A stretch of DNA of 64,000 nt. Source: Candidatus Roizmanbacteria bacterium GW2011_GWC1_37_12. Lineage in GTDB: Bacteria > Patescibacteriota > Microgenomatia > UBA1406 > GWC2-37-13. The notes below the pieces were generated by a model. The model searched no databases and was not told the origin of the DNA. It saw nothing but the letters and a program-made list of their open reading frames with translations. The stretch lies in NCBI GenBank assembly GCA_000991135.1, contig LBST01000004.1, forward strand, positions 1 to 64,000, read 5' to 3'. The position numbers and the translations under genes are program-made. This document shows positions 1-64,000 of the stretch, piece by piece; position 1 is the first letter of the stretch, and each line of letters starts with the position of its first letter.

Positions 1-133
1 GGATACTTTAATCATACTAAAATTATGAAATATTAACTTTGGAGCATTATATCAATTTAAAGTAGTTAATTCAGACCCATTTTTTGAAACTTAAGCCTAC
101 TTTGTATTAATTAATAGAAGGGAGGTGAAAAAT

Positions 134-490
134 ATGAAAAACAAAATTTTAACTTTAAGTTTAATGGGGCTAGTTCTTAGCGGGCTATTTCTTGCTCCAA
201 AAGATGTTGATGCCTACAGAGGCGATCCGGCCATCAAAGGTCCTTATTATTCTGAAGAAAGACACGCAGCTATGGAGAAAGCTTTTGAGTCAAACGACTA
301 CAATGCCTGGAAAAATCTGATGAACGGCAAAGGAAGAGTTCCCCAAGTTGTCAACAAAGACAATTTTTCTAAATTTGCCCAAATTCATAAATTAGTCGAG
401 CAGGGAAAGACTGCTGAAGCGAATAAAATAAAAGCGGAATTAGGACTAGGTTTAAGAAATGGAACGAGTTATAGAATGGGAAATAAATGA
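134..490 (+). CDS. Small secreted protein of unknown function (N-terminal signal peptide)
   Basis: ORF with hydrophobic N-terminus (MKNKILTLSLMGLVLSGLFLAP); GGAGGTG Shine-Dalgarno just upstream favours ATG at 134 over the GTG at 125. Confidence 0.6.
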   Translation: MKNKILTLSLMGLVLSGLFLAPKDVDAYRGDPAIKGPYYSEERHAAMEKAFESNDYNAWKNLMNGKGRVPQVVNKDNFSKFAQIHKLVEQGKTAEANKIKAELGLGLRNGTSYRMGNK

Positions 491-501
491 ACTATTGTTC
501 A

Positions 502-536
502 TTGCCGGCCCCGACGCTACGTCGGGGTTTCGGCAT
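502..536. terminator. GC-rich hairpin between the secreted protein and sigma genes (terminator or palindromic repeat)
   Basis: CCCCGACG-CTA-CGTCGGGG, flanked by TGCCG/CGGCA; weak T tail. Confidence 0.4.
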
Positions 537-558
537 GGGAAAAATAGTAAAATAATAT

Positions 559-1087
559 ATGTCAGATGAAGAATTGATTACAAAAATAAGGACAAAAGAC
601 AAAGAACTGTATGCGGAAATCATCAGAAGGTATGAAGCAAAACTTTTAAGATACGCCAACTATTTAATCAACGATAAAGATAAGGCGGCCGATATTGTTC
701 AGGAGGCTTTTATTAAGGCCTATATCAATCTTAACGGATTTGAAGTTAAGAAAAAGTTTTCCAGTTGGATATATAGGATCGTCCACAATCAGGCGGTTAA
801 TTTTATTAAAAAAAATAAAAAAGAAGTTCCACTGATTGAAGCGATTGACCTGTCCGGCGGAAAAAATGTTGAAATAGATTTTGAAAAAAAAGGAGATGAT
901 AAAAATGGTACACAACTGTTTAGAACAAATTCCAATTATCTATTCTGAATCTTTAGCTCTTTTTTTCCTTGACGAAAAGTCCTATGAGGAGATAAGCGAT
1001 ATTTTAAGAATTCCCATGGGGACAGTGGCCGTGAGAATAAATCGTGCTAAAATTTATATGAAAAAAATATGCGAAACAAAAAAATAA
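559..1087 (+). CDS. RNA polymerase sigma-70 family (ECF-like) factor, split by an apparent frameshift at A8 (884-891)
   Basis: ORF 559-948 carries sigma region 2 (DKDKAADIVQEAFIKAYINL...FSSWIYRIVHNQAVNFIKK); overlapping ORF 881-1087 carries region 4 (SYEEISDILRIPMGTVAVRINRAK). Confidence 0.75.
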
Positions 1088-1548
1088 ACATTACTGAAAA
1101 AGTAATGAAAAAAATCAAAAACGAAAAAATTACAATGAGGCCGAAGTGGTATTTTTGGCTGGGATCGGCCGTTTTATTTGCCGCGATTGTCAGTTTAATG
1201 ATTGTTACAGTTTTTTTAATCAGTCTGATCACTTTTTCATTAAGAAACCGCGGGGGTCCGATGGCCATAGTTAGATATCAGCAAATCGTCAGTAACTTTC
1301 CTTGGTGGGCGGTAGTTGTTTCAATTTTGGGACTGATTTCAGGAATAACTCTCTTGAAAAAATACGATTTTTCCTACAAAAAAAACTTTTGGTTGGTTGC
1401 GGGAGGATTTGTATTAGCTGTTATTTTGGCAGGAATTCTGATAGATATTTTGGGATTTGACAATATATGGATTAGAAGAGGACCGATGAAAAAATTCTAT
1501 CAGCAATACCGTTTATCTCCTCATCAATACAGAAATCAAAGGTTATAA
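1069..1548 (+). CDS. Membrane protein, possibly an anti-sigma-like partner of the upstream sigma factor
   Basis: Overlaps the 3' end of the sigma ORF; several hydrophobic segments; short basic N-terminal cytoplasmic part. Confidence 0.5.
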   Translation: MRNKKINITEKVMKKIKNEKITMRPKWYFWLGSAVLFAAIVSLMIVTVFLISLITFSLRNRGGPMAIVRYQQIVSNFPWWAVVVSILGLISGITLLKKYDFSYKKNFWLVAGGFVLAVILAGILIDILGFDNIWIRRGPMKKFYQQYRLSPHQYRNQRL

Positions 1549-1573
1549 AATAATTAACCGATTGAGATTTGTG

Positions 1574-2344
1574 TTATTTGCAGTAATCACTGGTTTTTCC
1601 GCTTTGGTAGTCGGAGGACGGGAGAGACAAAATAGTTGATCTATCTTTGGGTGATATCCAGTCAAACCAACAGACAGCATAACTTTCGATTTCGTAAGTA
1701 TGTTTATCCGCCCAAACCGGATTCTTTGACGACTCATTTTTTTGCCTATAGTCGTATACCCCCCAGTCGACAAATGTGTTAAAACCTTTTAACTCAATTG
1801 GTCCGCCTCGGGTTAATCCTACGGCAGTGGCAATAACTTCGCTTTGTTTTACTTTTATGGGGGGATAAACTTCTGTCGTCCGGGAATCCAGTCCCTTGGG
1901 AAGGGGAAACTTTTCCGCAATTTTTTGAAACTTAGGGGTAAGGGTAAGCAGATGTCCGAAACGATATTTGATTCCGCAGGGGTGGGAAAAATCAAACGTA
2001 TATTGGATTTCTCCGTTTACCGGATAACGGGCACCGGCAGTTACTTCGGAATCATAGGGAGCGATGACTTTGATTTCGTCAGGTCGTGAATTGTCAAACC
2101 TGAAACCCCCGTGTGGTTTATATTCTCCGCCCCGATCCTGTCCGGGATAAAGGATGGACGTGGCGCGACTCAGATCGACAGGCATTTTGAAAATAAACGG
2201 CGACGGGCAGACTGTTTTTGATTGAGTGAGTTTTTTGACAAGAGGTGGAGGAAGAACTTTTTCCGGAGTCCTGATTATCCCGGCAATTATGAAAAGAACA
2301 AACCCAAGTAGAATAATAAGCAAGACTTTTTTCATTAAATTCAC
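1574..2344 (-). CDS. Secreted/membrane-anchored hypothetical protein, M23/LytM-like fold suspected
   Basis: Signal anchor plus segments resembling M23-like domains (VIAPYDSEVTAGA, YRFGHLL). Confidence 0.4.
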   Translation of the reverse strand: MNLMKKVLLIILLGFVLFIIAGIIRTPEKVLPPPLVKKLTQSKTVCPSPFIFKMPVDLSRATSILYPGQDRGGEYKPHGGFRFDNSRPDEIKVIAPYDSEVTAGARYPVNGEIQYTFDFSHPCGIKYRFGHLLTLTPKFQKIAEKFPLPKGLDSRTTEVYPPIKVKQSEVIATAVGLTRGGPIELKGFNTFVDWGVYDYRQKNESSKNPVWADKHTYEIESYAVCWFDWISPKDRSTILSLPSSDYQSGKTSDYCK

Positions 2345-2370
2345 TATAACATAAACTTTAAAGGGAACCT

Positions 2371-3042
2371 TTAAGATAATCGTCTTTTAGCCATTTCTAT
2401 TCTTTTCGAGTAAGTAATATTCCAATGAAGAAGAAATCTCAATATACTTCCTTCTTTATTAAAAGGATTTTTAAAATAGTTTTTTCTAAACTTGTCTTGA
2501 GCTGTAATCACTCCTCTCGGATTATCCACTCTATTAATAGAATATTTATCAGCAAAATATTCAATAGACCATCTGATTATTTGGATGCAGATTAGACTAA
2601 AAAATATTGAAACTAAAAAAGAGCCAAGTAAATTTAGTTCAAATACTTTAATTAAATAAAGTCCGGAAAAGATAAAAACAAGCTCAATGATAAAAGCTTC
2701 GAGATTGTGCCAGAGGACGCAGTGCCCAGCTTCATGAAGAATCACCCACTCGAGTTCGTCTCTGTTTAGATTTTTATACAGGCCTTCGGACAATATCATC
2801 TTCGGCCAAAAGGGCAAACCGGCCATCAGACCGTACATCTTTTTATCGTGAAATAAAGTTATATTCAAGAGTGATAATCCGGTTTTTTTCTTGACTGTTT
2901 TATTAATCCAAGAATCTTTAATAGAAGAGGTTTTAATTTTTTTACCAACAATCAGTTTTGAAAAACTATATATCTGAAACCAGTTAGTAATTATTAGAAA
3001 GATAATAATAAATATAATTACTTTTATAATAAACAGGTCCAT
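2371..3042 (-). CDS. M48/M56-like membrane zinc metallopeptidase
   Basis: HEXXH motif LHEAGHCVLWHN with flanking TM helices. Confidence 0.6.
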   Translation of the reverse strand: MDLFIIKVIIFIIIFLIITNWFQIYSFSKLIVGKKIKTSSIKDSWINKTVKKKTGLSLLNITLFHDKKMYGLMAGLPFWPKMILSEGLYKNLNRDELEWVILHEAGHCVLWHNLEAFIIELVFIFSGLYLIKVFELNLLGSFLVSIFFSLICIQIIRWSIEYFADKYSINRVDNPRGVITAQDKFRKNYFKNPFNKEGSILRFLLHWNITYSKRIEMAKRRLS

Positions 3043-3109
3043 TATGGTTAATTATATTACATAGAATTATATAACCTGATTTTCTCCATTTCTTGCCTTA
3101 TTTGTTGAA

Positions 3110-4123
3110 CTAATTAAAAGTGGCGAAAAGATTTTTTATGCCCTCCCAAAATTTTTGTAGAGGTGACAGGGTGCCTTTAATGAAAGTGGTGATGGGGCCA
3201 ATAGTTCCAGATTTCGTAAATGAAAATGATGCATCGCTGTCATCATCGGCAACAGGGTTATCGCTTTCATAAATGATAACCCTAAGCATATAGCCACCGC
3301 CCTCTTTCGCCTTTAGAGCATTAAGTGTTTTTGGATCTTGATAGCTGTCGATATTAACGCTTATCGAAACTTTATCGCCATTTACATTTAATGATTCTCG
3401 CCCGATAGTTTCCCCCAAGAGTTTGCCGTCTTGCCAAAGTTGAAGGGCGGATTCATATTGAATTAGCTTATAAGGATCTAGATCGCTATAAGAAAACTGA
3501 ACATTTGCTCCCTTGCCGAGCTCAAAGGTCTCCCCTCCGTTTGGAGTGATGAGGGTAACATGAGGCTTTCCGCTCGGAGGGCCGGCGGTAAAAGTAAAAT
3601 CGCTGTCGCTTTCGTCAACTGCAACTAATTTCCCGTCGAGTAAAGCCACCACACGTACACGGTATCCGGACCCGGCTGTGGCAACAAAGTAATTTGATGG
3701 TGTCCCTCCGCCAACATAGTAAGCTCCAGCCTGATATTGGGGCATACCAAAACCAGTCTCAATATTTTTAAAACTGAATGCTTGGGGACTTGCGTTTATA
3801 TTTCCAACCTTTTTGCCGTTTCGCCAAAGCTCCAGCTGGAACTCGTACTTCCCGTCCTTGCTTTTGTCGAGATAAATTGAAAAAGGGATTTTCTGAAAGG
3901 CTCCGTCAAGGGCAATACTTTCGCCGCCATTGGGAGAAATAACTCGCACGTAATAAGCCGGGGCCACAAGGCCAATTCCCCGAGGTATCTGACTAGGTTG
4001 GGTTTGGAGTTGAATCGTTTTCGGAATGTTGTATTGTATTCCCTGGGTAATTGACATCAGAGGAATAAGAAAGAGAAGAGAAATGCTAAAGATTACAGCC
4101 GATACGTAACCTAAAGATCTCAT
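3110..4123 (-). CDS. Secreted protein with two Ig-like repeats
   Basis: Signal peptide MRSLGYVSAVIFSISLLFLIPLM; two copies of an 'I(T/S)PNGGE...F.l...LWr(d)GK' module; start placed at the internal ATG (4123). Confidence 0.5.
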   Translation of the reverse strand: MRSLGYVSAVIFSISLLFLIPLMSITQGIQYNIPKTIQLQTQPSQIPRGIGLVAPAYYVRVISPNGGESIALDGAFQKIPFSIYLDKSKDGKYEFQLELWRNGKKVGNINASPQAFSFKNIETGFGMPQYQAGAYYVGGGTPSNYFVATAGSGYRVRVVALLDGKLVAVDESDSDFTFTAGPPSGKPHVTLITPNGGETFELGKGANVQFSYSDLDPYKLIQYESALQLWQDGKLLGETIGRESLNVNGDKVSISVNIDSYQDPKTLNALKAKEGGGYMLRVIIYESDNPVADDDSDASFSFTKSGTIGPITTFIKGTLSPLQKFWEGIKNLFATFN

Positions 4124-4220
4124 TTCCACATTATACTCTTCTTGCCATACTGATTCTATTCTGATGAATTGGCCACCTGTGGATATTCTCGGCGATTGAT
4201 GGTATACTTGATCTATCCAA

Positions 4221-4454
4221 ATGGCAGATAAAAAATACAGTAATCCGTGCCCACGCTGCGGAAAAGAAAGAATATTCGTCAAAACATGGAAAGAAAAAAT
4301 AGGATATTCAACAATTACGACTACAGAGACTGCCTGTCCGGATAAAGAATGTCAAAAAATCGTCGTCAAGGGCAATAAAAACCAAAAAGACAAATACGAA
4401 GCTGCCCAGTTAAGGCGAAAACAAGGCTTCAACCGCCACAAAAAATCCCGCTAG
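4221..4454 (+). CDS. Small zinc-ribbon protein
   Basis: CPRCGK...CPDKEC Cys pairs. Confidence 0.45.
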   Translation: MADKKYSNPCPRCGKERIFVKTWKEKIGYSTITTTETACPDKECQKIVVKGNKNQKDKYEAAQLRRKQGFNRHKKSR

Positions 4455-5029
4455 ATTTTTTTCGCAAAATCTTCTTTTCTTGGGCGCGGATCCAATTCTC
4501 TTTTGAGCAAAGATTGATCGATAACTGCGTAGTCGCCCAACTTTCCTAAAGCGATAATAACAAACGGGTTATGGGCTTTTTCAATATTTAACAATTTTAT
4601 CAACTTTTTTTCGTCAAACTCGCCCATCTGGCGGGTATAGTAACCCAAATGCTGGGCCTGAAGCGTCAACGACATCACTGCTGCTCCAAGGTCATGACGA
4701 AAGTAAGCTTTTCTGCCTTTTACTTTTTCGATAAAACAAGCAACGACTAAAATCGGTGCTTTTTCGGCATAACGATTGTATTCTCCCAGACAAGAAACGA
4801 TTTTTTCAAAAGACTGCTCGCCTTTTTTTGCCCAGTAAAAATACCAAGGCTGAAAATTCCACCCCGAGGGTGTCCAGCGGGCGGCTTCGAAAATTGAGCT
4901 TATGTCTTTTTCCGGAATTGGTTGACTAGAAAAATGCCTCGGGCTGAATCGCTCTTCAATCTCCTTGATGACAGAATAGCGGGGTTGGGGTTTTCTAATT
5001 TTAAAGATATCTTCTTTTGTTGCCTTCAT
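4451..5029 (-). CDS. Nitroreductase family protein
   Basis: RFSPRHFSSQPI...FEAARWTPSGWNFQPWYF...LGAAVMSLTLQAQHLG pattern. Confidence 0.85.
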   Translation of the reverse strand: MKATKEDIFKIRKPQPRYSVIKEIEERFSPRHFSSQPIPEKDISSIFEAARWTPSGWNFQPWYFYWAKKGEQSFEKIVSCLGEYNRYAEKAPILVVACFIEKVKGRKAYFRHDLGAAVMSLTLQAQHLGYYTRQMGEFDEKKLIKLLNIEKAHNPFVIIALGKLGDYAVIDQSLLKRELDPRPRKEDFAKKI

Positions 5030-5034
5030 GTTTT

Positions 5035-5727
5035 TTACAAACTCCTTACTGCTTGTTCAACATCAGGCGAGGTGCCTTTGAAGTGGACTTTGCCGTTTTG
5101 GACTTCCAATTTCTCGATATTATAGCTGGGCTGCCTTTCCTTGATCACCGATTCGACTAAATCATTAATTCCGGGGCCGTATTGATTAACTAGGTTTTGC
5201 GGAACAGGAATGTTCGCGATGTTGGCTGATTGAATATTGACATGTCCAAGGTTGTTGATGATTGAACCCGACGCTTTAAGATAAACAGGAATGTTGATAT
5301 TGGGAATCTTAAATTTTGCCGCCGCTTTGACGACGTCCTGGTAAGAAACTCCTAAGACCACTAAATAGTTAACGGCGTCGTTATAGTTAACAATCGCTGT
5401 TCCTTCAACCGAACCGTCACGATTAACTCTAATCTGGACATTGCGAAAAGGAAAATAAATATATTGCTTACGACGGTTATCAGCAGCGGCTGTCAACTCC
5501 GAGCTGTTAAAATATTGGTCGACCGGGTGAGCTCCGGAAACGATCAAAGTTCTACCTGTCCCTGAATTTGTAGGGAGGGCTTCAAATTTGACATCAAGTT
5601 TGGAATACATCGACTTTAGATCAGCTTGGGTATAAGTAATACCAAGATTTTTTGCTTGGGAAAAATAAAAAAACGCTCCGCCAATCAAAAGACCAAAAAA
5701 CAAAAAAAGAGAAAGAATAAGTTTCAT
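5035..5727 (-). CDS. Membrane-anchored hypothetical protein
   Basis: N-terminal TM segment; beta-rich remainder without a motif I can name confidently. Confidence 0.4.
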   Translation of the reverse strand: MKLILSLFLFFGLLIGGAFFYFSQAKNLGITYTQADLKSMYSKLDVKFEALPTNSGTGRTLIVSGAHPVDQYFNSSELTAAADNRRKQYIYFPFRNVQIRVNRDGSVEGTAIVNYNDAVNYLVVLGVSYQDVVKAAAKFKIPNINIPVYLKASGSIINNLGHVNIQSANIANIPVPQNLVNQYGPGINDLVESVIKERQPSYNIEKLEVQNGKVHFKGTSPDVEQAVRSL

Positions 5728-5744
5728 AGGATGCGATTATTATA

Positions 5745-6323
5745 TCAAAACGGCAGGGTCAACGGAATATCTTTCGTCTCCTGATTTTCTAGATACTTTT
5801 TCCAGTCAACTTTGATTGACATTTTCCCACCCGGAGTCAAATAAAAAATCTCCCCTGTTTTTACCCCGTATTCAAAAAGCTCCCTTGTAAACATGACGTC
5901 GTCCAGGCAGTATTTTTTCAACTCGTCGATCCTGCCTTCGTTATACAAATTTATAGCCTGAAAACCGTGGCCGGTTTTTTTCTTGCCCAAAGTCGCTCCG
6001 ATGACTTCGTTTAAAGAAATCCTCCGTCCGATTTTTTCTTTGATGTCGTCGAGGATGTCAAAAGGAGTAAAGACGTCGACGCGGCCGGGATAATAAGACT
6101 GAAGAACAAGGATGTCAAAGTTGGCGACGTTATAACCGATGATATATGAGGCGGCCTCAAGAATCGGAAACAGCTGATTGAGTTCTTTTTCTTCAAATAC
6201 TTTGCCCTGCGACTCTTTGTAATCGTAAATGGCAACAACTGTTATGCCCAGTTTTTTTGGATCATCATAATCACGAAAGCTGTATTTGGTCTCAAGATCG
6301 AGAACGACCGGAAATTTTTTCAT
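5745..6323 (-). CDS. RNase H-like 3'-5' exonuclease (DnaQ/YprB-type)
   Basis: VVLDLETKYSF...IIGYNVANFDILVL...YCLDDVMFTRELFEY exonuclease motifs; start at internal ATG MKKFPVVLDLE. Confidence 0.65.
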   Translation of the reverse strand: MKKFPVVLDLETKYSFRDYDDPKKLGITVVAIYDYKESQGKVFEEKELNQLFPILEAASYIIGYNVANFDILVLQSYYPGRVDVFTPFDILDDIKEKIGRRISLNEVIGATLGKKKTGHGFQAINLYNEGRIDELKKYCLDDVMFTRELFEYGVKTGEIFYLTPGGKMSIKVDWKKYLENQETKDIPLTLPF

Positions 6324-6324
6324 A

Positions 6325-6720
6325 TTAATTGGTTTTCTTTTTTTTTGCCTCTTTAAAGATCTCGACCTCAAGCAGACTCTGGCGGGGAATTCTTTCCCAA
6401 TGCAGGTTAATCCTATTCAAGTCTTGCTGGTATTTTGCATAGATGTCGTCAAATACCTTCATGAATAAGTCCTTATTCTTGGCTGTCAACCGGTAAAATT
6501 CTTTCTGGAAAAACTCATCCAGTTTTCCTAGGCTCCACAGTGTTTTCACAAATTGCTCATTATTGAGGTTGACGGCTGACAGATCCCCCTGGATTGGCCT
6601 GACTTTAAACTTCATCATCTGAACTTCCTCGTACATTTCCGTAAACGGCGGCTTCTTGTCTAAAGATTTTTTAAAATCGCTGATTAAGTCTAAAATGTCC
6701 TTGTCTGTTCTTTTCTTCAT
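6325..6720 (-). CDS. Hypothetical protein
   Basis: Intact ORF adjacent to the exonuclease gene on the same strand. Confidence 0.4.
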   Translation of the reverse strand: MKKRTDKDILDLISDFKKSLDKKPPFTEMYEEVQMMKFKVRPIQGDLSAVNLNNEQFVKTLWSLGKLDEFFQKEFYRLTAKNKDLFMKVFDDIYAKYQQDLNRINLHWERIPRQSLLEVEIFKEAKKKKTN

Positions 6721-6736
6721 AGGCTATAATTATTAT

Positions 6737-7162
6737 ATGTTGAGGCAAAAATTACAAGACGATTCTCTGGCCGCCCTAAAAACCGGCGACAAAGAAAAGC
6801 TCTCTGTCCTTCGCTTTATTATAGCGCAAATCAAAAACAAGGAAATTGACAAAAATCCGCCAGCTGGCGGAGAACTCAATGACGAAGAAACATTAGTGGT
6901 CTTAAAAAAGATTGCCAAAGAACTAAAAGAATCGATTGAAGCCTTTGAAAAGGGGAATAGACCTGATCTGGTTAAGGAAAATAAAAAACAGCTTGTGGTT
7001 GTTTCTCAATACTTGCCAGCGGAAATAACCGAGGAAGAATTAAAAAAAGAAATTGAAAAGATAATTGCTGATAATAAGGCTATCTACGATCAAAACCCCA
7101 AGGCGATTATTGGTATTTGCATGAAACAACTTAAAGCAAAGGCAGACCGTCCCGAATCATGA
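6737..7162 (+). CDS. yqeY: GatB/YqeY domain protein
   Basis: LQDDSLAALKTGDKEKLSVLRFIIAQIKNKEID... and YLPAEITEEELKKEIEKII match the YqeY family. Confidence 0.85.
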   Translation: MLRQKLQDDSLAALKTGDKEKLSVLRFIIAQIKNKEIDKNPPAGGELNDEETLVVLKKIAKELKESIEAFEKGNRPDLVKENKKQLVVVSQYLPAEITEEELKKEIEKIIADNKAIYDQNPKAIIGICMKQLKAKADRPES

Positions 7163-7177
7163 AAGCACTGTCTACTT

Positions 7178-7513
7178 ATGGAAATCATTAAAAAACTTTT
7201 TTTTGCTCTGTTAATTATTTTTCTATTTTCTTCTCTCGCGCCCAATGTCTTTAATTATCGAAATAAGCTGACATTTTACCAGCAAACAAAAAAAGACTTG
7301 GAGGAAGAAGAAAAACGCTCCATCGAACTGAAAACCGAGATTGTCAAGAAAAAAAGCGCAGACGAAGTGGAAAAAACCATCAGAAATAAGCTCAATCTGT
7401 TGAAGAAAAACGAAATCGCCCTCATCGTCCCCTCACCCTCCCTGTTTCCTAAAGTGACGCCGACTCCTGTCCTTGCCAACTGGCAGATGTGGTGGCAGGT
7501 GTTTTTTAAGTAG
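7178..7513 (+). CDS. FtsB/DivIC-like septum formation initiator family protein
   Basis: N-terminal TM followed by coiled coil and RNKLNLLKKNEIALIVP. Confidence 0.65.
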   Translation: MEIIKKLFFALLIIFLFSSLAPNVFNYRNKLTFYQQTKKDLEEEEKRSIELKTEIVKKKSADEVEKTIRNKLNLLKKNEIALIVPSPSLFPKVTPTPVLANWQMWWQVFFK

Positions 7514-8107
7514 TTTGACTTTTGTAAATCGGCCAGACCTGGCAAAACCAGTCGCTCGTTTCTTTAATTTTTCGACCGTCTAAGATCATTCCACCTAAAT
7601 AAATACACGAACTCTCCCAACTGATTAACATCTGGGCAACGGTGAAATGAAGAACCAGTTTTTGGAAGCTGTTTAGTTTTTTATAATCTCTAAAGTAATT
7701 AGTCGCCAACCGCCTAAGATACAACATTCCTTTCTTTTTAGTAGGATAAAACTCTGTAGCTAACTTATCATTAAATAGATCCGGGAATGTTTTTTCATAC
7801 TTCTGTAAATCTTCTTCTAAATCTTTATCTTTAAGAAATAAAAATTCTTTTTCTGAAAAAAGATATTTTATTTTTGCCAGTCGTCTATTAATTGTTTTAT
7901 AGGAAGATTGTTTAGTCTCTGTAAAACATTAATTAAATATTTTTTATATTGATATTCTGTTTGGGAAACGATAAGACAAGCTAATAATTTAATCTCTTGA
8001 GAAGAATAACTAAGTTTAACTAATTTTCTTATAACCTTCTCGTACTCTTTGGAAACGTTCATCAAAGGATTTTTATCATCAGTAACAATCTCTCCTACTC
8101 GCAACAT
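7506..8107 (-). pseudogene. Hypothetical helical protein split over two frames (7868-8107 and 7506-~7880)
   Basis: The downstream frame stays open upstream of its first ATG (..LAKIKYLFSEKEFLFLKDKDLEEDLQKYEKTFPDLFNDKLATEFYPTKKKGMLYLRR..) and meets the stop of the upstream ORF. Confidence 0.45.
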
Positions 8108-8290
8108 GTTTTTATTTTACTATATTCGTCACCCTACGGGTGACGAGGCTAAACCCAAGCCTTAATGATTTGTCTACGCTTCGCTAGATTTCTCGCCTAC
8201 GGCTCGAAATGACAGAAAACTCAAGTATAAGAAACAATACAAATAACGATTTATAAATTTTTTAGGTATAATTAGTGTGTTCTTTAATAT

Positions 8291-8361
8291 TACGGGGTAG
8301 TGTACGGCCGCACAGGAGGCTCATAATCTCCTAGACCGTGGTTCGACTCCCGGCCCCGTAA
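8291..8361 (+). tRNA. tRNA with CAT anticodon (Met elongator or Ile2), atypical arms
   Basis: Acceptor TACGGGG/CCCCGTA, anticodon stem GGAGG/TCTCC with loop CTCATAA, T-loop TTCGACT; T-stem needs a bulged T at 8339. Confidence 0.75.
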
Positions 8362-8408
8362 CATTAGAATTCGTTTTTAAAACGAAGTTTTAGAATTACG
8401 AATTCTTA

Positions 8409-8484
8409 TGCCCTCCAAATATCGCTCTTCAACACGCCGAGCGGATAGCGATGAGTTCAGTGTTGAAGCAAGATGTGGAGGGCA
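8409..8484. repeat. Long imperfect inverted repeat (hairpin) upstream of the glycosyltransferase gene
   Basis: TGCCCTCCA...TTCAACAC / GTGTTGAA...TGGAGGGCA. Confidence 0.7.
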
Positions 8485-8500
8485 ATGATATACTTAATCC

Positions 8501-9430
8501 ATGGATAATTTCCTGCTGTCCGTCATCATCCCTGTTTATAACGAAGAAAACAATATTAAACCCCTTCTTGACCGCCTTATCCCTGTTGTCAAAAAACATA
8601 ACTACGAGATCATTTTTGTCGACGACGGAGCGACTGATAAAACCGCCCTGCTGATAAAACAGCAAATAAAAAAAAATCAAAACATTAGGTTAATTTCCTT
8701 TTACCGCAACTTCGGCCACCAGATGGCCTTATCGGCCGGATATGAAATTGCCCGAGGTGACGCTGTCGTATCCATTGATGCTGATCTTCAGGATCCGCCA
8801 GAAGTGATCGACAGCATGATAAAAAAGTGGCAAAGAGGGGCGAGTATTGTCTATGCCAAAAGAAACGAAAGGTATGGCGAGAGTTATTTCAAATTAAAAA
8901 CCGCCTCACTTTTTTATAAATTAATTAACTTTCTTTCTGACACCCCTATTCCGACTGAGGTCGGTGATTTCAGACTTTTGGACAAAAAAGTAGTTTTATA
9001 CCTCAACAACTTAAAAGAAAAACCGAGTTTTTTGCGAGGACTGGTTGCTTGGCCTGGATTTTCAACCGAATATGTCTATTTTAAAAGAAATAAAAGATTC
9101 TCTGGAGAGACTCATTATGGTTTTTTCAAAATGGTCAACTTTGCCCTTGATGGGATCATGTCTTTTTCCACAAAACCATTAAGGTTGGCGACTTATTTCG
9201 GATTTTTGTCCGCGGGCTTGGGATTCTTGGGGATCATCTATGAAATCTTAAAAAAAATCTTTTATCCGGAATCTTTTGTCATTGGCTGGATCGGTATCTT
9301 TATCGCCGTCATGTTTTTGGGAGGAATCCAGCTGGTGACAATCGGAATCATCGGCGAATATATTGGTAAAATATATCAAGAGATTCAAAACCGTCCTAAG
9401 TACTTAATTAAAGAAAAGGTCAATCTATGA
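8501..9430 (+). CDS. Family 2 glycosyltransferase, GtrB/DPM1-like with C-terminal TM helices
   Basis: LSVIIPVYNEENNIKPLLDRL...IIFVDDGATDKT...SIDADLQDPPEVI. Confidence 0.9.
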   Translation: MDNFLLSVIIPVYNEENNIKPLLDRLIPVVKKHNYEIIFVDDGATDKTALLIKQQIKKNQNIRLISFYRNFGHQMALSAGYEIARGDAVVSIDADLQDPPEVIDSMIKKWQRGASIVYAKRNERYGESYFKLKTASLFYKLINFLSDTPIPTEVGDFRLLDKKVVLYLNNLKEKPSFLRGLVAWPGFSTEYVYFKRNKRFSGETHYGFFKMVNFALDGIMSFSTKPLRLATYFGFLSAGLGFLGIIYEILKKIFYPESFVIGWIGIFIAVMFLGGIQLVTIGIIGEYIGKIYQEIQNRPKYLIKEKVNL

Positions 9431-9576
9431 AAAAAGTCGGGGTAGTCTTAATTGCAATTGGTCTTGGCCTTTTGACATTTGTCGTCTTTAATTTTGTCAA
9501 AGAAAAAACAAAAATGGCTTCGCCTATCCCTGAAGAAGAGGGAGTGAAAGTAATCTTCGTCACGCCAGCAAAGTAA
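9427..9576 (+). CDS. Small single-TM protein (49 aa), translationally coupled to the glycosyltransferase
   Basis: ATGA 4-nt overlap with the previous stop; MKKVGVVLIAIGLGLLTFVVFNFVKEKT...; below the supplied ORF track size cutoff. Confidence 0.5.
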   Translation: MKKVGVVLIAIGLGLLTFVVFNFVKEKTKMASPIPEEEGVKVIFVTPAK

Positions 9577-9578
9577 AC

Positions 9579-9938
9579 TTATGGTCCTGTTTCAAGGTTA
9601 AACTTGAAAATGTTACCGCCGCCTCCCAAGAAAATAATATCAATGATATTCAATATTAAATAAGCCGAGACAAATAAAATAAATCCAATCAAGGCGTACC
9701 TCAAAGTCCCCTGGGCTTTTTTTACTTTTTCCGCATTGCCAAATGAAGTCAGATAGCGGAAACTCCCCATGACAAACATGACAAAAAGAACCAAGATGAT
9801 AAACGCCGAAGCCATTGTCAAAATATTTCCGAAGACAATTTCAAGACACTTTAAAGTAGGAACGCCGTCAACCACGCATTCGCCCCATTCATCAAGCGCT
9901 TGCGCATAAACTGGAAAAGCAGGTAGTAAATTTATCAC
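9579..9938 (-). CDS. TrbC/VirB2-like pilin family membrane protein
   Basis: Signal-like N-terminus and two TM segments; same architecture as the neighbouring ORF. Confidence 0.6.
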   Translation of the reverse strand: MINLLPAFPVYAQALDEWGECVVDGVPTLKCLEIVFGNILTMASAFIILVLFVMFVMGSFRYLTSFGNAEKVKKAQGTLRYALIGFILFVSAYLILNIIDIIFLGGGGNIFKFNLETGP

Positions 9939-9949
9939 AGCGAAGAATT

Positions 9950-10321
9950 TTATTTAACTAATTCTGGAAAACAAATGCTCCTTGTTATACCCAGACCACA
10001 GCCTTCGGGAAAGAAAATAGTTTCGACAACGCCAACAATAGCCAAAACAACAAAAATAAGAATCACTCCAACGAGCGCCGCTTGTATTTTTTCTCTCGCT
10101 TTGTCAACGTTTTCTTTGTTTCCGCCTGAAGTAATCCAAGATAAAGCGCCTAAAAGTAGGTAAATCATGGCAATCAGCCCGGCGACGACAAAAAACATTC
10201 TAACAATAAAAGTCAAAACCTGGTCAAAAGGAGGAATCGTGAATCCTAAGTTAACCGCGGCCGAAGTAATATTAGGAAGAGGTTGGCTTTGTTGAGCTAA
10301 AAAAGTAAATAACGCTAGCAT
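9950..10321 (-). CDS. TrbC/VirB2-like pilin family membrane protein
   Basis: Two TM segments with charged linker SGGNKENVDKAREKIQAALVGVILIF. Confidence 0.65.
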   Translation of the reverse strand: MLALFTFLAQQSQPLPNITSAAVNLGFTIPPFDQVLTFIVRMFFVVAGLIAMIYLLLGALSWITSGGNKENVDKAREKIQAALVGVILIFVVLAIVGVVETIFFPEGCGLGITRSICFPELVK

Positions 10322-10360
10322 ATGAAAAAAAGTATAAAGAAAATTTTTTGTCTTGTCAAC

Positions 10361-11878
10361 TCAATCGTCGTGAGAGCGAAACTGCAAAGCCTCGGCAACC
10401 GCCTCTGATTCAATGATTTCTTTTCCATCAAGATCAGTAATAGTTTGAGCAATTTTAATGGTCTTGAAATAACTTCGGGCAGAAAGAGAAAGACGTGAAA
10501 TCGCCTGTTTCAAAAGGTTGAGAGCTTGACTGCTCAATCGGCAAAATTTTTTAATTTCCGAAGTCCCCATCTCGGCATTGGTGTAGATTTTTGAATTTTT
10601 GAATCTTTGCTTCTGTTTGTTTCTCGCTCTTAAGACGCGTCCCCTGATGATTTCACTCGATTCAGAAAGCGTGTCTGTCATCAGGTCGCCTTCGAGGACC
10701 GGCGGGACATCAACGTGTAAGTCGATTCGGTCCAAAAGCGGCCCTGACAATCTTTTTTTGTATTTTAAAATCGCACCGGGTAGGCAGCGGCAGGATTTTT
10801 TCGGATGACCTAGATATCCGCATGGGCAAGGATTGGAAGCAGCCAGTAATAAAAACCTACAGGGAAAAGTCAGGCTTCCCTGGGCGCGGGAAATTGTGAT
10901 TATCCCATCCTCCAATGGCTGACGAAGGGCCTCAAGGACAGTTCGCGGAAATTCGGAAAACTCGTCCAGAAAAAGCACTCCGCGATGAGCTAAGGAGACT
11001 TCGCCCGGAGCCGGATGGCTCCCGCCGCCGACCAGTCCGATGCGGGAGATAGTATGGTGGGGCGACCGGAAAGGCCTTTGAGAAATATACTGTGAATCTT
11101 TTATGAGGCCTGTCACCGAATAAATCTTGGTAATCTCTAAGATTTCTTCTTTGTCCAAATCCGGAAGGATCGAAGGAAAAGCCCGGGAAAGAAGCGTCTT
11201 TCCTGTTCCTGGCGGGCCTTTAAAGATGATGTTATGAAATCCGGCGGCAGCGATCTCGCAAGCTCGTTTGGCCGTCGCCTGGCCTTTGATGTTTTCAAAC
11301 AAATAATTATCTTCATAGCTGACATGGTTTTTTTGTTCTTGATGAGGGTATTGAGTGAGAAGGATCTCGGCGTTGAGGTGCAAAATCAACTCGGCCAAGG
11401 CATTGACAGGAAAAATTTCTATCCCGTCAACTAGGGCGGCTTCAGTAACGTTGGCCCAAGGAACAAAAATCTGATTGATTTTTTTTGACCTCGCCAGAAG
11501 GGAAATCGACAGAACTCCCGGCACTTTTCTTACCTCCCCTTCAAGTGATAGCTCGCCGACGAAAAGACTTTTTTTCAGCTGGTCCTTTTTTACCATGCCG
11601 GCCGCAGCCAAGATGCCGATCGCAATCGGCAGGTCAAAGGCAGAACCAATTTTGTGAATATCAGCCGGCGCTAAATTGATCGTCAATCTAGTGTCGGGCA
11701 TCTCAAAAGACGTATTGACAATCGCTGCCCTCACCCTTTCTTTGGCCTCGTCGACTGATTTGTCAGGCAGACCGACGATGGTAAATCCGGGAAAACCCCG
11801 CTCGGCGACGTCAACCTCGACGGTAATCAAAACGCCGTCTAAACCAATTGTTGTTCCAGATAATACTTTAGCCAACAT
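10361..11878 (-). CDS. comM: YifB/ComM family Mg-chelatase-like AAA+ ATPase
   Basis: VDVAERGFPGFTIVGLPDKSVDEAKERVRAA..., Walker A FKGPPGTGKTLLSRAF, SNPCPCGY. Confidence 0.95.
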   Translation of the reverse strand: MLAKVLSGTTIGLDGVLITVEVDVAERGFPGFTIVGLPDKSVDEAKERVRAAIVNTSFEMPDTRLTINLAPADIHKIGSAFDLPIAIGILAAAGMVKKDQLKKSLFVGELSLEGEVRKVPGVLSISLLARSKKINQIFVPWANVTEAALVDGIEIFPVNALAELILHLNAEILLTQYPHQEQKNHVSYEDNYLFENIKGQATAKRACEIAAAGFHNIIFKGPPGTGKTLLSRAFPSILPDLDKEEILEITKIYSVTGLIKDSQYISQRPFRSPHHTISRIGLVGGGSHPAPGEVSLAHRGVLFLDEFSEFPRTVLEALRQPLEDGIITISRAQGSLTFPCRFLLLAASNPCPCGYLGHPKKSCRCLPGAILKYKKRLSGPLLDRIDLHVDVPPVLEGDLMTDTLSESSEIIRGRVLRARNKQKQRFKNSKIYTNAEMGTSEIKKFCRLSSQALNLLKQAISRLSLSARSYFKTIKIAQTITDLDGKEIIESEAVAEALQFRSHDD

Positions 11879-12034
11879 ATAAATAAAACAGTTTAAGGTT
11901 TAACAGTTTTCTCTCCATTTGTCTATAGACTATACGCTACAAAACCATACTTCTAGATTGTCATGGCGGTTTAATTTTCTCGATATCAAATGCGGTTGAA
12001 AATGCGAAAAATTTATTCTAATATTTTCTCTGCT

Positions 12035-12358
12035 ATGGCAGTAATGCATATTGACAAAGGTGCTTTTCAAAAAGAAGTCTTAGACCATAAAGGCCTGGTT
12101 TTTGTTGATTTTTACGCCGACTGGTGCGGGCCATGTAAGATGACTGAACCGATTATCGAAGAACTAGCCAAAGAGTTAACTGGCGTCAAATTCGTCAAGG
12201 TCAATGTCGATGAAAATCAAGAATTGGCTTCTTCTTACCAGGTTTTTTCCATCCCGACTTTCATGATTTTTAAAGACGGTCAGGCTGCCCATCAATTTGT
12301 CGGCGCCATGGGCAAAGAAGGCTTTTTGCAGGAAATCAAGACCGTAAAACCCGAATAA
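12035..12358 (+). CDS. trxA: Thioredoxin
   Basis: FVDFYADWCGPCKMTEPIIEELAKE...VNVDENQELASSYQVFSIPTFMIFKDG. Confidence 0.93.
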   Translation: MAVMHIDKGAFQKEVLDHKGLVFVDFYADWCGPCKMTEPIIEELAKELTGVKFVKVNVDENQELASSYQVFSIPTFMIFKDGQAAHQFVGAMGKEGFLQEIKTVKPE

Positions 12359-12749
12359 CTTTTCCATGGACTACTTTAAGCCCTAAGTGGACTCTCGCCA
12401 AAAGATAGACCGCCAAGGTTGCTAACCATCTTATTGATGAGGTTATTGGAGCGTGCAAGCCGACGACGACTTTTTCGTCGCTTAAGGGCAGTTTGATATT
12501 TTGATAAGAGGAAAATTGGTTCGACGAAGTCGTCTTCAGACCCATTTTTTTTAAATCAGGCGGAAGCTCTATCGAATCCTCTCGGGGAGAGATAAACGGC
12601 CTGACTTCACCCTCCATTTTGTGCTCGACGACTTCTTTTATCTCAAATTTTTCCGCCGCCATCGGCTCGGCTTCTTTGGGCAGGCTGACGCGGTTGTCTT
12701 TTTTATATTTTTTCAACAAATCGTCGATTGCGGTAAAATTCTTGGTCAT
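12336..12749 (-). CDS. Hypothetical protein
   Basis: Intact ORF with acidic/proline-rich N-terminal part. Confidence 0.4.
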   Translation of the reverse strand: MTKNFTAIDDLLKKYKKDNRVSLPKEAEPMAAEKFEIKEVVEHKMEGEVRPFISPREDSIELPPDLKKMGLKTTSSNQFSSYQNIKLPLSDEKVVVGLHAPITSSIRWLATLAVYLLARVHLGLKVVHGKVIRVLRS

Positions 12750-12784
12750 AAAATGATTATACCATCCATAGGTAAAGGGATCTT

Positions 12785-13030
12785 TTATTTTTTAGCCTCT
12801 ACTCTTACTAAATAACGGGCGATAGTAATAATAAAATGAAAAGGATAACCAACTGATTTTAGAAGATTTATTCCTATTTTAATCATCAGTCCGTCTTTTA
12901 ATCTCGCCCCCCCCACGATCAAATTTTCTGCTGCAGAAACTCTATCTCCTATTTCGCTCGTACTTAAAAAACTTTTAGAATTATTGCCTTCTATCATTAT
13001 TTGTTCCGTATTGTACCGAAATAGTGACAA
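12785..13030 (-). CDS. Hypothetical protein containing a G8 homopolymer in its coding sequence
   Basis: Intact ORF; GTG GGG GGG GCG encodes VGGA. Confidence 0.35.
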   Translation of the reverse strand: MSLFRYNTEQIMIEGNNSKSFLSTSEIGDRVSAAENLIVGGARLKDGLMIKIGINLLKSVGYPFHFIITIARYLVRVEAKK

Positions 13031-13032
13031 AA

Positions 13033-13064
13033 ATAAAAGATGTGGTCAAATTTTGAAGATTACA
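13033..13064 (+). repeat. Imperfect direct repeat, copy 1, flanking ORF 13085-13738
   Basis: ATAAAAGAtgtgGTCAAATTTTGAAgATTACA. Confidence 0.6.
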
Positions 13065-13084
13065 GGATTAGGAAAAAAATATTA

Positions 13085-13738
13085 TTATTTTAATTTAAAA
13101 TTATTAACAATTGACTGCAATTTAGGTGCAAAAGAAGATCTGTCAGCTAGAGAAGTAGCAAAATTTGAAGGTAATGGACTTGAAGCAAATAAATTTATGT
13201 AGAATTGTTCTTTTCCACCAAATAATCTAATTCCAGAAACATTAATAATCGGCACTTTTAATTTTTGGTTAATTTTTTTTCCGTGGTGTGAGGTTAGCGT
13301 TGCACTTATTAAAGCAATCGGCTTAATACCATCAGGAAGTTTTTTCCCGATCACAATATCGCCTGTCGGGCCCCATTCTTGAAAAGCTTTTTTCTCAATA
13401 AAATCCACAGTTGAAGGAGTCAGTGCAACAACTATATCTCGATCGTCTTTTAAAGTTTCCCTCAACATTAATTTGATTAAAACTTCAAGACCTAGAGCTT
13501 CAATATTATCTGACGGAAAATGCGGATCTTCTGCCCACCTAATTAATTTATTTTTGTAATCGGCCAATCGTCGTGAAGAATATTTACTTTCTGGAAAAAC
13601 TATTTTTTGACCATCAACAATAAAAATTGGATTATCGCCTTTTTCTGCAAAAGCCTCAAGAAGTAAATCTCTTAAAGATGGATTTTTTATCTTTTCGATT
13701 TCTTCGGAAACATAAAAACTCCCATGTGTCTCAATCAT
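13085..13738 (-). CDS. Hypothetical protein
   Basis: 217-aa intact ORF, no family recognised. Confidence 0.55.
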   Translation of the reverse strand: MIETHGSFYVSEEIEKIKNPSLRDLLLEAFAEKGDNPIFIVDGQKIVFPESKYSSRRLADYKNKLIRWAEDPHFPSDNIEALGLEVLIKLMLRETLKDDRDIVVALTPSTVDFIEKKAFQEWGPTGDIVIGKKLPDGIKPIALISATLTSHHGKKINQKLKVPIINVSGIRLFGGKEQFYINLFASSPLPSNFATSLADRSSFAPKLQSIVNNFKLK

Positions 13739-13778
13739 AATTTGATTATTATATCATCTTAAATCATCGTTCCTCAGA

Positions 13779-13807
13779 ATAAAAGAAGTCAAATTTTGAA
13801 AATTACA
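13779..13807 (+). repeat. Imperfect direct repeat, copy 2
   Basis: ATAAAAGAaGTCAAATTTTGAAaATTACA. Confidence 0.6.
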
Positions 13808-14130
13808 TTTTTGAGGTAGCCCATTTTACACCTCAGAGGTGAAAATATTAACCTATAAATAAGGATTGAATTATGGCTGATAGGATTTTAATACTTGGGA
13901 CAGAAGAAGTAAGGCGGAGACAATTAGAAGAATGCCTTTGAAACCTTTTTCAAGAATCTTTTGTTCTTTTGAACAATTGTTTTGACTATTGGAAAATGTG
14001 GATATTGATTTTGTTCCAGGTAATCTTGAAAGCGTTTCTTTTCCGCCCCTTCTTGGAAACCATAAAGTCATTGAAAGATTTTAATAGATTATGATCAGGT
14101 TGTCAAGAGGCGACAAAATAGGTTAAAGAG

Positions 14131-14652
14131 TTAGCGGGCTAATGAGATTTTTAAAAGGAAATTCGATAAGAAACGATAACCGTAAAAAAAGGAAAAGGTG
14201 TAGAAAAAATCAGACAGTAAAGTGTTGCGGAAAAACGGTAGACCCATGATATAACTCTGCCATAAACCATCGAGGGTTTTCGGGTACATAGAGCCGGGAG
14301 AGGCCCAGACGCCAAAGTTGGTGACGGCGAAAAACAAAACCGAGGAAAATAGACTAGCCAATACCAACGATTGCCATCGATTATTTTTAATCAATCTTCC
14401 GACCAAAACCGTCAGTATAAAACTTAAGTAAACATAAACAATCGTGTTGTGAAATCCCAGGAAGACATCGGAAATCAACATCGCTAATATTGGAATCAAC
14501 AAAGCAATTTTATTTTTGAAATGAAAGCCGGAAAATAAAGCCAGTCCTCCGATCGGAGCAAAATTTGGAGGATGAGGAATTAATCTGGCAAAAACCGCTA
14601 ATAAAATTATTGCCAAATATGAAGCGACTTTTAATATTTTTCTATTTTCCAT
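14131..14652 (-). CDS. Polytopic membrane protein, DUF6580/ECF S-component-like
   Basis: ARLIPHPPNFAPIGGLALFSGFHFKNK...AMLISDVFLGFHNTIVYVYLSF; gene context with cobalamin genes. Confidence 0.65.
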   Translation of the reverse strand: MENRKILKVASYLAIILLAVFARLIPHPPNFAPIGGLALFSGFHFKNKIALLIPILAMLISDVFLGFHNTIVYVYLSFILTVLVGRLIKNNRWQSLVLASLFSSVLFFAVTNFGVWASPGSMYPKTLDGLWQSYIMGLPFFRNTLLSDFFYTFSFFYGYRFLSNFLLKISLAR

Positions 14653-15014
14653 TCAATTTTGTCGCCCGGCTTCAATTTATAACTGCCAGCGCCGACAGTT
14701 GCCATCTTGGCATTGACATAAAAAGCCCAATATTCTTTATCAGCACTTTTCGCTTCTATTCCATTAATCCCGATAATATAAGCATTAGCGCCGTCGCCCT
14801 TTGTCACAATATCTTCTTTTTCTTTGGTTAAATCCAGAGCGGTTTTGCCCTTGGCGATTTCTTGTTTGTTAAAAACTTTTTGGCCGGTAACCTTTAAATA
14901 AACTGTAATTTTTTCCTGAACAACTGATTTTTTATTGGGTTTATACTGATAAAAAAAATACCAACCAGAACCAAGCAGGATTAACAACCCTAAAAACAGA
15001 ATAATTTTTTTCAT
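14631..15014 (-). CDS. DUF4430 (transcobalamin-like C-terminal) domain secreted/anchored protein
   Basis: TM anchor; TALDLTKEKE...GANAYIIGINGIEAKSADKEYWAFYVNAKMATVGAGSYKLKPGDKIEWKIE. Confidence 0.75.
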   Translation of the reverse strand: MKKIILFLGLLILLGSGWYFFYQYKPNKKSVVQEKITVYLKVTGQKVFNKQEIAKGKTALDLTKEKEDIVTKGDGANAYIIGINGIEAKSADKEYWAFYVNAKMATVGAGSYKLKPGDKIEWKIEKY

Positions 15015-15024
15015 AGCTTGATTA

Positions 15025-15525
15025 TTATACAACAACTTCGCGGCCGCGATTGTAAAACCGGGCCAGGGTAAAGAAAAGGTCTGAAAGCCGGTTAAGATAA
15101 ATAATTATATTATTATATTGTTTTATTGCTACAACTTTTCTCTCGGCGCGACGGCAAACAACGCGAAGTATTTGAAACCAGGCTGAAGCTTCTGTCCCCC
15201 CAGGCAAAATAAATTTATTAAGCCTTGGCAGCTTTTTATCCAGTTGGTCGATCTTATCTTCAAAGCCCTTAATGCTTATGTCTAAATATTGTAAATTAAT
15301 TTTCATTCCAGACAAACAAGACATTATTTTATAAAGATCTTTTTGTATAGATACAAGAAATTGTCTGGTCTTCTTGTCTTTTACTTTAGTAGTTACAAGA
15401 CCTACAAAGCTCGTTAGTTCGTCAACGGCGCCGTTGGCTTCGATTTGAAGATCAGACTTGGAAACTCGCTTGCCGCCAAAAAGAGAAGTAGTTCCTTTAT
15501 CGCCGGTTTTGGTGTAGATTGGCAT
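15025..15525 (-). CDS. pduO: ATP:cob(I)alamin adenosyltransferase, PduO type
   Basis: MPIYTKTGDKGTTSLFGGKRVSKSDLQIEANGAVDELTSFVG ... LRVVCRRAERKVVAI ... YLNRLSDLFFTLAR. Confidence 0.92.
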   Translation of the reverse strand: MPIYTKTGDKGTTSLFGGKRVSKSDLQIEANGAVDELTSFVGLVTTKVKDKKTRQFLVSIQKDLYKIMSCLSGMKINLQYLDISIKGFEDKIDQLDKKLPRLNKFILPGGTEASAWFQILRVVCRRAERKVVAIKQYNNIIIYLNRLSDLFFTLARFYNRGREVVV

Positions 15526-15526
15526 A

Positions 15527-17938
15527 TTAGCATTCAGAGTAACCGCAGCCATAGCACTTTTTACAGCCCTCTTCGTGGACCAAGGTCGCCTCGCCGCAGG
15601 TCGGACAGATGTCAAATGAGGTCGAAGGCGCCACTTGGGATTGTATCAAGCTTGGTTGGGTGACGGTTGTCACCAATTTTGGAGTTTCTTTGACCTCTTC
15701 GTGCATCGCGCCATTGCCCTGTAATTTCTTGGCGTCGCCGTTTAATCCGTAGTGCATGGAAAGCACTTTGGCGACGGCGTCGGGCAGACTCCTAATCTTG
15801 TCTTTGCCGAATCCGCTTGATCTGGCGCCGCCTATCCCTTGAAGCTGGCTGATGATTTCATGGACTCGCTCGGCAACAGGCAGGTGAGAGGAAAACCGCA
15901 AAGCTACAGAAACCATTCTTCCTAGTCCCTCTGCCATCGCATAAATATCGCTTCCAGCTTTACCTATCGTAATAAACATTTCCAAAGGCTCGGGCGGATC
16001 GCCGCCATTGGTGTTAAGGGTGATGAAGGCCATGCCAACTGGCGTCTGGATTTTGTAAGTCGCTCCCCTAACAACCATCGGCCTTGGTTTGACAGTATAA
16101 GGAGCTGTGACAACGGTTTTTGCTTCTTCTTTTTTATCGTCCTTGCGCTCCAAAACACCCGGTCTGGAACCATCTCTCATATAAGCAATCCCCTTACAGC
16201 CGAGTTTATAAGCCAAAGTGTAGAGTTTTTTGACGTCCTCAACCGTGTGGCTGCGGGGCGCGTTCACTGTCTTTGAAATTGACGCGTCGACATACTTTTG
16301 GATGACGGCCTGGACTGTAACGTGGTCTTCTGGAGTCAGGTCGTTGGCCGAGACAAACCAATCAGGTCTCTTTATTTTTCCGGCCTTGACTTCTTTTTCG
16401 TGTTTTTTAAACCAGGCGTCATAGAGGTAATGGCGGATGACATGGTCGCCCAGCCTGTCGTGGCGATTGAATTCAAACTCGTAGACCGGCTCGATGCCGC
16501 TTGTTGTCTCTGCCATCAAGGAGGTTGAACCAGTCGGCGCCTGCATGAGAAGGAGTGAGTTTCTGATGCCGTTTTTCTTGATTGATTTTTTGACGTTGTC
16601 TGTCAACTGACTGACGAATTTTCCCTCCAAAAACAGTTTTCGATCATATTTCGGGAAATTTCCCTTTTCTTTGGCAAAAATCGACGACGCCAGATAAGCC
16701 TCGTCCCTGATAATTTTGTAGACCTTGTCGATAAATTCCAAAGATTCAGGCGAGCCGTAACGCAAATGAAGCTTGATTAAAGTGTCGCCAAGCCCCATTG
16801 TCCCGAGGCCGATTCGTCTTTCGCCTTCAAACTGGGTCTTGCGGATTCCCGGGAATATATAAGGATCCATGTCAACGACGTTGTCTTGGAAGCGGACGGC
16901 AGTGCGGACGATTTTTTTTAGCCGGGAAAAATCAAACTCTCCTTTTTTATCTATGTTTTTGCCCTTGACCAGTGCGGAAAGATTGATCGAACCGAGGTTA
17001 CAGACGCCCCAGGCCGGAAGCCCCTCTTCTCCACATGGATTGACACAGATGACTTTGTTCCAATAGTAGTTATTATATAGTTTATTATATCTTTCAAGAA
17101 AGACCACACCGGGCTCGGCTGACTTCCAGGCCGCCTCAGCAATCAAATCCCAAATTTTCCTCGCCTTGACGATCTTGTGGACGATGACTTTCTTGCCCAT
17201 TTTCTTCCAAGCTTCCAAGTCGCCTGTCCATTTCTCATCATATTCAGGGTCTTTGAAGTCCGGAAAAACAAGTGGCCAATCAGCGTCTTTTTCAACCGCC
17301 TCCATAAAAGTGTCGGAAACACAAAGAGACAGATTGGCGCCGTTAATCCTATTCAAATCCTGTTTGACGGTAATGAACTCTTCGATGTCAGGATGCCAGT
17401 CCCAAAGCATGAGCATAAGGGCTCCCCTCCTTGTCCCGCCTTGCTGGATGATGTCTTTTGTCGCCACCGAGAAAAGCTCGGCCCAATTGATCGGCCCTGA
17501 AGAAAAACCATTGACTTTTTTTACCCTGGCGCCCCTCGGCCGCAAAGATGATAGATTAATGCCGACGCCGCCGCCTCGAGCCATAATCTCAATCATCTGC
17601 CTTAAGGTTTCCAAAATCCCGCCTCTTGAATCCTGGGGCGAAGGGATGACAAAACAGTTATAAAAAGAGACGGCAAAACCAGTGCCGGCACCAGACAAAA
17701 TTCTGCCTCCGGGCACGTATTCAAAGTCTTTTAAGACCGAATAAAATTCTTTTTCCCACTTGTCTGCCGAAGCTTTTTTAGCGAAGGCGGATTTTTTATA
17801 TCTTTTTTCAACTTCGGAGGCAGCCTTTGCTATCCTCAACCACATTTCCTCTGGTTTTTTTTCCAGAGACTTGCCGGTTTTATCCTTTAATGAATATCTA
17901 TCTAAAAAAACCTTTTCCGATATTCCTGTTAATTTCAT
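15527..17938 (-). CDS. nrdJ: Adenosylcobalamin-dependent (class II) ribonucleoside-diphosphate reductase
   Basis: YVPGGRILSGAG, RGGGVGINLSSLRPRG, NPCGEEGLPAWGVCNLGSINLS, LLLMQAPTGSTS, C-terminal CPTCGEATLVHEEGCKKCYGCGYSEC. Confidence 0.95.
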   Translation of the reverse strand: MKLTGISEKVFLDRYSLKDKTGKSLEKKPEEMWLRIAKAASEVEKRYKKSAFAKKASADKWEKEFYSVLKDFEYVPGGRILSGAGTGFAVSFYNCFVIPSPQDSRGGILETLRQMIEIMARGGGVGINLSSLRPRGARVKKVNGFSSGPINWAELFSVATKDIIQQGGTRRGALMLMLWDWHPDIEEFITVKQDLNRINGANLSLCVSDTFMEAVEKDADWPLVFPDFKDPEYDEKWTGDLEAWKKMGKKVIVHKIVKARKIWDLIAEAAWKSAEPGVVFLERYNKLYNNYYWNKVICVNPCGEEGLPAWGVCNLGSINLSALVKGKNIDKKGEFDFSRLKKIVRTAVRFQDNVVDMDPYIFPGIRKTQFEGERRIGLGTMGLGDTLIKLHLRYGSPESLEFIDKVYKIIRDEAYLASSIFAKEKGNFPKYDRKLFLEGKFVSQLTDNVKKSIKKNGIRNSLLLMQAPTGSTSLMAETTSGIEPVYEFEFNRHDRLGDHVIRHYLYDAWFKKHEKEVKAGKIKRPDWFVSANDLTPEDHVTVQAVIQKYVDASISKTVNAPRSHTVEDVKKLYTLAYKLGCKGIAYMRDGSRPGVLERKDDKKEEAKTVVTAPYTVKPRPMVVRGATYKIQTPVGMAFITLNTNGGDPPEPLEMFITIGKAGSDIYAMAEGLGRMVSVALRFSSHLPVAERVHEIISQLQGIGGARSSGFGKDKIRSLPDAVAKVLSMHYGLNGDAKKLQGNGAMHEEVKETPKLVTTVTQPSLIQSQVAPSTSFDICPTCGEATLVHEEGCKKCYGCGYSEC

Positions 17939-17941
17939 ATT

Positions 17942-18388
17942 TTATGCCAGTTTTTTTAACTCTGTCTCAAAATCTTCCAAGTCGACAAACCTTTTGAAAA
18001 CTGCCGCAAACCTAATGTAGGCAATTTTATCCAATTTTTTTAATTTTTTGGCGACCAAATTGCCTATTTCTTTGCTCTCAATCTCTGTCGTGTCTTTTTG
18101 TTTCAGGTCGGCTTCGACTTCATTAATCAGACTTTCGATCTCCTCGCTCTTAACCGTCGTCTTCTCACAGGGCAGAATTACTCCTTTTCTTAGTTTTTCT
18201 CGATCAAATCTCTCCCGCCTGCCATCTCTTTTGATTACCAAGATTGGTAATTCTTCTATCCTCTCATAGGTCGTAAACCGCTTCTCACACTTGGGACACT
18301 GTCTTCTTCTCCTTATCGCTCCTCCGTCTTCAGACAACCGAGTCTCAATGACCTCGGTGTCGTTATTTTTGCAAAATATACAAAACAT
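17942..18388 (-). CDS. nrdR: Transcriptional repressor NrdR
   Basis: CIFCKNNDTEVIETRLSEDGGAIRRRRQCPKCEKRFTTYER plus ATP-cone. Confidence 0.96.
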   Translation of the reverse strand: MFCIFCKNNDTEVIETRLSEDGGAIRRRRQCPKCEKRFTTYERIEELPILVIKRDGRRERFDREKLRKGVILPCEKTTVKSEEIESLINEVEADLKQKDTTEIESKEIGNLVAKKLKKLDKIAYIRFAAVFKRFVDLEDFETELKKLA

Positions 18389-18570
18389 ATAATTAGCGCA
18401 ATTTAAAATTTAAAACACTAGTGGTAGGATTTCAAGAGGTCAAAATATATAAAAACTATATCAAGTTAAAATTTAGCCTTGAGGGTTTTCACCTATTTTT
18501 AAAAATCGAAGATTCCCTTAAATTTGTGAACAAAATAGGGTAAAAAAGTTGTTATTATAACCATATAGCC

Positions 18571-19263
18571 ATGTTCTTAAAAGATCTTCTTTTCCCTAAG
18601 TTTTGCCTTGGTTGTGGTACTCTTGGGACATATATTTGTCCGAAGTGCCAAAGACTCCTCCGCTATCTCAACCGAGATACCTGTTTCTATTGTAAAAAGG
18701 CCAGCCTATATGGCCTGACTCACCCTATCTGTTTAAAAAAGTTTAACGTCGACGGAGTCGTATCAATTTTCTATTACAATAACCTTTTGAAGAAAATTAT
18801 CAAAAATGTCAAATACCGATTGGTTACCGAAGCCTGGAAGGATTTGACTAGAATGATCAAGCCGGAGTCAATTGGAAGAATTGCCTTTTATAAAAAGCTG
18901 TCTCGAGATTTATTTCTTCAGCCAATTCCTCTTTTTAAAACAAAGATTAGAGAACGGGGCTTTAATCAAGCTTTTTTAATCGCTAAATTTTTCCAGACTT
19001 TTCTTGAATTTTCCATCTCTGATTTTTTGGTAAGAGTCAAAGAAACCTTTCCCCAAGCCGAATTAAAAACAAAAAGAGACAGATACCAAAATCTAAGAGG
19101 CGCTTTTAAGGTTAGGCCAGAATACCGCTCAGCCTTGGCGGGATCTAATATAATTCTCATTGACGACGTCATCACCACCGGGTCAACTGCGAAAGAGGCG
19201 GGTAAAACACTCAAAAAAGCAGGCGCCAACAAAGTCTATGTCTTAGCTATTGCCAAAGGATAA
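18571..19263 (+). CDS. comF: ComF family protein (phosphoribosyltransferase-like)
   Basis: N-terminal Cys4 zinc motif and PRPP motif IILIDDVITTGSTAKEAGKTLKKAGA. Confidence 0.9.
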   Translation: MFLKDLLFPKFCLGCGTLGTYICPKCQRLLRYLNRDTCFYCKKASLYGLTHPICLKKFNVDGVVSIFYYNNLLKKIIKNVKYRLVTEAWKDLTRMIKPESIGRIAFYKKLSRDLFLQPIPLFKTKIRERGFNQAFLIAKFFQTFLEFSISDFLVRVKETFPQAELKTKRDRYQNLRGAFKVRPEYRSALAGSNIILIDDVITTGSTAKEAGKTLKKAGANKVYVLAIAKG

Positions 19264-19285
19264 ACGTAGGTTATAATATAGCTAT

Positions 19286-20263
19286 ATGATGCCGCAAAAA
19301 ATAGAGATTTCCTCAAAAACGATCGTCTTTACAGTTTTTTTCCTGTTATCTTTGGTTTTGCTTTGGCAGATCAAAGATTTAATATTCTCTTTATTTATTG
19401 CTTTTATCATTGCCGGGGCTTTAAAACCTCCCGTTGACTATCTGGAAAAGAAAAGACTCCCTCGCTTACTCGTTTCGGTTCTAATCTATTTCCTATTTCT
19501 TTTTATAATCTTTAATCTGTTTTCCTTGGTTATTCCCCCATTGGTACAAGAAATGTCCTATTTTTTTAAAAACTTTCCGACGATTGTAAGAAATATCCCC
19601 CAGGTCTCATCATATATCGATCTTAATTTGATCACACAAAATGTCCCCAACCTGGCCAACGATCTTGTAGGTTTTGTCAAAGGCGTCTTTTCCAACGCTA
19701 TCTTTATCACTTCGACCTTGTTTTTTGGATTTTATCTTCTTATCGACAAAAATTTCATTGAAGAAATATTAAAAAACTTTTTTGAAGACGCCGAAGCGAA
19801 AAAAATCAGCCATATGGTTTCTCAAGGTCAAAAAAGGGCCGGCACCTGGTTCTGGGGTGAAGTAATACTAATGACCGCTGTTGGTTTTTTAACCTATATC
19901 GGATTGACTATCATTGGTATGAAATATGCGGTTGCCCTGGCTGTTTTGGCAGGCCTTTTAGAGATCGTTCCGACTCTCGGACCAATAATTTCTGCCATCC
20001 CAGCGGCCCTGATCGGTTTTTCCCATTCATATATTTTGGGGCTTTCCAATATCGCCTTATACTTTGTCGCTCAACAGCTAGAAAACAATCTCATCGTCCC
20101 AATAGTGATGAAAAAAATCGTCGGCGTCCACCCCGTCATCACCCTGATGGCTCTTATAATCGGCGGAAAACTCGCCGGAGTACTTGGAGTCCTTCTGGCC
20201 GTACCGACGACTATTTTTATCGAAACGCTTCTTATCGAAAGCCAAAAATTGCAGAAAAAGTAA
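19286..20263 (+). CDS. AI-2E family transporter/PerM-like permease
   Basis: Topology and LLEIVPTLGPIISAIPAALIGF...NNLIVPIVMKKIVGVHPVITLMALIIGGKLAGVLGVLLAVP. Confidence 0.92.
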   Translation: MMPQKIEISSKTIVFTVFFLLSLVLLWQIKDLIFSLFIAFIIAGALKPPVDYLEKKRLPRLLVSVLIYFLFLFIIFNLFSLVIPPLVQEMSYFFKNFPTIVRNIPQVSSYIDLNLITQNVPNLANDLVGFVKGVFSNAIFITSTLFFGFYLLIDKNFIEEILKNFFEDAEAKKISHMVSQGQKRAGTWFWGEVILMTAVGFLTYIGLTIIGMKYAVALAVLAGLLEIVPTLGPIISAIPAALIGFSHSYILGLSNIALYFVAQQLENNLIVPIVMKKIVGVHPVITLMALIIGGKLAGVLGVLLAVPTTIFIETLLIESQKLQKK

Positions 20264-20322
20264 ATTCTGCGGAGAATCTGCGTTAAATATGCGGAAATTA
20301 ATAAATGATATAATAGTACCTT

Positions 20323-21639
20323 ATGAAAGTGGCAGTCTTAGGAGGTGGAATAACCGGGTTAACAGCCGCTTATTGTCTATCGAAAAAAAATCATCAGGTG
20401 ACGATCTTTGAGAAATCTGCTATTTTGGGCGGTCTGGCCGTTGGCTTTAAACAGCCAAACTGGAAGTGGAATTTAGAGATGGCCTACCATCATCTTTTTG
20501 CCAACGACTATGACATCATAAAATTCGCAAAAGAAATTGGCTTTAACAAGATCTTTTTTAAGAGTCCCCAGACAGCTTCCCTATTTAATGATCTAACCAT
20601 TCACCCCATGGATACTCCAATAGATTTCCTCAAGCTTCCCTATTTGGATCTTTTTAATAAATTTCGGGCCGGATCAGTACTGGCTTTTCTTAAACTGTCT
20701 CCGTTTCTTTCATTATATGAAAAACAAACTTCCGAAGAGTTTATCAAAAAAACCATGGGGAAAACTATTTGGATTAGATTGTGGCAAGAGCTTTTTCGGA
20801 AAAAGTTCGGTGATTATGCGGGAATTATTTTGGCCTCTTTTATCTGGGCGAGAATCAACAAAAGGACAAAAAATCTGGGATATATCGAAGGAGGATTTCA
20901 ATCGTTTATTGACTATTTAGCTAAAGAGTTAACGGGTTTGCGGGTTAACGTGTTAACGAGTTATGAAGTAGAGCAGATTAATAAACAAAAAAATAAGTAT
21001 AAAATCACAGGTCATTTCGAGCGAAGCGAGAAATCTAGCGAAGCGTTCGATATTGTCGTTTCGACTCTGCCAACGCCAATCATGGCAAAACTGACAACTA
21101 ACATTTTTTCTGAAAAATACTTGGAAAAGTTCTCAAAGTTAAAATATCTCCATGCTTTGACTTTAATACTAGAAAGTAAAGAACCGCTTTTGAAAAAAAC
21201 CTACTGGCTCAATATATCAACACTACAGATTCCAATCATGGGCATTGTCCAACACACTAATTTTATTGATAAAAAAAATTATGGCGGCAACCACATTGCT
21301 TATCTGGGATGGTATTTAAAAAGAGAAGATAAACTAATGCAAATGAATGACAAAGAATTACTTGATTTTGTTATGCCTCACCTTGAAAAAATTTTTAATT
21401 TTCAATTTTCAATTTTCAAAAACTATGAAACTAATTTCAAAAAACAAATTTCAAATTTCTATACTTTCCGTGGGCCGTTTGCCCAACCGATCTTTGATAA
21501 AGATTTTGTAAAAAACAAACCAGGCTTTATTACTCCAGCTAAAAACTTTTATATTGCCAATCTCGACATGACCTATCCTTATGACAGGGGAACGAACTAT
21601 GCTGTCAAACTCGGTAAACAGGTCGCCGAGATGATATAA
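20323..21639 (+). CDS. FAD-dependent oxidoreductase (protoporphyrinogen oxidase/amine oxidase-like)
   Basis: MKVAVLGGGITGLTAAYCLSKKNHQVTIFEKSAILGGLAVGF. Confidence 0.85.
   Translation: MKVAVLGGGITGLTAAYCLSKKNHQVTIFEKSAILGGLAVGFKQPNWKWNLEMAYHHLFANDYDIIKFAKEIGFNKIFFKSPQTASLFNDLTIHPMDTPIDFLKLPYLDLFNKFRAGSVLAFLKLSPFLSLYEKQTSEEFIKKTMGKTIWIRLWQELFRKKFGDYAGIILASFIWARINKRTKNLGYIEGGFQSFIDYLAKELTGLRVNVLTSYEVEQINKQKNKYKITGHFERSEKSSEAFDIVVSTLPTPIMAKLTTNIFSEKYLEKFSKLKYLHALTLILESKEPLLKKTYWLNISTLQIPIMGIVQHTNFIDKKNYGGNHIAYLGWYLKREDKLMQMNDKELLDFVMPHLEKIFNFQFSIFKNYETNFKKQISNFYTFRGPFAQPIFDKDFVKNKPGFITPAKNFYIANLDMTYPYDRGTNYAVKLGKQVAEMI
21011..21045. repeat. Dispersed repeat inside the oxidoreductase ORF; reverse-complement relative near 8177-8213
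   Basis: GTCATTTCGAGCGAAGCGAGAAATCTAGCGAAGCG versus GTCATTTCGAGCCGTAGGCGAGAAATCTAGCGAAGCG. Confidence 0.75.
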
Positions 21640-21647
21640 TCTAACGT

Positions 21648-22241
21648 ATGAGAAATATTTTTATAATTCATGGGTCATACGGTTCTCCAAAAGAAAATTG
21701 GTTTCCTTGGTTAAAAAAAGAGTTGGAAAAATTGGGTCACCGAGTTCTTGTTCCCCAGTTTCCTATACCGCCTCGAGAAAAATGGGACGCTGCCACTAGC
21801 GGACATAGTCTTTCCGCCTGGTTGAAGACTTTGGCCAAATACAAAAAATACATAAACGATAAAACAATTTTAATTGCCCATTCGAGAGGAAACGCATTTC
21901 TTTTTCACTTTTTGAACACATTAAAAAAGCCTGTATCTTCCGTTTTTTTGGTTGCCCCATGGATGACTTTCATCTGGTATCCAAAAAGCTGGAAAAAAAC
22001 AGACTCTTTTATGAAAAAACCATTCCAATGGAATAAAATCAAAAATACTTCAAAGTACTTTGAAGTATTTCAATCAATTAATGATTCTGCTGGTATATCT
22101 GTTAATGATGGAGAAAGAATTGCCAAATATTTGGGTGCTAAATTCAACCTTGTAAAAAACGCTGGACACTTTAATATTGCGACGTATAAAAAATTTAAAG
22201 AATTTCCTCTGCTTTTGGAAAGAATAAAAATTCGTTTGTAA
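21648..22241 (+). CDS. RBBP9/YdeN-like alpha/beta hydrolase
   Basis: IFIIHGSYGSPKENWFPWLKKELEKLGHRVLVPQFP...LIAHSRGNAF. Confidence 0.8.
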   Translation: MRNIFIIHGSYGSPKENWFPWLKKELEKLGHRVLVPQFPIPPREKWDAATSGHSLSAWLKTLAKYKKYINDKTILIAHSRGNAFLFHFLNTLKKPVSSVFLVAPWMTFIWYPKSWKKTDSFMKKPFQWNKIKNTSKYFEVFQSINDSAGISVNDGERIAKYLGAKFNLVKNAGHFNIATYKKFKEFPLLLERIKIRL

Positions 22242-22248
22242 TCCGAAA

Positions 22249-23307
22249 TTAACAAACATAAAGATGTCCACAATTTTGGCAAGGGGTCCAGTTAGAACGC
22301 TCGCTGCCTATAATTTCTCCTTGCCTTAATGATCCGCAACTAGGACAATTATAATTTTTGTGTCGGTGTTCCTGCTTCATCAGTTCTTTTAGCCCTTGCG
22401 TCGTTATTCGAAAAACAGTTGACGCTGGATTGAATCTTTGGAAAAGAAAATTCTCCGGAGCAAAAGGCAGATCGTCTAATTCCATTATCGATCCACCACA
22501 AGAGCCAGCCAATAATTTTTTGGTAAGATTATTTCCTATCATATGATTAAAAATTGCTTTTTGGAAAGTCATTCTCACCACTTCCTCCGTTGTCTCTCTC
22601 CTCATCATTTCTTCAATAGTTTTGTCATAAACTTCGACATATTGTTTTTTTTTGCCTGATATTCGTTCTTGTATTTCGGCGATTATTTCTTTAATAAAAT
22701 ATTCTTTTCCTTTATGGTCAGTATAAAACGGCAGATTCTCCGGAAAACTTTTTAGATTAAAATCCGAAATCATAGAAGATAAGATTGTTTGTTTTATTTT
22801 TTCCTCCGAAGATAAATCTCCATAAAGAAAATCTTCGGCGTCTTTTGAAGTTTTTAACGCTAAACCGTCAACTTTATTTCCTTTGCGGTAGTAAAGATAT
22901 AGCTGTCCGTAATCATAGCTTATTTGTGAAAACGGATTCTCTTCATTATTATTAAACTCTGCTTTACCAATCGGACTATACCAAAGAATAGTCTTCCCTG
23001 GATTTTCAACCAAAAGTTTCTCTAGATTTTTAAAGCCTTCGATATAAACGCCGTCTCTTTCTTGGGGATTAAACATGGCGCTCGCCAGATGTTTTTTGTC
23101 AGGATTCGGTTGAAGATATAATCGACTATCCTGCCCTAACCAATAATTAAATATGTTCGATACCGGTTCGTCCCTGATGACTTCGTTGACATAACTTTCA
23201 AGGTGTCTTTGAAATTCAAACTGCCTTTCTTGAAGAGAAAGTCTGGAAAAACGGAGCGTTTGCGCCCTAGGGTCAATCCCTAATTGTTTTAATTCAGATA
23301 AAGCCAT
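22249..23307 (-). CDS. Uncharacterised protein with C-terminal double-CxxC zinc ribbon, downstream of a cobalamin riboswitch
   Basis: 353-aa ORF from ATG 23307 with AGGAG 4-5 nt upstream; CPSCGSL...CQNCGHLYVC. Confidence 0.8.
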   Translation of the reverse strand: MALSELKQLGIDPRAQTLRFSRLSLQERQFEFQRHLESYVNEVIRDEPVSNIFNYWLGQDSRLYLQPNPDKKHLASAMFNPQERDGVYIEGFKNLEKLLVENPGKTILWYSPIGKAEFNNNEENPFSQISYDYGQLYLYYRKGNKVDGLALKTSKDAEDFLYGDLSSEEKIKQTILSSMISDFNLKSFPENLPFYTDHKGKEYFIKEIIAEIQERISGKKKQYVEVYDKTIEEMMRRETTEEVVRMTFQKAIFNHMIGNNLTKKLLAGSCGGSIMELDDLPFAPENFLFQRFNPASTVFRITTQGLKELMKQEHRHKNYNCPSCGSLRQGEIIGSERSNWTPCQNCGHLYVC

Positions 23308-23328
23308 ACTCCTTGCTCGAGGTAAGAA

Positions 23329-23420
23329 GGCTTTGGTGGTCTCGGACTCTCCCGACTTAGTCGGGATCACCGTTGCGGCACAGTGGCTGATTTACACAGC
23401 CTTCCCAAAATCAAAGCCAA
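23329..23420 (-). promoter_or_regulatory. Cobalamin (B12) riboswitch
   Basis: Minus strand: TTGGCTTTGATTTTGGGAAGGCTGTGTAAATCAGCCACTGTGCCGCAACGGTGATCCCGACTAAGTCGGGAGAGTCCGAGACCACCAAAGCC. P1 GGCTTTG/CAAAGCC; GGGAA, GCCGCAACGGTGA and AGTCCGAGACCACC resemble the conserved B12-box segments. Confidence 0.88.
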
Positions 23421-23429
23421 TTGATAAAA

Positions 23430-24503
23430 TTACTCTGCTAGTCTTTTTTTAAAATAATCGACATATGGAATTATTTTCGGATTTTGTTCGTAGAGAACTG
23501 ATAAATACATTGATAAGTAACTACCTATAGCCATGAGTTCAAAAGTCTGCTCGATCTTATTTTTTCCTTTTAATTCGTACCAAAGCGTTGAAATCTTGTT
23601 CTGTTCAACAACATCTTTTGTTATCGCAAATCTCTTTTGAATTTTAGTTGAATAAAGATTTGAATAAAAGAAAACAAAAGTTAAAATCTCTTTTAATTTG
23701 TCGGGAAATTTTAGTCCTTCCAGAAAGTGATGATTTAGCTCTGGAATTATCCTAAAGCTAGAAATAGACTTGGCGGTTTCGTTTGTTTGATTGGCAATTG
23801 AATTACCTATGCCGGTCAAAAATTCGGAAACAATATAATATGGATATCTCTGGTAAAGCTTTGTGGCCAATTGTTTTATTTGATTATTATCTTTTCCTAT
23901 ATCCACTTTAAAATCTTTGATTAAATTCGATAAATTGCTAATTGACTGTTCTATTTCTTGTCTGGCTGATTTAATAAACCCTAATTTGAATAACATACCT
24001 AAGTGGCCTCCGACAAAATAACCAAAACCTATCCTTGGTTGTCCTGATGGATTAAATACTGGGTCGATCACATAACGAGGATAGTTGTTTTTCTCCAAAA
24101 ATGTTTTTAGATCTCCACCGATAGTAATACCGCATATTTTTGCTCCTTTTTTGACTGCTTTCTCCCCGCAGATTAGGACTTCTTCTGTTGTCCCAGAATA
24201 GGAAGATAAGATCACCAAAGTATTATTGTCGACGAATCCTGGCAGGCTGTAATCGTCATTAATTATATAAGGAACAGCTAATTCTTCTTTAAACAGTTCT
24301 TTAATAATAAAGCTGGGGAATCTCGAACCTCCTTGACCGCAAACTACAATCCGATTAACAGTTTTAAAATCTTCAGGAAAGGAAATATTATATGAGTCTT
24401 TAAAAGACTGTTCTAACTGCCGGGGAAGATTATCGATCGATTTTATTACTAAATCACCTCCTTGAAGTTCTAGGATTCTTTTTATATCGTCGAGGTCGAT
24501 CAT
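23430..24503 (-). CDS. SIS-domain bifunctional phosphoglucose/phosphomannose isomerase-like protein
   Basis: VVCGQGGSRFPSFI, LVILSSYSGTTEEVL, ELNHHFLEGL. Confidence 0.88.
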   Translation of the reverse strand: MIDLDDIKRILELQGGDLVIKSIDNLPRQLEQSFKDSYNISFPEDFKTVNRIVVCGQGGSRFPSFIIKELFKEELAVPYIINDDYSLPGFVDNNTLVILSSYSGTTEEVLICGEKAVKKGAKICGITIGGDLKTFLEKNNYPRYVIDPVFNPSGQPRIGFGYFVGGHLGMLFKLGFIKSARQEIEQSISNLSNLIKDFKVDIGKDNNQIKQLATKLYQRYPYYIVSEFLTGIGNSIANQTNETAKSISSFRIIPELNHHFLEGLKFPDKLKEILTFVFFYSNLYSTKIQKRFAITKDVVEQNKISTLWYELKGKNKIEQTFELMAIGSYLSMYLSVLYEQNPKIIPYVDYFKKRLAE

Positions 24504-24545
24504 AGATTATGATAATACTTAAGTTTATTATATAATTCAATCATA

Positions 24546-25463
24546 ATGAAAAAGAAGATTTTCGTGCTTCTTCGGGCTTTGCGCGTCAGCCAGTGGATGA
24601 AAAATCTGGTGATTTTTACGGCAATAATTTTTTCCGGAAAGCTTTTTGACCTTCCTATTTTCTTAAATACTACTTATGCTTTTTTGATTTTCTGTCTTTT
24701 GTCATCGACGTCCTACGTCTTAAACGACATCATCGACTACCCATTTGACCGAAAACACAGAGTCAAAAAATACCGTCCGATCGCCTCTGGCGAAGTTTCC
24801 CTGCAGCAGGCCAGCTTTCTTGTTTTTATTATGACTTTATCTTCTCTTATCTTAAGTCTATTTTTTTCCTTACCGTTTTTCTTTTTGAGCTTGACTTTTA
24901 TCCTTCTTCATTTTTTCTATTCCTTATATCTTAAAAGATATCCTGTCATCGATATCTTTACGATTTCTTTGTCTTTTGTCATCAGGTCATACGCCGGTGT
25001 GGTTGCTAGCAGTTACTATATTCCAATCTGGATGATGTTGACGATATTTTTTCTCTCGCTTTTCATGGCGACAGTCAAAAGGCATGCTGAACTGGTCTCT
25101 CAAGGATCAGAAGCAAGAATCTCTCTTTACCGGTATAATGAACACTTTCTTGACTTTTTAACTTATACGGCGGCTACAGCAACCATTATCTCTTACTCAT
25201 TCTATACCTATTTTGAAAGACCACCGCCAATTAAAACTTTATTTGGTGATTTTTTTTCTTTATATTTCCCCCAGTTGGAAGCGAGAAAATTAATGATGGT
25301 TACTATTCCTTTGGTACTTTACGGTATCACCCGCTACGCCCAACTTTTATATGAAAAATACGAAGGAGAAAGACCTGAAAAATTGATTACTTCTGATATT
25401 CCGTTGATTGTCACTATCAGCTTATGGGGAGTAATTGTTATCAGTCTGATTTATTTGCTTTGA
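24546..25463 (+). CDS. UbiA family prenyltransferase (decaprenyl-phosphate phosphoribosyltransferase-like)
   Basis: LRVSQWMKNLVIFTAIIFSGKL...SSTSYVLNDIIDYPFDRKHRVKKYRPIASG. Confidence 0.88.
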   Translation: MKKKIFVLLRALRVSQWMKNLVIFTAIIFSGKLFDLPIFLNTTYAFLIFCLLSSTSYVLNDIIDYPFDRKHRVKKYRPIASGEVSLQQASFLVFIMTLSSLILSLFFSLPFFFLSLTFILLHFFYSLYLKRYPVIDIFTISLSFVIRSYAGVVASSYYIPIWMMLTIFFLSLFMATVKRHAELVSQGSEARISLYRYNEHFLDFLTYTAATATIISYSFYTYFERPPPIKTLFGDFFSLYFPQLEARKLMMVTIPLVLYGITRYAQLLYEKYEGERPEKLITSDIPLIVTISLWGVIVISLIYLL

Positions 25464-25602
25464 TTTTATAAAATCAGCCTTAAATTGTAGGTTATAGTCC
25501 GTTGACTTTTTAAAATAATTAATTTATTGTTTGATTACTGATTTCTAATTCCTGATTAATTAGTAATTAGCAATTAGTAATTTAAAAATTAAATAATTTA
25601 CT

Positions 25603-26595
25603 ATGAAAACTAACCAAGATAGTCATAAAAAGCAGGCAGTGACTTTGGCGATTGATCAAATTCAAAAACAGTTCGGCCGGGGATCGATTATGAGATTCGG
25701 CCAAGGACCGGTCGTGCCCGTTGAAGTTATTTCAACTGGAATTTTGCCCCTCGATACGGCTTTGGGAGTAGGCGGAATACCAAGGGGACGCATTATTGAA
25801 ATTTTCGGCCCGGAAGCAGCAGGAAAGACTACAGTTTGTTTATCGATCATTGCCGAGGCCCAAAAGGCTGGCGGAACTGCGGCTTTTATCGACGCCGAGC
25901 ACGCCCTTGATGCAGAATGGGCAAGAAAACTCGGGGTCAAATTGGACGACCTTTTGGTTTCCCAACCAGATACTGGTGAGCAAGCTTTGGAAATCGCTGA
26001 GACTTTAATTAGATCTGGCGGAGTTGATTTAGTGGTTATTGATTCTGTAGCTGCTCTTGTTCCAAAATCAGAAATCGAAGGCGAGATGGGCGAGTCACAG
26101 ATGGGGCTTCAAGCCAGGCTAATGTCCCAAGCCTTAAGAAAACTGACCGGAATCGTTTCAAAGTCAAAAACAACCGTAATTTTTACGAACCAGATCCGTT
26201 TAAAAATAGGCATTATGTTTGGCAACCCCGAAACGACTCCTGGAGGATTAGCTTTGAAATTTTACTGTTCAATCAGGATGGATGTCAGAAAGATCGAGAC
26301 TCTAAAAAAGAATAATCAAGTCTATGGAGCAAGAATTAGAGTCAAGGTAGTAAAAAATAAGGTCGCTCCGCCTTTTAAGGAAGCCGAAGTGGTGATTACC
26401 GCGGCTGGAATCGACCGCGAAGAGGGCTTGGTCGACGCCGCCATCAACGCCGGGATTATCACCAAATCCGGTTCATTTTTCAAAATCGGCGAGAAACTTT
26501 TGGGACAAGGAAAAGAAGAAGTAAAGTCGGTAATCGCCAAGAACGAAAAGCTGAAAGAACAACTCATTAAGCAAATAACCAACAAAAAGAATTAA
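25603..26595 (+). CDS. recA: Recombinase A
   Basis: [42 protein letters not shown]...[37 protein letters not shown]. Confidence 0.98.
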
Positions 26596-26676
26596 ATAAG
26601 AGATTACTTAATTTCTAATTACTGATTTCTGATTAATTAGTAATTAGTAATCTGTAATCATTCAATTAAATAATTA

Positions 26677-27153
26677 ATGAATGATGATTTACTTGCTTTA
26701 TTAAATAAGGCTTACTTTTTCTTAAAATTCCGTCCTAGGAGTGAAAAAGAAGTCCGCGATTATCTTTATAAAAAAATAAAATCAAAACACTGGTCGAGGG
26801 ACGACGCCGAAAAAGTCATCGGAGAATTAAGGAAAGAAGATTTGATCGACGATGAAAAATTTGTCGCTTGGTTTGTCCGCAGCCGGACGACCCTCAAACC
26901 AAAAGGGGAAAGATTGCTGAAACGCGAGCTCAAACAAAAAGGTGTGAGTGACGAATTAATTGAAAAATATTTTTCGGAAAATATTATTGATGAAGAATCT
27001 CTCGCTTTCAAAATATTGGAAAAACGCTGGCTCCGTTTCAAAAATCTCGACTCCCGCAAGCGCTTCGAAAAATCCACCCGCTTCCTGATGAGTCGCGGGT
27101 TTTCTTTTGATCTTTGTAAGAGTGCGTTTGAAAAACTGGAAAACAAAGATTAA
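26677..27153 (+). CDS. recX: Regulatory protein RecX
   Basis: RPRSEKEVRDYLYKK...LRKEDLIDDEKFVAWFVRSR; immediately downstream of recA. Confidence 0.88.
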   Translation: MNDDLLALLNKAYFFLKFRPRSEKEVRDYLYKKIKSKHWSRDDAEKVIGELRKEDLIDDEKFVAWFVRSRTTLKPKGERLLKRELKQKGVSDELIEKYFSENIIDEESLAFKILEKRWLRFKNLDSRKRFEKSTRFLMSRGFSFDLCKSAFEKLENKD

Positions 27154-27165
27154 GATATTTATTAT

Positions 27166-27459
27166 ATGGAAAATATAAAAAAGACCTGTAAGACTTGTGG
27201 AAAGGAATTTTGGGTTATCAAGCAAGAACAAGAATTCTTAGCAAAAATGAATCTTCATCACCCTTCAAGTTGTCCTGGTTGCCGCGAAGCCCGAAGATTG
27301 GCAGACCGTGGAGAAAGACAACTATACCGAACTAAGTGTCAAAATTGTCAAAAAGATGTCATTGTCAGTTATAATCCGGAAACAGAAAAGAGACGGATTC
27401 TTTGTAAAGATTGCTATCTCCAATGGTTTGAAAAAAATCAAGTTTTAAAGACCGAATGA
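27166..27459 (+). CDS. Zinc-ribbon protein with several CxxC pairs
   Basis: CKTCGKEF, CPGCREARR, CQNCQK, CKDCY. Confidence 0.7.
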   Translation: MENIKKTCKTCGKEFWVIKQEQEFLAKMNLHHPSSCPGCREARRLADRGERQLYRTKCQNCQKDVIVSYNPETEKRRILCKDCYLQWFEKNQVLKTE

Positions 27460-27460
27460 T

Positions 27461-28360
27461 ATGAACTTCCAGCAGTTTCAAGAAAAATTTAATAAACTTA
27501 AGCATGGATTTCCTGCTTATCCAAACGGATCTTCCAAAATTGATAACGCCGATTATGGATATTCTCTTTATGATGTTAAAAATGCTTACTTTGTCTTTGA
27601 CACATCGTATTCAAAAGATCTAATTTTTATCTTTGATTCTTTTAGAGCGGTCGACTGTTGTGACGGAGATTATGTTATTGAGAGTGAAAGATGTTATGAA
27701 TGTGTCGATGTTCTAAAAGTATATAACTCTACTTATCTTAATTATTGTGCTAGAACGTACAATTCTCATTTTTGCTGGGATTGCGGAGATTCCAATAATC
27801 TTTTTGGCTGCGTTCACCTAAAAAACAAAAAATTTTGCATATTTAATAAACAGTATTCGGAAGAAGAGTATAAACAAAAGGTTGCAGAATTATTAAAACG
27901 ACCGGCGGAAGAAAATCTGCGCCAACTGAAAAAGTTAGCGATGGAATACCCGGTGACTGTTACTAATAATGGCTATTCTGAAAACAGCGATTATGGCAAT
28001 CATGTAGACTACAACAAAAATATGTATCTTTGTTTCGATTGCGCCCATAGCGAAGACTGCGGTTATTGCTATGATGCCCATCATAATAAAAATTGCTACG
28101 ACTTAACCCAATCATTTCATAATCAATTCTGTTACGAGTCGGTCGATACCTCCCAATCAAATAACTGTTTCTTTATGAATAAATGCGGGTCGATGTTCGA
28201 CAGTAGTTTCTGTGAAGAGTGTCGTAATAGTAACCATCTTTTTGGCTGTTACGGATTGGATAAAAAAGAATACTGCGTTCTCAATAAAAAATATTCAAAA
28301 GAAGAATACGAAAAGATCGTCAAAGAAATAATGGATTCGTATCGAGAGCAACTTAAATAA
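27461..28360 (+). CDS. Cys-rich repeat protein with duplicated module
   Basis: NNLFGCVHLKNKKFCIFNKQYSEEEYKQKV and SNHLFGCYGLDKKEYCVLNKKYSKEEYEKIV internal duplication; many paired Cys. Confidence 0.7.
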   Translation: MNFQQFQEKFNKLKHGFPAYPNGSSKIDNADYGYSLYDVKNAYFVFDTSYSKDLIFIFDSFRAVDCCDGDYVIESERCYECVDVLKVYNSTYLNYCARTYNSHFCWDCGDSNNLFGCVHLKNKKFCIFNKQYSEEEYKQKVAELLKRPAEENLRQLKKLAMEYPVTVTNNGYSENSDYGNHVDYNKNMYLCFDCAHSEDCGYCYDAHHNKNCYDLTQSFHNQFCYESVDTSQSNNCFFMNKCGSMFDSSFCEECRNSNHLFGCYGLDKKEYCVLNKKYSKEEYEKIVKEIMDSYREQLK

Positions 28361-30617
28361 TCGGCTCGGGGAAAAATTCTTCTTGAGGAGTTTCAACTGG
28401 TTTTTGCTCTTTCTTTATTGTAATTTTACCGCTCTCCCAAGCCTGAATTTCTTCCTCGACTTCTTTTCTAGGACGACCCCACTGTTTGCGTGAAGCCTCG
28501 ATTACTTTTTCTAGTTTATTCTCTATTGGTTTGTTCAGAGTAATCGTCATCGCCGAGAAAGGTTGAGCCGTCGTTCCATCGATTGACATCTTAATAAAGA
28601 AATTCCTAATATCAAGATTTAAAAAATCATTGACGGTAAAAACTGGCTCGTATTCCTTGACCAAAATCTGAGCGTCCTCGCCGCCGACCCGGAAAGAAAC
28701 AATATTTCCGATGTTGCCAAAAATTGCCGCTCTGACTTCCGCAGGAAGCTGTTGGATATATTGATGAGCCGCCGTTAAATTCAATCGGTATTTACGGGCT
28801 TCTGATAATATATTTGAAAAAGCGGTCGTAGCAAAGTTCTGGAACTCGTCGATGTAGAGAAACACGTCTTTTCTTTCCTCTTCAGGAATAGACGTTCGTG
28901 ATATTGCCGATTGCCAAATCTTCGTTATCAACATCGATCCTAATAAAGCGCTATTTTCTTCACCTAATTTTCCAACTGATAAATTACAAACTAAAATTTT
29001 TTCTTTATTCATGATGTCATCCAAAGAAAATCCTGTTTTCGCTTGACCGACGATATTTCTTACCATCGGATTAGCAATAAATTGACCGACTTTATTGATT
29101 ATTGGAACAATCGCCTCACTAGCGAATTGATCGTTCCAACCAGCAAACTCTGTCGTCCAGAATTTTTTTACCAAAGGATCGGTAATATAGCTTATAACGT
29201 CTTGGCGAAACATATTATCTGTTAACATTCTTGGAAGACCTAGGATACTTGCCGCGGGATATTCAAGTAGGGCAAGGGTCGTGTATCGCAATACGTGTTC
29301 AAATCTCTCATTCCAATTTAGCCCGAAAAGTTTTTTGAAAATTGAAATGAAGCCGGCAACGATATTTTGGCGAAACTCAAAAGCGCCGACTCCTTCCATT
29401 GGATTAAAACCGATTGGGTAATCAATATCAGAAGGGTCAAAATAGATTACGTCTTTTAACCTTCTTTCCGGAATCATATTGATAACTTCCTTGGCTAAGT
29501 CGCCGTGCGGGTCCATAATAATAATTCCTCTATCAGCCTGTAAATCAGAGGAAATAAGAAGTTCCAGAAACTTTGATTTACCAGTGCCGCTTTTTCCAAC
29601 CGCATATAAATGACGACGCCTGTCTTCGGTTTTGATTCCGAAGATATTTTTCTGGTTCTGGAAATTAGTCTCACCAAAGAAAGTGATGTTTTTATCATCA
29701 TTAGAGGATTTTGTCGGAAGATTATGTGGGGGAGGAGCTTTTTTAGATCTGATTTGGGCAATTTGGGAGATTTCTTCTTTATCGTAAGGTAGATGAAAAA
29801 AGGTTGCAATTTCCGTCGGTGAAAATTTAAATTTAAATTTTTTTCCCAAACTAAAAGTTTGACTCAATAACCTACTTTTATAAATGTCAACAATTTTTGC
29901 TCCGCTATAAAAATTGCTTTCCTTAAATTTCTGCATTTTGGATCTTTCAAGATTTTTTTTATAAACTGTGACCATCGATGCTAAATTAAGCTGGGTCTTT
30001 TCCGGACTAGCGCCTGTTGCCAAAAACCTTATTGTCGTTTTAAAGTTAACGCCATCGTCTTTTTTGTCCTCTAATTCTAGGTAGTCTTTTGCCGTAGGAT
30101 TTTGTGAAAGAGTCTTATTTCTACCAGATTCTCTCATTTTTTTACCGAGTTTATTGAATATGTCTTCTTTTTTTGGAGCCTCAAGTACCAATTGGATAAA
30201 ACCGCTTTCGTTTTGGGCAAAAGAAGAAGCTATGCCTGCCAAGGCCACTAAAGGATTCTTCTCTAGCTCCTTGTAGGTAAGAATTGGAATTAATTCACCC
30301 TCACCTAGATAGAGTTCACACCCGACGAATGCTTTTGGTTGATAGTTAAAAAGCAGTTTTTCGGTGTAGTCTTTTATCTCTTCAATTTCCGAGTCCGGAT
30401 AAAACGACTGCCACTGGCCACGGACGACGTCTTTAATATAAGTGGGGCAGGTGAGAAAAAACCATAAAAATTTTCCAAAGATGGCGATTTCAGCTGTAAT
30501 AATGACTTTTTTTCCTTTGAGAATTTCGCCTATTTGGGTAAAAAAACCGTCGGCCGCCGCCTCGTTTTTATTGTTGTTTTGAGGAATTTTTAAAAGTAAG
30601 ACTGATCTTTTGTCCAT
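28353..30617 (-). CDS. TraD/VirD4/DUF87-like type IV secretion DNA-binding ATPase
   Basis: Walker A AVGKSGTGKSKFLELL, DRGIIIMDPHGDLAKEVI, VFLYIDEFQNFATTAFSNILSEARKYRLNLTAAHQYI. Confidence 0.88.
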   Translation of the reverse strand: MDKRSVLLLKIPQNNNKNEAAADGFFTQIGEILKGKKVIITAEIAIFGKFLWFFLTCPTYIKDVVRGQWQSFYPDSEIEEIKDYTEKLLFNYQPKAFVGCELYLGEGELIPILTYKELEKNPLVALAGIASSFAQNESGFIQLVLEAPKKEDIFNKLGKKMRESGRNKTLSQNPTAKDYLELEDKKDDGVNFKTTIRFLATGASPEKTQLNLASMVTVYKKNLERSKMQKFKESNFYSGAKIVDIYKSRLLSQTFSLGKKFKFKFSPTEIATFFHLPYDKEEISQIAQIRSKKAPPPHNLPTKSSNDDKNITFFGETNFQNQKNIFGIKTEDRRRHLYAVGKSGTGKSKFLELLISSDLQADRGIIIMDPHGDLAKEVINMIPERRLKDVIYFDPSDIDYPIGFNPMEGVGAFEFRQNIVAGFISIFKKLFGLNWNERFEHVLRYTTLALLEYPAASILGLPRMLTDNMFRQDVISYITDPLVKKFWTTEFAGWNDQFASEAIVPIINKVGQFIANPMVRNIVGQAKTGFSLDDIMNKEKILVCNLSVGKLGEENSALLGSMLITKIWQSAISRTSIPEEERKDVFLYIDEFQNFATTAFSNILSEARKYRLNLTAAHQYIQQLPAEVRAAIFGNIGNIVSFRVGGEDAQILVKEYEPVFTVNDFLNLDIRNFFIKMSIDGTTAQPFSAMTITLNKPIENKLEKVIEASRKQWGRPRKEVEEEIQAWESGKITIKKEQKPVETPQEEFFPEPII

Positions 30618-30664
30618 TTTTATTATTGTAAGGATAAAACCCAATGAATTCAATAGACGAAAGT

Positions 30665-30916
30665 TTATGAATAAACGATGCTTCGATGACCGGCAGTTAG
30701 GATTTTTACGATCTTATCTTTTTTGTCTACAATATAAATAATTCTGTAAGGGCCAACTTTAAGGGAATATTTTCCAAAGAGTTCTCTTAAGAGAGGTTTT
30801 CCAGTAAAAGGATCTTCTTTTATTTCCTCGATCGCCAAACTAATCCCTTCCTGATATCTTTTTTTTATCGCTTTTAGCTCTTTTCTTGCTTGAGCCGTAA
30901 GTTTTATCTGATACAT
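30665..30916 (-). CDS. RelE/ParE family toxin
   Basis: YQIKLTAQARKELKAIKKRYQEGI...GKYSLKVGPYRIIYIVDKKDKIVKILTAGHRSIVY. Confidence 0.85.
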   Translation of the reverse strand: MYQIKLTAQARKELKAIKKRYQEGISLAIEEIKEDPFTGKPLLRELFGKYSLKVGPYRIIYIVDKKDKIVKILTAGHRSIVYS

Positions 30917-31196
30917 CGTGTAGTAAATAACTGTCTAATTCTTTCTTTACGTCATTCCAATCGTATAGTCTGCCTGCTTTTACGTCTTCCTCTCCTTTTT
31001 TAATCGCATCCATAAGCTTTTGGTCGGCTAGGATCTCATTAGTTTCCTTCCAAGATTCGTATTCGACAGCAGATATAATCACAGCGGCAGGGGATCCGTT
31101 AACGGTAATGATATATTCGTCCAGTTTGCTTTTGGCATTTTCAACAAGAGTTGTTAATTCTTCTCTGGCTTTGGTAATCGGTAATGTTTGAATCAT
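30840..31196 (-). CDS. Phd/YefM family antitoxin
   Basis: MIQTLPITKAREELTTLVENAKSKLDEYIITVNGSPAAVIISAVEYESWKETNEIL; overlaps the toxin by ~77 nt. Confidence 0.85.
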   Translation of the reverse strand: MIQTLPITKAREELTTLVENAKSKLDEYIITVNGSPAAVIISAVEYESWKETNEILADQKLMDAIKKGEEDVKAGRLYDWNDVKKELDSYLLHDVSDKTYGSSKKRAKSDKKKISGRD

Positions 31197-31289
31197 AATG
31201 AAATATTACATAATCCTGTACATATTGTCAAGCTTAATAACTGTTGTAGTTTTGAAAGATTTGGAGTAAAATATCAATTGTTAGAAATT

Positions 31290-31407
31290 GCTTGAAGAAA
31301 TTATTAAGATTAATAATTAAAAAAATGTTGTTAAAAAGTTCATATCTAACTTTCAATCACGCCATTATATAAGTGGTCTAGTGTAACAACATTTTTCCTC
31401 TTCAAGC
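31290..31407. promoter_or_regulatory. Nested inverted repeats in the rny leader region
   Basis: Outer GCTTGAAGA/TCTTCAAGC (31290-31298/31399-31407), inner AAAAATGTTGTTA/TAACAACATTTTT (31321-31333/31384-31396). Confidence 0.6.
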
Positions 31408-31420
31408 TTCATAAAATCAT

Positions 31421-32878
31421 ATGCTCCAGAAATTTTTTAAGAAGTTCCTGTCTGTTAAACAGGATCGGGAGAATCTATTAAACACGGCCAAAAGACAGGC
31501 CGAAGAAATTGTTATCAAGGCTAGGGCGGAGGCTCTAAAATTCAAAGAGGAAGCGGAAAGAAAGGCTGGAGAGACGGCGAGTACTGCTCTGGAGGTGGAA
31601 AAAAGACTGTCGAAACGGGAAGAAATGCTTACGGAAAAAGAAAATCTGACTGCCAGGGAAAGACAGTCGGTCGCCGATACAAAAAATCACTTCGAACGCC
31701 TAAAAAAAGAACTCGAGGAAAAGAAGACCGAGATGCTTGCCAAACTCGAGAAAATCGCCAAGATGACTAAAGACGAAGCCAAGGACCTCCTCCTTCGCGG
31801 CTGGGAAGATCGCCTCAAAGAGGACATCGCCAAGAAAATAAAAGCCGCCGAGGAAGAAATTAAATCAACCGCCGACGACAAAGCCAAAAGCATTTTGGTC
31901 GACGCCATGCGCTATGGAGCGGTCGATTACACCGCCGAATATACTCTCTCTGTCATCAACCTTCCAAGCGAAGATTTTAAAGGCCGGATCATCGGCAAAG
32001 ACGGCCGCAACATCCGCGCTTTTGAAATTGCCACAGGAGTCGACGTCGATTTGGAAGAAGAAGGAGTCATCAGGCTATCTTCATTTGACGCTGCCCGCCG
32101 GGAAATTGCCCGCTTGTCACTGGAGCGGCTGATTAAAGATGGACGCATCCAGCCGCAAAGAATCGAGGAAATTGTCAAAAAAACCAAAGAGGACGTAGAT
32201 AAGGACATTTTTAGAGCCGGAGAAGACCTTGCTCATCGAGTCGGCGTCTTCAATCTGCCGGCCGAAATCACCCAGACCTTGGGCCGATTCAAATACCGTT
32301 ATTCTTACGGCCAAAATATGATTGTCCACACTCTTGAGGAAACCAAGATCGGCATTGCTTTGGCTCATGAACTCGGTACCGACGTCAACGTCGTCAAACT
32401 AGGGTGTCTTCTTCACGATATCGGCAAAGTCGTCACTGACAAAGAAGGTTCACACGTCGACCTCGGTGTTGAACTTTTGAAAAAACACCGTTTCCCTCAG
32501 CCAGTCGTCGACTGTGTTGCCGCTCACCACGAAGACATTCCTTTTCCATCGATTGAATCGATTATCGTCTACATATCAGACGCCGTATCAGGAGGCAGGC
32601 CGGGCGCCAGACACGAGGACTTTGAAGAATACTTAAAAAGAATCAAGACGATTGAAGAGGTCGCGAAAACTAAAAAAGGCGTCCGCGAAGCCTATGCCTT
32701 GCAAGCCGGGCGGGAACTGCGAGTCGTTGTCCGACCTGACGAAATCACCGACGATGAAGCCACGGTTATGGCGGAAAAAATCAGGGAAGAACTCGAGTCA
32801 AAATTCGACGTCTTTCCAGGACAGATTAAGGTAACAATAATTAGGGAAACAAGGGCGGAGGCGACGACTAAGATTTAA
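31421..32878 (+). CDS. rny: Ribonuclease Y (KH + HD domains), no obvious N-terminal TM
   Basis: NLPSEDFKGRIIGKDGRNIRAFEIATGVDV...LGCLLHDIGKVV...DAVSGGRPGARHEDFEEYLKRI. Confidence 0.95.
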   Translation: MLQKFFKKFLSVKQDRENLLNTAKRQAEEIVIKARAEALKFKEEAERKAGETASTALEVEKRLSKREEMLTEKENLTARERQSVADTKNHFERLKKELEEKKTEMLAKLEKIAKMTKDEAKDLLLRGWEDRLKEDIAKKIKAAEEEIKSTADDKAKSILVDAMRYGAVDYTAEYTLSVINLPSEDFKGRIIGKDGRNIRAFEIATGVDVDLEEEGVIRLSSFDAARREIARLSLERLIKDGRIQPQRIEEIVKKTKEDVDKDIFRAGEDLAHRVGVFNLPAEITQTLGRFKYRYSYGQNMIVHTLEETKIGIALAHELGTDVNVVKLGCLLHDIGKVVTDKEGSHVDLGVELLKKHRFPQPVVDCVAAHHEDIPFPSIESIIVYISDAVSGGRPGARHEDFEEYLKRIKTIEEVAKTKKGVREAYALQAGRELRVVVRPDEITDDEATVMAEKIREELESKFDVFPGQIKVTIIRETRAEATTKI

Positions 32879-32880
32879 TT

Positions 32881-32964
32881 AAAAAGCTCGATACCGAAAT
32901 TTTTTGACGCAGTGGGGACCCCTACACCCCAAAAGCGCAAAGAAATTTGGTATCTCCGCTTTTT
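32881..32964. repeat. Large imperfect inverted repeat (hairpin 1) downstream of rny
   Basis: AAAAAGCTCGATACCGAAATTTTTTGACGC...GCGCAAAGAAATTTGGTATCTCCGCTTTTT. Confidence 0.75.
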
Positions 32965-32967
32965 AAA

Positions 32968-33052
32968 AGACGAGGCAATGTGATTTTTTCACTTTCGAGG
33001 GGACCACGAAGTGGTGAGACTCTCGTGTGATAAAAATTACGTTGCCGAGTCT
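32968..33052. repeat. Large imperfect inverted repeat (hairpin 2) upstream of thiL
   Basis: AGACgaGGCAATGTgATTTTT...CCACgaaGTGG...AAAAATtACGTTGCCgaGTCT. Confidence 0.75.
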
Positions 33053-33065
33053 TTAACATTTGCTA

Positions 33066-33971
33066 ATGAATGAATTTAAATTAATAGACAAAATAAAAAC
33101 GATCTTAAAAAACAGAGTCATCGGGGATGACACGGCTCCGATAATCGTAGGAAATAAAACGTTAATCGTTACCAACGACATTCTTCTTGAAGGGCAACAC
33201 TTCCTAGATTACTTTCCCATTGACAATCTTGGCTGGAAAGCAATAAGCGTCAACGTCTCCGACATTGCTGCTTCCGGAGGAAAACCAAAATACGCCCTCA
33301 TCTCGCTTCTCTTGCCAAAAAGTAAAACCCATCTCGTCAAAAAAATTTATAGATCGATAGACAAAGCCTGCCGATATTATCATTGTCAAGTCATCGGCGG
33401 AAATATTACCCAGTCTGGAAAACTTGGAATTGACGTTTTTATGATTGGCGAAACAAAAAAATTTGTCGGCCGAAGAAATGCAAAGCCTGGAGACTTTGTA
33501 TATCTGACCGGTCCGATTGGCAACTCGAAAGCAGGACTGGAACTTCTGATGATGAAAAAGAATCATTATGAAGTCTTTGAAAAAAAACTGATCGAAAGAC
33601 ACCTTAAGCCAACGATTAACATCAATTCATCAGAAATAAGCCAGAATTCCACCGCTTCTGTGGACATAAGTGATGGACTGTCTTCAGATATTTTCCATAT
33701 TGCCAATATGAGCAACGTAAGAATTGATATCAACTCAAATAAAATTCCCACCACAAAAGAATTAAAAATGTTCGGAAAAAAATATAAAAAAAATTCTTTT
33801 GATTACGGATTGATTGGGGGAGAAGATTATCAAATTTTATTTACGAGCCGAAAAAAATTAAAGGAAAACCGAAACTTATATTTAATAGGAAAAGTCAATC
33901 CGGGTAAAAACGTTTATCTCGATGGAAAAAAAATAAAAAATAAAAGTTTTGATCATTTCTCCTCGTCATAA
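33066..33971 (+). CDS. thiL: Thiamine-monophosphate kinase
   Basis: IGDDTAPI, NDILLEGQHFLDYFPIDNLGWKAISVNVSDIAASGGKPKYALISL, DISDGLSSDIFHIA, GGEDYQILFT. Confidence 0.92.
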   Translation: MNEFKLIDKIKTILKNRVIGDDTAPIIVGNKTLIVTNDILLEGQHFLDYFPIDNLGWKAISVNVSDIAASGGKPKYALISLLLPKSKTHLVKKIYRSIDKACRYYHCQVIGGNITQSGKLGIDVFMIGETKKFVGRRNAKPGDFVYLTGPIGNSKAGLELLMMKKNHYEVFEKKLIERHLKPTININSSEISQNSTASVDISDGLSSDIFHIANMSNVRIDINSNKIPTTKELKMFGKKYKKNSFDYGLIGGEDYQILFTSRKKLKENRNLYLIGKVNPGKNVYLDGKKIKNKSFDHFSSS

Positions 33972-34020
33972 AGCCCCCAAATTGATATAGATTGTTATAA
34001 TAAGATGTTTTAAATATGGA

Positions 34021-34049
34021 TTGACAGAAAGCCTAAAAACTACTATTCT
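34021..34049 (+). promoter_or_regulatory. Sigma70-type promoter for hup
   Basis: TTGACA-17 nt-TATTCT. Confidence 0.65.
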
Positions 34050-34111
34050 GTTGTTGTTTATTCATTTTAATTAAAAATTTAAAGTCTAACGAAGGCGAGG
34101 TGAAATAAAAA

Positions 34112-34384
34112 ATGACAAAAGCAGATTTAGTCGCCCAAGTAGCAAAAAAAGCTAACCTTACCGCTAAAGCCGCTAAAGATGGCGTCTCGGTAGTATTTTC
34201 GACAATGTCCGACGCCTTGAAAAGAGGAGAGAAGGTCGTCGTCACTGGTTTTGGAACCTTTATGGTAAGAAGGAGAGCCGCCCGAAAAGGCCGCAATCCA
34301 CAAACAGGTGCTGAGATCCAAATCCCAGCCACCAAAACTCCAGGCTTTACCGCTGGTAAAAGCTTAAAAAGAATGGTCAAATAA
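34112..34384 (+). CDS. hup: HU family DNA-binding protein
   Basis: MTKADLVAQVAKKANLTAKAAKDGV...GEKVVVTGFGTFMVRRRAARKGRNPQTGAEIQIPATKTPGFTAGKSLKRMV. Confidence 0.97.
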   Translation: MTKADLVAQVAKKANLTAKAAKDGVSVVFSTMSDALKRGEKVVVTGFGTFMVRRRAARKGRNPQTGAEIQIPATKTPGFTAGKSLKRMVK

Positions 34385-34410
34385 AAAACTTAAAAACCTT
34401 GAATGGGTTT

Positions 34411-34443
34411 ACCAGGTACCATATGGTACCTGGTTGTTTTTTT
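34411..34443 (+). terminator. Rho-independent terminator after hup
   Basis: Perfect palindrome ACCAGGTACCATATGGTACCTGGT followed by TGTTTTTTT. Confidence 0.9.
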
Positions 34444-34474
34444 ACCCCGAATTTTGTATACTTTGTTTTGCTCT

Positions 34475-35023
34475 ATGAAGAAAATAGGTCGATTTATCTT
34501 GATATTCCTCTTTCTCATTCTCATCCCCGCCATGGCTTATTTTGTTATGGAATCTTCAGGCGCGTCTGTCAATACACCACAGGAAAAAGTCATCTACAAC
34601 CTACCTTATCCCGGCATCCTTTCTGATCACCCCTTATATTTTGTAAAAATCATCAGGGACCGCCTGACCGAATTTCTCACTCGGGACAACGTCAAAAAAG
34701 CCCAACTCTATCTTCTTTACTCTGATAAAAGGGTCGCCATGGCTATGACCCTCGCTAAAAAAGGCAAGAGCCAACCGGCGATCGAGGCTTTTTCCAAAGG
34801 AGAGAAATATTTCTTAAAAATCCCTGATTTATTAAGGGCGGCAAAAGAACAAGGTGGACCGGCACCGTCGAGTTTTGTCGAAACATTAAAACTATCTAAT
34901 GCCAAGCACACCGAGCTTATTGGAGAGCTGATGAAAACCCTTCCCGAAGGCAATCAATCTGGTATCAACGGACTCCTCAAATTGAATTTAGAAATAAAAA
35001 AACTGCTCGAGACACTCCCATAA
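34475..35023 (+). CDS. DUF5667-like secreted protein
   Basis: Signal peptide; YNLPYPGILSDHPLYFVKIIRDRLTEFLTRDNVKKAQLYLLYSDKRVAMA; start moved to ATG 34475, after the terminator. Confidence 0.75.
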   Translation: MKKIGRFILIFLFLILIPAMAYFVMESSGASVNTPQEKVIYNLPYPGILSDHPLYFVKIIRDRLTEFLTRDNVKKAQLYLLYSDKRVAMAMTLAKKGKSQPAIEAFSKGEKYFLKIPDLLRAAKEQGGPAPSSFVETLKLSNAKHTELIGELMKTLPEGNQSGINGLLKLNLEIKKLLETLP

Positions 35024-36216
35024 ACTAAAGCCAACAGAAGAAAATTTTGCTCCAGCGTCAGCCAATAGTGGTCGAAGAATCCTGTCAAGACAACCGCCAA
35101 AACAATATAAGAATTTACTTTGATTAAACGTTTAATTAAAGTAAAAATTAACAACAGTATTATTCCTCCGATAATGACTCCAGATTCGCTGAAAAAAAGC
35201 AGGAAAATATTGTGTACCGGCTGATTAAAAAAAAGGGGATATTTGGAGATGTACTCCGCTTGAGCAATCAAATAATTTCCTAAACCAACTCCGAAAAACG
35301 CCTTATTAGATAATATGTTGAACGAGTTCTTGATAAGCTCGAGCCGTTTTTCAATTGTCAAAGGATCGGTCGTCACCTGAAGAAAGATTAGCGAAACAAC
35401 TAGCGGGACAATTATCCTGGTTATTTTGCAGATACGGCATTTAATACCAGTATTTAGTATTAAGTATGAAGTATTTAGTATCAAAAAAATCAAAATTGCC
35501 GCTTTGGAAAAACTAATAAATACCAGCCCTGTCAAAATAAAAAGCAGGGAGTATTTTAAGACAAAATGTTTATTGAATTTCTTATTGGTTAAGACAAAAA
35601 AATACAAAAGCAAGAAAAACCCTGAAAGAGAATTTGGGTGGGAGAAGGTCCCATAGGGCCGTAAAAACTCTATTCCCTGAAACGCCGCTTTGGCAATCCC
35701 GGGTGTCGACAGACTAAAAAGCCTCTCGCCGAAAAAATAGAAAATCCCTTGGATAGAGTGTTTGGAAATCAATTGAAGAGCCGCTAAAATTAATTGAAAA
35801 CTACTGGTTAATAAGAGAATTATTAACAACAGCTTTTCTTTGATTATCTTAAATAATTGCCGGCCTAAAGAAAAAACTATTAGAAACTCGACAATTCTTA
35901 TCAGTTGGTAAAAAGCAGTCAATTGATTTTTTGCCAATAATGAATTAATCAATAATAACCCTAATCCAAGAAGAACATTTTTGTTTTTAAAAAAATTAAT
36001 AACAGCTTTAAAATTGAAAAGAAAAAGTAAAAAGATAATAATGTCAGTTAAATAAATAGTCGGAGAAAGATAATCGACTCTAACGCCGTTTATATAGGAA
36101 AATGGAGGAAAAAAATGCTTGCCAAGTTGTGTTGGCAAAAGAAAGAGAAAAAAAGAGAATAAAATGATGTTAAAAAAGCTTTTGTTGGGTTGTTTTTTCA
36201 TTTTTATTTTCTTCAT
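34954..36216 (-). CDS. O-antigen ligase/polymerase-like membrane protein
   Basis: Many TM helices; GTFSHPNSLSGFFLL, ...NKAFFGVGLGNYLIAQAEYISKYPLFFNQPVHNIFLLFFSESG. Confidence 0.8.
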   Translation of the reverse strand: MKKIKMKKQPNKSFFNIILFSFFLFLLPTQLGKHFFPPFSYINGVRVDYLSPTIYLTDIIIFLLFLFNFKAVINFFKNKNVLLGLGLLLINSLLAKNQLTAFYQLIRIVEFLIVFSLGRQLFKIIKEKLLLIILLLTSSFQLILAALQLISKHSIQGIFYFFGERLFSLSTPGIAKAAFQGIEFLRPYGTFSHPNSLSGFFLLLYFFVLTNKKFNKHFVLKYSLLFILTGLVFISFSKAAILIFLILNTSYLILNTGIKCRICKITRIIVPLVVSLIFLQVTTDPLTIEKRLELIKNSFNILSNKAFFGVGLGNYLIAQAEYISKYPLFFNQPVHNIFLLFFSESGVIIGGIILLLIFTLIKRLIKVNSYIVLAVVLTGFFDHYWLTLEQNFLLLALVYGSVSSSFFISKFNLRSPLIPD

Positions 36217-37501
36217 CTTCTTTAAAAATCTTCACCTTGCCAAAAACCCCGTCGTAGCCCGGGTCGACGAATACCTTTCTTTCTCTGACAATCTCAACCG
36301 CCTGCTTTAATTTTTCTCCTCCTAACCTCTCAATCTCCTCATAGGTTTTTTTAAGTAGAATATCAAATTCTGCTGCCTCTAACGTCAACCTCTCATATTC
36401 TTTTTGGGCTTTTGTCAGAGAATGATCATTTAACTCTAATAAAATCTCAAGTAGCGGGATCATCGATACGAAAGGTCGCCTTGTTTTTTCCTTGTCATAA
36501 ACAAACGTTAATCCGACTTTATTTTTCATCAACAAAAGATCTTCCGGCCCGAGAAGTTTTTCCGAAAGGTCAAGGACGCGGTTTTCCACGCCGACTGTTA
36601 AGGGTCGGCCACAAACAGGACAGATCGAGCCTTTTTCTTTTATCTCGCGGGCATTATAACGAATGCTGCAGACGCGGTGACCAGACCAATGATACTTTCC
36701 TTCTTCGGGAAAAAATTCAATGGTAAAACCTATTTTTAGTTTTCCTTCCCGGTCTTGTTTGATGGCGCCGGTGATATCATTATAGGTGAAATGGGTCTCA
36801 TGGGTCTTATTAGACTCATTGGAAACAAACACTGTCGCTTCGCGGCCTAATTTCGGCCCGGAATGGGCATCGGAAAAAGAAACAATCGACCGGTTTTTCA
36901 GTTCTTTTATCTGCCAGTTCATGATCGGATCAGAACTTAAGCCTGTTTCAATCGCATAAATATGTCTTGCCTCATCACCAAAACATTCACTCAACGAATC
37001 AAATCCGCTCTTGGAGCCAAAGACAGCAAACCAAGGCGTCCAGGCATGGGCGGGGATAAACAAAACTCTTTCGTCAATCTCCAATACCAATTTCAATAAG
37101 TCGACCGAAGAAATTCCCACAATCGGCCGGCCGTCAGCCATCAGTTTGCATCCCCGGGTATTTAATTCTTTGATTATTTTCTCGCAGGTTTCAATTGACG
37201 GAGAAAAAATCAGATTGTGGACGCGCCTCACCTGACCGCCCTGCGAATAGATACTGGAAATTTCTGTCGACAACAAGAAATTTGTTTCTCCTGGTCGATC
37301 TTTCAACGTAAAAATGCCGGAACTGGTTTCTTTTAAACTATCTTTGATTGACCGAAACCACAAAGGATGAGTCCAGTCTCCTGTAGCTACTAACTGGATT
37401 CCTTTTAACTTCGACCAGCGGGAAATTTCCGGAAGAGTCATGTTGGGCGACACCGCCCGCGAATAACGGGAGTGAAGCTGTAAATCAGCGATTATTTGCA
37501 T
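36170..37501 (-). CDS. Endonuclease Q-like PHP-domain protein
   Basis: ADLQLHSRYSRAVSPNMTLPEISRWSKLKGIQLVATGDWTHPLW; internal zinc finger CSIRYNAREIKEKGSICPVCGRPL. Confidence 0.8.
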   Translation of the reverse strand: MQIIADLQLHSRYSRAVSPNMTLPEISRWSKLKGIQLVATGDWTHPLWFRSIKDSLKETSSGIFTLKDRPGETNFLLSTEISSIYSQGGQVRRVHNLIFSPSIETCEKIIKELNTRGCKLMADGRPIVGISSVDLLKLVLEIDERVLFIPAHAWTPWFAVFGSKSGFDSLSECFGDEARHIYAIETGLSSDPIMNWQIKELKNRSIVSFSDAHSGPKLGREATVFVSNESNKTHETHFTYNDITGAIKQDREGKLKIGFTIEFFPEEGKYHWSGHRVCSIRYNAREIKEKGSICPVCGRPLTVGVENRVLDLSEKLLGPEDLLLMKNKVGLTFVYDKEKTRRPFVSMIPLLEILLELNDHSLTKAQKEYERLTLEAAEFDILLKKTYEEIERLGGEKLKQAVEIVRERKVFVDPGYDGVFGKVKIFKEDEENKNEKTTQQKLF

Positions 37502-37508
37502 ATTGTTA

Positions 37509-38789
37509 TTATATGAAAAGATAGAAAAAAATTAATAGATTCACAGCTGAAAGGCTTCTATATATTAATGGATTGTCAATGAATTTGAAAACAAACGGAA
37601 TGTAGGGGACTGCCCAGCTATGATAATGATTTAAAAATGCCAAAACAGATAGTAAATAAAAATGCTTCAGATATTGTCTTCTATGAATTGCCAGCACTAA
37701 TAAAAAAGGCAGTGGTAAAAGAAAATACCTCTCGTGCATTTTTGTCAAGAAAAGTACCGAAACCAATGAAGAAAAAAACAATCCCAACAAAACCGTCTCT
37801 GTTTTGATTTTAGATTTTATCAAACGAGACAAAACAATCAGAAAAAATAATCCTGTTAGTAAATATCCCCATGCTCTATAGGAAAGATTAAAAATGAAGG
37901 GTGCTGTATCCAAAACTGCTTTTTTTAAATCGATAAAAATCAGCCAAAAATTAAAAGCACCGTTGGTTACAAAGGGAAGGCTTTGAGCAGAGATGATTTT
38001 CTGCCAGTAAATAAAATACGGAGCCAACAAATCACTTCTTTTTAAGAAGGGCAAAAAAGACAACCAAAAAACCAGATTGGAAATGAGCAAGGTTTTGATA
38101 GATTTTCGCCAACCAAACTTTTTCAAAAATATCAGTCCATAGACCGGAAAAAATACTAATGATGTCGGCTTAACTAAGAGGCTTAAGGTAAAAAAGACTC
38201 CGCTCCAATTATTTTTTTTTGTAAATAAAAGAAAATAAAAGGAAATCATAACAAAAAACAAAGGAATGACGTCGATCTGGCCCCAAAGGCTGCTGTTATA
38301 GATAAAGACAGGATTGAATAAAATCAAAGAAGCGGTTAACAGGACTAAGTTTTTATTCTTGGGGGTTATTTCTTTCGCAAAAAGAACCAACATCCAGGCT
38401 AATCCCAAATCAGAAAGAACTGCTGGCAATTTCAGCATGGCTGCCAAAAATAACCTCTTGTCAATGCTCTCCAAAAACGAGACAAAGTTTGAAGGAAAAA
38501 ACGGAATGTTAATATTCAACCACCAAAAAAAATCAAAGATAACTTTCGGCAAAGGATAAAAAAGATAAAAAATAAAAAGCGAAAGAGGAGGATAGTTTGG
38601 ATAAAGGACGGCAAATTTCTCTGACGAAGGTCTGCTGAAAAAATCCAGAAAACCCCGCTCGTGCAGGTCTTTTGCCCAGACAATATGATTGTTGACGTCA
38701 AAACTATAATTTCCAAAAATAAAAAACAAACGAACTATGAGTCCCAAAAGAAAAGTAAACAGAAGCAAATGCTTTTTTGTGAAGCGCAT
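37509..38789 (-). CDS. GT-C superfamily membrane glycosyltransferase
   Basis: Polytopic membrane protein with ALG6/8-like YPPLSLFIFYLF and SLWGQIDVIPLFFVMISF. Confidence 0.75.
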   Translation of the reverse strand: MRFTKKHLLLFTFLLGLIVRLFFIFGNYSFDVNNHIVWAKDLHERGFLDFFSRPSSEKFAVLYPNYPPLSLFIFYLFYPLPKVIFDFFWWLNINIPFFPSNFVSFLESIDKRLFLAAMLKLPAVLSDLGLAWMLVLFAKEITPKNKNLVLLTASLILFNPVFIYNSSLWGQIDVIPLFFVMISFYFLLFTKKNNWSGVFFTLSLLVKPTSLVFFPVYGLIFLKKFGWRKSIKTLLISNLVFWLSFLPFLKRSDLLAPYFIYWQKIISAQSLPFVTNGAFNFWLIFIDLKKAVLDTAPFIFNLSYRAWGYLLTGLFFLIVLSRLIKSKIKTETVLLGLFFSSLVSVLFLTKMHERYFLLPLPFLLVLAIHRRQYLKHFYLLSVLAFLNHYHSWAVPYIPFVFKFIDNPLIYRSLSAVNLLIFFYLFI

Positions 38790-38814
38790 AAGATATATTG
38801 TATATAATCTACTT

Positions 38815-40260
38815 ATGAAGAGCAGGAAAAATCTCTTTCTTTTATTTTTTGTTCTTGTCCTGGCTGCTTTTCTTCGTTTTTATAAAATAGAAAACCTGGC
38901 GATTTTTTTGTCCGACCAAGCATCTGACTCAACTAAGGTTTTTGAGATGATGCGCGGACGTTTTACTCTTCTTGGCCCGATCACATCAGTCGGAGGATTT
39001 TACAACGGACCGATTGTTTATTACTTGATGCTTCCTTTTTATTGGATATTGAAAGGTGGACCGGTGAGCGGTACTGTTTTCCAGACAGTTCTTCAAATCG
39101 CTACGATTCCTTTTATATTTCTTCTTGGCAAGAAACTAAAAAATGAAACTGTTGGATTGATTGCTTCATTCCTATTTGCCATTTCACCCCTGATGATTGA
39201 CTACTCACGAGCCGGCTTCAACGCCCATCCGGCAATCTTTTTTTCAACATTAATACTTTATGTTTTGTTTCTTTTGAAGGAAAATTTTTCTTTATTAAAA
39301 GGTGTTCTTCTTGGAATTTTCATTGGTTTTATTCTCCAGATGCACTACATGACTATCTCCATTCTTTTATTTGTTTTTTTATATCCTTTGATTTTCCAGA
39401 AAAAGCTTTTTAACTTTAGGTATTACCTGACAATAATTACTGGAATAATAATCGGCCTGTCTCCGTTTTTATTGTTCGAATTAAGACACCAGTTCTTAAA
39501 TATCAATCTGTTTTTAAAATATTTCTTTTCCGAAAAAACTTCTTCTTGGTCTTTTATCCCTGCTTTTAAAATCTGGCCGGAAACGATTAATGAACTTTTG
39601 TTTGGTAATTATTTTATCGCTATTGCCATCGTCGTCTATATTTTAAAAACCTTTTTCTACATAAAAAATAAAGAAACAAAACCTTATCTATTGTTTTTTC
39701 TCTGCATTTTTCTAATCAGTCTGATCTATGGAAAACCGCTGCAAAAACACTACATAATTGCCTTTCACACATCATTGATCCTTTTGTTTTCCTTAGCTGT
39801 CGAGTCCACATTGTCATTCTGGCAATCCCGACTAAGTCGGGAGCGTCCAGAATCGTTGTTGGTTTTTGTTTTATGTTTTCTGATTTTTTTTATTAACCTT
39901 CCCCGTTTAAATCTGGAAAAATCCAGACACCCGCTCCAGAGAGGAATGGCGGTCGCTGATTTTAGAAAAGCCGCCAAGATAATTAACGAGGATAATAAAG
40001 AAGTCTACAACGTCGCCATGCATACCCAAGGAGACAACCGGGCCATGCCCCTTCGCTACATGCTTTTATTATTAAACGAGAAGCCTCTTGATTATGAGCA
40101 CTACGGCGAAGCCGAAGAGCTATATTTTTTAATTCCTAAAACCGAAAAAATAGAAATCCAAACCATGTGGGAATACACATCGTTTGGTTCGTCAAATGTT
40201 GTTAATAAATGGGAGATAAATGAAGAATACTTTCTTTATAAACTTGATAAACTTATTTAA
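38815..40260 (+). CDS. GT39-like (ArnT/PMT-type) membrane glycosyltransferase
   Basis: RFYKIENLAIFLSDQASDSTKVFEMMRGRFTLLGPITSVGGFYNGPIVYYLMLPFYWI; ATG 38815 preferred. Confidence 0.75.
   Translation: MKSRKNLFLLFFVLVLAAFLRFYKIENLAIFLSDQASDSTKVFEMMRGRFTLLGPITSVGGFYNGPIVYYLMLPFYWILKGGPVSGTVFQTVLQIATIPFIFLLGKKLKNETVGLIASFLFAISPLMIDYSRAGFNAHPAIFFSTLILYVLFLLKENFSLLKGVLLGIFIGFILQMHYMTISILLFVFLYPLIFQKKLFNFRYYLTIITGIIIGLSPFLLFELRHQFLNINLFLKYFFSEKTSSWSFIPAFKIWPETINELLFGNYFIAIAIVVYILKTFFYIKNKETKPYLLFFLCIFLISLIYGKPLQKHYIIAFHTSLILLFSLAVESTLSFWQSRLSRERPESLLVFVLCFLIFFINLPRLNLEKSRHPLQRGMAVADFRKAAKIINEDNKEVYNVAMHTQGDNRAMPLRYMLLLLNEKPLDYEHYGEAEELYFLIPKTEKIEIQTMWEYTSFGSSNVVNKWEINEEYFLYKLDKLI
39820..39853. repeat. 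Nested palindrome within the GT39-like CDS
   Basis: ATTCTGG-caa-TCCCGACTAAGTCGGGA-gcgt-CCAGAAT; the inner 17-mer is identical to the riboswitch P7-like stem at ~23350. Confidence 0.8.
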
Positions 40261-40560
40261 ATGAAAGGATTTATTGAGTTTATCAGAGAAAGGGGAATTG
40301 TTGGCTTTGCCGTTGGCTTTATCTTGGGAGGAGCAGTGACAAAGGTGGTATCTTCGTTCGTTTCCGATATTGTCAATCCTATCCTCGGGCTTCTTCTGTC
40401 AAAAACCAGGAGTCTTGAGTCAATGTATTTTCAAATCGCCGGCGCGAAAATCGCTTGGGGCCACTTTGTCAGCGTCCTCATCGACTTTGTCATCCTCTCC
40501 TTTATCATCTACTTTGCTGTTAAAGGACTAAGGTTAGAAAAGATAGACAAGAAGAAATAA
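40261..40560 (+). CDS. mscL: Large-conductance mechanosensitive channel
   Basis: MKGFIEFIRERGIVGFAVGFILGGAVTKVVSSFVSDIVNPILGLLL. Confidence 0.93.
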   Translation: MKGFIEFIRERGIVGFAVGFILGGAVTKVVSSFVSDIVNPILGLLLSKTRSLESMYFQIAGAKIAWGHFVSVLIDFVILSFIIYFAVKGLRLEKIDKKK

Positions 40561-40562
40561 TT

Positions 40563-40950
40563 TGGTGGAGATGGCGGGAGTTGAACCCGCGTCCGAGAAA
40601 ACACTCATATAGATTTTTAGTTGGGGTTAGATTATTTTTACTCTTGTTTGCCCGCTTAAATAATCAAATCGTAACAAACAGCTGATTAGGGTTGTCGACT
40701 CAAGATACAATCAGTTACTTTCAAGAGCCTTATTCCGATTGGTTTATCCCTCATATAGATTGAATCGGAAGAAATCTAAAGAGAGCCCGATTAGTTAACG
40801 TAGGCAAAGTTCATATTTGCATATGACCTAGCCAACATCGCTTCTCGGAAATCTGACAATTGCTTATCAGTTATTGTTTCCGTTTAACGCAACAGGTGCG
40901 CCCCAACGATCTATAAAAGTGCGAATTTCCCGTCGATGCCTTGCATCCCC
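40563..40950 (-). ncRNA. ssrA: Transfer-messenger RNA
   Basis: 5' GGGGATGCAAGGCATCGACGGG, 3' GGACGCGGGTTCAACTCCCGCCATCTCCACCA; acceptor GGGGATG/CATCTCC; adjacent to smpB. Confidence 0.95.
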
Positions 40951-40982
40951 CGTAAATTTTTGAAATTCAAAAATTTACGGGG
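40948..40982. repeat. 35-bp perfect palindrome at the tmRNA 5' boundary
   Basis: CCCCGTAAATTTTTGAA-A-TTCAAAAATTTACGGGG. Confidence 0.9.
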
Positions 40983-41005
40983 TAAACCCTTTTGTCAAAG
41001 AGTTT

Positions 41006-41455
41006 CTAAACTTTAAGGTACTCCTTCGCTTCTCTCTTCTCCTGTCTCTTTATATCTCTTGCTTTTTCCAGCTTTCTCTTCTCAATTTCTTTTCTGCCTT
41101 TAACCAAAGCTATCTCAAGCTTGATTAAAGGACCCTTATTATAGCATGATTTAGGTGCTAACGTCAACCCAGCTGAAGTCATTTTCGTCCGCAGTCTTAT
41201 CAGTTCCTTTTTGTGCAAAAGAAGTTTTCTCGTTCTTTTCGGGTCATAGTTTTGGTTTCGGGCAAACTCATAGATAGGTATCTCGGCATTGATTAAATAA
41301 GCATCTCCGTCTTCCATAATCCTGACAAAAGCATCGTCGAGTTTAAACCGACCAGCACGAATAGACTTAACCTCTGGTCCAGTCAAAACTATTCCAACTT
41401 CATAGGTTTCGATTTCTCTATATTCTCGGTTAAACTTGCGATTGATGATTTTCAT
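41006..41455 (-). CDS. smpB: SsrA-binding protein SmpB
   Basis: NREYREIETYEVGIVLTGPEVKSIRAGRFKLDDAFVRI...NQNYDPKRTRKLLLHKKEL. Confidence 0.97.
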   Translation of the reverse strand: MKIINRKFNREYREIETYEVGIVLTGPEVKSIRAGRFKLDDAFVRIMEDGDAYLINAEIPIYEFARNQNYDPKRTRKLLLHKKELIRLRTKMTSAGLTLAPKSCYNKGPLIKLEIALVKGRKEIEKRKLEKARDIKRQEKREAKEYLKV

Positions 41456-41499
41456 ATATAGCAATTATATACCATCCAATTATTGATATAATTTACCTC

Positions 41500-42363
41500 A
41501 TGCCGTTTTATGTTTATGCATGGATCGCCTGTGTGTCTTCGGCGTTAACCATCATTATCACCAAGTTAACAAGTAAACACACAATCAGAGATCCTTGGCT
41601 ATTCAACTTCATCTGGACCTTAATAATTTTTCTATTTACGATTCCTCCTGCAATATATTACCAAGCCGGACTTCCAAAAGATTGGTGGCCAATAATTATA
41701 GCTGGCATATTTGCTGCTGGTTGGAATATCCTTTATATTCAGTCAGTTTATAGAATTGACGTTTCAACTCTTTCGCCTCTTTTCAACTTTAGATTAATAT
41801 TCGCGATCATTCTCGGTTCTGTTTTATTTCAAGAACAACTGACGATTAACCAATCTATTTTCTTCATGATAATTTTGGTCGGAGGTTTGTTTATATCTAT
41901 TGACGAAAAAATGAAAATTAACTCATTTTTTAAACCTTCTATTGCTATTGGTTTACTGGCAATGCTTTCTTTGGCGTTAAACAATGCTTTTATAAAAATG
42001 GCATTAATAAAAAATGACTTATGGACAGCAAATTTGTGGATGAGTATCATTACACTCTTAATGGTGATTCCGACTGTTTTTCTTTTCAAAAAAGACATCA
42101 AAAGAGTTGACGGAAAACAAATCCTACCAGTTTTAGGAATGGGAATTTTACAAATCGTCACCAATGCCGCGGCCAATATCGCTTATAGTAAAAACCTCGG
42201 AATAACAACACTCATTATGGCCGTTCCTCTTTCCATGATTTTTACTTTTATCTTGTCAACATATGCTCCAAAACTACTTGAAAAGCACACTTTGAAAGTA
42301 TACGCAGTAAGATTCGCGGCTGCGGCTATTATGATTTTTAGTGCGATACAACTATCGCGATAA
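41500..42363 (+). CDS. EamA/DMT superfamily transporter
   Basis: About 10 TM helices with DMT repeat structure. Confidence 0.75.
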   Translation: MPFYVYAWIACVSSALTIIITKLTSKHTIRDPWLFNFIWTLIIFLFTIPPAIYYQAGLPKDWWPIIIAGIFAAGWNILYIQSVYRIDVSTLSPLFNFRLIFAIILGSVLFQEQLTINQSIFFMIILVGGLFISIDEKMKINSFFKPSIAIGLLAMLSLALNNAFIKMALIKNDLWTANLWMSIITLLMVIPTVFLFKKDIKRVDGKQILPVLGMGILQIVTNAAANIAYSKNLGITTLIMAVPLSMIFTFILSTYAPKLLEKHTLKVYAVRFAAAAIMIFSAIQLSR

Positions 42364-42390
42364 TTATTAAAAAGTAATATAATATAAGTG

Positions 42391-42690
42391 ATGGCTGTTT
42401 TCGAAAAGTACTACGTTTACACAATTCTTTCTTTGAGGGATTTTGATTTATATACTGGAATTACAAACAATTTGAAAACGCGAATCGAAGAGCACATGAG
42501 AGGGATTGTCTCTTCGACAAAGATCAGAATTCCTTTTAAGCTCATTCACTATGAATATTTCATTAATCTTGAAGATGCCAGAAAGAGGGAAATGTATCTC
42601 AAATCAGCAAGAGGCAAGGCGGAACTTAAAGATTCATTAAAGAGAACTCTCGCAAGCAAAACCTATATGCCATATAGGATATCGAGATAA
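42391..42690 (+). CDS. GIY-YIG domain nuclease
   Basis: YYVYTILSLRDFDLYTGITNNLKTRIEEHMRG...REMYLKSARGKAELKD. Confidence 0.9.
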   Translation: MAVFEKYYVYTILSLRDFDLYTGITNNLKTRIEEHMRGIVSSTKIRIPFKLIHYEYFINLEDARKREMYLKSARGKAELKDSLKRTLASKTYMPYRISR

Positions 42691-42726
42691 ACTTGACGAA
42701 CTTGAAAAACTTGATACACTGAAATT

Positions 42727-42936
42727 ATGGAACATAAAATCAACCGCTATATCAAGGGCCACATGATGACGATGATGATCGCGGTTTTGACCGGCTTCTT
42801 GATTTTGTTTCTCGGTGAGTTCTTACTCTACCGAAAAATTATGGTTTTAAACCAGATGGTTTCGGAAGGCCTGATACAGATAAAAGAGGTCACAAACCCT
42901 TCTCCTTTGCCAACCGTAGCGATGATGAAGAAATAA
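42727..42936 (+). CDS. Small single-TM protein
   Basis: 69-aa ORF with one TM segment, in line with the neighbouring + genes. Confidence 0.45.
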   Translation: MEHKINRYIKGHMMTMMIAVLTGFLILFLGEFLLYRKIMVLNQMVSEGLIQIKEVTNPSPLPTVAMMKK

Positions 42937-42939
42937 ACC

Positions 42940-43686
42940 ATGGAAGAAAAAATATTTTTTCAAGACTCAAACGGCAATAATCTTTGTGGCATCTTATCAA
43001 ATCCTACTAGTAATAAAAATAAACCTGTCATTATTCTTATCCATGGGTTCAATAGCGGAAAAGATAGCTCTACTAATACAACTTTACTTGAGAGATTAAA
43101 CAAAATAAATATCTCTTCATTTCGTATTGATTTATTTGCTCATGGAGAGAGCGACGGAAGTTTCGAAAATCTGACCCAGTCTGAAGCAGTCGACGACGTA
43201 TTACAAGCAATCAAGTTTCTAAAAGGTTTGGGTTATGAAAAAATTGGCCTGGAAGGATCTAGTTTTGGAGGCTTGGCCTCAATAATGGCTGCTTCGCAGT
43301 CATTTGATATCTGTCTTCTTGCTTTAAAATGCCCTGTCTCAAGTTATTTAGAATTTAAAAAGTATGCTAATCCTGGGTTAATTGAAGAGTGGAAAAAACA
43401 AGGTTATAACTATCGAGAAAACAAAAAACTAAAATACGCTTTTTATGAAGATGTAAAAAACAATATTGCTTACGACGTTGCTAGTAAAATCAAAGTTCCG
43501 ACCTTAATCGTTCACGGCGACGCTGACGCCGAAGTCCCAATAGAGCAGAGTATAAAACTTGCTAAATTAATTCCAAACTGTCAACTAAAAATCATCAAGG
43601 GCGCGGGTCATCGTTTCCAAGAAGGAAACACAAAGGAAGAGATGTTAAACGTAATCACTGATTTTATCATTGAAAAATCAAAGTAA
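42940..43686 (+). CDS. Alpha/beta hydrolase (serine aminopeptidase-like)
   Basis: VIILIHGFNSGKDSSTN...LEGSSFGGLAS...VPTLIVHGDADAEVPIEQS...GAGHRF. Confidence 0.88.
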   Translation: MEEKIFFQDSNGNNLCGILSNPTSNKNKPVIILIHGFNSGKDSSTNTTLLERLNKINISSFRIDLFAHGESDGSFENLTQSEAVDDVLQAIKFLKGLGYEKIGLEGSSFGGLASIMAASQSFDICLLALKCPVSSYLEFKKYANPGLIEEWKKQGYNYRENKKLKYAFYEDVKNNIAYDVASKIKVPTLIVHGDADAEVPIEQSIKLAKLIPNCQLKIIKGAGHRFQEGNTKEEMLNVITDFIIEKSK

Positions 43687-43705
43687 AGGGTATAAATTAA
43701 GTTAT

Positions 43706-44452
43706 ATGGAAAAATCTAATAATTTCCTAAAAAACTTTTTCACTGTAATAGTTGTTTCTCTTGCGGCACTTTATTTAATTAAAGTATTTAATATCTCTTA
43801 TCCTCTAACAATCGTCAATACCACCCAGACGACAGAGCTCGCGGTTGTGGGCGAGGGTAAAGTCGAGGTAACGCCTGATACCGCCTATGTTGATGCGGGA
43901 ATTACCGTTGATAATCGAGGAACAGTCAAAGAAGTCCAAGACACAATTAATACTATCAACAACAAAATCATCAATGCTTTGAGAGATATGGGGATCGAAA
44001 AAGCCGACATTAAGACTTCAAACTACTCTGTTTATCCAAACTATAAATATGAGAACAATGTAAATTCCATTAACGGGTATAACGGCAACGCGACTGTCGA
44101 GGTAAAAGTCAGGGATACACAGATTGTTTCCCAGGTGATAACTGCTGTTACTGAAGCTGGCGCAAACCAGATCCAAGGAGTCAATTTTTCAATCGACAAA
44201 CCAGAAGCCTACCGCGAACAGGCTCGGGACATGGCAATAAAAAACGCCAAAGACCAGGCAAAAAAAATAGCAAAAAATCTCGGGATAAAACTTGGAAAAG
44301 TTACCAATATCGTCGAGTCTTCACCAGACTCTCCACCGGTCCTTTATGACCGAGCTTATGCTGTCGAAGGCATTGGCGGTGGCGAACCGACTGTTGAAGG
44401 AGGCACACAAACTGTCAGTTCTGTCGTAACACTATACTTCGAAAAGAAATGA
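43706..44452 (+). CDS. SIMPL (DUF541) domain secreted protein
   Basis: LAVVGEGKVEVTPDTAYVDAGITVDNRG...REQARDMAIKNAKDQAKKIAKNLGIKLGKVTNIVE. Confidence 0.88.
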   Translation: MEKSNNFLKNFFTVIVVSLAALYLIKVFNISYPLTIVNTTQTTELAVVGEGKVEVTPDTAYVDAGITVDNRGTVKEVQDTINTINNKIINALRDMGIEKADIKTSNYSVYPNYKYENNVNSINGYNGNATVEVKVRDTQIVSQVITAVTEAGANQIQGVNFSIDKPEAYREQARDMAIKNAKDQAKKIAKNLGIKLGKVTNIVESSPDSPPVLYDRAYAVEGIGGGEPTVEGGTQTVSSVVTLYFEKK

Positions 44453-44478
44453 CGAGGCAATTACGTTGCTTAGTCATT
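44448..44478. terminator. Hairpin between two convergent genes, likely bidirectional terminator
   Basis: AATGACgAgGCAA-ttac-gTTGCtTaGTCATT. Confidence 0.6.
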
Positions 44479-44479
44479 A

Positions 44480-45901
44480 TTAATTTGTTTTGACTAATTC
44501 GATCGTCACAATAGAATTAGCCGGCATAATAATCGCTTTGTCTCCTGTTAAACTGATTTCTCCGTTAACTGCTTCAACATTAAGATCAACTGTTTTTTGC
44601 CCGTTAAGGAAAGTTTTTGTCAAACTATGTTTTCCAGGAAGTAAGTTTCTAAAAACTACCGGTACGGCTTCAGTATTTCGCCCAGTTTCATCATAGTTAG
44701 TCAAAATCAAACTGATTTTATCGTCGCTCACACTGGCTAGAGCCGTCACATAAGTCCCTTCGCCGTCGACGATGATTTGATTGCCGTTTAAAGTATTTAA
44801 CATCTGTAATGCATACCAGCGGGGTTTTTTACTACCATCGTAGTTTAAGATCCCCCAAGATAAAGCCGGGCCGTCTTTGACTTCAAATAAAAAGGCAGAC
44901 TCGATATTAGCATTGATAAAATTTCGAATTGAGGCTAGAGTATGAGCTGCGCCGACCTCGGTATCGGCGATCGGGTTTTTTTCCGAGTCATAACCCCATT
45001 CGCTAATAATTCTTGGAAGATTTTCAAACCTGTCGTAGCGAGGACTTTCTGCCAACCACTTATTAAGATTGATGATGTCTTGAGTATAGTCGTCGGTCTT
45101 TTTTGAGTAGTGATGCCAACTGATGAAATCTATTTTTAAATTATTGACAGCTACATAATCCAAAAACTTTTGGATCCAGTTTTTGTAAAGGGCAGTCGTC
45201 ACCGGGCCGCCCAACTTATACGGGAAAATGTCCTCGGCTTTTTCCGCTCCTTTAGCAGAATAAAAATAAAGTTCTGAATAGCTTTTGTCACCCAAATACT
45301 TCCATTTACCAAACGATTCTAAATCAGGCTCATTCCAAACTTCATAGTAAATATCGGTCCGCCAAAAATCGTCTAAACCACCGCAGGGCAAGGTTGTTTG
45401 TCGACCGCTGTAGCGCTCGACTGTTTTTTGAACCAATAGACTCCATTCGTCCCAGCTTTTCGGCTTACCGATGAGAGAGCCGTCGTCAGACATCGTCGGA
45501 GGCATATAGCCTAAGGAAAAGAATGGTTTTGCTCCGGTGTGGTAGATATCACAAACTGTCTGATCGAGTTTGTCAAAGTTAAAACTCAAATTGCCTGATC
45601 CGTCACGAGTTACTACGTCATAAAAATCATAGATGTGATCGATCCTGATGAAGCGAGGATAGAGCTCGGAGACTTGGGAAATGACATTTTCAAACATCCT
45701 GACTCCTGATTCTTCTCCTCCTTGTGCCAGGGCTTTCCAGCGGTCTGGAAACGGCCCGGAAGTTTTTGCTACGTCAACGACAATATTGGCTTTAATTGCC
45801 GCCGCTCGGGATAAATACTGGAAAGAAAAAAACAAAAACGGAAAAGCCAAAAGAGTTAAAACAAAGTAGAGAGTTAGTTTAAACTTTAATCTTTTTTTCA
45901 T
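44480..45901 (-). CDS. Secreted glycoside hydrolase, GH39/beta-xylosidase-like
   Basis: Signal peptide; IYYEVWNEPDLESFGKWKY and IISEWGYDSEKNP catalytic-type motifs. Confidence 0.75.
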   Translation of the reverse strand: MKKRLKFKLTLYFVLTLLAFPFLFFSFQYLSRAAAIKANIVVDVAKTSGPFPDRWKALAQGGEESGVRMFENVISQVSELYPRFIRIDHIYDFYDVVTRDGSGNLSFNFDKLDQTVCDIYHTGAKPFFSLGYMPPTMSDDGSLIGKPKSWDEWSLLVQKTVERYSGRQTTLPCGGLDDFWRTDIYYEVWNEPDLESFGKWKYLGDKSYSELYFYSAKGAEKAEDIFPYKLGGPVTTALYKNWIQKFLDYVAVNNLKIDFISWHHYSKKTDDYTQDIINLNKWLAESPRYDRFENLPRIISEWGYDSEKNPIADTEVGAAHTLASIRNFINANIESAFLFEVKDGPALSWGILNYDGSKKPRWYALQMLNTLNGNQIIVDGEGTYVTALASVSDDKISLILTNYDETGRNTEAVPVVFRNLLPGKHSLTKTFLNGQKTVDLNVEAVNGEISLTGDKAIIMPANSIVTIELVKTN

Positions 45902-45902
45902 T

Positions 45903-46172
45903 TTAGTTTTTTAACTTTCTATAGACATCTTTCCGAAAGCCGATCTTTCTTATGATAATTCTTTTTAACTCATGATCAATATAGAATAAAACCCGTATTT
46001 TCCCTGTTTTCATTCTATACAGATCACTTTTTCCTGACATTTTCTTGATATTAAGAGAGTCTGGAAAAGGAAAAGTAAGTTGTCTGATTTTAAGGATTGT
46101 CTGTCTCCTTTCTCTTTCTTCTAGTTTTTCTAGATCATCTTTTGAAAATAAAGAGTAAAACCGCTTATACAT
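45903..46172 (-). CDS. RelE-family toxin
   Basis: GKSDLYRMKTGKIRVLFYIDHELKRIIIRKIGFRKDVYRKL. Confidence 0.8.
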   Translation of the reverse strand: MYKRFYSLFSKDDLEKLEERERRQTILKIRQLTFPFPDSLNIKKMSGKSDLYRMKTGKIRVLFYIDHELKRIIIRKIGFRKDVYRKLKN

Positions 46173-46431
46173 ATTCTTTTATTATATCTTCTTCGGGAAT
46201 CAGTTTGCCAATCGGTTCTTTTTCTAGTTTTCTCGCTTCAATCTCATCAAAATAATCTTCAAGAAGATCTTGAATTCGAGAAAATTCTTCGATATCCATC
46301 ATGACTGCTTTAGGCTCGCTTCTATGGAAAATATAGGCAATTCCGTTCTTTTTCACCAGATCAAGAAGGCCTAAAGCATCCTCTCTCATATCAGTAATGG
46401 TTTTGACGTTCTTTGATGTTGGAATTAACAT
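46165..46431 (-). CDS. Phd/YefM-like antitoxin
   Basis: ITDMREDALGLLDLVKKNGIAYIFHRSEPKAVMMDIEEFSRIQDLLED; overlaps the toxin start. Confidence 0.8.
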   Translation of the reverse strand: MLIPTSKNVKTITDMREDALGLLDLVKKNGIAYIFHRSEPKAVMMDIEEFSRIQDLLEDYFDEIEARKLEKEPIGKLIPEEDIIKEYV

Positions 46432-46470
46432 AAGACTATTCTATAGATTAATCTAAGGTTTGTCAAGGGA

Positions 46471-46758
46471 TTACTTCCATCCGTACATGCGCTTGAACAT
46501 TTTGGTTATTGCTTCGGATTCTTCTGGAGAATAAAGATATAAAACCTTATAGTTTCCTTTTATCTTTCCATCGATTCTTTCCTGTTTTGTAACTTTTATT
46601 TCTCCAACCGCTGTCCAGTCTTTTTTTACCAACCAGATTGGGATATCATCGAAATAGACTCGACTGCCTTCATTATTAAATGAGTATTCTCCACCAACTT
46701 TAATAGTATTTGGAACATCAACCCTAACAATTGAGTTAAACTCTACTTTAAATCCCAT
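46471..46758 (-). CDS. Hypothetical protein, tentatively DUF2584-like
   Basis: RVYFDDIPIWLVKKDWTAVGEIKVTKQE... weak family impression. Confidence 0.4.
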   Translation of the reverse strand: MGFKVEFNSIVRVDVPNTIKVGGEYSFNNEGSRVYFDDIPIWLVKKDWTAVGEIKVTKQERIDGKIKGNYKVLYLYSPEESEAITKMFKRMYGWK

Positions 46759-46770
46759 AATTATATTAAT

Positions 46771-47697
46771 CTAAATATTTAAATTAACCAAGTTTTTCGG
46801 TATTCCTTTAATACATGAAATTATCGTATCCGTCCATTCTTGAATGTTCTTATCAAGCGACTGCTTTGAATACCAAGCAAGCGGAGGAGTAACAAATACG
46901 TTACCTTCGAGTCGTTCCTTTTTTCCTTCAAAGTTTTCAAATGCCAGTCCTGCCAATTGATTTTTCTTAACCCGCTCCAAAAGATATTGTTTGTCCCAGA
47001 CTTTATCACTAATTAGTCCTACAAAATATGCGTCATTTTTAATAATTTCAAGCTTTTTCCTATCTAAGAATCCTTCCGTTTCCTTTGTTGCTGCAACAAG
47101 CGGAATAACCACATCAGAACTTGATAACAACTTTTCTAAAGAACAATTCTCAAAACGGAAATCTCTTTTTTTTCTTGACCAGTAAACAACTTTCATCCCC
47201 ATTCCTTTAACTAATTCTGCAACACGACTTCCAATGTCTCCTAAACCAATTATTCCAACCTGCTTTCCTAACAAATCATCAGCTAGTACTTTCTTAGAAA
47301 AATCGTATTTATAATTTACCTGTGCTGGCAGACGCTTAGAAAGAACAAGTAACATCATGATGACTTGCTCGGATACCGCCTCACTCGCGTAGTGGGGAAC
47401 ATTAGTCACTTTTATCCCTGCCCTTGAGCATTTTTCAAGATCTAAAAACTCATGACTCGTAGTTACAAGACAAAGATATTTTACGTTCTTTAGTTTTAAA
47501 TATAAATCTTTAGGAAAATTCCAGCCGAGAGGTGCAGGAGACAAAGCAAGAATTTTTTCTTCATCGTCAAAAAGTTCTTTTACTAAATACGGGTTGGTCT
47601 TATTACTATCGATCCATTCTACTTTAGAATATTTTTGTAATTGCAAAAGTCTCTTATTATCGAATTCTTCTTTTTGACAAATCAGTATTATTTTCAT
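46771..47697 (-). CDS. D-isomer 2-hydroxyacid dehydrogenase family protein
   Basis: VGIIGLGDIGSRVAELVKGMGMKVVYWSRK. Confidence 0.85.
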   Translation of the reverse strand: MKIILICQKEEFDNKRLLQLQKYSKVEWIDSNKTNPYLVKELFDDEEKILALSPAPLGWNFPKDLYLKLKNVKYLCLVTTSHEFLDLEKCSRAGIKVTNVPHYASEAVSEQVIMMLLVLSKRLPAQVNYKYDFSKKVLADDLLGKQVGIIGLGDIGSRVAELVKGMGMKVVYWSRKKRDFRFENCSLEKLLSSSDVVIPLVAATKETEGFLDRKKLEIIKNDAYFVGLISDKVWDKQYLLERVKKNQLAGLAFENFEGKKERLEGNVFVTPPLAWYSKQSLDKNIQEWTDTIISCIKGIPKNLVNLNI

Positions 47698-47707
47698 TCT
47701 TACAACA

Positions 47708-48586
47708 TTATTTTAACTTATTCATCTGAATTACGCTAAATAAAATTAGAATTCCGCCGATCGCGTCTTTAAGCGTAGGAATTTCTCGGAAGAAGAAAAA
47801 ACCAAATAAAATCGCAAAAAACATTTCTAGAGTTAGGATGTTACTGGCAACAGACGTCTGGATTTTTTCAAAACCATAGTTTGTCAAAAACATCAAAGCA
47901 ATATTGATAAAACCAGCCAATATGACAGTAATAATAGAACTCAGATTCCAATTGGCCAAGGGCAATCCTTCGCCAAAACCAAGAGAAGTGACAAACACAA
48001 AAATAAAGCCAAAAATTAACATGATCTGGGTGATTTCATTGTTGTTTAGAAGCTTTGTCTGGTATCTCCTTTGAATAATTGCCAACGATACAAAGATAAC
48101 AGATATAAAAGCGATTATCTCTCCTGTTCCCCAGACAAAAACTGAAGAAAAATCCTTGATAGAAATTATCATCACTCCCAAAAACGCTAAGAAAATATAG
48201 AGTATTTTTTTGAAAGTGATTTTTTCCTTTAAAATCAAAAATCCCAGTATGGCCGTCATTGGTATCGAACCGATAAAAGAGAGAGTGCTAATCTTTATCA
48301 TCAAGGCAGCTTTGGTAAATAAACCAACTCCGATAAGATAATAAAAAAACGACCTGAAGATAAGCAGTCCCCATTCTCTCAAAGATATTTTCTTTAATTT
48401 TGAAAAATTAAGGTTCTTTCTAAATACAAAAAATCCTAAGATAGAAGCAGATAAAAGCCTGATATACAACTGTTGGAATATGGCAAAACTCAAGGCCAAA
48501 TAACGAACAAATATTCCTAGAGAAGCATAAACAACAGCCAAAGCAATCAACGAAAGTATTCCTTTTTGTTTTTCTGAAAGATTCAT
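47708..48586 (-). CDS. EamA/DMT superfamily transporter
   Basis: Polytopic; FIGSIPMTAILGFLILKEKITFKKILYIFLAFLGVMII. Confidence 0.82.
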   Translation of the reverse strand: MNLSEKQKGILSLIALAVVYASLGIFVRYLALSFAIFQQLYIRLLSASILGFFVFRKNLNFSKLKKISLREWGLLIFRSFFYYLIGVGLFTKAALMIKISTLSFIGSIPMTAILGFLILKEKITFKKILYIFLAFLGVMIISIKDFSSVFVWGTGEIIAFISVIFVSLAIIQRRYQTKLLNNNEITQIMLIFGFIFVFVTSLGFGEGLPLANWNLSSIITVILAGFINIALMFLTNYGFEKIQTSVASNILTLEMFFAILFGFFFFREIPTLKDAIGGILILFSVIQMNKLK

Positions 48587-49149
48587 TTTTTAAAACGAGA
48601 CTTTAAAATTATTGAAAGAACAATGATATTCATTACTGCCAAACAGGCTGGATAGATATATGTGACAAGATTATAGTTGGCTATGGCAAATATTGATAAA
48701 CTATGACGAATCGCATTAATTACGTAGCTTATAAAAGTCTCACTTTCTGGATTCTTGATTGTTTTTCTAATTGTGGGAAAAAAACCAGAAACATCAATGG
48801 CTGTTAATATTACTACGGACAAAGTTGGATCTTTAGTTAACATCCAAGGAAAGATTGCCAATAAAGCAGCGACGAGCATAATAACGTCAAATTTAGCTAT
48901 ATCCTTACTACCTTTTTTTATCGAAATTAAGGCTATAAAAACCACTAATAAACCAGCTGTAGCCGTTGTCCAACTTCCAGCCCCAGCTCCTTTTTGCCAT
49001 TGACCAAAAAACGTTAAAGAAGTTGTCAAAGTCCAGATCATCCAAGTAAACATGTGTGGTTTTGTTTTATTACGAAAGATGTCGATAATGTAAGGAATAA
49101 TTGACACAAAAACCAAAATAACCGTTACCAAACCTATGAATTCTTTCAT
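48583..49149 (-). CDS. Membrane protein, PQ-loop/MtN3-like
   Basis: IIPYIIDIFRNKTKPHMFTWMIWTL... repeated as DVSGFFPTIRKTIKNPESETFISYVI; ATGA overlap with the next gene. Confidence 0.6.
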   Translation of the reverse strand: MKEFIGLVTVILVFVSIIPYIIDIFRNKTKPHMFTWMIWTLTTSLTFFGQWQKGAGAGSWTTATAGLLVVFIALISIKKGSKDIAKFDVIMLVAALLAIFPWMLTKDPTLSVVILTAIDVSGFFPTIRKTIKNPESETFISYVINAIRHSLSIFAIANYNLVTYIYPACLAVMNIIVLSIILKSRFKK

Positions 49150-50169
49150 TTAAAACAACTTCAATAAATTTTTAATAGAAATAATTTTATCATCAAAGAC
49201 GGTCATTCCAAATTTAATAAGCGATAATTTTTGTTTTTTAGTCTCTATTCCTTGAACCCACTTTCCATTGGCCCGGTGAAAAACTTCCATGGCTAAATAG
49301 TGACAGAAAATCTTCTCGTCTACTGGCTCAATTTCTTTAAATGAATTAATGCATCGCATTAGATATTTTCTTGCTGAATCTTTTTTTATATATCCTGCAA
49401 GCGCATAAAGAACAATATGCGCCAAATGACTTGGGAACATAAATCTTTGGTCAGCCCACTGGGAATAACCAAAGTCAATAAAAGCAACCTCTCCTTTTTC
49501 ATTGACGAAGACGTTTTTCGGGTGGCAATCCGGCCAGGAAAAATATTCATTGTTCGTCAAATATTCTTTTTCCAGCGTTGAGTATTCTTTTTGACTGTTT
49601 GGGTAAGACAAGCGAAGCTCTAATCCTCTCTCATAAATACTCATCTGGGCATTTTGGACAATATAGGGAAACTCTTTCCATTTTCTCGATTCAAGTATAA
49701 GATGAGCTAATGACCTTCCAACGTTTTTAGCAGCTTTAATTGAGAATCTATTTTTAAAAATATCTTCTTGCATTAAAGAGAAGCCTTTCGAATAAAGATT
49801 TTCCATTATTGAAGTGGTGATGTCTGGAAAATCATAAAGTAATTTTGGAACTCTAACTTCTTGATTATTTTGCAAGTTTTTTAAAACTTGGACGTCAACT
49901 TTATGAGATTTTTTATCCAGATAGAGTTCTGTTGGATCAAAAGGGAAAGCACCTTCAGTGTGCTTGATAACAACCTCCTGCCCGTCAAGAACGGCCGAAT
50001 AAACTTGGGAGATAAACCCTCCTTTTAAACTTTCTTTTAGTTCTATTTTTAAACCTCTTTTTTGTAATTCTTTTTGGAGATTTAATTTGTCGATTAACGG
50101 GGATTGTTTTGGATATTTTTTTGGTTTTGATGAAGGTAAAACAGAATGGATATATTTGTTTTTATTCAT
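49150..50169 (-). CDS. Aminoglycoside phosphotransferase-like kinase
   Basis: VVIKHTEGAFPFD...SWPDCHPKNVFVNEKGEVAFIDFGYSQWADQRF. Confidence 0.75.
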   Translation of the reverse strand: MNKNKYIHSVLPSSKPKKYPKQSPLIDKLNLQKELQKRGLKIELKESLKGGFISQVYSAVLDGQEVVIKHTEGAFPFDPTELYLDKKSHKVDVQVLKNLQNNQEVRVPKLLYDFPDITTSIMENLYSKGFSLMQEDIFKNRFSIKAAKNVGRSLAHLILESRKWKEFPYIVQNAQMSIYERGLELRLSYPNSQKEYSTLEKEYLTNNEYFSWPDCHPKNVFVNEKGEVAFIDFGYSQWADQRFMFPSHLAHIVLYALAGYIKKDSARKYLMRCINSFKEIEPVDEKIFCHYLAMEVFHRANGKWVQGIETKKQKLSLIKFGMTVFDDKIISIKNLLKLF

Positions 50170-50198
50170 TAGTTTTAAATTATATATAATAATTTATT

Positions 50199-51335
50199 AT
50201 GCTACAACGGATTGACAAATTAAGACAAACTTTAAAAGAAAAAAATATTGACGCGATTTTAGTGAGTAATTTTTACAATATCCTTTACCTTTCCGGATTT
50301 AAAACGCTGACGGAAAACGAGAGAGAAGCGTGGATGTTGATAACGGCTAGAAATACTTATCTCTTTAGCGATAACCGTTACATAAATGACAAATCACAAA
50401 TAACAAATAACAATTCAATAATAAATAATAAATTTTTAATTTATAAACTCATCACCCCTGAAAAAGGTCTGATAAAACACCTCGAAGAAATTTTTCAAGA
50501 AGAGGGAATTAAAAATTGCGGAGTCGAGGCGGATAATTTAAAACTTTTAGAATTTCAGCAGTTAATAAAATATTTTCGAGAGACAATGTTTGTTCCTACT
50601 GAAAAATTAATTATCAAACAAAGAGAGATAAAAGACGAGGATGAGATTAAAAAAATAAAAAAAGCCTGTGAGATTGTAGACCTTTGCCTAAAAGACATAC
50701 TTCGATTAATCGAAGTGGAGAAAACGGAAAAAGAAATCGCTTTTAGGATCGAATTCTGGCTCAAAGAGAAAAATTATGACTTGGCTTTTTATCCGATTGT
50801 TGCTATCGACGAAAATTCCGCTGTTCCTCATTACGATACAAGAAACGGAAACAACAAAAAAGCAAGAAGCGGGTCAATAATTCTCATTGACTTTGGCGCT
50901 AAGTATCAAGATTATGTGTCAGACATCACTCGCATGATATTTGTTGGTAAACCGACTGACGAACAGATAGATACATATAATAAACTTCTTGGTGCTCAAA
51001 CAAAAACTATCAAATATCTCACAAATTTAGCCTCAATCAACCTCGGAGGTGGAAGGGGTAAGCAAGTAGATCAATACTGCCGTCAAATGGTTACTGAAAA
51101 TCAATTACCGAATTACCAACATTCAACTGGTCACGGCGTAGGACTGGAGGTCCACGAATATCCAAAAATTTCGCCCATTTCTGAAGACAGATTATTGGAA
51201 AACCAGGTTGTCACTATTGAGCCAGGGGTTTATTTCGAGGAAAAATGGGGGATAAGGATTGAAGATACTGTTCTTGTAAAAAAAGATGGGGTGGAAACTC
51301 TAACTAAATTTAGCAAACAACTGCTGAATATATAA
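50199..51335 (+). CDS. M24 family Xaa-Pro peptidase
   Basis: LIDFGAKYQDYVSDITRMIFVG...HSTGHGVGLEVHEYPKIS...VVTIEPGVYFEEKWGIRIEDTVLV. Confidence 0.93.
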   Translation: MLQRIDKLRQTLKEKNIDAILVSNFYNILYLSGFKTLTENEREAWMLITARNTYLFSDNRYINDKSQITNNNSIINNKFLIYKLITPEKGLIKHLEEIFQEEGIKNCGVEADNLKLLEFQQLIKYFRETMFVPTEKLIIKQREIKDEDEIKKIKKACEIVDLCLKDILRLIEVEKTEKEIAFRIEFWLKEKNYDLAFYPIVAIDENSAVPHYDTRNGNNKKARSGSIILIDFGAKYQDYVSDITRMIFVGKPTDEQIDTYNKLLGAQTKTIKYLTNLASINLGGGRGKQVDQYCRQMVTENQLPNYQHSTGHGVGLEVHEYPKISPISEDRLLENQVVTIEPGVYFEEKWGIRIEDTVLVKKDGVETLTKFSKQLLNI

Positions 51336-51422
51336 ACATCAAATCATAAATAACAAATCCACAAATGAATATTAAATTATAAATATTTAATAACTAAAAA
51401 TTAGTTATTTGTTATTCAATTG

Positions 51423-53906
51423 TTATTTATCATTTGTCATTTGTAATTTTTCTTCCATCCTCATTGTCCTTTCCACAGCTTTCGCTTTCGGTCTGGCAAC
51501 TTCTACTTTTTCGCTTTCGGCTTTTAACTTTTCCGTAATCTCTTTTTCCTTGTCAAAAAGTTCCTTAACGGTCTTGGCGGCTTCAATCTTGGCCTTAAGA
51601 TAGGTCACAAGCTGTTCTCCATTGAGGCTGTTGACCATGAAGATCGGCAAAATATAGCCGATTTCATCCAACCCCTCGTGTTTTAATTCGGCATTTTCCG
51701 AAAGCAGTTTATTCAATGTGTTAGTAATCATGACGATGTCATTGTCAACCCAGCGGTCACGAGTTTTGATATTTTCGGTTGTTGGCACTTCACCTTTTTC
51801 ATACTGATCTACCCACATTTTTTTTACCTGTTCATACTCGTCGATGGAAACGGTTTGCGGAATCATTACTGACTGTTCGATATTTTTTTCCGGTTCGGCG
51901 ACTAACGGCGCCTGGGCAGCGACCACATCTTTTACTTCTTGGGGCTTGAGGCTCTGTTCGCTCGCGACTGATTCGGCAATCTTCATGTCTGTTTTCACAA
52001 TGACAGAGTATTCTTTTATGACCGCGACTACCTTAGTTTTGTCTAATTTTACCTCTGTAGAAATTTTTTGAACAATTGTATTCGGAGACTCTGCTAGAGA
52101 TTGATGAAACACACTAATTATTTCTTGAATTTTTCCTTCTTCAACGCCGGTTTTTTTGGAAAGGTCAGAAATTAATCCGGCGTTACCGGAAACATAGTTG
52201 GCAACTGAAGAAGAGACTTGTTGAATTTTCTCTCGTGGCAGTTTTACTTTGACGGAAACCACTTGAGTCACCGGAACCATTTTTGGCAGCGTCGTAATAA
52301 TGGCGCTTCGATTTTTTACCCGTTCAAGTGGTGGAGCAAAGACCGATGAAACGATCCGTCCGGCCAAAGGATCGGCCTTAACGGCGCGGTTGGACAACTC
52401 AACCCTAATATTCATATAGCGCTGTCTTTCGCTGGCGGTTGTGGCTTGAGTCGGATTTTTCAAATAGTTTATATTCTGGGTCGACTGCTTGTTGGTTTCA
52501 AAACGGGCGACGTCGGTGATTTTTGTGGCTTGAATGTCAAGCGAACGAACGATCTCTTCGGTTTTGGCTTTTTTGATTTCTTCGACCGTCTCTATTCTTG
52601 TTTTTGCAAAAGTTTCTACTTCTCTGGGAATTTTTAAAGCCGCGCCAAGATTTGTTGTCAAATTAACAGGAGAAAGAGAAGGACTTGGCCCGCCGCTTCT
52701 GCCCGGGCCGAAATTTGAAAGCAACAGGTTCTTTATAGCGTTGATGCCGTCACAACAGTAGTCGCGGAACGTACGAAGCAACCACCAAGGGAAAATTGTC
52801 ACCGCCCAGAGCATGATCAAAGTGATGATGTATTCGGCGTATGGATCAATATAATTTACATTGTTTAAGGTGTTAAGTTTTTGCGCCGGGCCACCCCAGA
52901 GAATGTTTGTGGCTGTCGGATAGACATATCCAACTATAGTATTACTTCGAGAAAAGTCAAAAATAAAAGGAATCCCACCTTTCCAAATCGTCGCCAATCC
53001 TCCTAAAAACAAAGACAACAACGGACCATAAAAAACCCATTGAAAAAAAACACCCACCCAAATCCAACCGATGTTTTTTGAAAAAGAAAAGGAAAAAAGA
53101 ATCGGCAAAAAAGGAGAAGCAAATAATAAAAACCAAAGAATTATTTTTCGCAAGAGTATCATCCCTCCCATCAAGTAATAACTGACATTTGTCAACTTAA
53201 GGGTAAATAGTTGGGTCTTTATCGACTCCTGGACTCTGATATTTAGGTCTTTCAAACCAACAAAGTCAATGTAACCCATCTCCGTGCTCGTTCCGGAAAA
53301 ATAGATATTAAAAAGGTCTTTTCCTCCAAGATTCTCGACGAAAAATTTCATTATCAAATCGGAAAGCTGGACAATAGTAATAACAACCGTAGCAGAGAAT
53401 GAAATATAGAGAATTGAGGTTAAAATTTTCATCACCGACGGCCAAACTTTGACGCCGGTATCAAAATTTGTCCTTTGGCCGATAATAATTCCCAGTCCCA
53501 AAAGGGCAGCTGTCAAAATGACAAAAAAATAACTCAAATTTCTCGCCGTCGACCAAATTTTTATCAGAACCGGGTGATTATCAATTGAAGGATGAGTCAT
53601 CACCCAGTAGATAAACTGGCGCGCCCTGTCATTGGATTTGCCTTGGGTTGTCACCTCTTCGTCTTCCACCCAATAATGATTGACTCCGGGATTGCTTTGA
53701 AATTCTTGATAGTTGGTCGTGCACTTTTCCCCCTTGCCTCTTTGTTGATAGATCTGGACGAGCTCTTGCGGGCATTCATAGCCTTGAGGAGCGGTCGTCG
53801 CCGGCGGGGTTGATGTTGGTTGTAGTTGTCGTTGGGCAAAAATAGAAAAAGGGTTTAAAAAAACAATCGCAAGAAGAAAGATAATGCTAAACAACCATTT
53901 TTTCAT
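51423..53906 (-). CDS. VirB6/TrbL-like type IV secretion membrane protein with long C-terminal domain
   Basis: Signal peptide, several TM helices, large helical C-terminus. Confidence 0.55.
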   Translation of the reverse strand: MKKWLFSIIFLLAIVFLNPFSIFAQRQLQPTSTPPATTAPQGYECPQELVQIYQQRGKGEKCTTNYQEFQSNPGVNHYWVEDEEVTTQGKSNDRARQFIYWVMTHPSIDNHPVLIKIWSTARNLSYFFVILTAALLGLGIIIGQRTNFDTGVKVWPSVMKILTSILYISFSATVVITIVQLSDLIMKFFVENLGGKDLFNIYFSGTSTEMGYIDFVGLKDLNIRVQESIKTQLFTLKLTNVSYYLMGGMILLRKIILWFLLFASPFLPILFSFSFSKNIGWIWVGVFFQWVFYGPLLSLFLGGLATIWKGGIPFIFDFSRSNTIVGYVYPTATNILWGGPAQKLNTLNNVNYIDPYAEYIITLIMLWAVTIFPWWLLRTFRDYCCDGINAIKNLLLSNFGPGRSGGPSPSLSPVNLTTNLGAALKIPREVETFAKTRIETVEEIKKAKTEEIVRSLDIQATKITDVARFETNKQSTQNINYLKNPTQATTASERQRYMNIRVELSNRAVKADPLAGRIVSSVFAPPLERVKNRSAIITTLPKMVPVTQVVSVKVKLPREKIQQVSSSVANYVSGNAGLISDLSKKTGVEEGKIQEIISVFHQSLAESPNTIVQKISTEVKLDKTKVVAVIKEYSVIVKTDMKIAESVASEQSLKPQEVKDVVAAQAPLVAEPEKNIEQSVMIPQTVSIDEYEQVKKMWVDQYEKGEVPTTENIKTRDRWVDNDIVMITNTLNKLLSENAELKHEGLDEIGYILPIFMVNSLNGEQLVTYLKAKIEAAKTVKELFDKEKEITEKLKAESEKVEVARPKAKAVERTMRMEEKLQMTNDK

Positions 53907-53909
53907 ATT

Positions 53910-54467
53910 TTAAAGGTTTTTAAAGACTATAAGCCCTGTCCCGGCGAGGATAAGAAAAATTAATCCAAAAGCAATTTGGACAAAATTACCATTGACTCCA
54001 GACGTAGGCAGAGCCGTAGGTAGAGGTGGAGAAGTGGCAATGGGCGTTGGTGTGCTTTCGGCCGGATTAAACAAGGCGCAAAGTTGGGTTGACCCGGGGG
54101 CGGTTGCGATTAGTTTAAAAGTCACATAAGCAAAAGCGCCGCTTCCTGAAAAGCCAGATGGAGAGCTGCCGGTAATAATCAACTTGCCGTCTCCTTGGGG
54201 ATCGGCAGAAATAGTCGCAAACGTATTTCCGGCCGATACCGAGATATACTCAAGGTATTTTGTATCATATGTCATCCCAATTCTCGTTGATGTTGAAGAC
54301 TTCCCCTCTGTATCCACATTAATAGTAAATTTAATATCCTGTCCTCGTTGAAGCTGTCCCGACGGAGCAATTAAATCAAAGGTAATGGCCGACACAGAGT
54401 TTGGAACTATAAATATGGTAAGTAAAAAAATAAAGATTATAAAAAATCTTTTTAGATAGTTTTTCAT
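53910..54467 (-). CDS. Cohesin-like domain protein with C-terminal LPTSG-TM-Lys tail
   Basis: ITFDLIAPSGQLQRGQDIKFTINVDTEGKSSTSTRIGMTYDTKYLEY...; ALPTSGVNGNFVQIAFGLIFLILAGTGLIVFKNL. Confidence 0.65.
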   Translation of the reverse strand: MKNYLKRFFIIFIFLLTIFIVPNSVSAITFDLIAPSGQLQRGQDIKFTINVDTEGKSSTSTRIGMTYDTKYLEYISVSAGNTFATISADPQGDGKLIITGSSPSGFSGSGAFAYVTFKLIATAPGSTQLCALFNPAESTPTPIATSPPLPTALPTSGVNGNFVQIAFGLIFLILAGTGLIVFKNL

Positions 54468-54492
54468 TCTTCATCCATCATACTCTAATTTG

Positions 54493-56157
54493 TCATCTTT
54501 TTTCAACATTAAACAGCGGGCCGACGATTTGAATATTTGAAGGTGCGCGCAAATTAAACCAGTCTTTAAACTCCGAGGCAGAAAAAGAAGCGTTTCCTCC
54601 GTCGCCGGAAAAATTAACAGAAGAACTTCTGCCTGATCCAAAGTCAGCTCCAACCGAAGCGTCAGAAATCGAAGAAAAAGGATTAATTCCTCTTGACCTT
54701 AATTCTGATTTTACTTTTTCAAAATCCCATGTGTCTGTGCCGGCTGGATTTGACTTGTCGACTTGATACAAATGGTCGCGTGTCGACGGGTCGTTTTTGA
54801 CCAAAAGAATAATGTTGACGATATCGGCTAACTCGTCTGATTTTAACCAGGCGGTTTTATTGTATTCTCCCCTCGACCCCCAATCGCAGTAAAACCAAGG
54901 CGAATCACGGTCATAGGCGCGGCTAGATAAATCGGCAAAGCTTCCGATCGATCCATCAAAATCGTTCGCGTGTTTGGTCCAAGAAGTTCCTGACCAACCG
55001 ATTTCACCCGATGAAAAAACATAACCGCCGTGGGTCGACGAATACCATGCTTTGATCGGCGACCCGCCCTGATACATTGTTAATCCTTCAGTTTCTCTCA
55101 CCGCCTGGTCCCATGCTCCTGTTTTTGGATCATCATGAAACACCTGGCAATTCTCCGAATCGCAAATTGATCCCGCCCCATTGTTTGTATAGGCCAAAGC
55201 GTAGGAACGAGCAGCGATCGCTTGGGCCTTAAGGACTTCTATGTGCCAAGATTCTGGCACCTCGTAAATGCGTTTTACATAATCTTCCAAACTATAGGTG
55301 TTATGACCATCAACTTTTATTTGTATGTTTTCTGCTTTTTTCATCTCGTCAAAATTATAATAAGCTCTTAATATTGTTTCATAGTTTTGTCCTGCTTCAG
55401 CCCTTCCTTTAGCTCCATACTGGTTTAGGCCAACCCTATTTGGAACTCCATAAGTAAACATTGCAAACCTGGGAGAAAAACCTGGGTCGCGTCCGTTAGT
55501 CAGATCGCTGTCACATCGACCAAGCGTTGAGGCGGAGCGGGAGATGTTTAGGCTTGCTTGCTTTTGGGCGATTAAGTCTTGTTGGCGGGCTGACAGTTGG
55601 GCGATCTGCGTCCTCGTCTGACTGATCTGTCCGGCGAGAATTTTTGACTGGGAGTCAATCTCCTGTTTCAAGCTAGACAAACCTAATTTCTCAGTTTCTA
55701 AATCTCTTTTAATATCTTCGAGGTTTTTTATGTATAAAACGACTTTGATAATCGTATTTTTGTCTTGGTCGACCAAAGACTGTTGATAAAAAAATCCCCG
55801 AAGAGATTCTGATAAATTATCAGACGTCAAGACCGTCAATAAATTAAGCGAGTTTTTGTTGATGTTTTTGTAATAAGACCGGGCTCTTTCATTGAGGAGA
55901 TTTTTTTGATAATCCAAGGCTTCTTCTCCCTTTTTTACTTCAGCTTCTTTTTTGCCTATTTCTACCTCAAGATTGTTGACTCTTTTTTTGATGTCGTTCA
56001 ACCTTGAATTTAATTGTTGATAGTTGGATTCTTTGGCGTTTAGGTCTTTTCTTAAAGACTCAAGAGCTTTTGTTACGTCTTCAAGCTCGTCGGCGCGGAC
56101 AAAAAAAACAGGAACAATAACTATTAGTAAAAAAAACAAAAGAAAAAATCTCCTCAT
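54493..56157 (-). CDS. SpoIID/LytB-domain protein with N-terminal coiled coil
   Basis: YSLEDYVKRIYEVPESWHIEVLKAQAIAARSYALAYTNNG...WYSSTHGGY. Confidence 0.88.
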   Translation of the reverse strand: MRRFFLLFFLLIVIVPVFFVRADELEDVTKALESLRKDLNAKESNYQQLNSRLNDIKKRVNNLEVEIGKKEAEVKKGEEALDYQKNLLNERARSYYKNINKNSLNLLTVLTSDNLSESLRGFFYQQSLVDQDKNTIIKVVLYIKNLEDIKRDLETEKLGLSSLKQEIDSQSKILAGQISQTRTQIAQLSARQQDLIAQKQASLNISRSASTLGRCDSDLTNGRDPGFSPRFAMFTYGVPNRVGLNQYGAKGRAEAGQNYETILRAYYNFDEMKKAENIQIKVDGHNTYSLEDYVKRIYEVPESWHIEVLKAQAIAARSYALAYTNNGAGSICDSENCQVFHDDPKTGAWDQAVRETEGLTMYQGGSPIKAWYSSTHGGYVFSSGEIGWSGTSWTKHANDFDGSIGSFADLSSRAYDRDSPWFYCDWGSRGEYNKTAWLKSDELADIVNIILLVKNDPSTRDHLYQVDKSNPAGTDTWDFEKVKSELRSRGINPFSSISDASVGADFGSGRSSSVNFSGDGGNASFSASEFKDWFNLRAPSNIQIVGPLFNVEKR

Positions 56158-56228
56158 AAAATTATTATACTCAAAAGATCTCTCACTTCGTTCGGGATGA
56201 CGGGGAGAGGATGTGTTATACTTTTTCT

Positions 56229-56852
56229 ATGAGACGATTTTTAATATTCTTACTTGTTGTTTTTTCATTTTTTTCATATGACAATCTCGTGTCAGCCCAA
56301 AGGAGAACGCCAACTCCAGAACCGTCGCCAACTATAGAACAAACAGCTCCAACCGTCGCCATTCAAGAACCAGCTGGGCCTCGATATGCTGCTTGCGATC
56401 TCTGCGGATACTGCCCACCCAATAACCCACCCCAAAGTTGGCCAGCCTGTCAAAAATGTCTTTACCCAAACATTAATCCTGACCCGTCAGTCATGGAAAG
56501 CCTTATAATCAATCCCGAAACTAACACTCCTGTTGCCGCCGCCCCTGGTCGTCAATACACATTTTTGGGATGTTTTGGGGGGCAGGGTAATTTTTCTGAT
56601 GAAGGCTCGGCTGGAGCCGTAGTCCAGTCAATTCTCAACATTATTTTCTCTCTTGCCGGAGGGATTGCTTTTCTTTACCTTCTTTATGGCAGCTTTATCA
56701 TTACCACTTCTCAAGCTGACCCGGAAAGACTAAACTACGGAAAAAGGCTTGTCTGGGGAGCGATTATTGGCCTAGTTTTTACACTAAGCAGTGTCCTTAT
56801 AGTAAACTTTATTGCTTCAAATGTCCTAAAAGTACCGGGGTTTGGAGAATAA
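56229..56852 (+). CDS. TrbC/VirB2-like pilin family protein with Cys/Pro-rich ectodomain
   Basis: Signal peptide; CDLCGYCPPNNPPQSWPACQKC; two C-terminal TMs with TTSQADPERLNYGKRLVWGAIIGLVF. Confidence 0.6.
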   Translation: MRRFLIFLLVVFSFFSYDNLVSAQRRTPTPEPSPTIEQTAPTVAIQEPAGPRYAACDLCGYCPPNNPPQSWPACQKCLYPNINPDPSVMESLIINPETNTPVAAAPGRQYTFLGCFGGQGNFSDEGSAGAVVQSILNIIFSLAGGIAFLYLLYGSFIITTSQADPERLNYGKRLVWGAIIGLVFTLSSVLIVNFIASNVLKVPGFGE

Positions 56853-56867
56853 TATTTGACTATTTGG

Positions 56868-57206
56868 TTATTTTGATTTTCTTAGGAATAACCCTCCAAC
56901 AGCTCCTGCCAATAAGGAAGGAATAAACAAGGTAGGAATACCTGTTGCTGGAATTGTCCCTGGTTTTGTTGGCGTTTTTGTTAACTCCGCCTTGTAGTTG
57001 TTTCCTAAAACGCTACCACCTTGACCGTCAATTTTTACAGTTGAAATCGGGGTTGGAGTAGGAGAAGCTGTTGGTTTTATTGTTATTTTTGAAAAAGGAG
57101 ACGAAAACTTTCCTGGCAATTTTAACCTGCCGGTAACGACGGCAAAAAAGACCAAAACGACAACCAGGCCGAGGACAAATGAAATTACCTTATTAAAACT
57201 ATCCAT
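56868..57206 (-). CDS. Small membrane protein with C-terminal IPATG-TM-KSK motif
   Basis: GTIPATGIPTLFIPSLLAGAVGGLFLRKSK. Confidence 0.5.
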   Translation of the reverse strand: MDSFNKVISFVLGLVVVLVFFAVVTGRLKLPGKFSSPFSKITIKPTASPTPTPISTVKIDGQGGSVLGNNYKAELTKTPTKPGTIPATGIPTLFIPSLLAGAVGGLFLRKSK

Positions 57207-57293
57207 ATAGTATTTATTATATCATAGGGCCTGCTAATAAGCAAATACTACAAATAAGCAAATAAACAAATAAATGTTGTAATATTAAAATAT

Positions 57294-57836
57294 ATGGAAC
57301 AGAATCCGCAGATAGTTTTTTCTTGGAGAGCCCCGCTTCGACCATACAAAAAACAAACTGGTTTAATCCTTCGTTTTTATTTGGCCGTTGCCCTCCTTCT
57401 TTCGGCGATTATGTTCTTTTTTGGAGACAAAATCCTTTTAATCCCTATCTGGGCGATAGTTTTTCTCTTCTATGTTCTGACAATTACCCCCCCGCCTGAA
57501 GTAGATAATAAAATCACCACCTTCGGCATTGACGCCGCCGGCACCACTATGCGCTGGGAAACTCTTTCCCACTTCTATTTTGGGAAAAGATTTGGCTTTT
57601 ACACCTTGACCGTTGTCAGTCATGCCCCTTATTTTTATCACGCCTACCTGGTCGTCCCCAACGAAAGCATAAAAAACAAACTAATACAGATTCTTTCCCA
57701 ACACCTTGTTTTCCAAGAAAAGCCGCAAAAAACCATGACTGACAAAGCCGTAGACTTCCTGTCCAATCTTATTCCTGATGAGGTTGAAGGAGAGACTGAA
57801 GTCGTTTTACAAAAACTGAAGCGGGTATCTCTTTGA
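57294..57836 (+). CDS. Membrane protein of unknown function
   Basis: Two N-terminal TM helices, soluble C-terminal domain, located near T4SS-like genes. Confidence 0.5.
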   Translation: MEQNPQIVFSWRAPLRPYKKQTGLILRFYLAVALLLSAIMFFFGDKILLIPIWAIVFLFYVLTITPPPEVDNKITTFGIDAAGTTMRWETLSHFYFGKRFGFYTLTVVSHAPYFYHAYLVVPNESIKNKLIQILSQHLVFQEKPQKTMTDKAVDFLSNLIPDEVEGETEVVLQKLKRVSL

Positions 57837-58407
57837 CGCCAAAAACCCTACCCCAATGCAAAACCCCTTCGTCTGTTGAGACCAAAAAACCGTCTTTTTG
57901 TTTTGCCAAAACGATTAGGTCAAGGTCTGTGACGCTGTCCAAAAAACCAGTTCTCGTCGCATTTCTATATCTCTCTCTAAATTTTTTTATAAAACCGCCA
58001 ATGGCGATTTGAAAATCTTTTTTTATATCGATTTTTTTTCCTGAAAAATCAACAGCTGTTTTTTCTATCTCTTCCTCGGCGATGTTCATTCCTCTATAGC
58101 TTCTTCCCCTAACGTCATCAACCAGCTTATAAAATATACTGGCCGAAAATGACGCCTTGGTTAGGTCGGGAGATTCTACGTTGATAGCTGAAAGAAAGTT
58201 TTTAATAAAACCCTGGTTTTTTTCTTCAAAAAAACTCAAAAATTCGTCGACGGCTCTAGGCGGCATAAAAAAAGAGGCGGACCTGTTTTTCTTCAGGCCT
58301 AAAATCGTTTTTGTTAAATTGACAACGACGTCTTCTGTTTTGTTTCCCAAAGACAACCCCGCCTCCATATTAAAAAAAAGATTTGTGTCTAAAATAAAAG
58401 TTTCCAT
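57769..58407 (-). CDS. PIN-like RNA ligase partner protein (UPF0278-like)
   Basis: FILDTNLFFNMEAGLSLG...MPPRAVDEFLSFFEE...TRTGFLDSVTDLDLIVLAKQKDGFLVSTDEGVLHWGRVFGVKEI. Confidence 0.75.
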   Translation of the reverse strand: METFILDTNLFFNMEAGLSLGNKTEDVVVNLTKTILGLKKNRSASFFMPPRAVDEFLSFFEEKNQGFIKNFLSAINVESPDLTKASFSASIFYKLVDDVRGRSYRGMNIAEEEIEKTAVDFSGKKIDIKKDFQIAIGGFIKKFRERYRNATRTGFLDSVTDLDLIVLAKQKDGFLVSTDEGVLHWGRVFGVKEIPASVFVKRLQSLLQPHQE

Positions 58408-58408
58408 A

Positions 58409-59506
58409 TTATTCTTGGATTCTTACAGGCATAATTATGTGTAAAAAATCTTCGTTTTTTTCTCCTTTAAACGCCGCTGGAGAGTTTGGTCTTAACAACT
58501 CTATAATTATCTTTTCTGAAGGAACGTTGTTTAAAAAATCAATTACAAATTTAAAATTAAAGGCTATTCTTATCTCTTCGCCGTCGACCTTTGACTCTTG
58601 ATAGGCGACATTAGTATCCGACCCACCTGTCTTGGGACTTAATTTTATCCCGTCGCGACCAACGTCAAGAATGATAATGTTGGAAAAATCACGAGCAAAA
58701 ACCGAAACAAGCCTGACGTTTCTTAAAAATTCACCCTTGTCCAAAACAATGCTTGTTTTTTTCTCTACCGGAATAACTTTTTCATAGGGAGGATAGTCTC
58801 CTTCTATCAGCCTTGTCGAGATCTCATTGTCTCCTAGGTAAAAAGTTAAAAGCTTTTCTTCTTCTTGAAAATTAAACAGGACTTCTTTTTCGTCTCTGAT
58901 CAAGCGACTCATTTCAAAAAGAAACCCTGAAGGGACAATCATTGAAGAAAACGGGGTTTCTTTTTTTAGATTAAGGAGAGAAAGACGAAATCCGTCTGTG
59001 GCAACAATCTGATTCGTACTTTCTCTTGCAACAAAGTTTATCCCTGTTAAAACCGGTCTGGTCTCGTCTGTTGAGGCGGAAAAAAGCAAAAGGGGGAGAG
59101 TCTCTTTTAGAAAAGATGTCTGTATTTTCTGTTTTTCTGATGTCGAGCGTGGAGGAAGAGGAAATTCGTCGGGAGAAAAAAGGGAAAATTCACCTTTAGT
59201 TTTACCTTGTGAGATAATGACTGATTTTTCTTTAAACTCAACTTCAATTTTTCCCGAAGATAAGAGAGATAAAAACTCGCTGATTTTTTTAGGCTCAATA
59301 ACAATCTCAAACTGATGGTTTTCCTCTGTATTTAAAAAACTATGATAATAATAGTTAAGGTTTGTCGAATAAAAATGAATTTGTTTTTTTTCTCCTTTCA
59401 AAAAAACTCCTTGAAGGGAGGTTGAAGAAGAAAGTTTGTTTGAGGCAAATTTAGAAGCAAGGTTAATTTTTTCTAAAAACAGGTCCTTATTTATTTCTAT
59501 TTTCAT
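58409..59506 (-). CDS. dnaN: DNA polymerase III subunit beta (sliding clamp)
   Basis: Length, position next to dnaA; DETRPVLTGINFVARESTNQIVATDGFRLSLL; C-terminal IIMPVRI. Confidence 0.93.
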   Translation of the reverse strand: MKIEINKDLFLEKINLASKFASNKLSSSTSLQGVFLKGEKKQIHFYSTNLNYYYHSFLNTEENHQFEIVIEPKKISEFLSLLSSGKIEVEFKEKSVIISQGKTKGEFSLFSPDEFPLPPRSTSEKQKIQTSFLKETLPLLLFSASTDETRPVLTGINFVARESTNQIVATDGFRLSLLNLKKETPFSSMIVPSGFLFEMSRLIRDEKEVLFNFQEEEKLLTFYLGDNEISTRLIEGDYPPYEKVIPVEKKTSIVLDKGEFLRNVRLVSVFARDFSNIIILDVGRDGIKLSPKTGGSDTNVAYQESKVDGEEIRIAFNFKFVIDFLNNVPSEKIIIELLRPNSPAAFKGEKNEDFLHIIMPVRIQE

Positions 59507-59625
59507 AATAGTAATATTTAAATAGTCGTAATAGGTAGTGTGTATAAGTGTATAAAAAGAAGGTTAGATTTTCAAGACAAAATAAACTCGGCTTTTTACC
59601 TGTGGAAGAGGGGTGGACACTGTGT

Positions 59626-60954
59626 TTATATATTTAACGATTGGAAGATTGTCTCAACCTCTTTTTTAAAATTTTGGTCCCTCATCATTAAATTAGAAAT
59701 TTTTTCTTGGGCGTGGAGAACGGTCGTGTGGTCTTTTCTTTTTAAAACTTCGGCAGTTTCCATCAATTTTAAGCCGACGTGCTTTCTGATGAGATACATG
59801 GCAACTTGCCGAGGGAGGACAATTGCCTCGTTTCTTTCAGGACCTCTTAAATGCGACTGTTTGACATTGTAATAAGTGCAAACAGCCTTAATAACGTCAG
59901 AAGGACCTATTCTTTTAACCTTGTTTACTTCTTTTTTGGAAAAAAACTCCTCCACAGAATCCAGGTCGATCTTATCTTTTTTGCCAAGAATATTTGCATA
60001 AAGAGAAAGAAGAGTTCCTTCAAGGGTGCGCGAATCAGAGTCCCTTTCGGCAATTACCTTGGCGGCTTCGATGTCGACGCTGATGTTTTTTTCCTTTGCC
60101 TTAATAAGGAGAATGGCTGTTCTTAATTCAAAGTCTGGCGATTGAATGTCGACTGTCAGGCCTCCGGAAAAACGAGATCTCAACCTGTCTTCTAAATTTT
60201 TGATTGAGGTCGGTGGTCGATCTGAGGTCAAGATGATCTGTCCGCCAGAAGAGATTATCGAGTTGAAGGTGTGAAAAAATTCTTCTTGAATATGGGCTTT
60301 TCCGGCGATAAATTGAATATCGTCGATAATAAGAAGGTTGAGGTGGCGATACTTTCTCCGGAAGAGGGGCGTGGTTTTATCCCTAATTGCTTCGATTAAC
60401 TCGTTGGTAAAGTTGTCTCCAGGACAAAAATATACTTTTTTGTTTTTATCCGCTTCGAGAATTCTCTTGGCGACTGATTGAGCAAGGTGAGTTTTTCCAA
60501 CACCAACGCCGCCATACAAGAAAAGGGGATTGTAGGCGGATCCCAGATTATTGACGACGGCCTGCGCCGCCGCATAGGCGACCTGGTTAGTTGAAGACAC
60601 GGCAAAGTTTTCAAAACTGTATCTTTTGTTAAGGCCTGATTTGGCAAAGAGGTCTTCTACAGCTGGTTCAAAGGCGAGGAGAGGTGAGACAACCTTCTTT
60701 CTTAACGTTGGCGAGACAATAAATTCTACAGAAAGATGCTTTTTAAAATTTTGATAAATATGTTCTTCGATTTCATTAAGGCGAGGGTCGAGAAATTTTT
60801 TTATTCCCTGATTATTACAGCCAATAACAAGAGTTCTTTCAGTCAGCTCAACCGGCCTGGTTTGTTTTAGAACAGAATATAATACGGACTTTTCACCCTT
60901 AATTTCTTTAAATTTTGCTAAAAACTCATCCCAAAAAGAGCCTAAGAGAGACAT
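59626..60954 (-). CDS. dnaA: Chromosomal replication initiator DnaA
   Basis: YNPLFLYGGVGVGKTHLAQSV, LLIIDDIQFIAGK, LEDRLRSRFSGGLTVDIQSPDFELR, C-terminal KDHTTVLHAQEKI. Confidence 0.97.
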   Translation of the reverse strand: MSLLGSFWDEFLAKFKEIKGEKSVLYSVLKQTRPVELTERTLVIGCNNQGIKKFLDPRLNEIEEHIYQNFKKHLSVEFIVSPTLRKKVVSPLLAFEPAVEDLFAKSGLNKRYSFENFAVSSTNQVAYAAAQAVVNNLGSAYNPLFLYGGVGVGKTHLAQSVAKRILEADKNKKVYFCPGDNFTNELIEAIRDKTTPLFRRKYRHLNLLIIDDIQFIAGKAHIQEEFFHTFNSIISSGGQIILTSDRPPTSIKNLEDRLRSRFSGGLTVDIQSPDFELRTAILLIKAKEKNISVDIEAAKVIAERDSDSRTLEGTLLSLYANILGKKDKIDLDSVEEFFSKKEVNKVKRIGPSDVIKAVCTYYNVKQSHLRGPERNEAIVLPRQVAMYLIRKHVGLKLMETAEVLKRKDHTTVLHAQEKISNLMMRDQNFKKEVETIFQSLNI

Positions 60955-61020
60955 ATTTTATATTTGTGGATAACTTGTCCACAAATAATAAACAAATTCA
61001 CAAAGGAAGTCAAGAGGAAG
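60955..61020. promoter_or_regulatory. DnaA-box pair upstream of dnaA, candidate origin/autoregulatory site
   Basis: TGTGGATAA (60965-60973, reverse of TTATCCACA) and TTGTCCACA (60975-60983), forming TTTGTGGA-N7-TCCACAAA. Confidence 0.7.
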
Positions 61021-61881
61021 TTAAAGTTCTCCAAGGCCTTCTTTTTTTTGCACTTCTTCTTTGACAAGGTTGAGGAAGCGTTCGGTAGAAGATAGTCTTT
61101 TATGTCCGACTAAACGGGCGATATACTCGACTGATGCCCCTTGTCTTAACTGGTGGGCGATAAAAGTATTTCTTAGATCGTTGACTGTAGCGCCCTTAAT
61201 CTCTACTTCTCGAAAACAACGGGCGATAATTTGCCTGATGTTTCTTATCAAGAGCGGGTGGCCTGTGCGGGTGATGAAAAGACGGTCGTCTTTTGTCTGT
61301 GGCCTGATTTTTAGATAGTCGTCAACGGCTTTTTTTACCGCTTTGTTTAAAGGAATATCTCTTTCTGGGGTTTTTCCATAGTCTCGAATATGGATAATAG
61401 AACTGTTAACATCTCCGACTCTTAAATTAGAAAGTTCTCCGATTTTCATGCCAGTCTGGAGAAGAATCTCGACCAAAGCATAGGTGCGGGCGTCTTCTTT
61501 GGCAAAGTCTCTTAAGGCTCGATATTCAAGTTTGGTAAAAATTCTCGGCGGCGATTGGATATATTTTGGGTGAGAGACGTCGAGCGATGGGTTTTGGTCG
61601 ACAACACCCTCCTGTTTTAAGTATCTAAAAAAAGTTCTTATAGAGTTGAGTTTTCTTGACGCAGATTTTTTTGTATAGTTGTCGGCGATTAATTTATCAA
61701 TAAAAGAGGTGATATTGTCTTTTTTTACTTCTCTAATGTCTTGGACTTCTTTTCCTGTTAAAAAACCAACAAACTGTTCCAAATCTTTTTTATAGGCTAT
61801 GATCGTGAAAGATGATTTTCCTTGGGCCTCGAGATGTTTAATAAATCTCTCAACCAAAGATGGTAGTAGGACATTATCCAT
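61021..61881 (-). CDS. Tyrosine-recombinase-fold (XerC/D-like) protein with degenerate active site
   Basis: Overall XerC/D architecture; TGMKIGEL, VNDLRNTF, VGHKRLSSTERFLNL. Confidence 0.88.
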   Translation of the reverse strand: MDNVLLPSLVERFIKHLEAQGKSSFTIIAYKKDLEQFVGFLTGKEVQDIREVKKDNITSFIDKLIADNYTKKSASRKLNSIRTFFRYLKQEGVVDQNPSLDVSHPKYIQSPPRIFTKLEYRALRDFAKEDARTYALVEILLQTGMKIGELSNLRVGDVNSSIIHIRDYGKTPERDIPLNKAVKKAVDDYLKIRPQTKDDRLFITRTGHPLLIRNIRQIIARCFREVEIKGATVNDLRNTFIAHQLRQGASVEYIARLVGHKRLSSTERFLNLVKEEVQKKEGLGEL

Positions 61882-61935
61882 AACGCCCTATAATATATCA
61901 TATTGTTCAAGTGAATTCAAGGTGTCCATTTTCTG

Positions 61936-61964
61936 TTGAGTTTTTAGCTGTGCTTTGGTATATT
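61936..61964 (+). promoter_or_regulatory. Sigma70-type promoter for the S1-domain protein gene
   Basis: TTGAGT-17 nt-TATATT. Confidence 0.5.
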
Positions 61965-62008
61965 ATTAAATCTGCTCGCGAGAAAGCGGCGCAAAGGAGA
62001 ATTGAAAG

Positions 62009-63091
62009 ATGCCCAAAAAGAAAGAAGAAAAAACAAAAGCCCCAATAAACATAATGGAGGCGCTTCTCAAAAAACAAAGGCCAGCCGTCTTGAAAAAAGG
62101 CAAAGAAATCGAAGCTAAAATCGTCTCTCTGTCAAAAAAAGGAATCGTCTTTGACGTCGGCGCCAAGGCCCACGCGCTTTTGGGCGAACTCGAAATAAAA
62201 GAGGTCTCGACGTATCTTCCATACCTTAAAGAAGGTGACAAAATTCAGGTTAGAGTGATCTCCGAAGAGTCAAAAAACGGTTTTCCAGTCGTATCACTTC
62301 GTAAATTTTTTGAAAAAGGCAAGTGGGAGATTCTTAAAGAGAAAAAAGAGAAGGAAGAAGAAATTGAGGTAATGTGTGGAGACTATGGAAAAGGCGGTGT
62401 TTTTATAGACTTTATGGGAATAAGAGGCGTAATTCCTAAAATCCAACTAACAGAACCTTTTATAAGCTCTCCGGAAAAACTAGTCCGCCAAAAAATAAAA
62501 GTGAAAATTCTCGAGGTCGACAAGGAAAAAAATAGGCTAGTTGTTTCCCAAAAAGCTTCGGTCCTAAAGATTTCTCAAAAAGACCTAAAGAAAAAATTTG
62601 ACGCTATTAAGGAAGGAAAAACCTACAAAGCTAAAGTATTAGGAGCTTCTGAATTTGGTGTTTTCTGCGAAGTCGAAGGAGTCGAGGGCCTGATTCACAT
62701 TTCAGAAATTTCTTGGGAAAAGGTCGCCAATGCCGCTTCCTTCGTCACAATAGGCGAAACTATCGATGTCTATGTGGTTGAGAAAAACGAAAGAGATCTA
62801 AAATTAAACCTTTCTTTAAAAAGATTACTGGCCGATCCATGGAAGGAAATAGAAGAGAAGTATCCAAAGGACAAAGAGGTCGAAGGAGAGGTCGTCCGCA
62901 AGGAAAAATACGGCTATTTTGTCCGTCTTGAGCCTGGAGTCGAGGGCTTGATTCACATTTCCAAACTCACAGGACAAGAAGATCTAAAAATCGGCCAGAA
63001 AATCAAAACCTTTATCGAAAGAGTCTCTCTTAAAGAAAGACGAATGAGTCTAGTTCTTCCTCAAAAAGAAAAGCCGGTAATGTATAGATAA
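62009..63091 (+). CDS. rpsA: S1 RNA-binding domain protein (ribosomal protein S1-like)
   Basis: Repeated S1 modules: EGLIHISEISWEKV, EGLIHISKLTG; AGGAGA SD upstream. Confidence 0.88.
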   Translation: MPKKKEEKTKAPINIMEALLKKQRPAVLKKGKEIEAKIVSLSKKGIVFDVGAKAHALLGELEIKEVSTYLPYLKEGDKIQVRVISEESKNGFPVVSLRKFFEKGKWEILKEKKEKEEEIEVMCGDYGKGGVFIDFMGIRGVIPKIQLTEPFISSPEKLVRQKIKVKILEVDKEKNRLVVSQKASVLKISQKDLKKKFDAIKEGKTYKAKVLGASEFGVFCEVEGVEGLIHISEISWEKVANAASFVTIGETIDVYVVEKNERDLKLNLSLKRLLADPWKEIEEKYPKDKEVEGEVVRKEKYGYFVRLEPGVEGLIHISKLTGQEDLKIGQKIKTFIERVSLKERRMSLVLPQKEKPVMYR

Positions 63092-63092
63092 A

Positions 63093-64000
63093 CTATTCTA
63101 TTAAGGTTTTTTCTTCTTCCGAAGAGATCACCTTGAAGCCGACGTGCGAGTGGCCGGCAAAAAAGAGCCCTTCGCCGACTCCGGCAGAAAGCAGGAAATG
63201 TCTTTCGCCACCGGTCAAAAAAAATGTTTGAGCAATTTTTTCGACAGCCGCGGTTGACTGCTTCAAAATAATCTGGAGAGAAGAGTTTGTTATGATTGCT
63301 TTTCCTTCATCAGTTGATAAAAAATCTTCAACATCTTGGGTTATAGTCGTCAACCCAAGTTTATACTTTCTCGCCCGTTTGGCAAAAGAATGTAGATAGG
63401 CCCCAGAGTCTTTTTGTTTGATTAAATACCAGGCCTCATCGACTATAAGCACCCTTTTTTTCGGATCGCGCCTAACCCGATTCCAAATATAGTCAAGGAC
63501 TATATACATGGCAACCGGCCTCAAATTTTCCTCTAAGTCACGAATGCCAAATACGGTAAAAGGATTTTTAATGTCGAAGTTTGACCGTTGGTTGAATATG
63601 CCGCTGGCTGATCCAGAGACGAACTTTTCCAAACGGTCTGACAGTTCTTTGGCTTCAGGCGTTTCCATACCAATCAAAACTTTGAATAAATCTTCCAAAA
63701 GCGGCGCTTCGCTCTTAAAGGTTTCTGGGTCCTGGGTGATGCCTTTTTCTCGGTAGGTTAAAACTAAGGCCCGATCCAAAAGCGCGTCTTGAGAAGGAGT
63801 TAATTCACCCATAACTACTTTCATAAGAGAATGTAAGTCTAAGATTTTGTTGGAAAGTTCGTCTGGTCCGGCGTTGGTGGTTTCCAAATCAAAAGGATTG
63901 ATTTTATATTGAGAAGAAGTTGAAAAAACAACAAACTCTCCACCCATTGATTTAGTTAATTTTTCGTATTCGTTTTCCGGGTCGATGATAATAACATCTG
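63093..64000 (-). CDS. VirB4-like T4SS ATPase, C-terminal part (continues beyond the window)
   Basis: DVIIIDPENEYEKLTKSMGGEFVVFS (frame open to the window edge), KKRVLIVDEAWYLIKQKDSGAYLHSFAKRARKYKLGLTTITQDVEDFL. Confidence 0.9.
   Translation of the reverse strand, partial: DVIIIDPENEYEKLTKSMGGEFVVFSTSSQYKINPFDLETTNAGPDELSNKILDLHSLMKVVMGELTPSQDALLDRALVLTYREKGITQDPETFKSEAPLLEDLFKVLIGMETPEAKELSDRLEKFVSGSASGIFNQRSNFDIKNPFTVFGIRDLEENLRPVAMYIVLDYIWNRVRRDPKKRVLIVDEAWYLIKQKDSGAYLHSFAKRARKYKLGLTTITQDVEDFLSTDEGKAIITNSSLQIILKQSTAAVEKIAQTFFLTGGERHFLLSAGVGEGLFFAGHSHVGFKVISSEEEKTLIE

Follow-up and report, generated by a model that had tools for sequence, protein, structure and literature searches.

Cobalamin riboswitches elsewhere regulate B12-independent RNRs, an example being nrdAB of Streptomyces. 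Bacteria of the CPR are mostly uncultured and cannot make most cofactors, and many of them need adenosylcobalamin (AdoCbl) for DNA precursors via NrdJ. A literature search returned no account of cobalamin riboswitches in CPR bacteria or Patescibacteria. The env8 riboswitch contains a P13 hairpin and an L5-L13 kissing loop in which a bulge of 1 to 2 nt is required, and it represses translation (PMC10907184), while class IIb cobalamin riboswitches are defined by GGAA at J3/4 and UCU at J6/3 (PMC11260477). Among proteins, DUF4430 sits at the C-terminus of transcobalamin (PMC4350170), and BtuH of the Bacteroidetes is an accessory B12 binder of a transport system (PMC8941943). At the locus described below, an orphan protein is probably under the control of a kissing-loop translational OFF cobalamin riboswitch and a regular member of the Microgenomates cobalamin/class II RNR module.

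The window is a stretch of 64 kb, in which a cmscan against 4,227 families identified an RF00174 match at positions 23317 to 23431 on the minus strand, with a score of 38.6 bits (gathering threshold 31.5) and an E-value of 3.1e-6. In the whole genome (994,505 bases, Microgenomates/CPR) the match had an E-value of 1.2e-8 and was present as a single copy, no second one being found. On one side of the riboswitch is the gene for a phosphoglucose/phosphomannose isomerase (24503 to 23430), and on the other is a 352-aa ORF whose ATG is at 23307. The initial annotation had described a 92-nt element in front of a 353-aa protein; the covariance model match spans 115 nt, and the protein has 352 aa plus the stop codon. 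All of the core elements listed there were recovered on the minus strand: P1 (5' strand GGCTTTG at 23412 to 23418 and 3' strand CAAAGCC at 23329 to 23335, read from the sequence and the MFE fold), GGGAA, P4 (GGCTG/CAGCC), GCCGCAACGGTGA, a perfect hairpin (TCCCGAC-TAA-GTCGGGA at about 23366 to 23350), and AGTCCGAGACCACC. Sequence and cmscan agree that the conserved RF00174 core, consisting of P3 GGGAA, P4, GCCGCAAC, and GAGACC, is present in order. The aptamer is compact, with a single short hairpin of 7 bp in place of the P8-P12 extension, a mark of class I (AdoCbl), and some relatives had longer aptamers. Of the class IIb features, GGGAA is present and UCU is absent from AGUCCGAGACCACC, with the junction borders judged by eye. 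The folding energy of the whole region was unexceptional (z = -1.2). By its sequence, the element is a genuine cobalamin riboswitch.

It had been claimed that the element ends about 20 nt before the ATG at 23307, with AGGAG in between. The distance from the end of P1 to the ATG is 21 nt, and AGGAG is present as part of a Shine-Dalgarno sequence, AAGGAG (23309 to 23314, minus strand), but at only 1 nt from the start codon (aaggag-t-ATG), compared with about 5 to 8 nt from GGA(G) to the start in relatives. The start codon is backed by 2 homologues with 61% to 63% identity (L043 and L004). The Shine-Dalgarno sequence lies partly within a hairpin, P13 (CCT-CGAGCA-AGG, 23311 to 23322, minus strand), which was recognized as the expression platform from a motif survey, controls, and covariation. 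The general form of the motif is YYY-CG(n)GCA-RRR, with a CG(n1-3)GCA loop on a 3-bp stem whose 3' strand is part of the Shine-Dalgarno sequence. Of 74 distinct aptamer cores, 63 carried the motif, a few of them with looser loop matches. Among control genes with ORFs of at least 150 aa it occurred in 5 of 588; all five were family members, which leaves 0 of 583. In an alignment of 32 distinct sequences, somewhat selected in that they were picked by hand from 95 motif hits with evident chance matches dropped, all three pairs of the stem varied on both sides, with 30 double-changed cells versus 9.3 ± 4.7 after shuffling and a covariation score of 0.79 versus 0.12 to 0.44 when slid. A pairing of AAAGCC in the P1 3' strand with GGCTTT at the start codon, specific to the window, was absent in the relatives read and was dropped.

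The CG-n-GCA loop of P13 is complementary to UGCCG in L5 (TGCCG at 23376 to 23380, minus strand, in the context CTGTGCCGCAAC that predominates in relatives), with n bulged, and a tertiary contact is predicted from the sequence. The RF00174 core, the L5-L13 complementarity with a bulged nucleotide, the position of P13 near the ribosome binding site, and the compact aptamer without P8-P12 are all shared with the env8-type translational kissing-loop riboswitches. Unlike in env8, where the ribosome binding site has been described in the P13 loop (PMC10907184), the Shine-Dalgarno sequence here overlaps the 3' stem of P13, and the target is a protein family that appears not to have been described before. 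The riboswitch type is a known one. Because env8 represses translation, we infer from the Shine-Dalgarno hairpin and the env8-like bulge in the L5-L13 complementarity that this riboswitch, which would bind cobalamin, acts as a translational OFF switch, the protein being produced when cobalamin is scarce. With cobalamin bound, L5 would dock onto L13 and keep the P13 hairpin shut over the Shine-Dalgarno sequence, so that initiation would be blocked; when cobalamin is scarce, the hairpin would open and the protein would be made. The translational control suggested initially gained support from the covarying Shine-Dalgarno hairpin with its L5-complementary loop; aptamer and hairpin are computational observations.

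A search of 57 relatives with the protein only identified homologues in 24 genomes, and in an independent RF00174 search of the same 57, every one of these 24 had a match immediately in front of the homologue, none of these orthologues having lost the element. The match was above the gathering threshold in 20 genomes and weaker but correctly placed in the other 4 (G009, G032, G042, and G045). That the RF00174 match represents a decayed remnant or one with no regulatory role, as the short aptamer, the modest score, the z-value of -1.2, and the tight spacing before the ATG in the window might suggest, is hard to reconcile with an aptamer retained upstream of every protein-detected homologue and with the covarying hairpin, and we regard it as very improbable.

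At the level of the class, RF00174 matches with E-values of at most 1e-3 were present in 176 of 373 genomes, nearly always in one copy. In a sample of 88 riboswitch-downstream ORFs, which is enriched in close relatives and in the hits with the best scores, 69 resembled the zinc-tail family: 67 were at least 200 aa long with a C-terminal four-cysteine ribbon, and 2 (L041 and L045) were aligned members with an altered ribbon. The subgroup profiles were linked to each other, with an hhalign probability of 97.6% for A2 versus A5 (E = 2.8e-12) and of 94% to 99% for the other subgroups to at least one core profile. The exceptions behind RF00174 were DUF4430 proteins, metE, an ATP-cone ORF, a few short ORFs, and proteins of 480 to 830 aa. 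The latter were considered as distant family members and rejected, since hhalign gave no convincing relation; they were observed in other families of the class (L089, L094, L105, L109, L111, L112, and L046), several with a hydrophobic C-terminal stretch. The metE gene (L027/L187) follows a 98.7-bit cobalamin riboswitch that differs from the rest in the group, on a 4.2-kb contig (G001:C12) that may be a contaminant.

Outside the class, RF00174 was followed by DUF4430-like proteins at five of the loci read (3 of 3 checked with Pfam were positive), and no member of the zinc-tail family was found behind RF00174 at any locus read. The arrangement is like that of the DUF4430 B12 regulons, in that RF00174 precedes DUF4430 proteins in other classes of the phylum and the same genes co-occur here. 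It is unlike them in that the switch in this class usually targets a distinct protein of the zinc-tail type, which in many cases has a riboswitch to itself.

In the window, a block of 5 genes on the same strand (18388 to 14131, minus) begins roughly 4 kb past the point where the riboswitch-controlled gene ends. It consists of nrdR for the RNR repressor (17942 to 18388, an ORF in a conserved neighbour cluster, named by eye from sequence and position), nrdJ for the AdoCbl-dependent class II RNR (15527 to 17938; TIGR02504, 546 bits, cut-off 400), a pduO-type cobalamin adenosyltransferase gene (15025 to 15570; TIGR00636, 170.6 bits; PF01923, 1.5e-51), and genes for a membrane-anchored DUF4430 protein, a candidate cobalamin binder (14631 to 15035; PF14478, 1.3e-19), and a DUF6580 membrane protein (14131 to 14652; PF20221, 4.6e-49). 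The cmscan of the window gave no RF00174 match for this block itself, and the location of the riboswitch gene outside the nrdJ operon counts against our explanation.

In relatives, where genes were named with Pfam in some cases and by eye or clustering in others, the 2 units were often joined. The order was nrdR-nrdJ-pduO-riboswitch-protein on one strand in L159 and nrdR-nrdJ-pduO-DUF4430-DUF6580-riboswitch-protein in L173, and the same block was kept nearby in L163, L166, L169, and L171. In family f30, nrdJ was followed by pduO-riboswitch-protein at six intact loci (L205 to L207 and L209 to L211), and the contig of L208 ended just after the riboswitch. Furthermore, the order was DUF4430-DUF6580-riboswitch-protein in L212, riboswitch-DUF4430-DUF6580-riboswitch-protein, with two switches in one short operon, in L174 and L176, and similarly riboswitch-DUF4430-DUF6580-protein in L175, where the first riboswitch alone was read. 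A single switch preceded all genes but nrdJ in L213 (nrdJ-riboswitch-small ORF-DUF6580-pduO-protein). Among the hits listed, RF00174 and DUF6580 were within 6 kb on the same strand in 19 of the 39 genomes having both, a linkage that makes the DUF6580 family a candidate for B12 transport. Two further computational observations are that the switch is deeply associated with a single protein family and that this family is linked to nrdJ, pduO, DUF4430, and DUF6580, and the repeated linkage supports the B12-related function initially proposed for an organism with an AdoCbl-dependent RNR. In L154 and L155, the riboswitch and its gene were situated among cell-division/wall genes, with an ftsW-like gene on one side and a murG-like gene on the other, which indicates that the pair occupies varying genomic positions.

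The linkage to DUF4430, DUF6580, and pduO, together with the repeated occurrence of this switch before genes for uptake, fits a role in cobalamin acquisition or hand-over. Our tentative guess is that the protein acts inside the cell and passes scavenged corrinoid to the adenosyltransferase or to NrdJ; the cysteine of a conserved GSC[G/P] motif might then bind cobalt or serve in redox chemistry, and docking might fall to the exchangeable zinc ribbon. The linkage to nrdJ also fits a protein that supports, protects, inhibits, or partly replaces NrdJ at low AdoCbl, and does not handle cobalamin. In favour of such a factor, nrdR-nrdJ-pduO-riboswitch-protein was the commonest operon form seen, B12 switches control B12-independent RNRs in other bacteria, and NrdJ matches (E-value at most 1e-30, assessed by eye) were found in 161 of 176 riboswitch-bearing genomes versus 141 of 197 without; a weak second RF00174 match in G033 points the same way, located before an ATP-cone ORF and class I RNR-like fragments. 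However, no RNR barrel or family match was obtained with Pfam or NCBIfam, the protein is far more divergent than an RNR, DUF4430 and DUF6580 are linked to the switch as well, and 15 of the 176 genomes, some with weak riboswitch matches, had no NrdJ match at this threshold by eye, a finding that tips the balance a little towards the handling of cobalamin and away from a role confined to RNR. The zinc ribbon was considered as a mimic of the NrdJ C-terminal tail, and this was rejected because the hhalign probability of 86% against NrdJ was about equalled by that of an unrelated ComF ribbon (75%), so that the likeness is not evidence. A role on the RNR side is, in our view, unlikely. The locus in G033 (L117/L186 4103 to 6987; G033:C5 at about 17.1 to 20 kb) has an RF00174 match of 20.9 bits, below gathering, an ATP-cone ORF, and broken class I RNR-like frames, and is possibly a B12-independent RNR under a B12 switch. 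Compared with Streptomyces nrdAB, it is similar that a gene connected with class II RNR would be repressed by B12, whereas the protein here has no RNR family match.

The orphan protein itself (22249 to 23307, minus strand) has an alpha/beta core according to alignments and a model, a GSCGG motif (C270), a zinc ribbon (C321/C324/C343/C346), and a terminal cysteine, C352. Searches of Pfam, NCBIfam, and PHROGs gave no family match for it, only a sub-threshold zinc ribbon, with no Pfam zinc-ribbon model above its cut-off, and neither Pfam nor NCBIfam holds a name for the family. The family profile had no significant match to PDB sequences, and a compact-family profile had weak matches to ribbon-like stretches only. 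Homologues were not found in phage, plasmid, or viral collections, and an origin of the gene from such elements was dropped for this reason. Proteins with 57% to 59% identity occur in two records labelled "Candidatus Microgenomates bacterium" and "Candidatus Roizmanbacteria".

The cysteines of the two CxxC knuckles (C321, C324, C343, and C346) were invariant across 27 sequences. In the near family, R84, S111-P112, Y131, G134-Q135, GSCGG (C270-G271; family motif G-S-C-[G/P]), R300, the ribbon cysteines 321, 324, and 346, and C352 were invariant or almost so, joined by cysteine 343 in the wider alignment, and no conserved His/Asp metal-binding pattern was found beyond the cysteines. The window protein (17 sequences, pLDDT 75.6, pTM 0.68) and the compact homologue L078 (20 sequences, pLDDT 87.1, pTM 0.78) were modelled with AlphaFold2, and both models had the order beta-beta-helix-beta-beta-beta, as in PAS-like or longin-like folds. 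Foldseek searches with the two models against the PDB and with one against viral structures gave no match with an E-value below 0.001; the best value for the better model was 0.17, the TM score was about 0.4 at best, and many of the top rows were PAS domains. We treat a PAS/longin-like core as a lead from the models and not as an assignment. The topology shared with PAS domains and the PAS domains among the top rows would suit a sensory or regulatory protein, in which a sensor core and a zinc-ribbon output relay B12 or redox status. This is rather improbable, given that the match to PAS domains is not significant, that the topology is common to longin/profilin-type folds, and that no DNA-binding, RNA-binding, or kinase domain is attached.

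The family diverges very rapidly, core identity falling to about 20% to 32% even within one genus. L004 and the window protein have cores that are 60% to 63% identical and different types of C-terminal ribbon, and one ribbon type is common to remote family members, which indicates that tails behave as interchangeable modules among the members. The idea that the tail is a general CPR protein tag was rejected, the window tail type being confined to riboswitch-controlled family members in the 57 genomes. Rapid divergence, modular tails, and varying genomic positions could also reflect an outward-facing B12-scavenging factor, induced by starvation, exported without a classical signal, and shaped by varying partners, and T4SS-like genes are present in the same window. 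Such a factor seems quite improbable, as no signal peptide or TM stretch was apparent by eye in the zinc-tail family, no export signal was identified, and the operon is shared with intracellular enzymes. Like BtuH, the protein would be an accessory factor encoded at a B12 locus and has no relation to the classical transporters, and it is set apart from BtuH (PMC8941943) by the zinc ribbon and by having no obvious export signal. The type IV secretion-like cluster (51423 to 63947) contains VirB6-like, pilin-like, and VirB4-like ORFs identified by eye.

For the cobalamin-handling explanation that we prefer, fast divergence and tail swapping are unusual in a simple chaperone or enzyme, and they remain unexplained by handling, RNR-side, and sensory roles alike; the absence of a metal pattern beyond the cysteines and of a fold match at E < 0.001, and the 1-nt gap before the ATG, also count against it. 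We rate it slightly better than an even chance that the zinc-tail proteins are a class-wide component of the CPR B12 economy, namely a new kind of factor that acts inside the cell, either handling cobalamin or supporting RNR, that is induced when B12 runs short, and that combines a rapidly evolving core with exchangeable tails. The pairing of switch and protein marks the latter as a so far overlooked element in the response of these bacteria to B12 shortage, and a protein that was only hypothetical can now be tested for a role in B12 biology. A riboswitch-tagged family across one CPR class offers a direct handle on how the need for B12 is met, with the riboswitch itself telling when the gene should be on. 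Elsewhere in the window, a tmRNA (40563 to 40950) has an unusual predicted tag of 25 residues (DKQLSDFREAMLARSYANMNFAYVN), the end of which differs from the common LAA.
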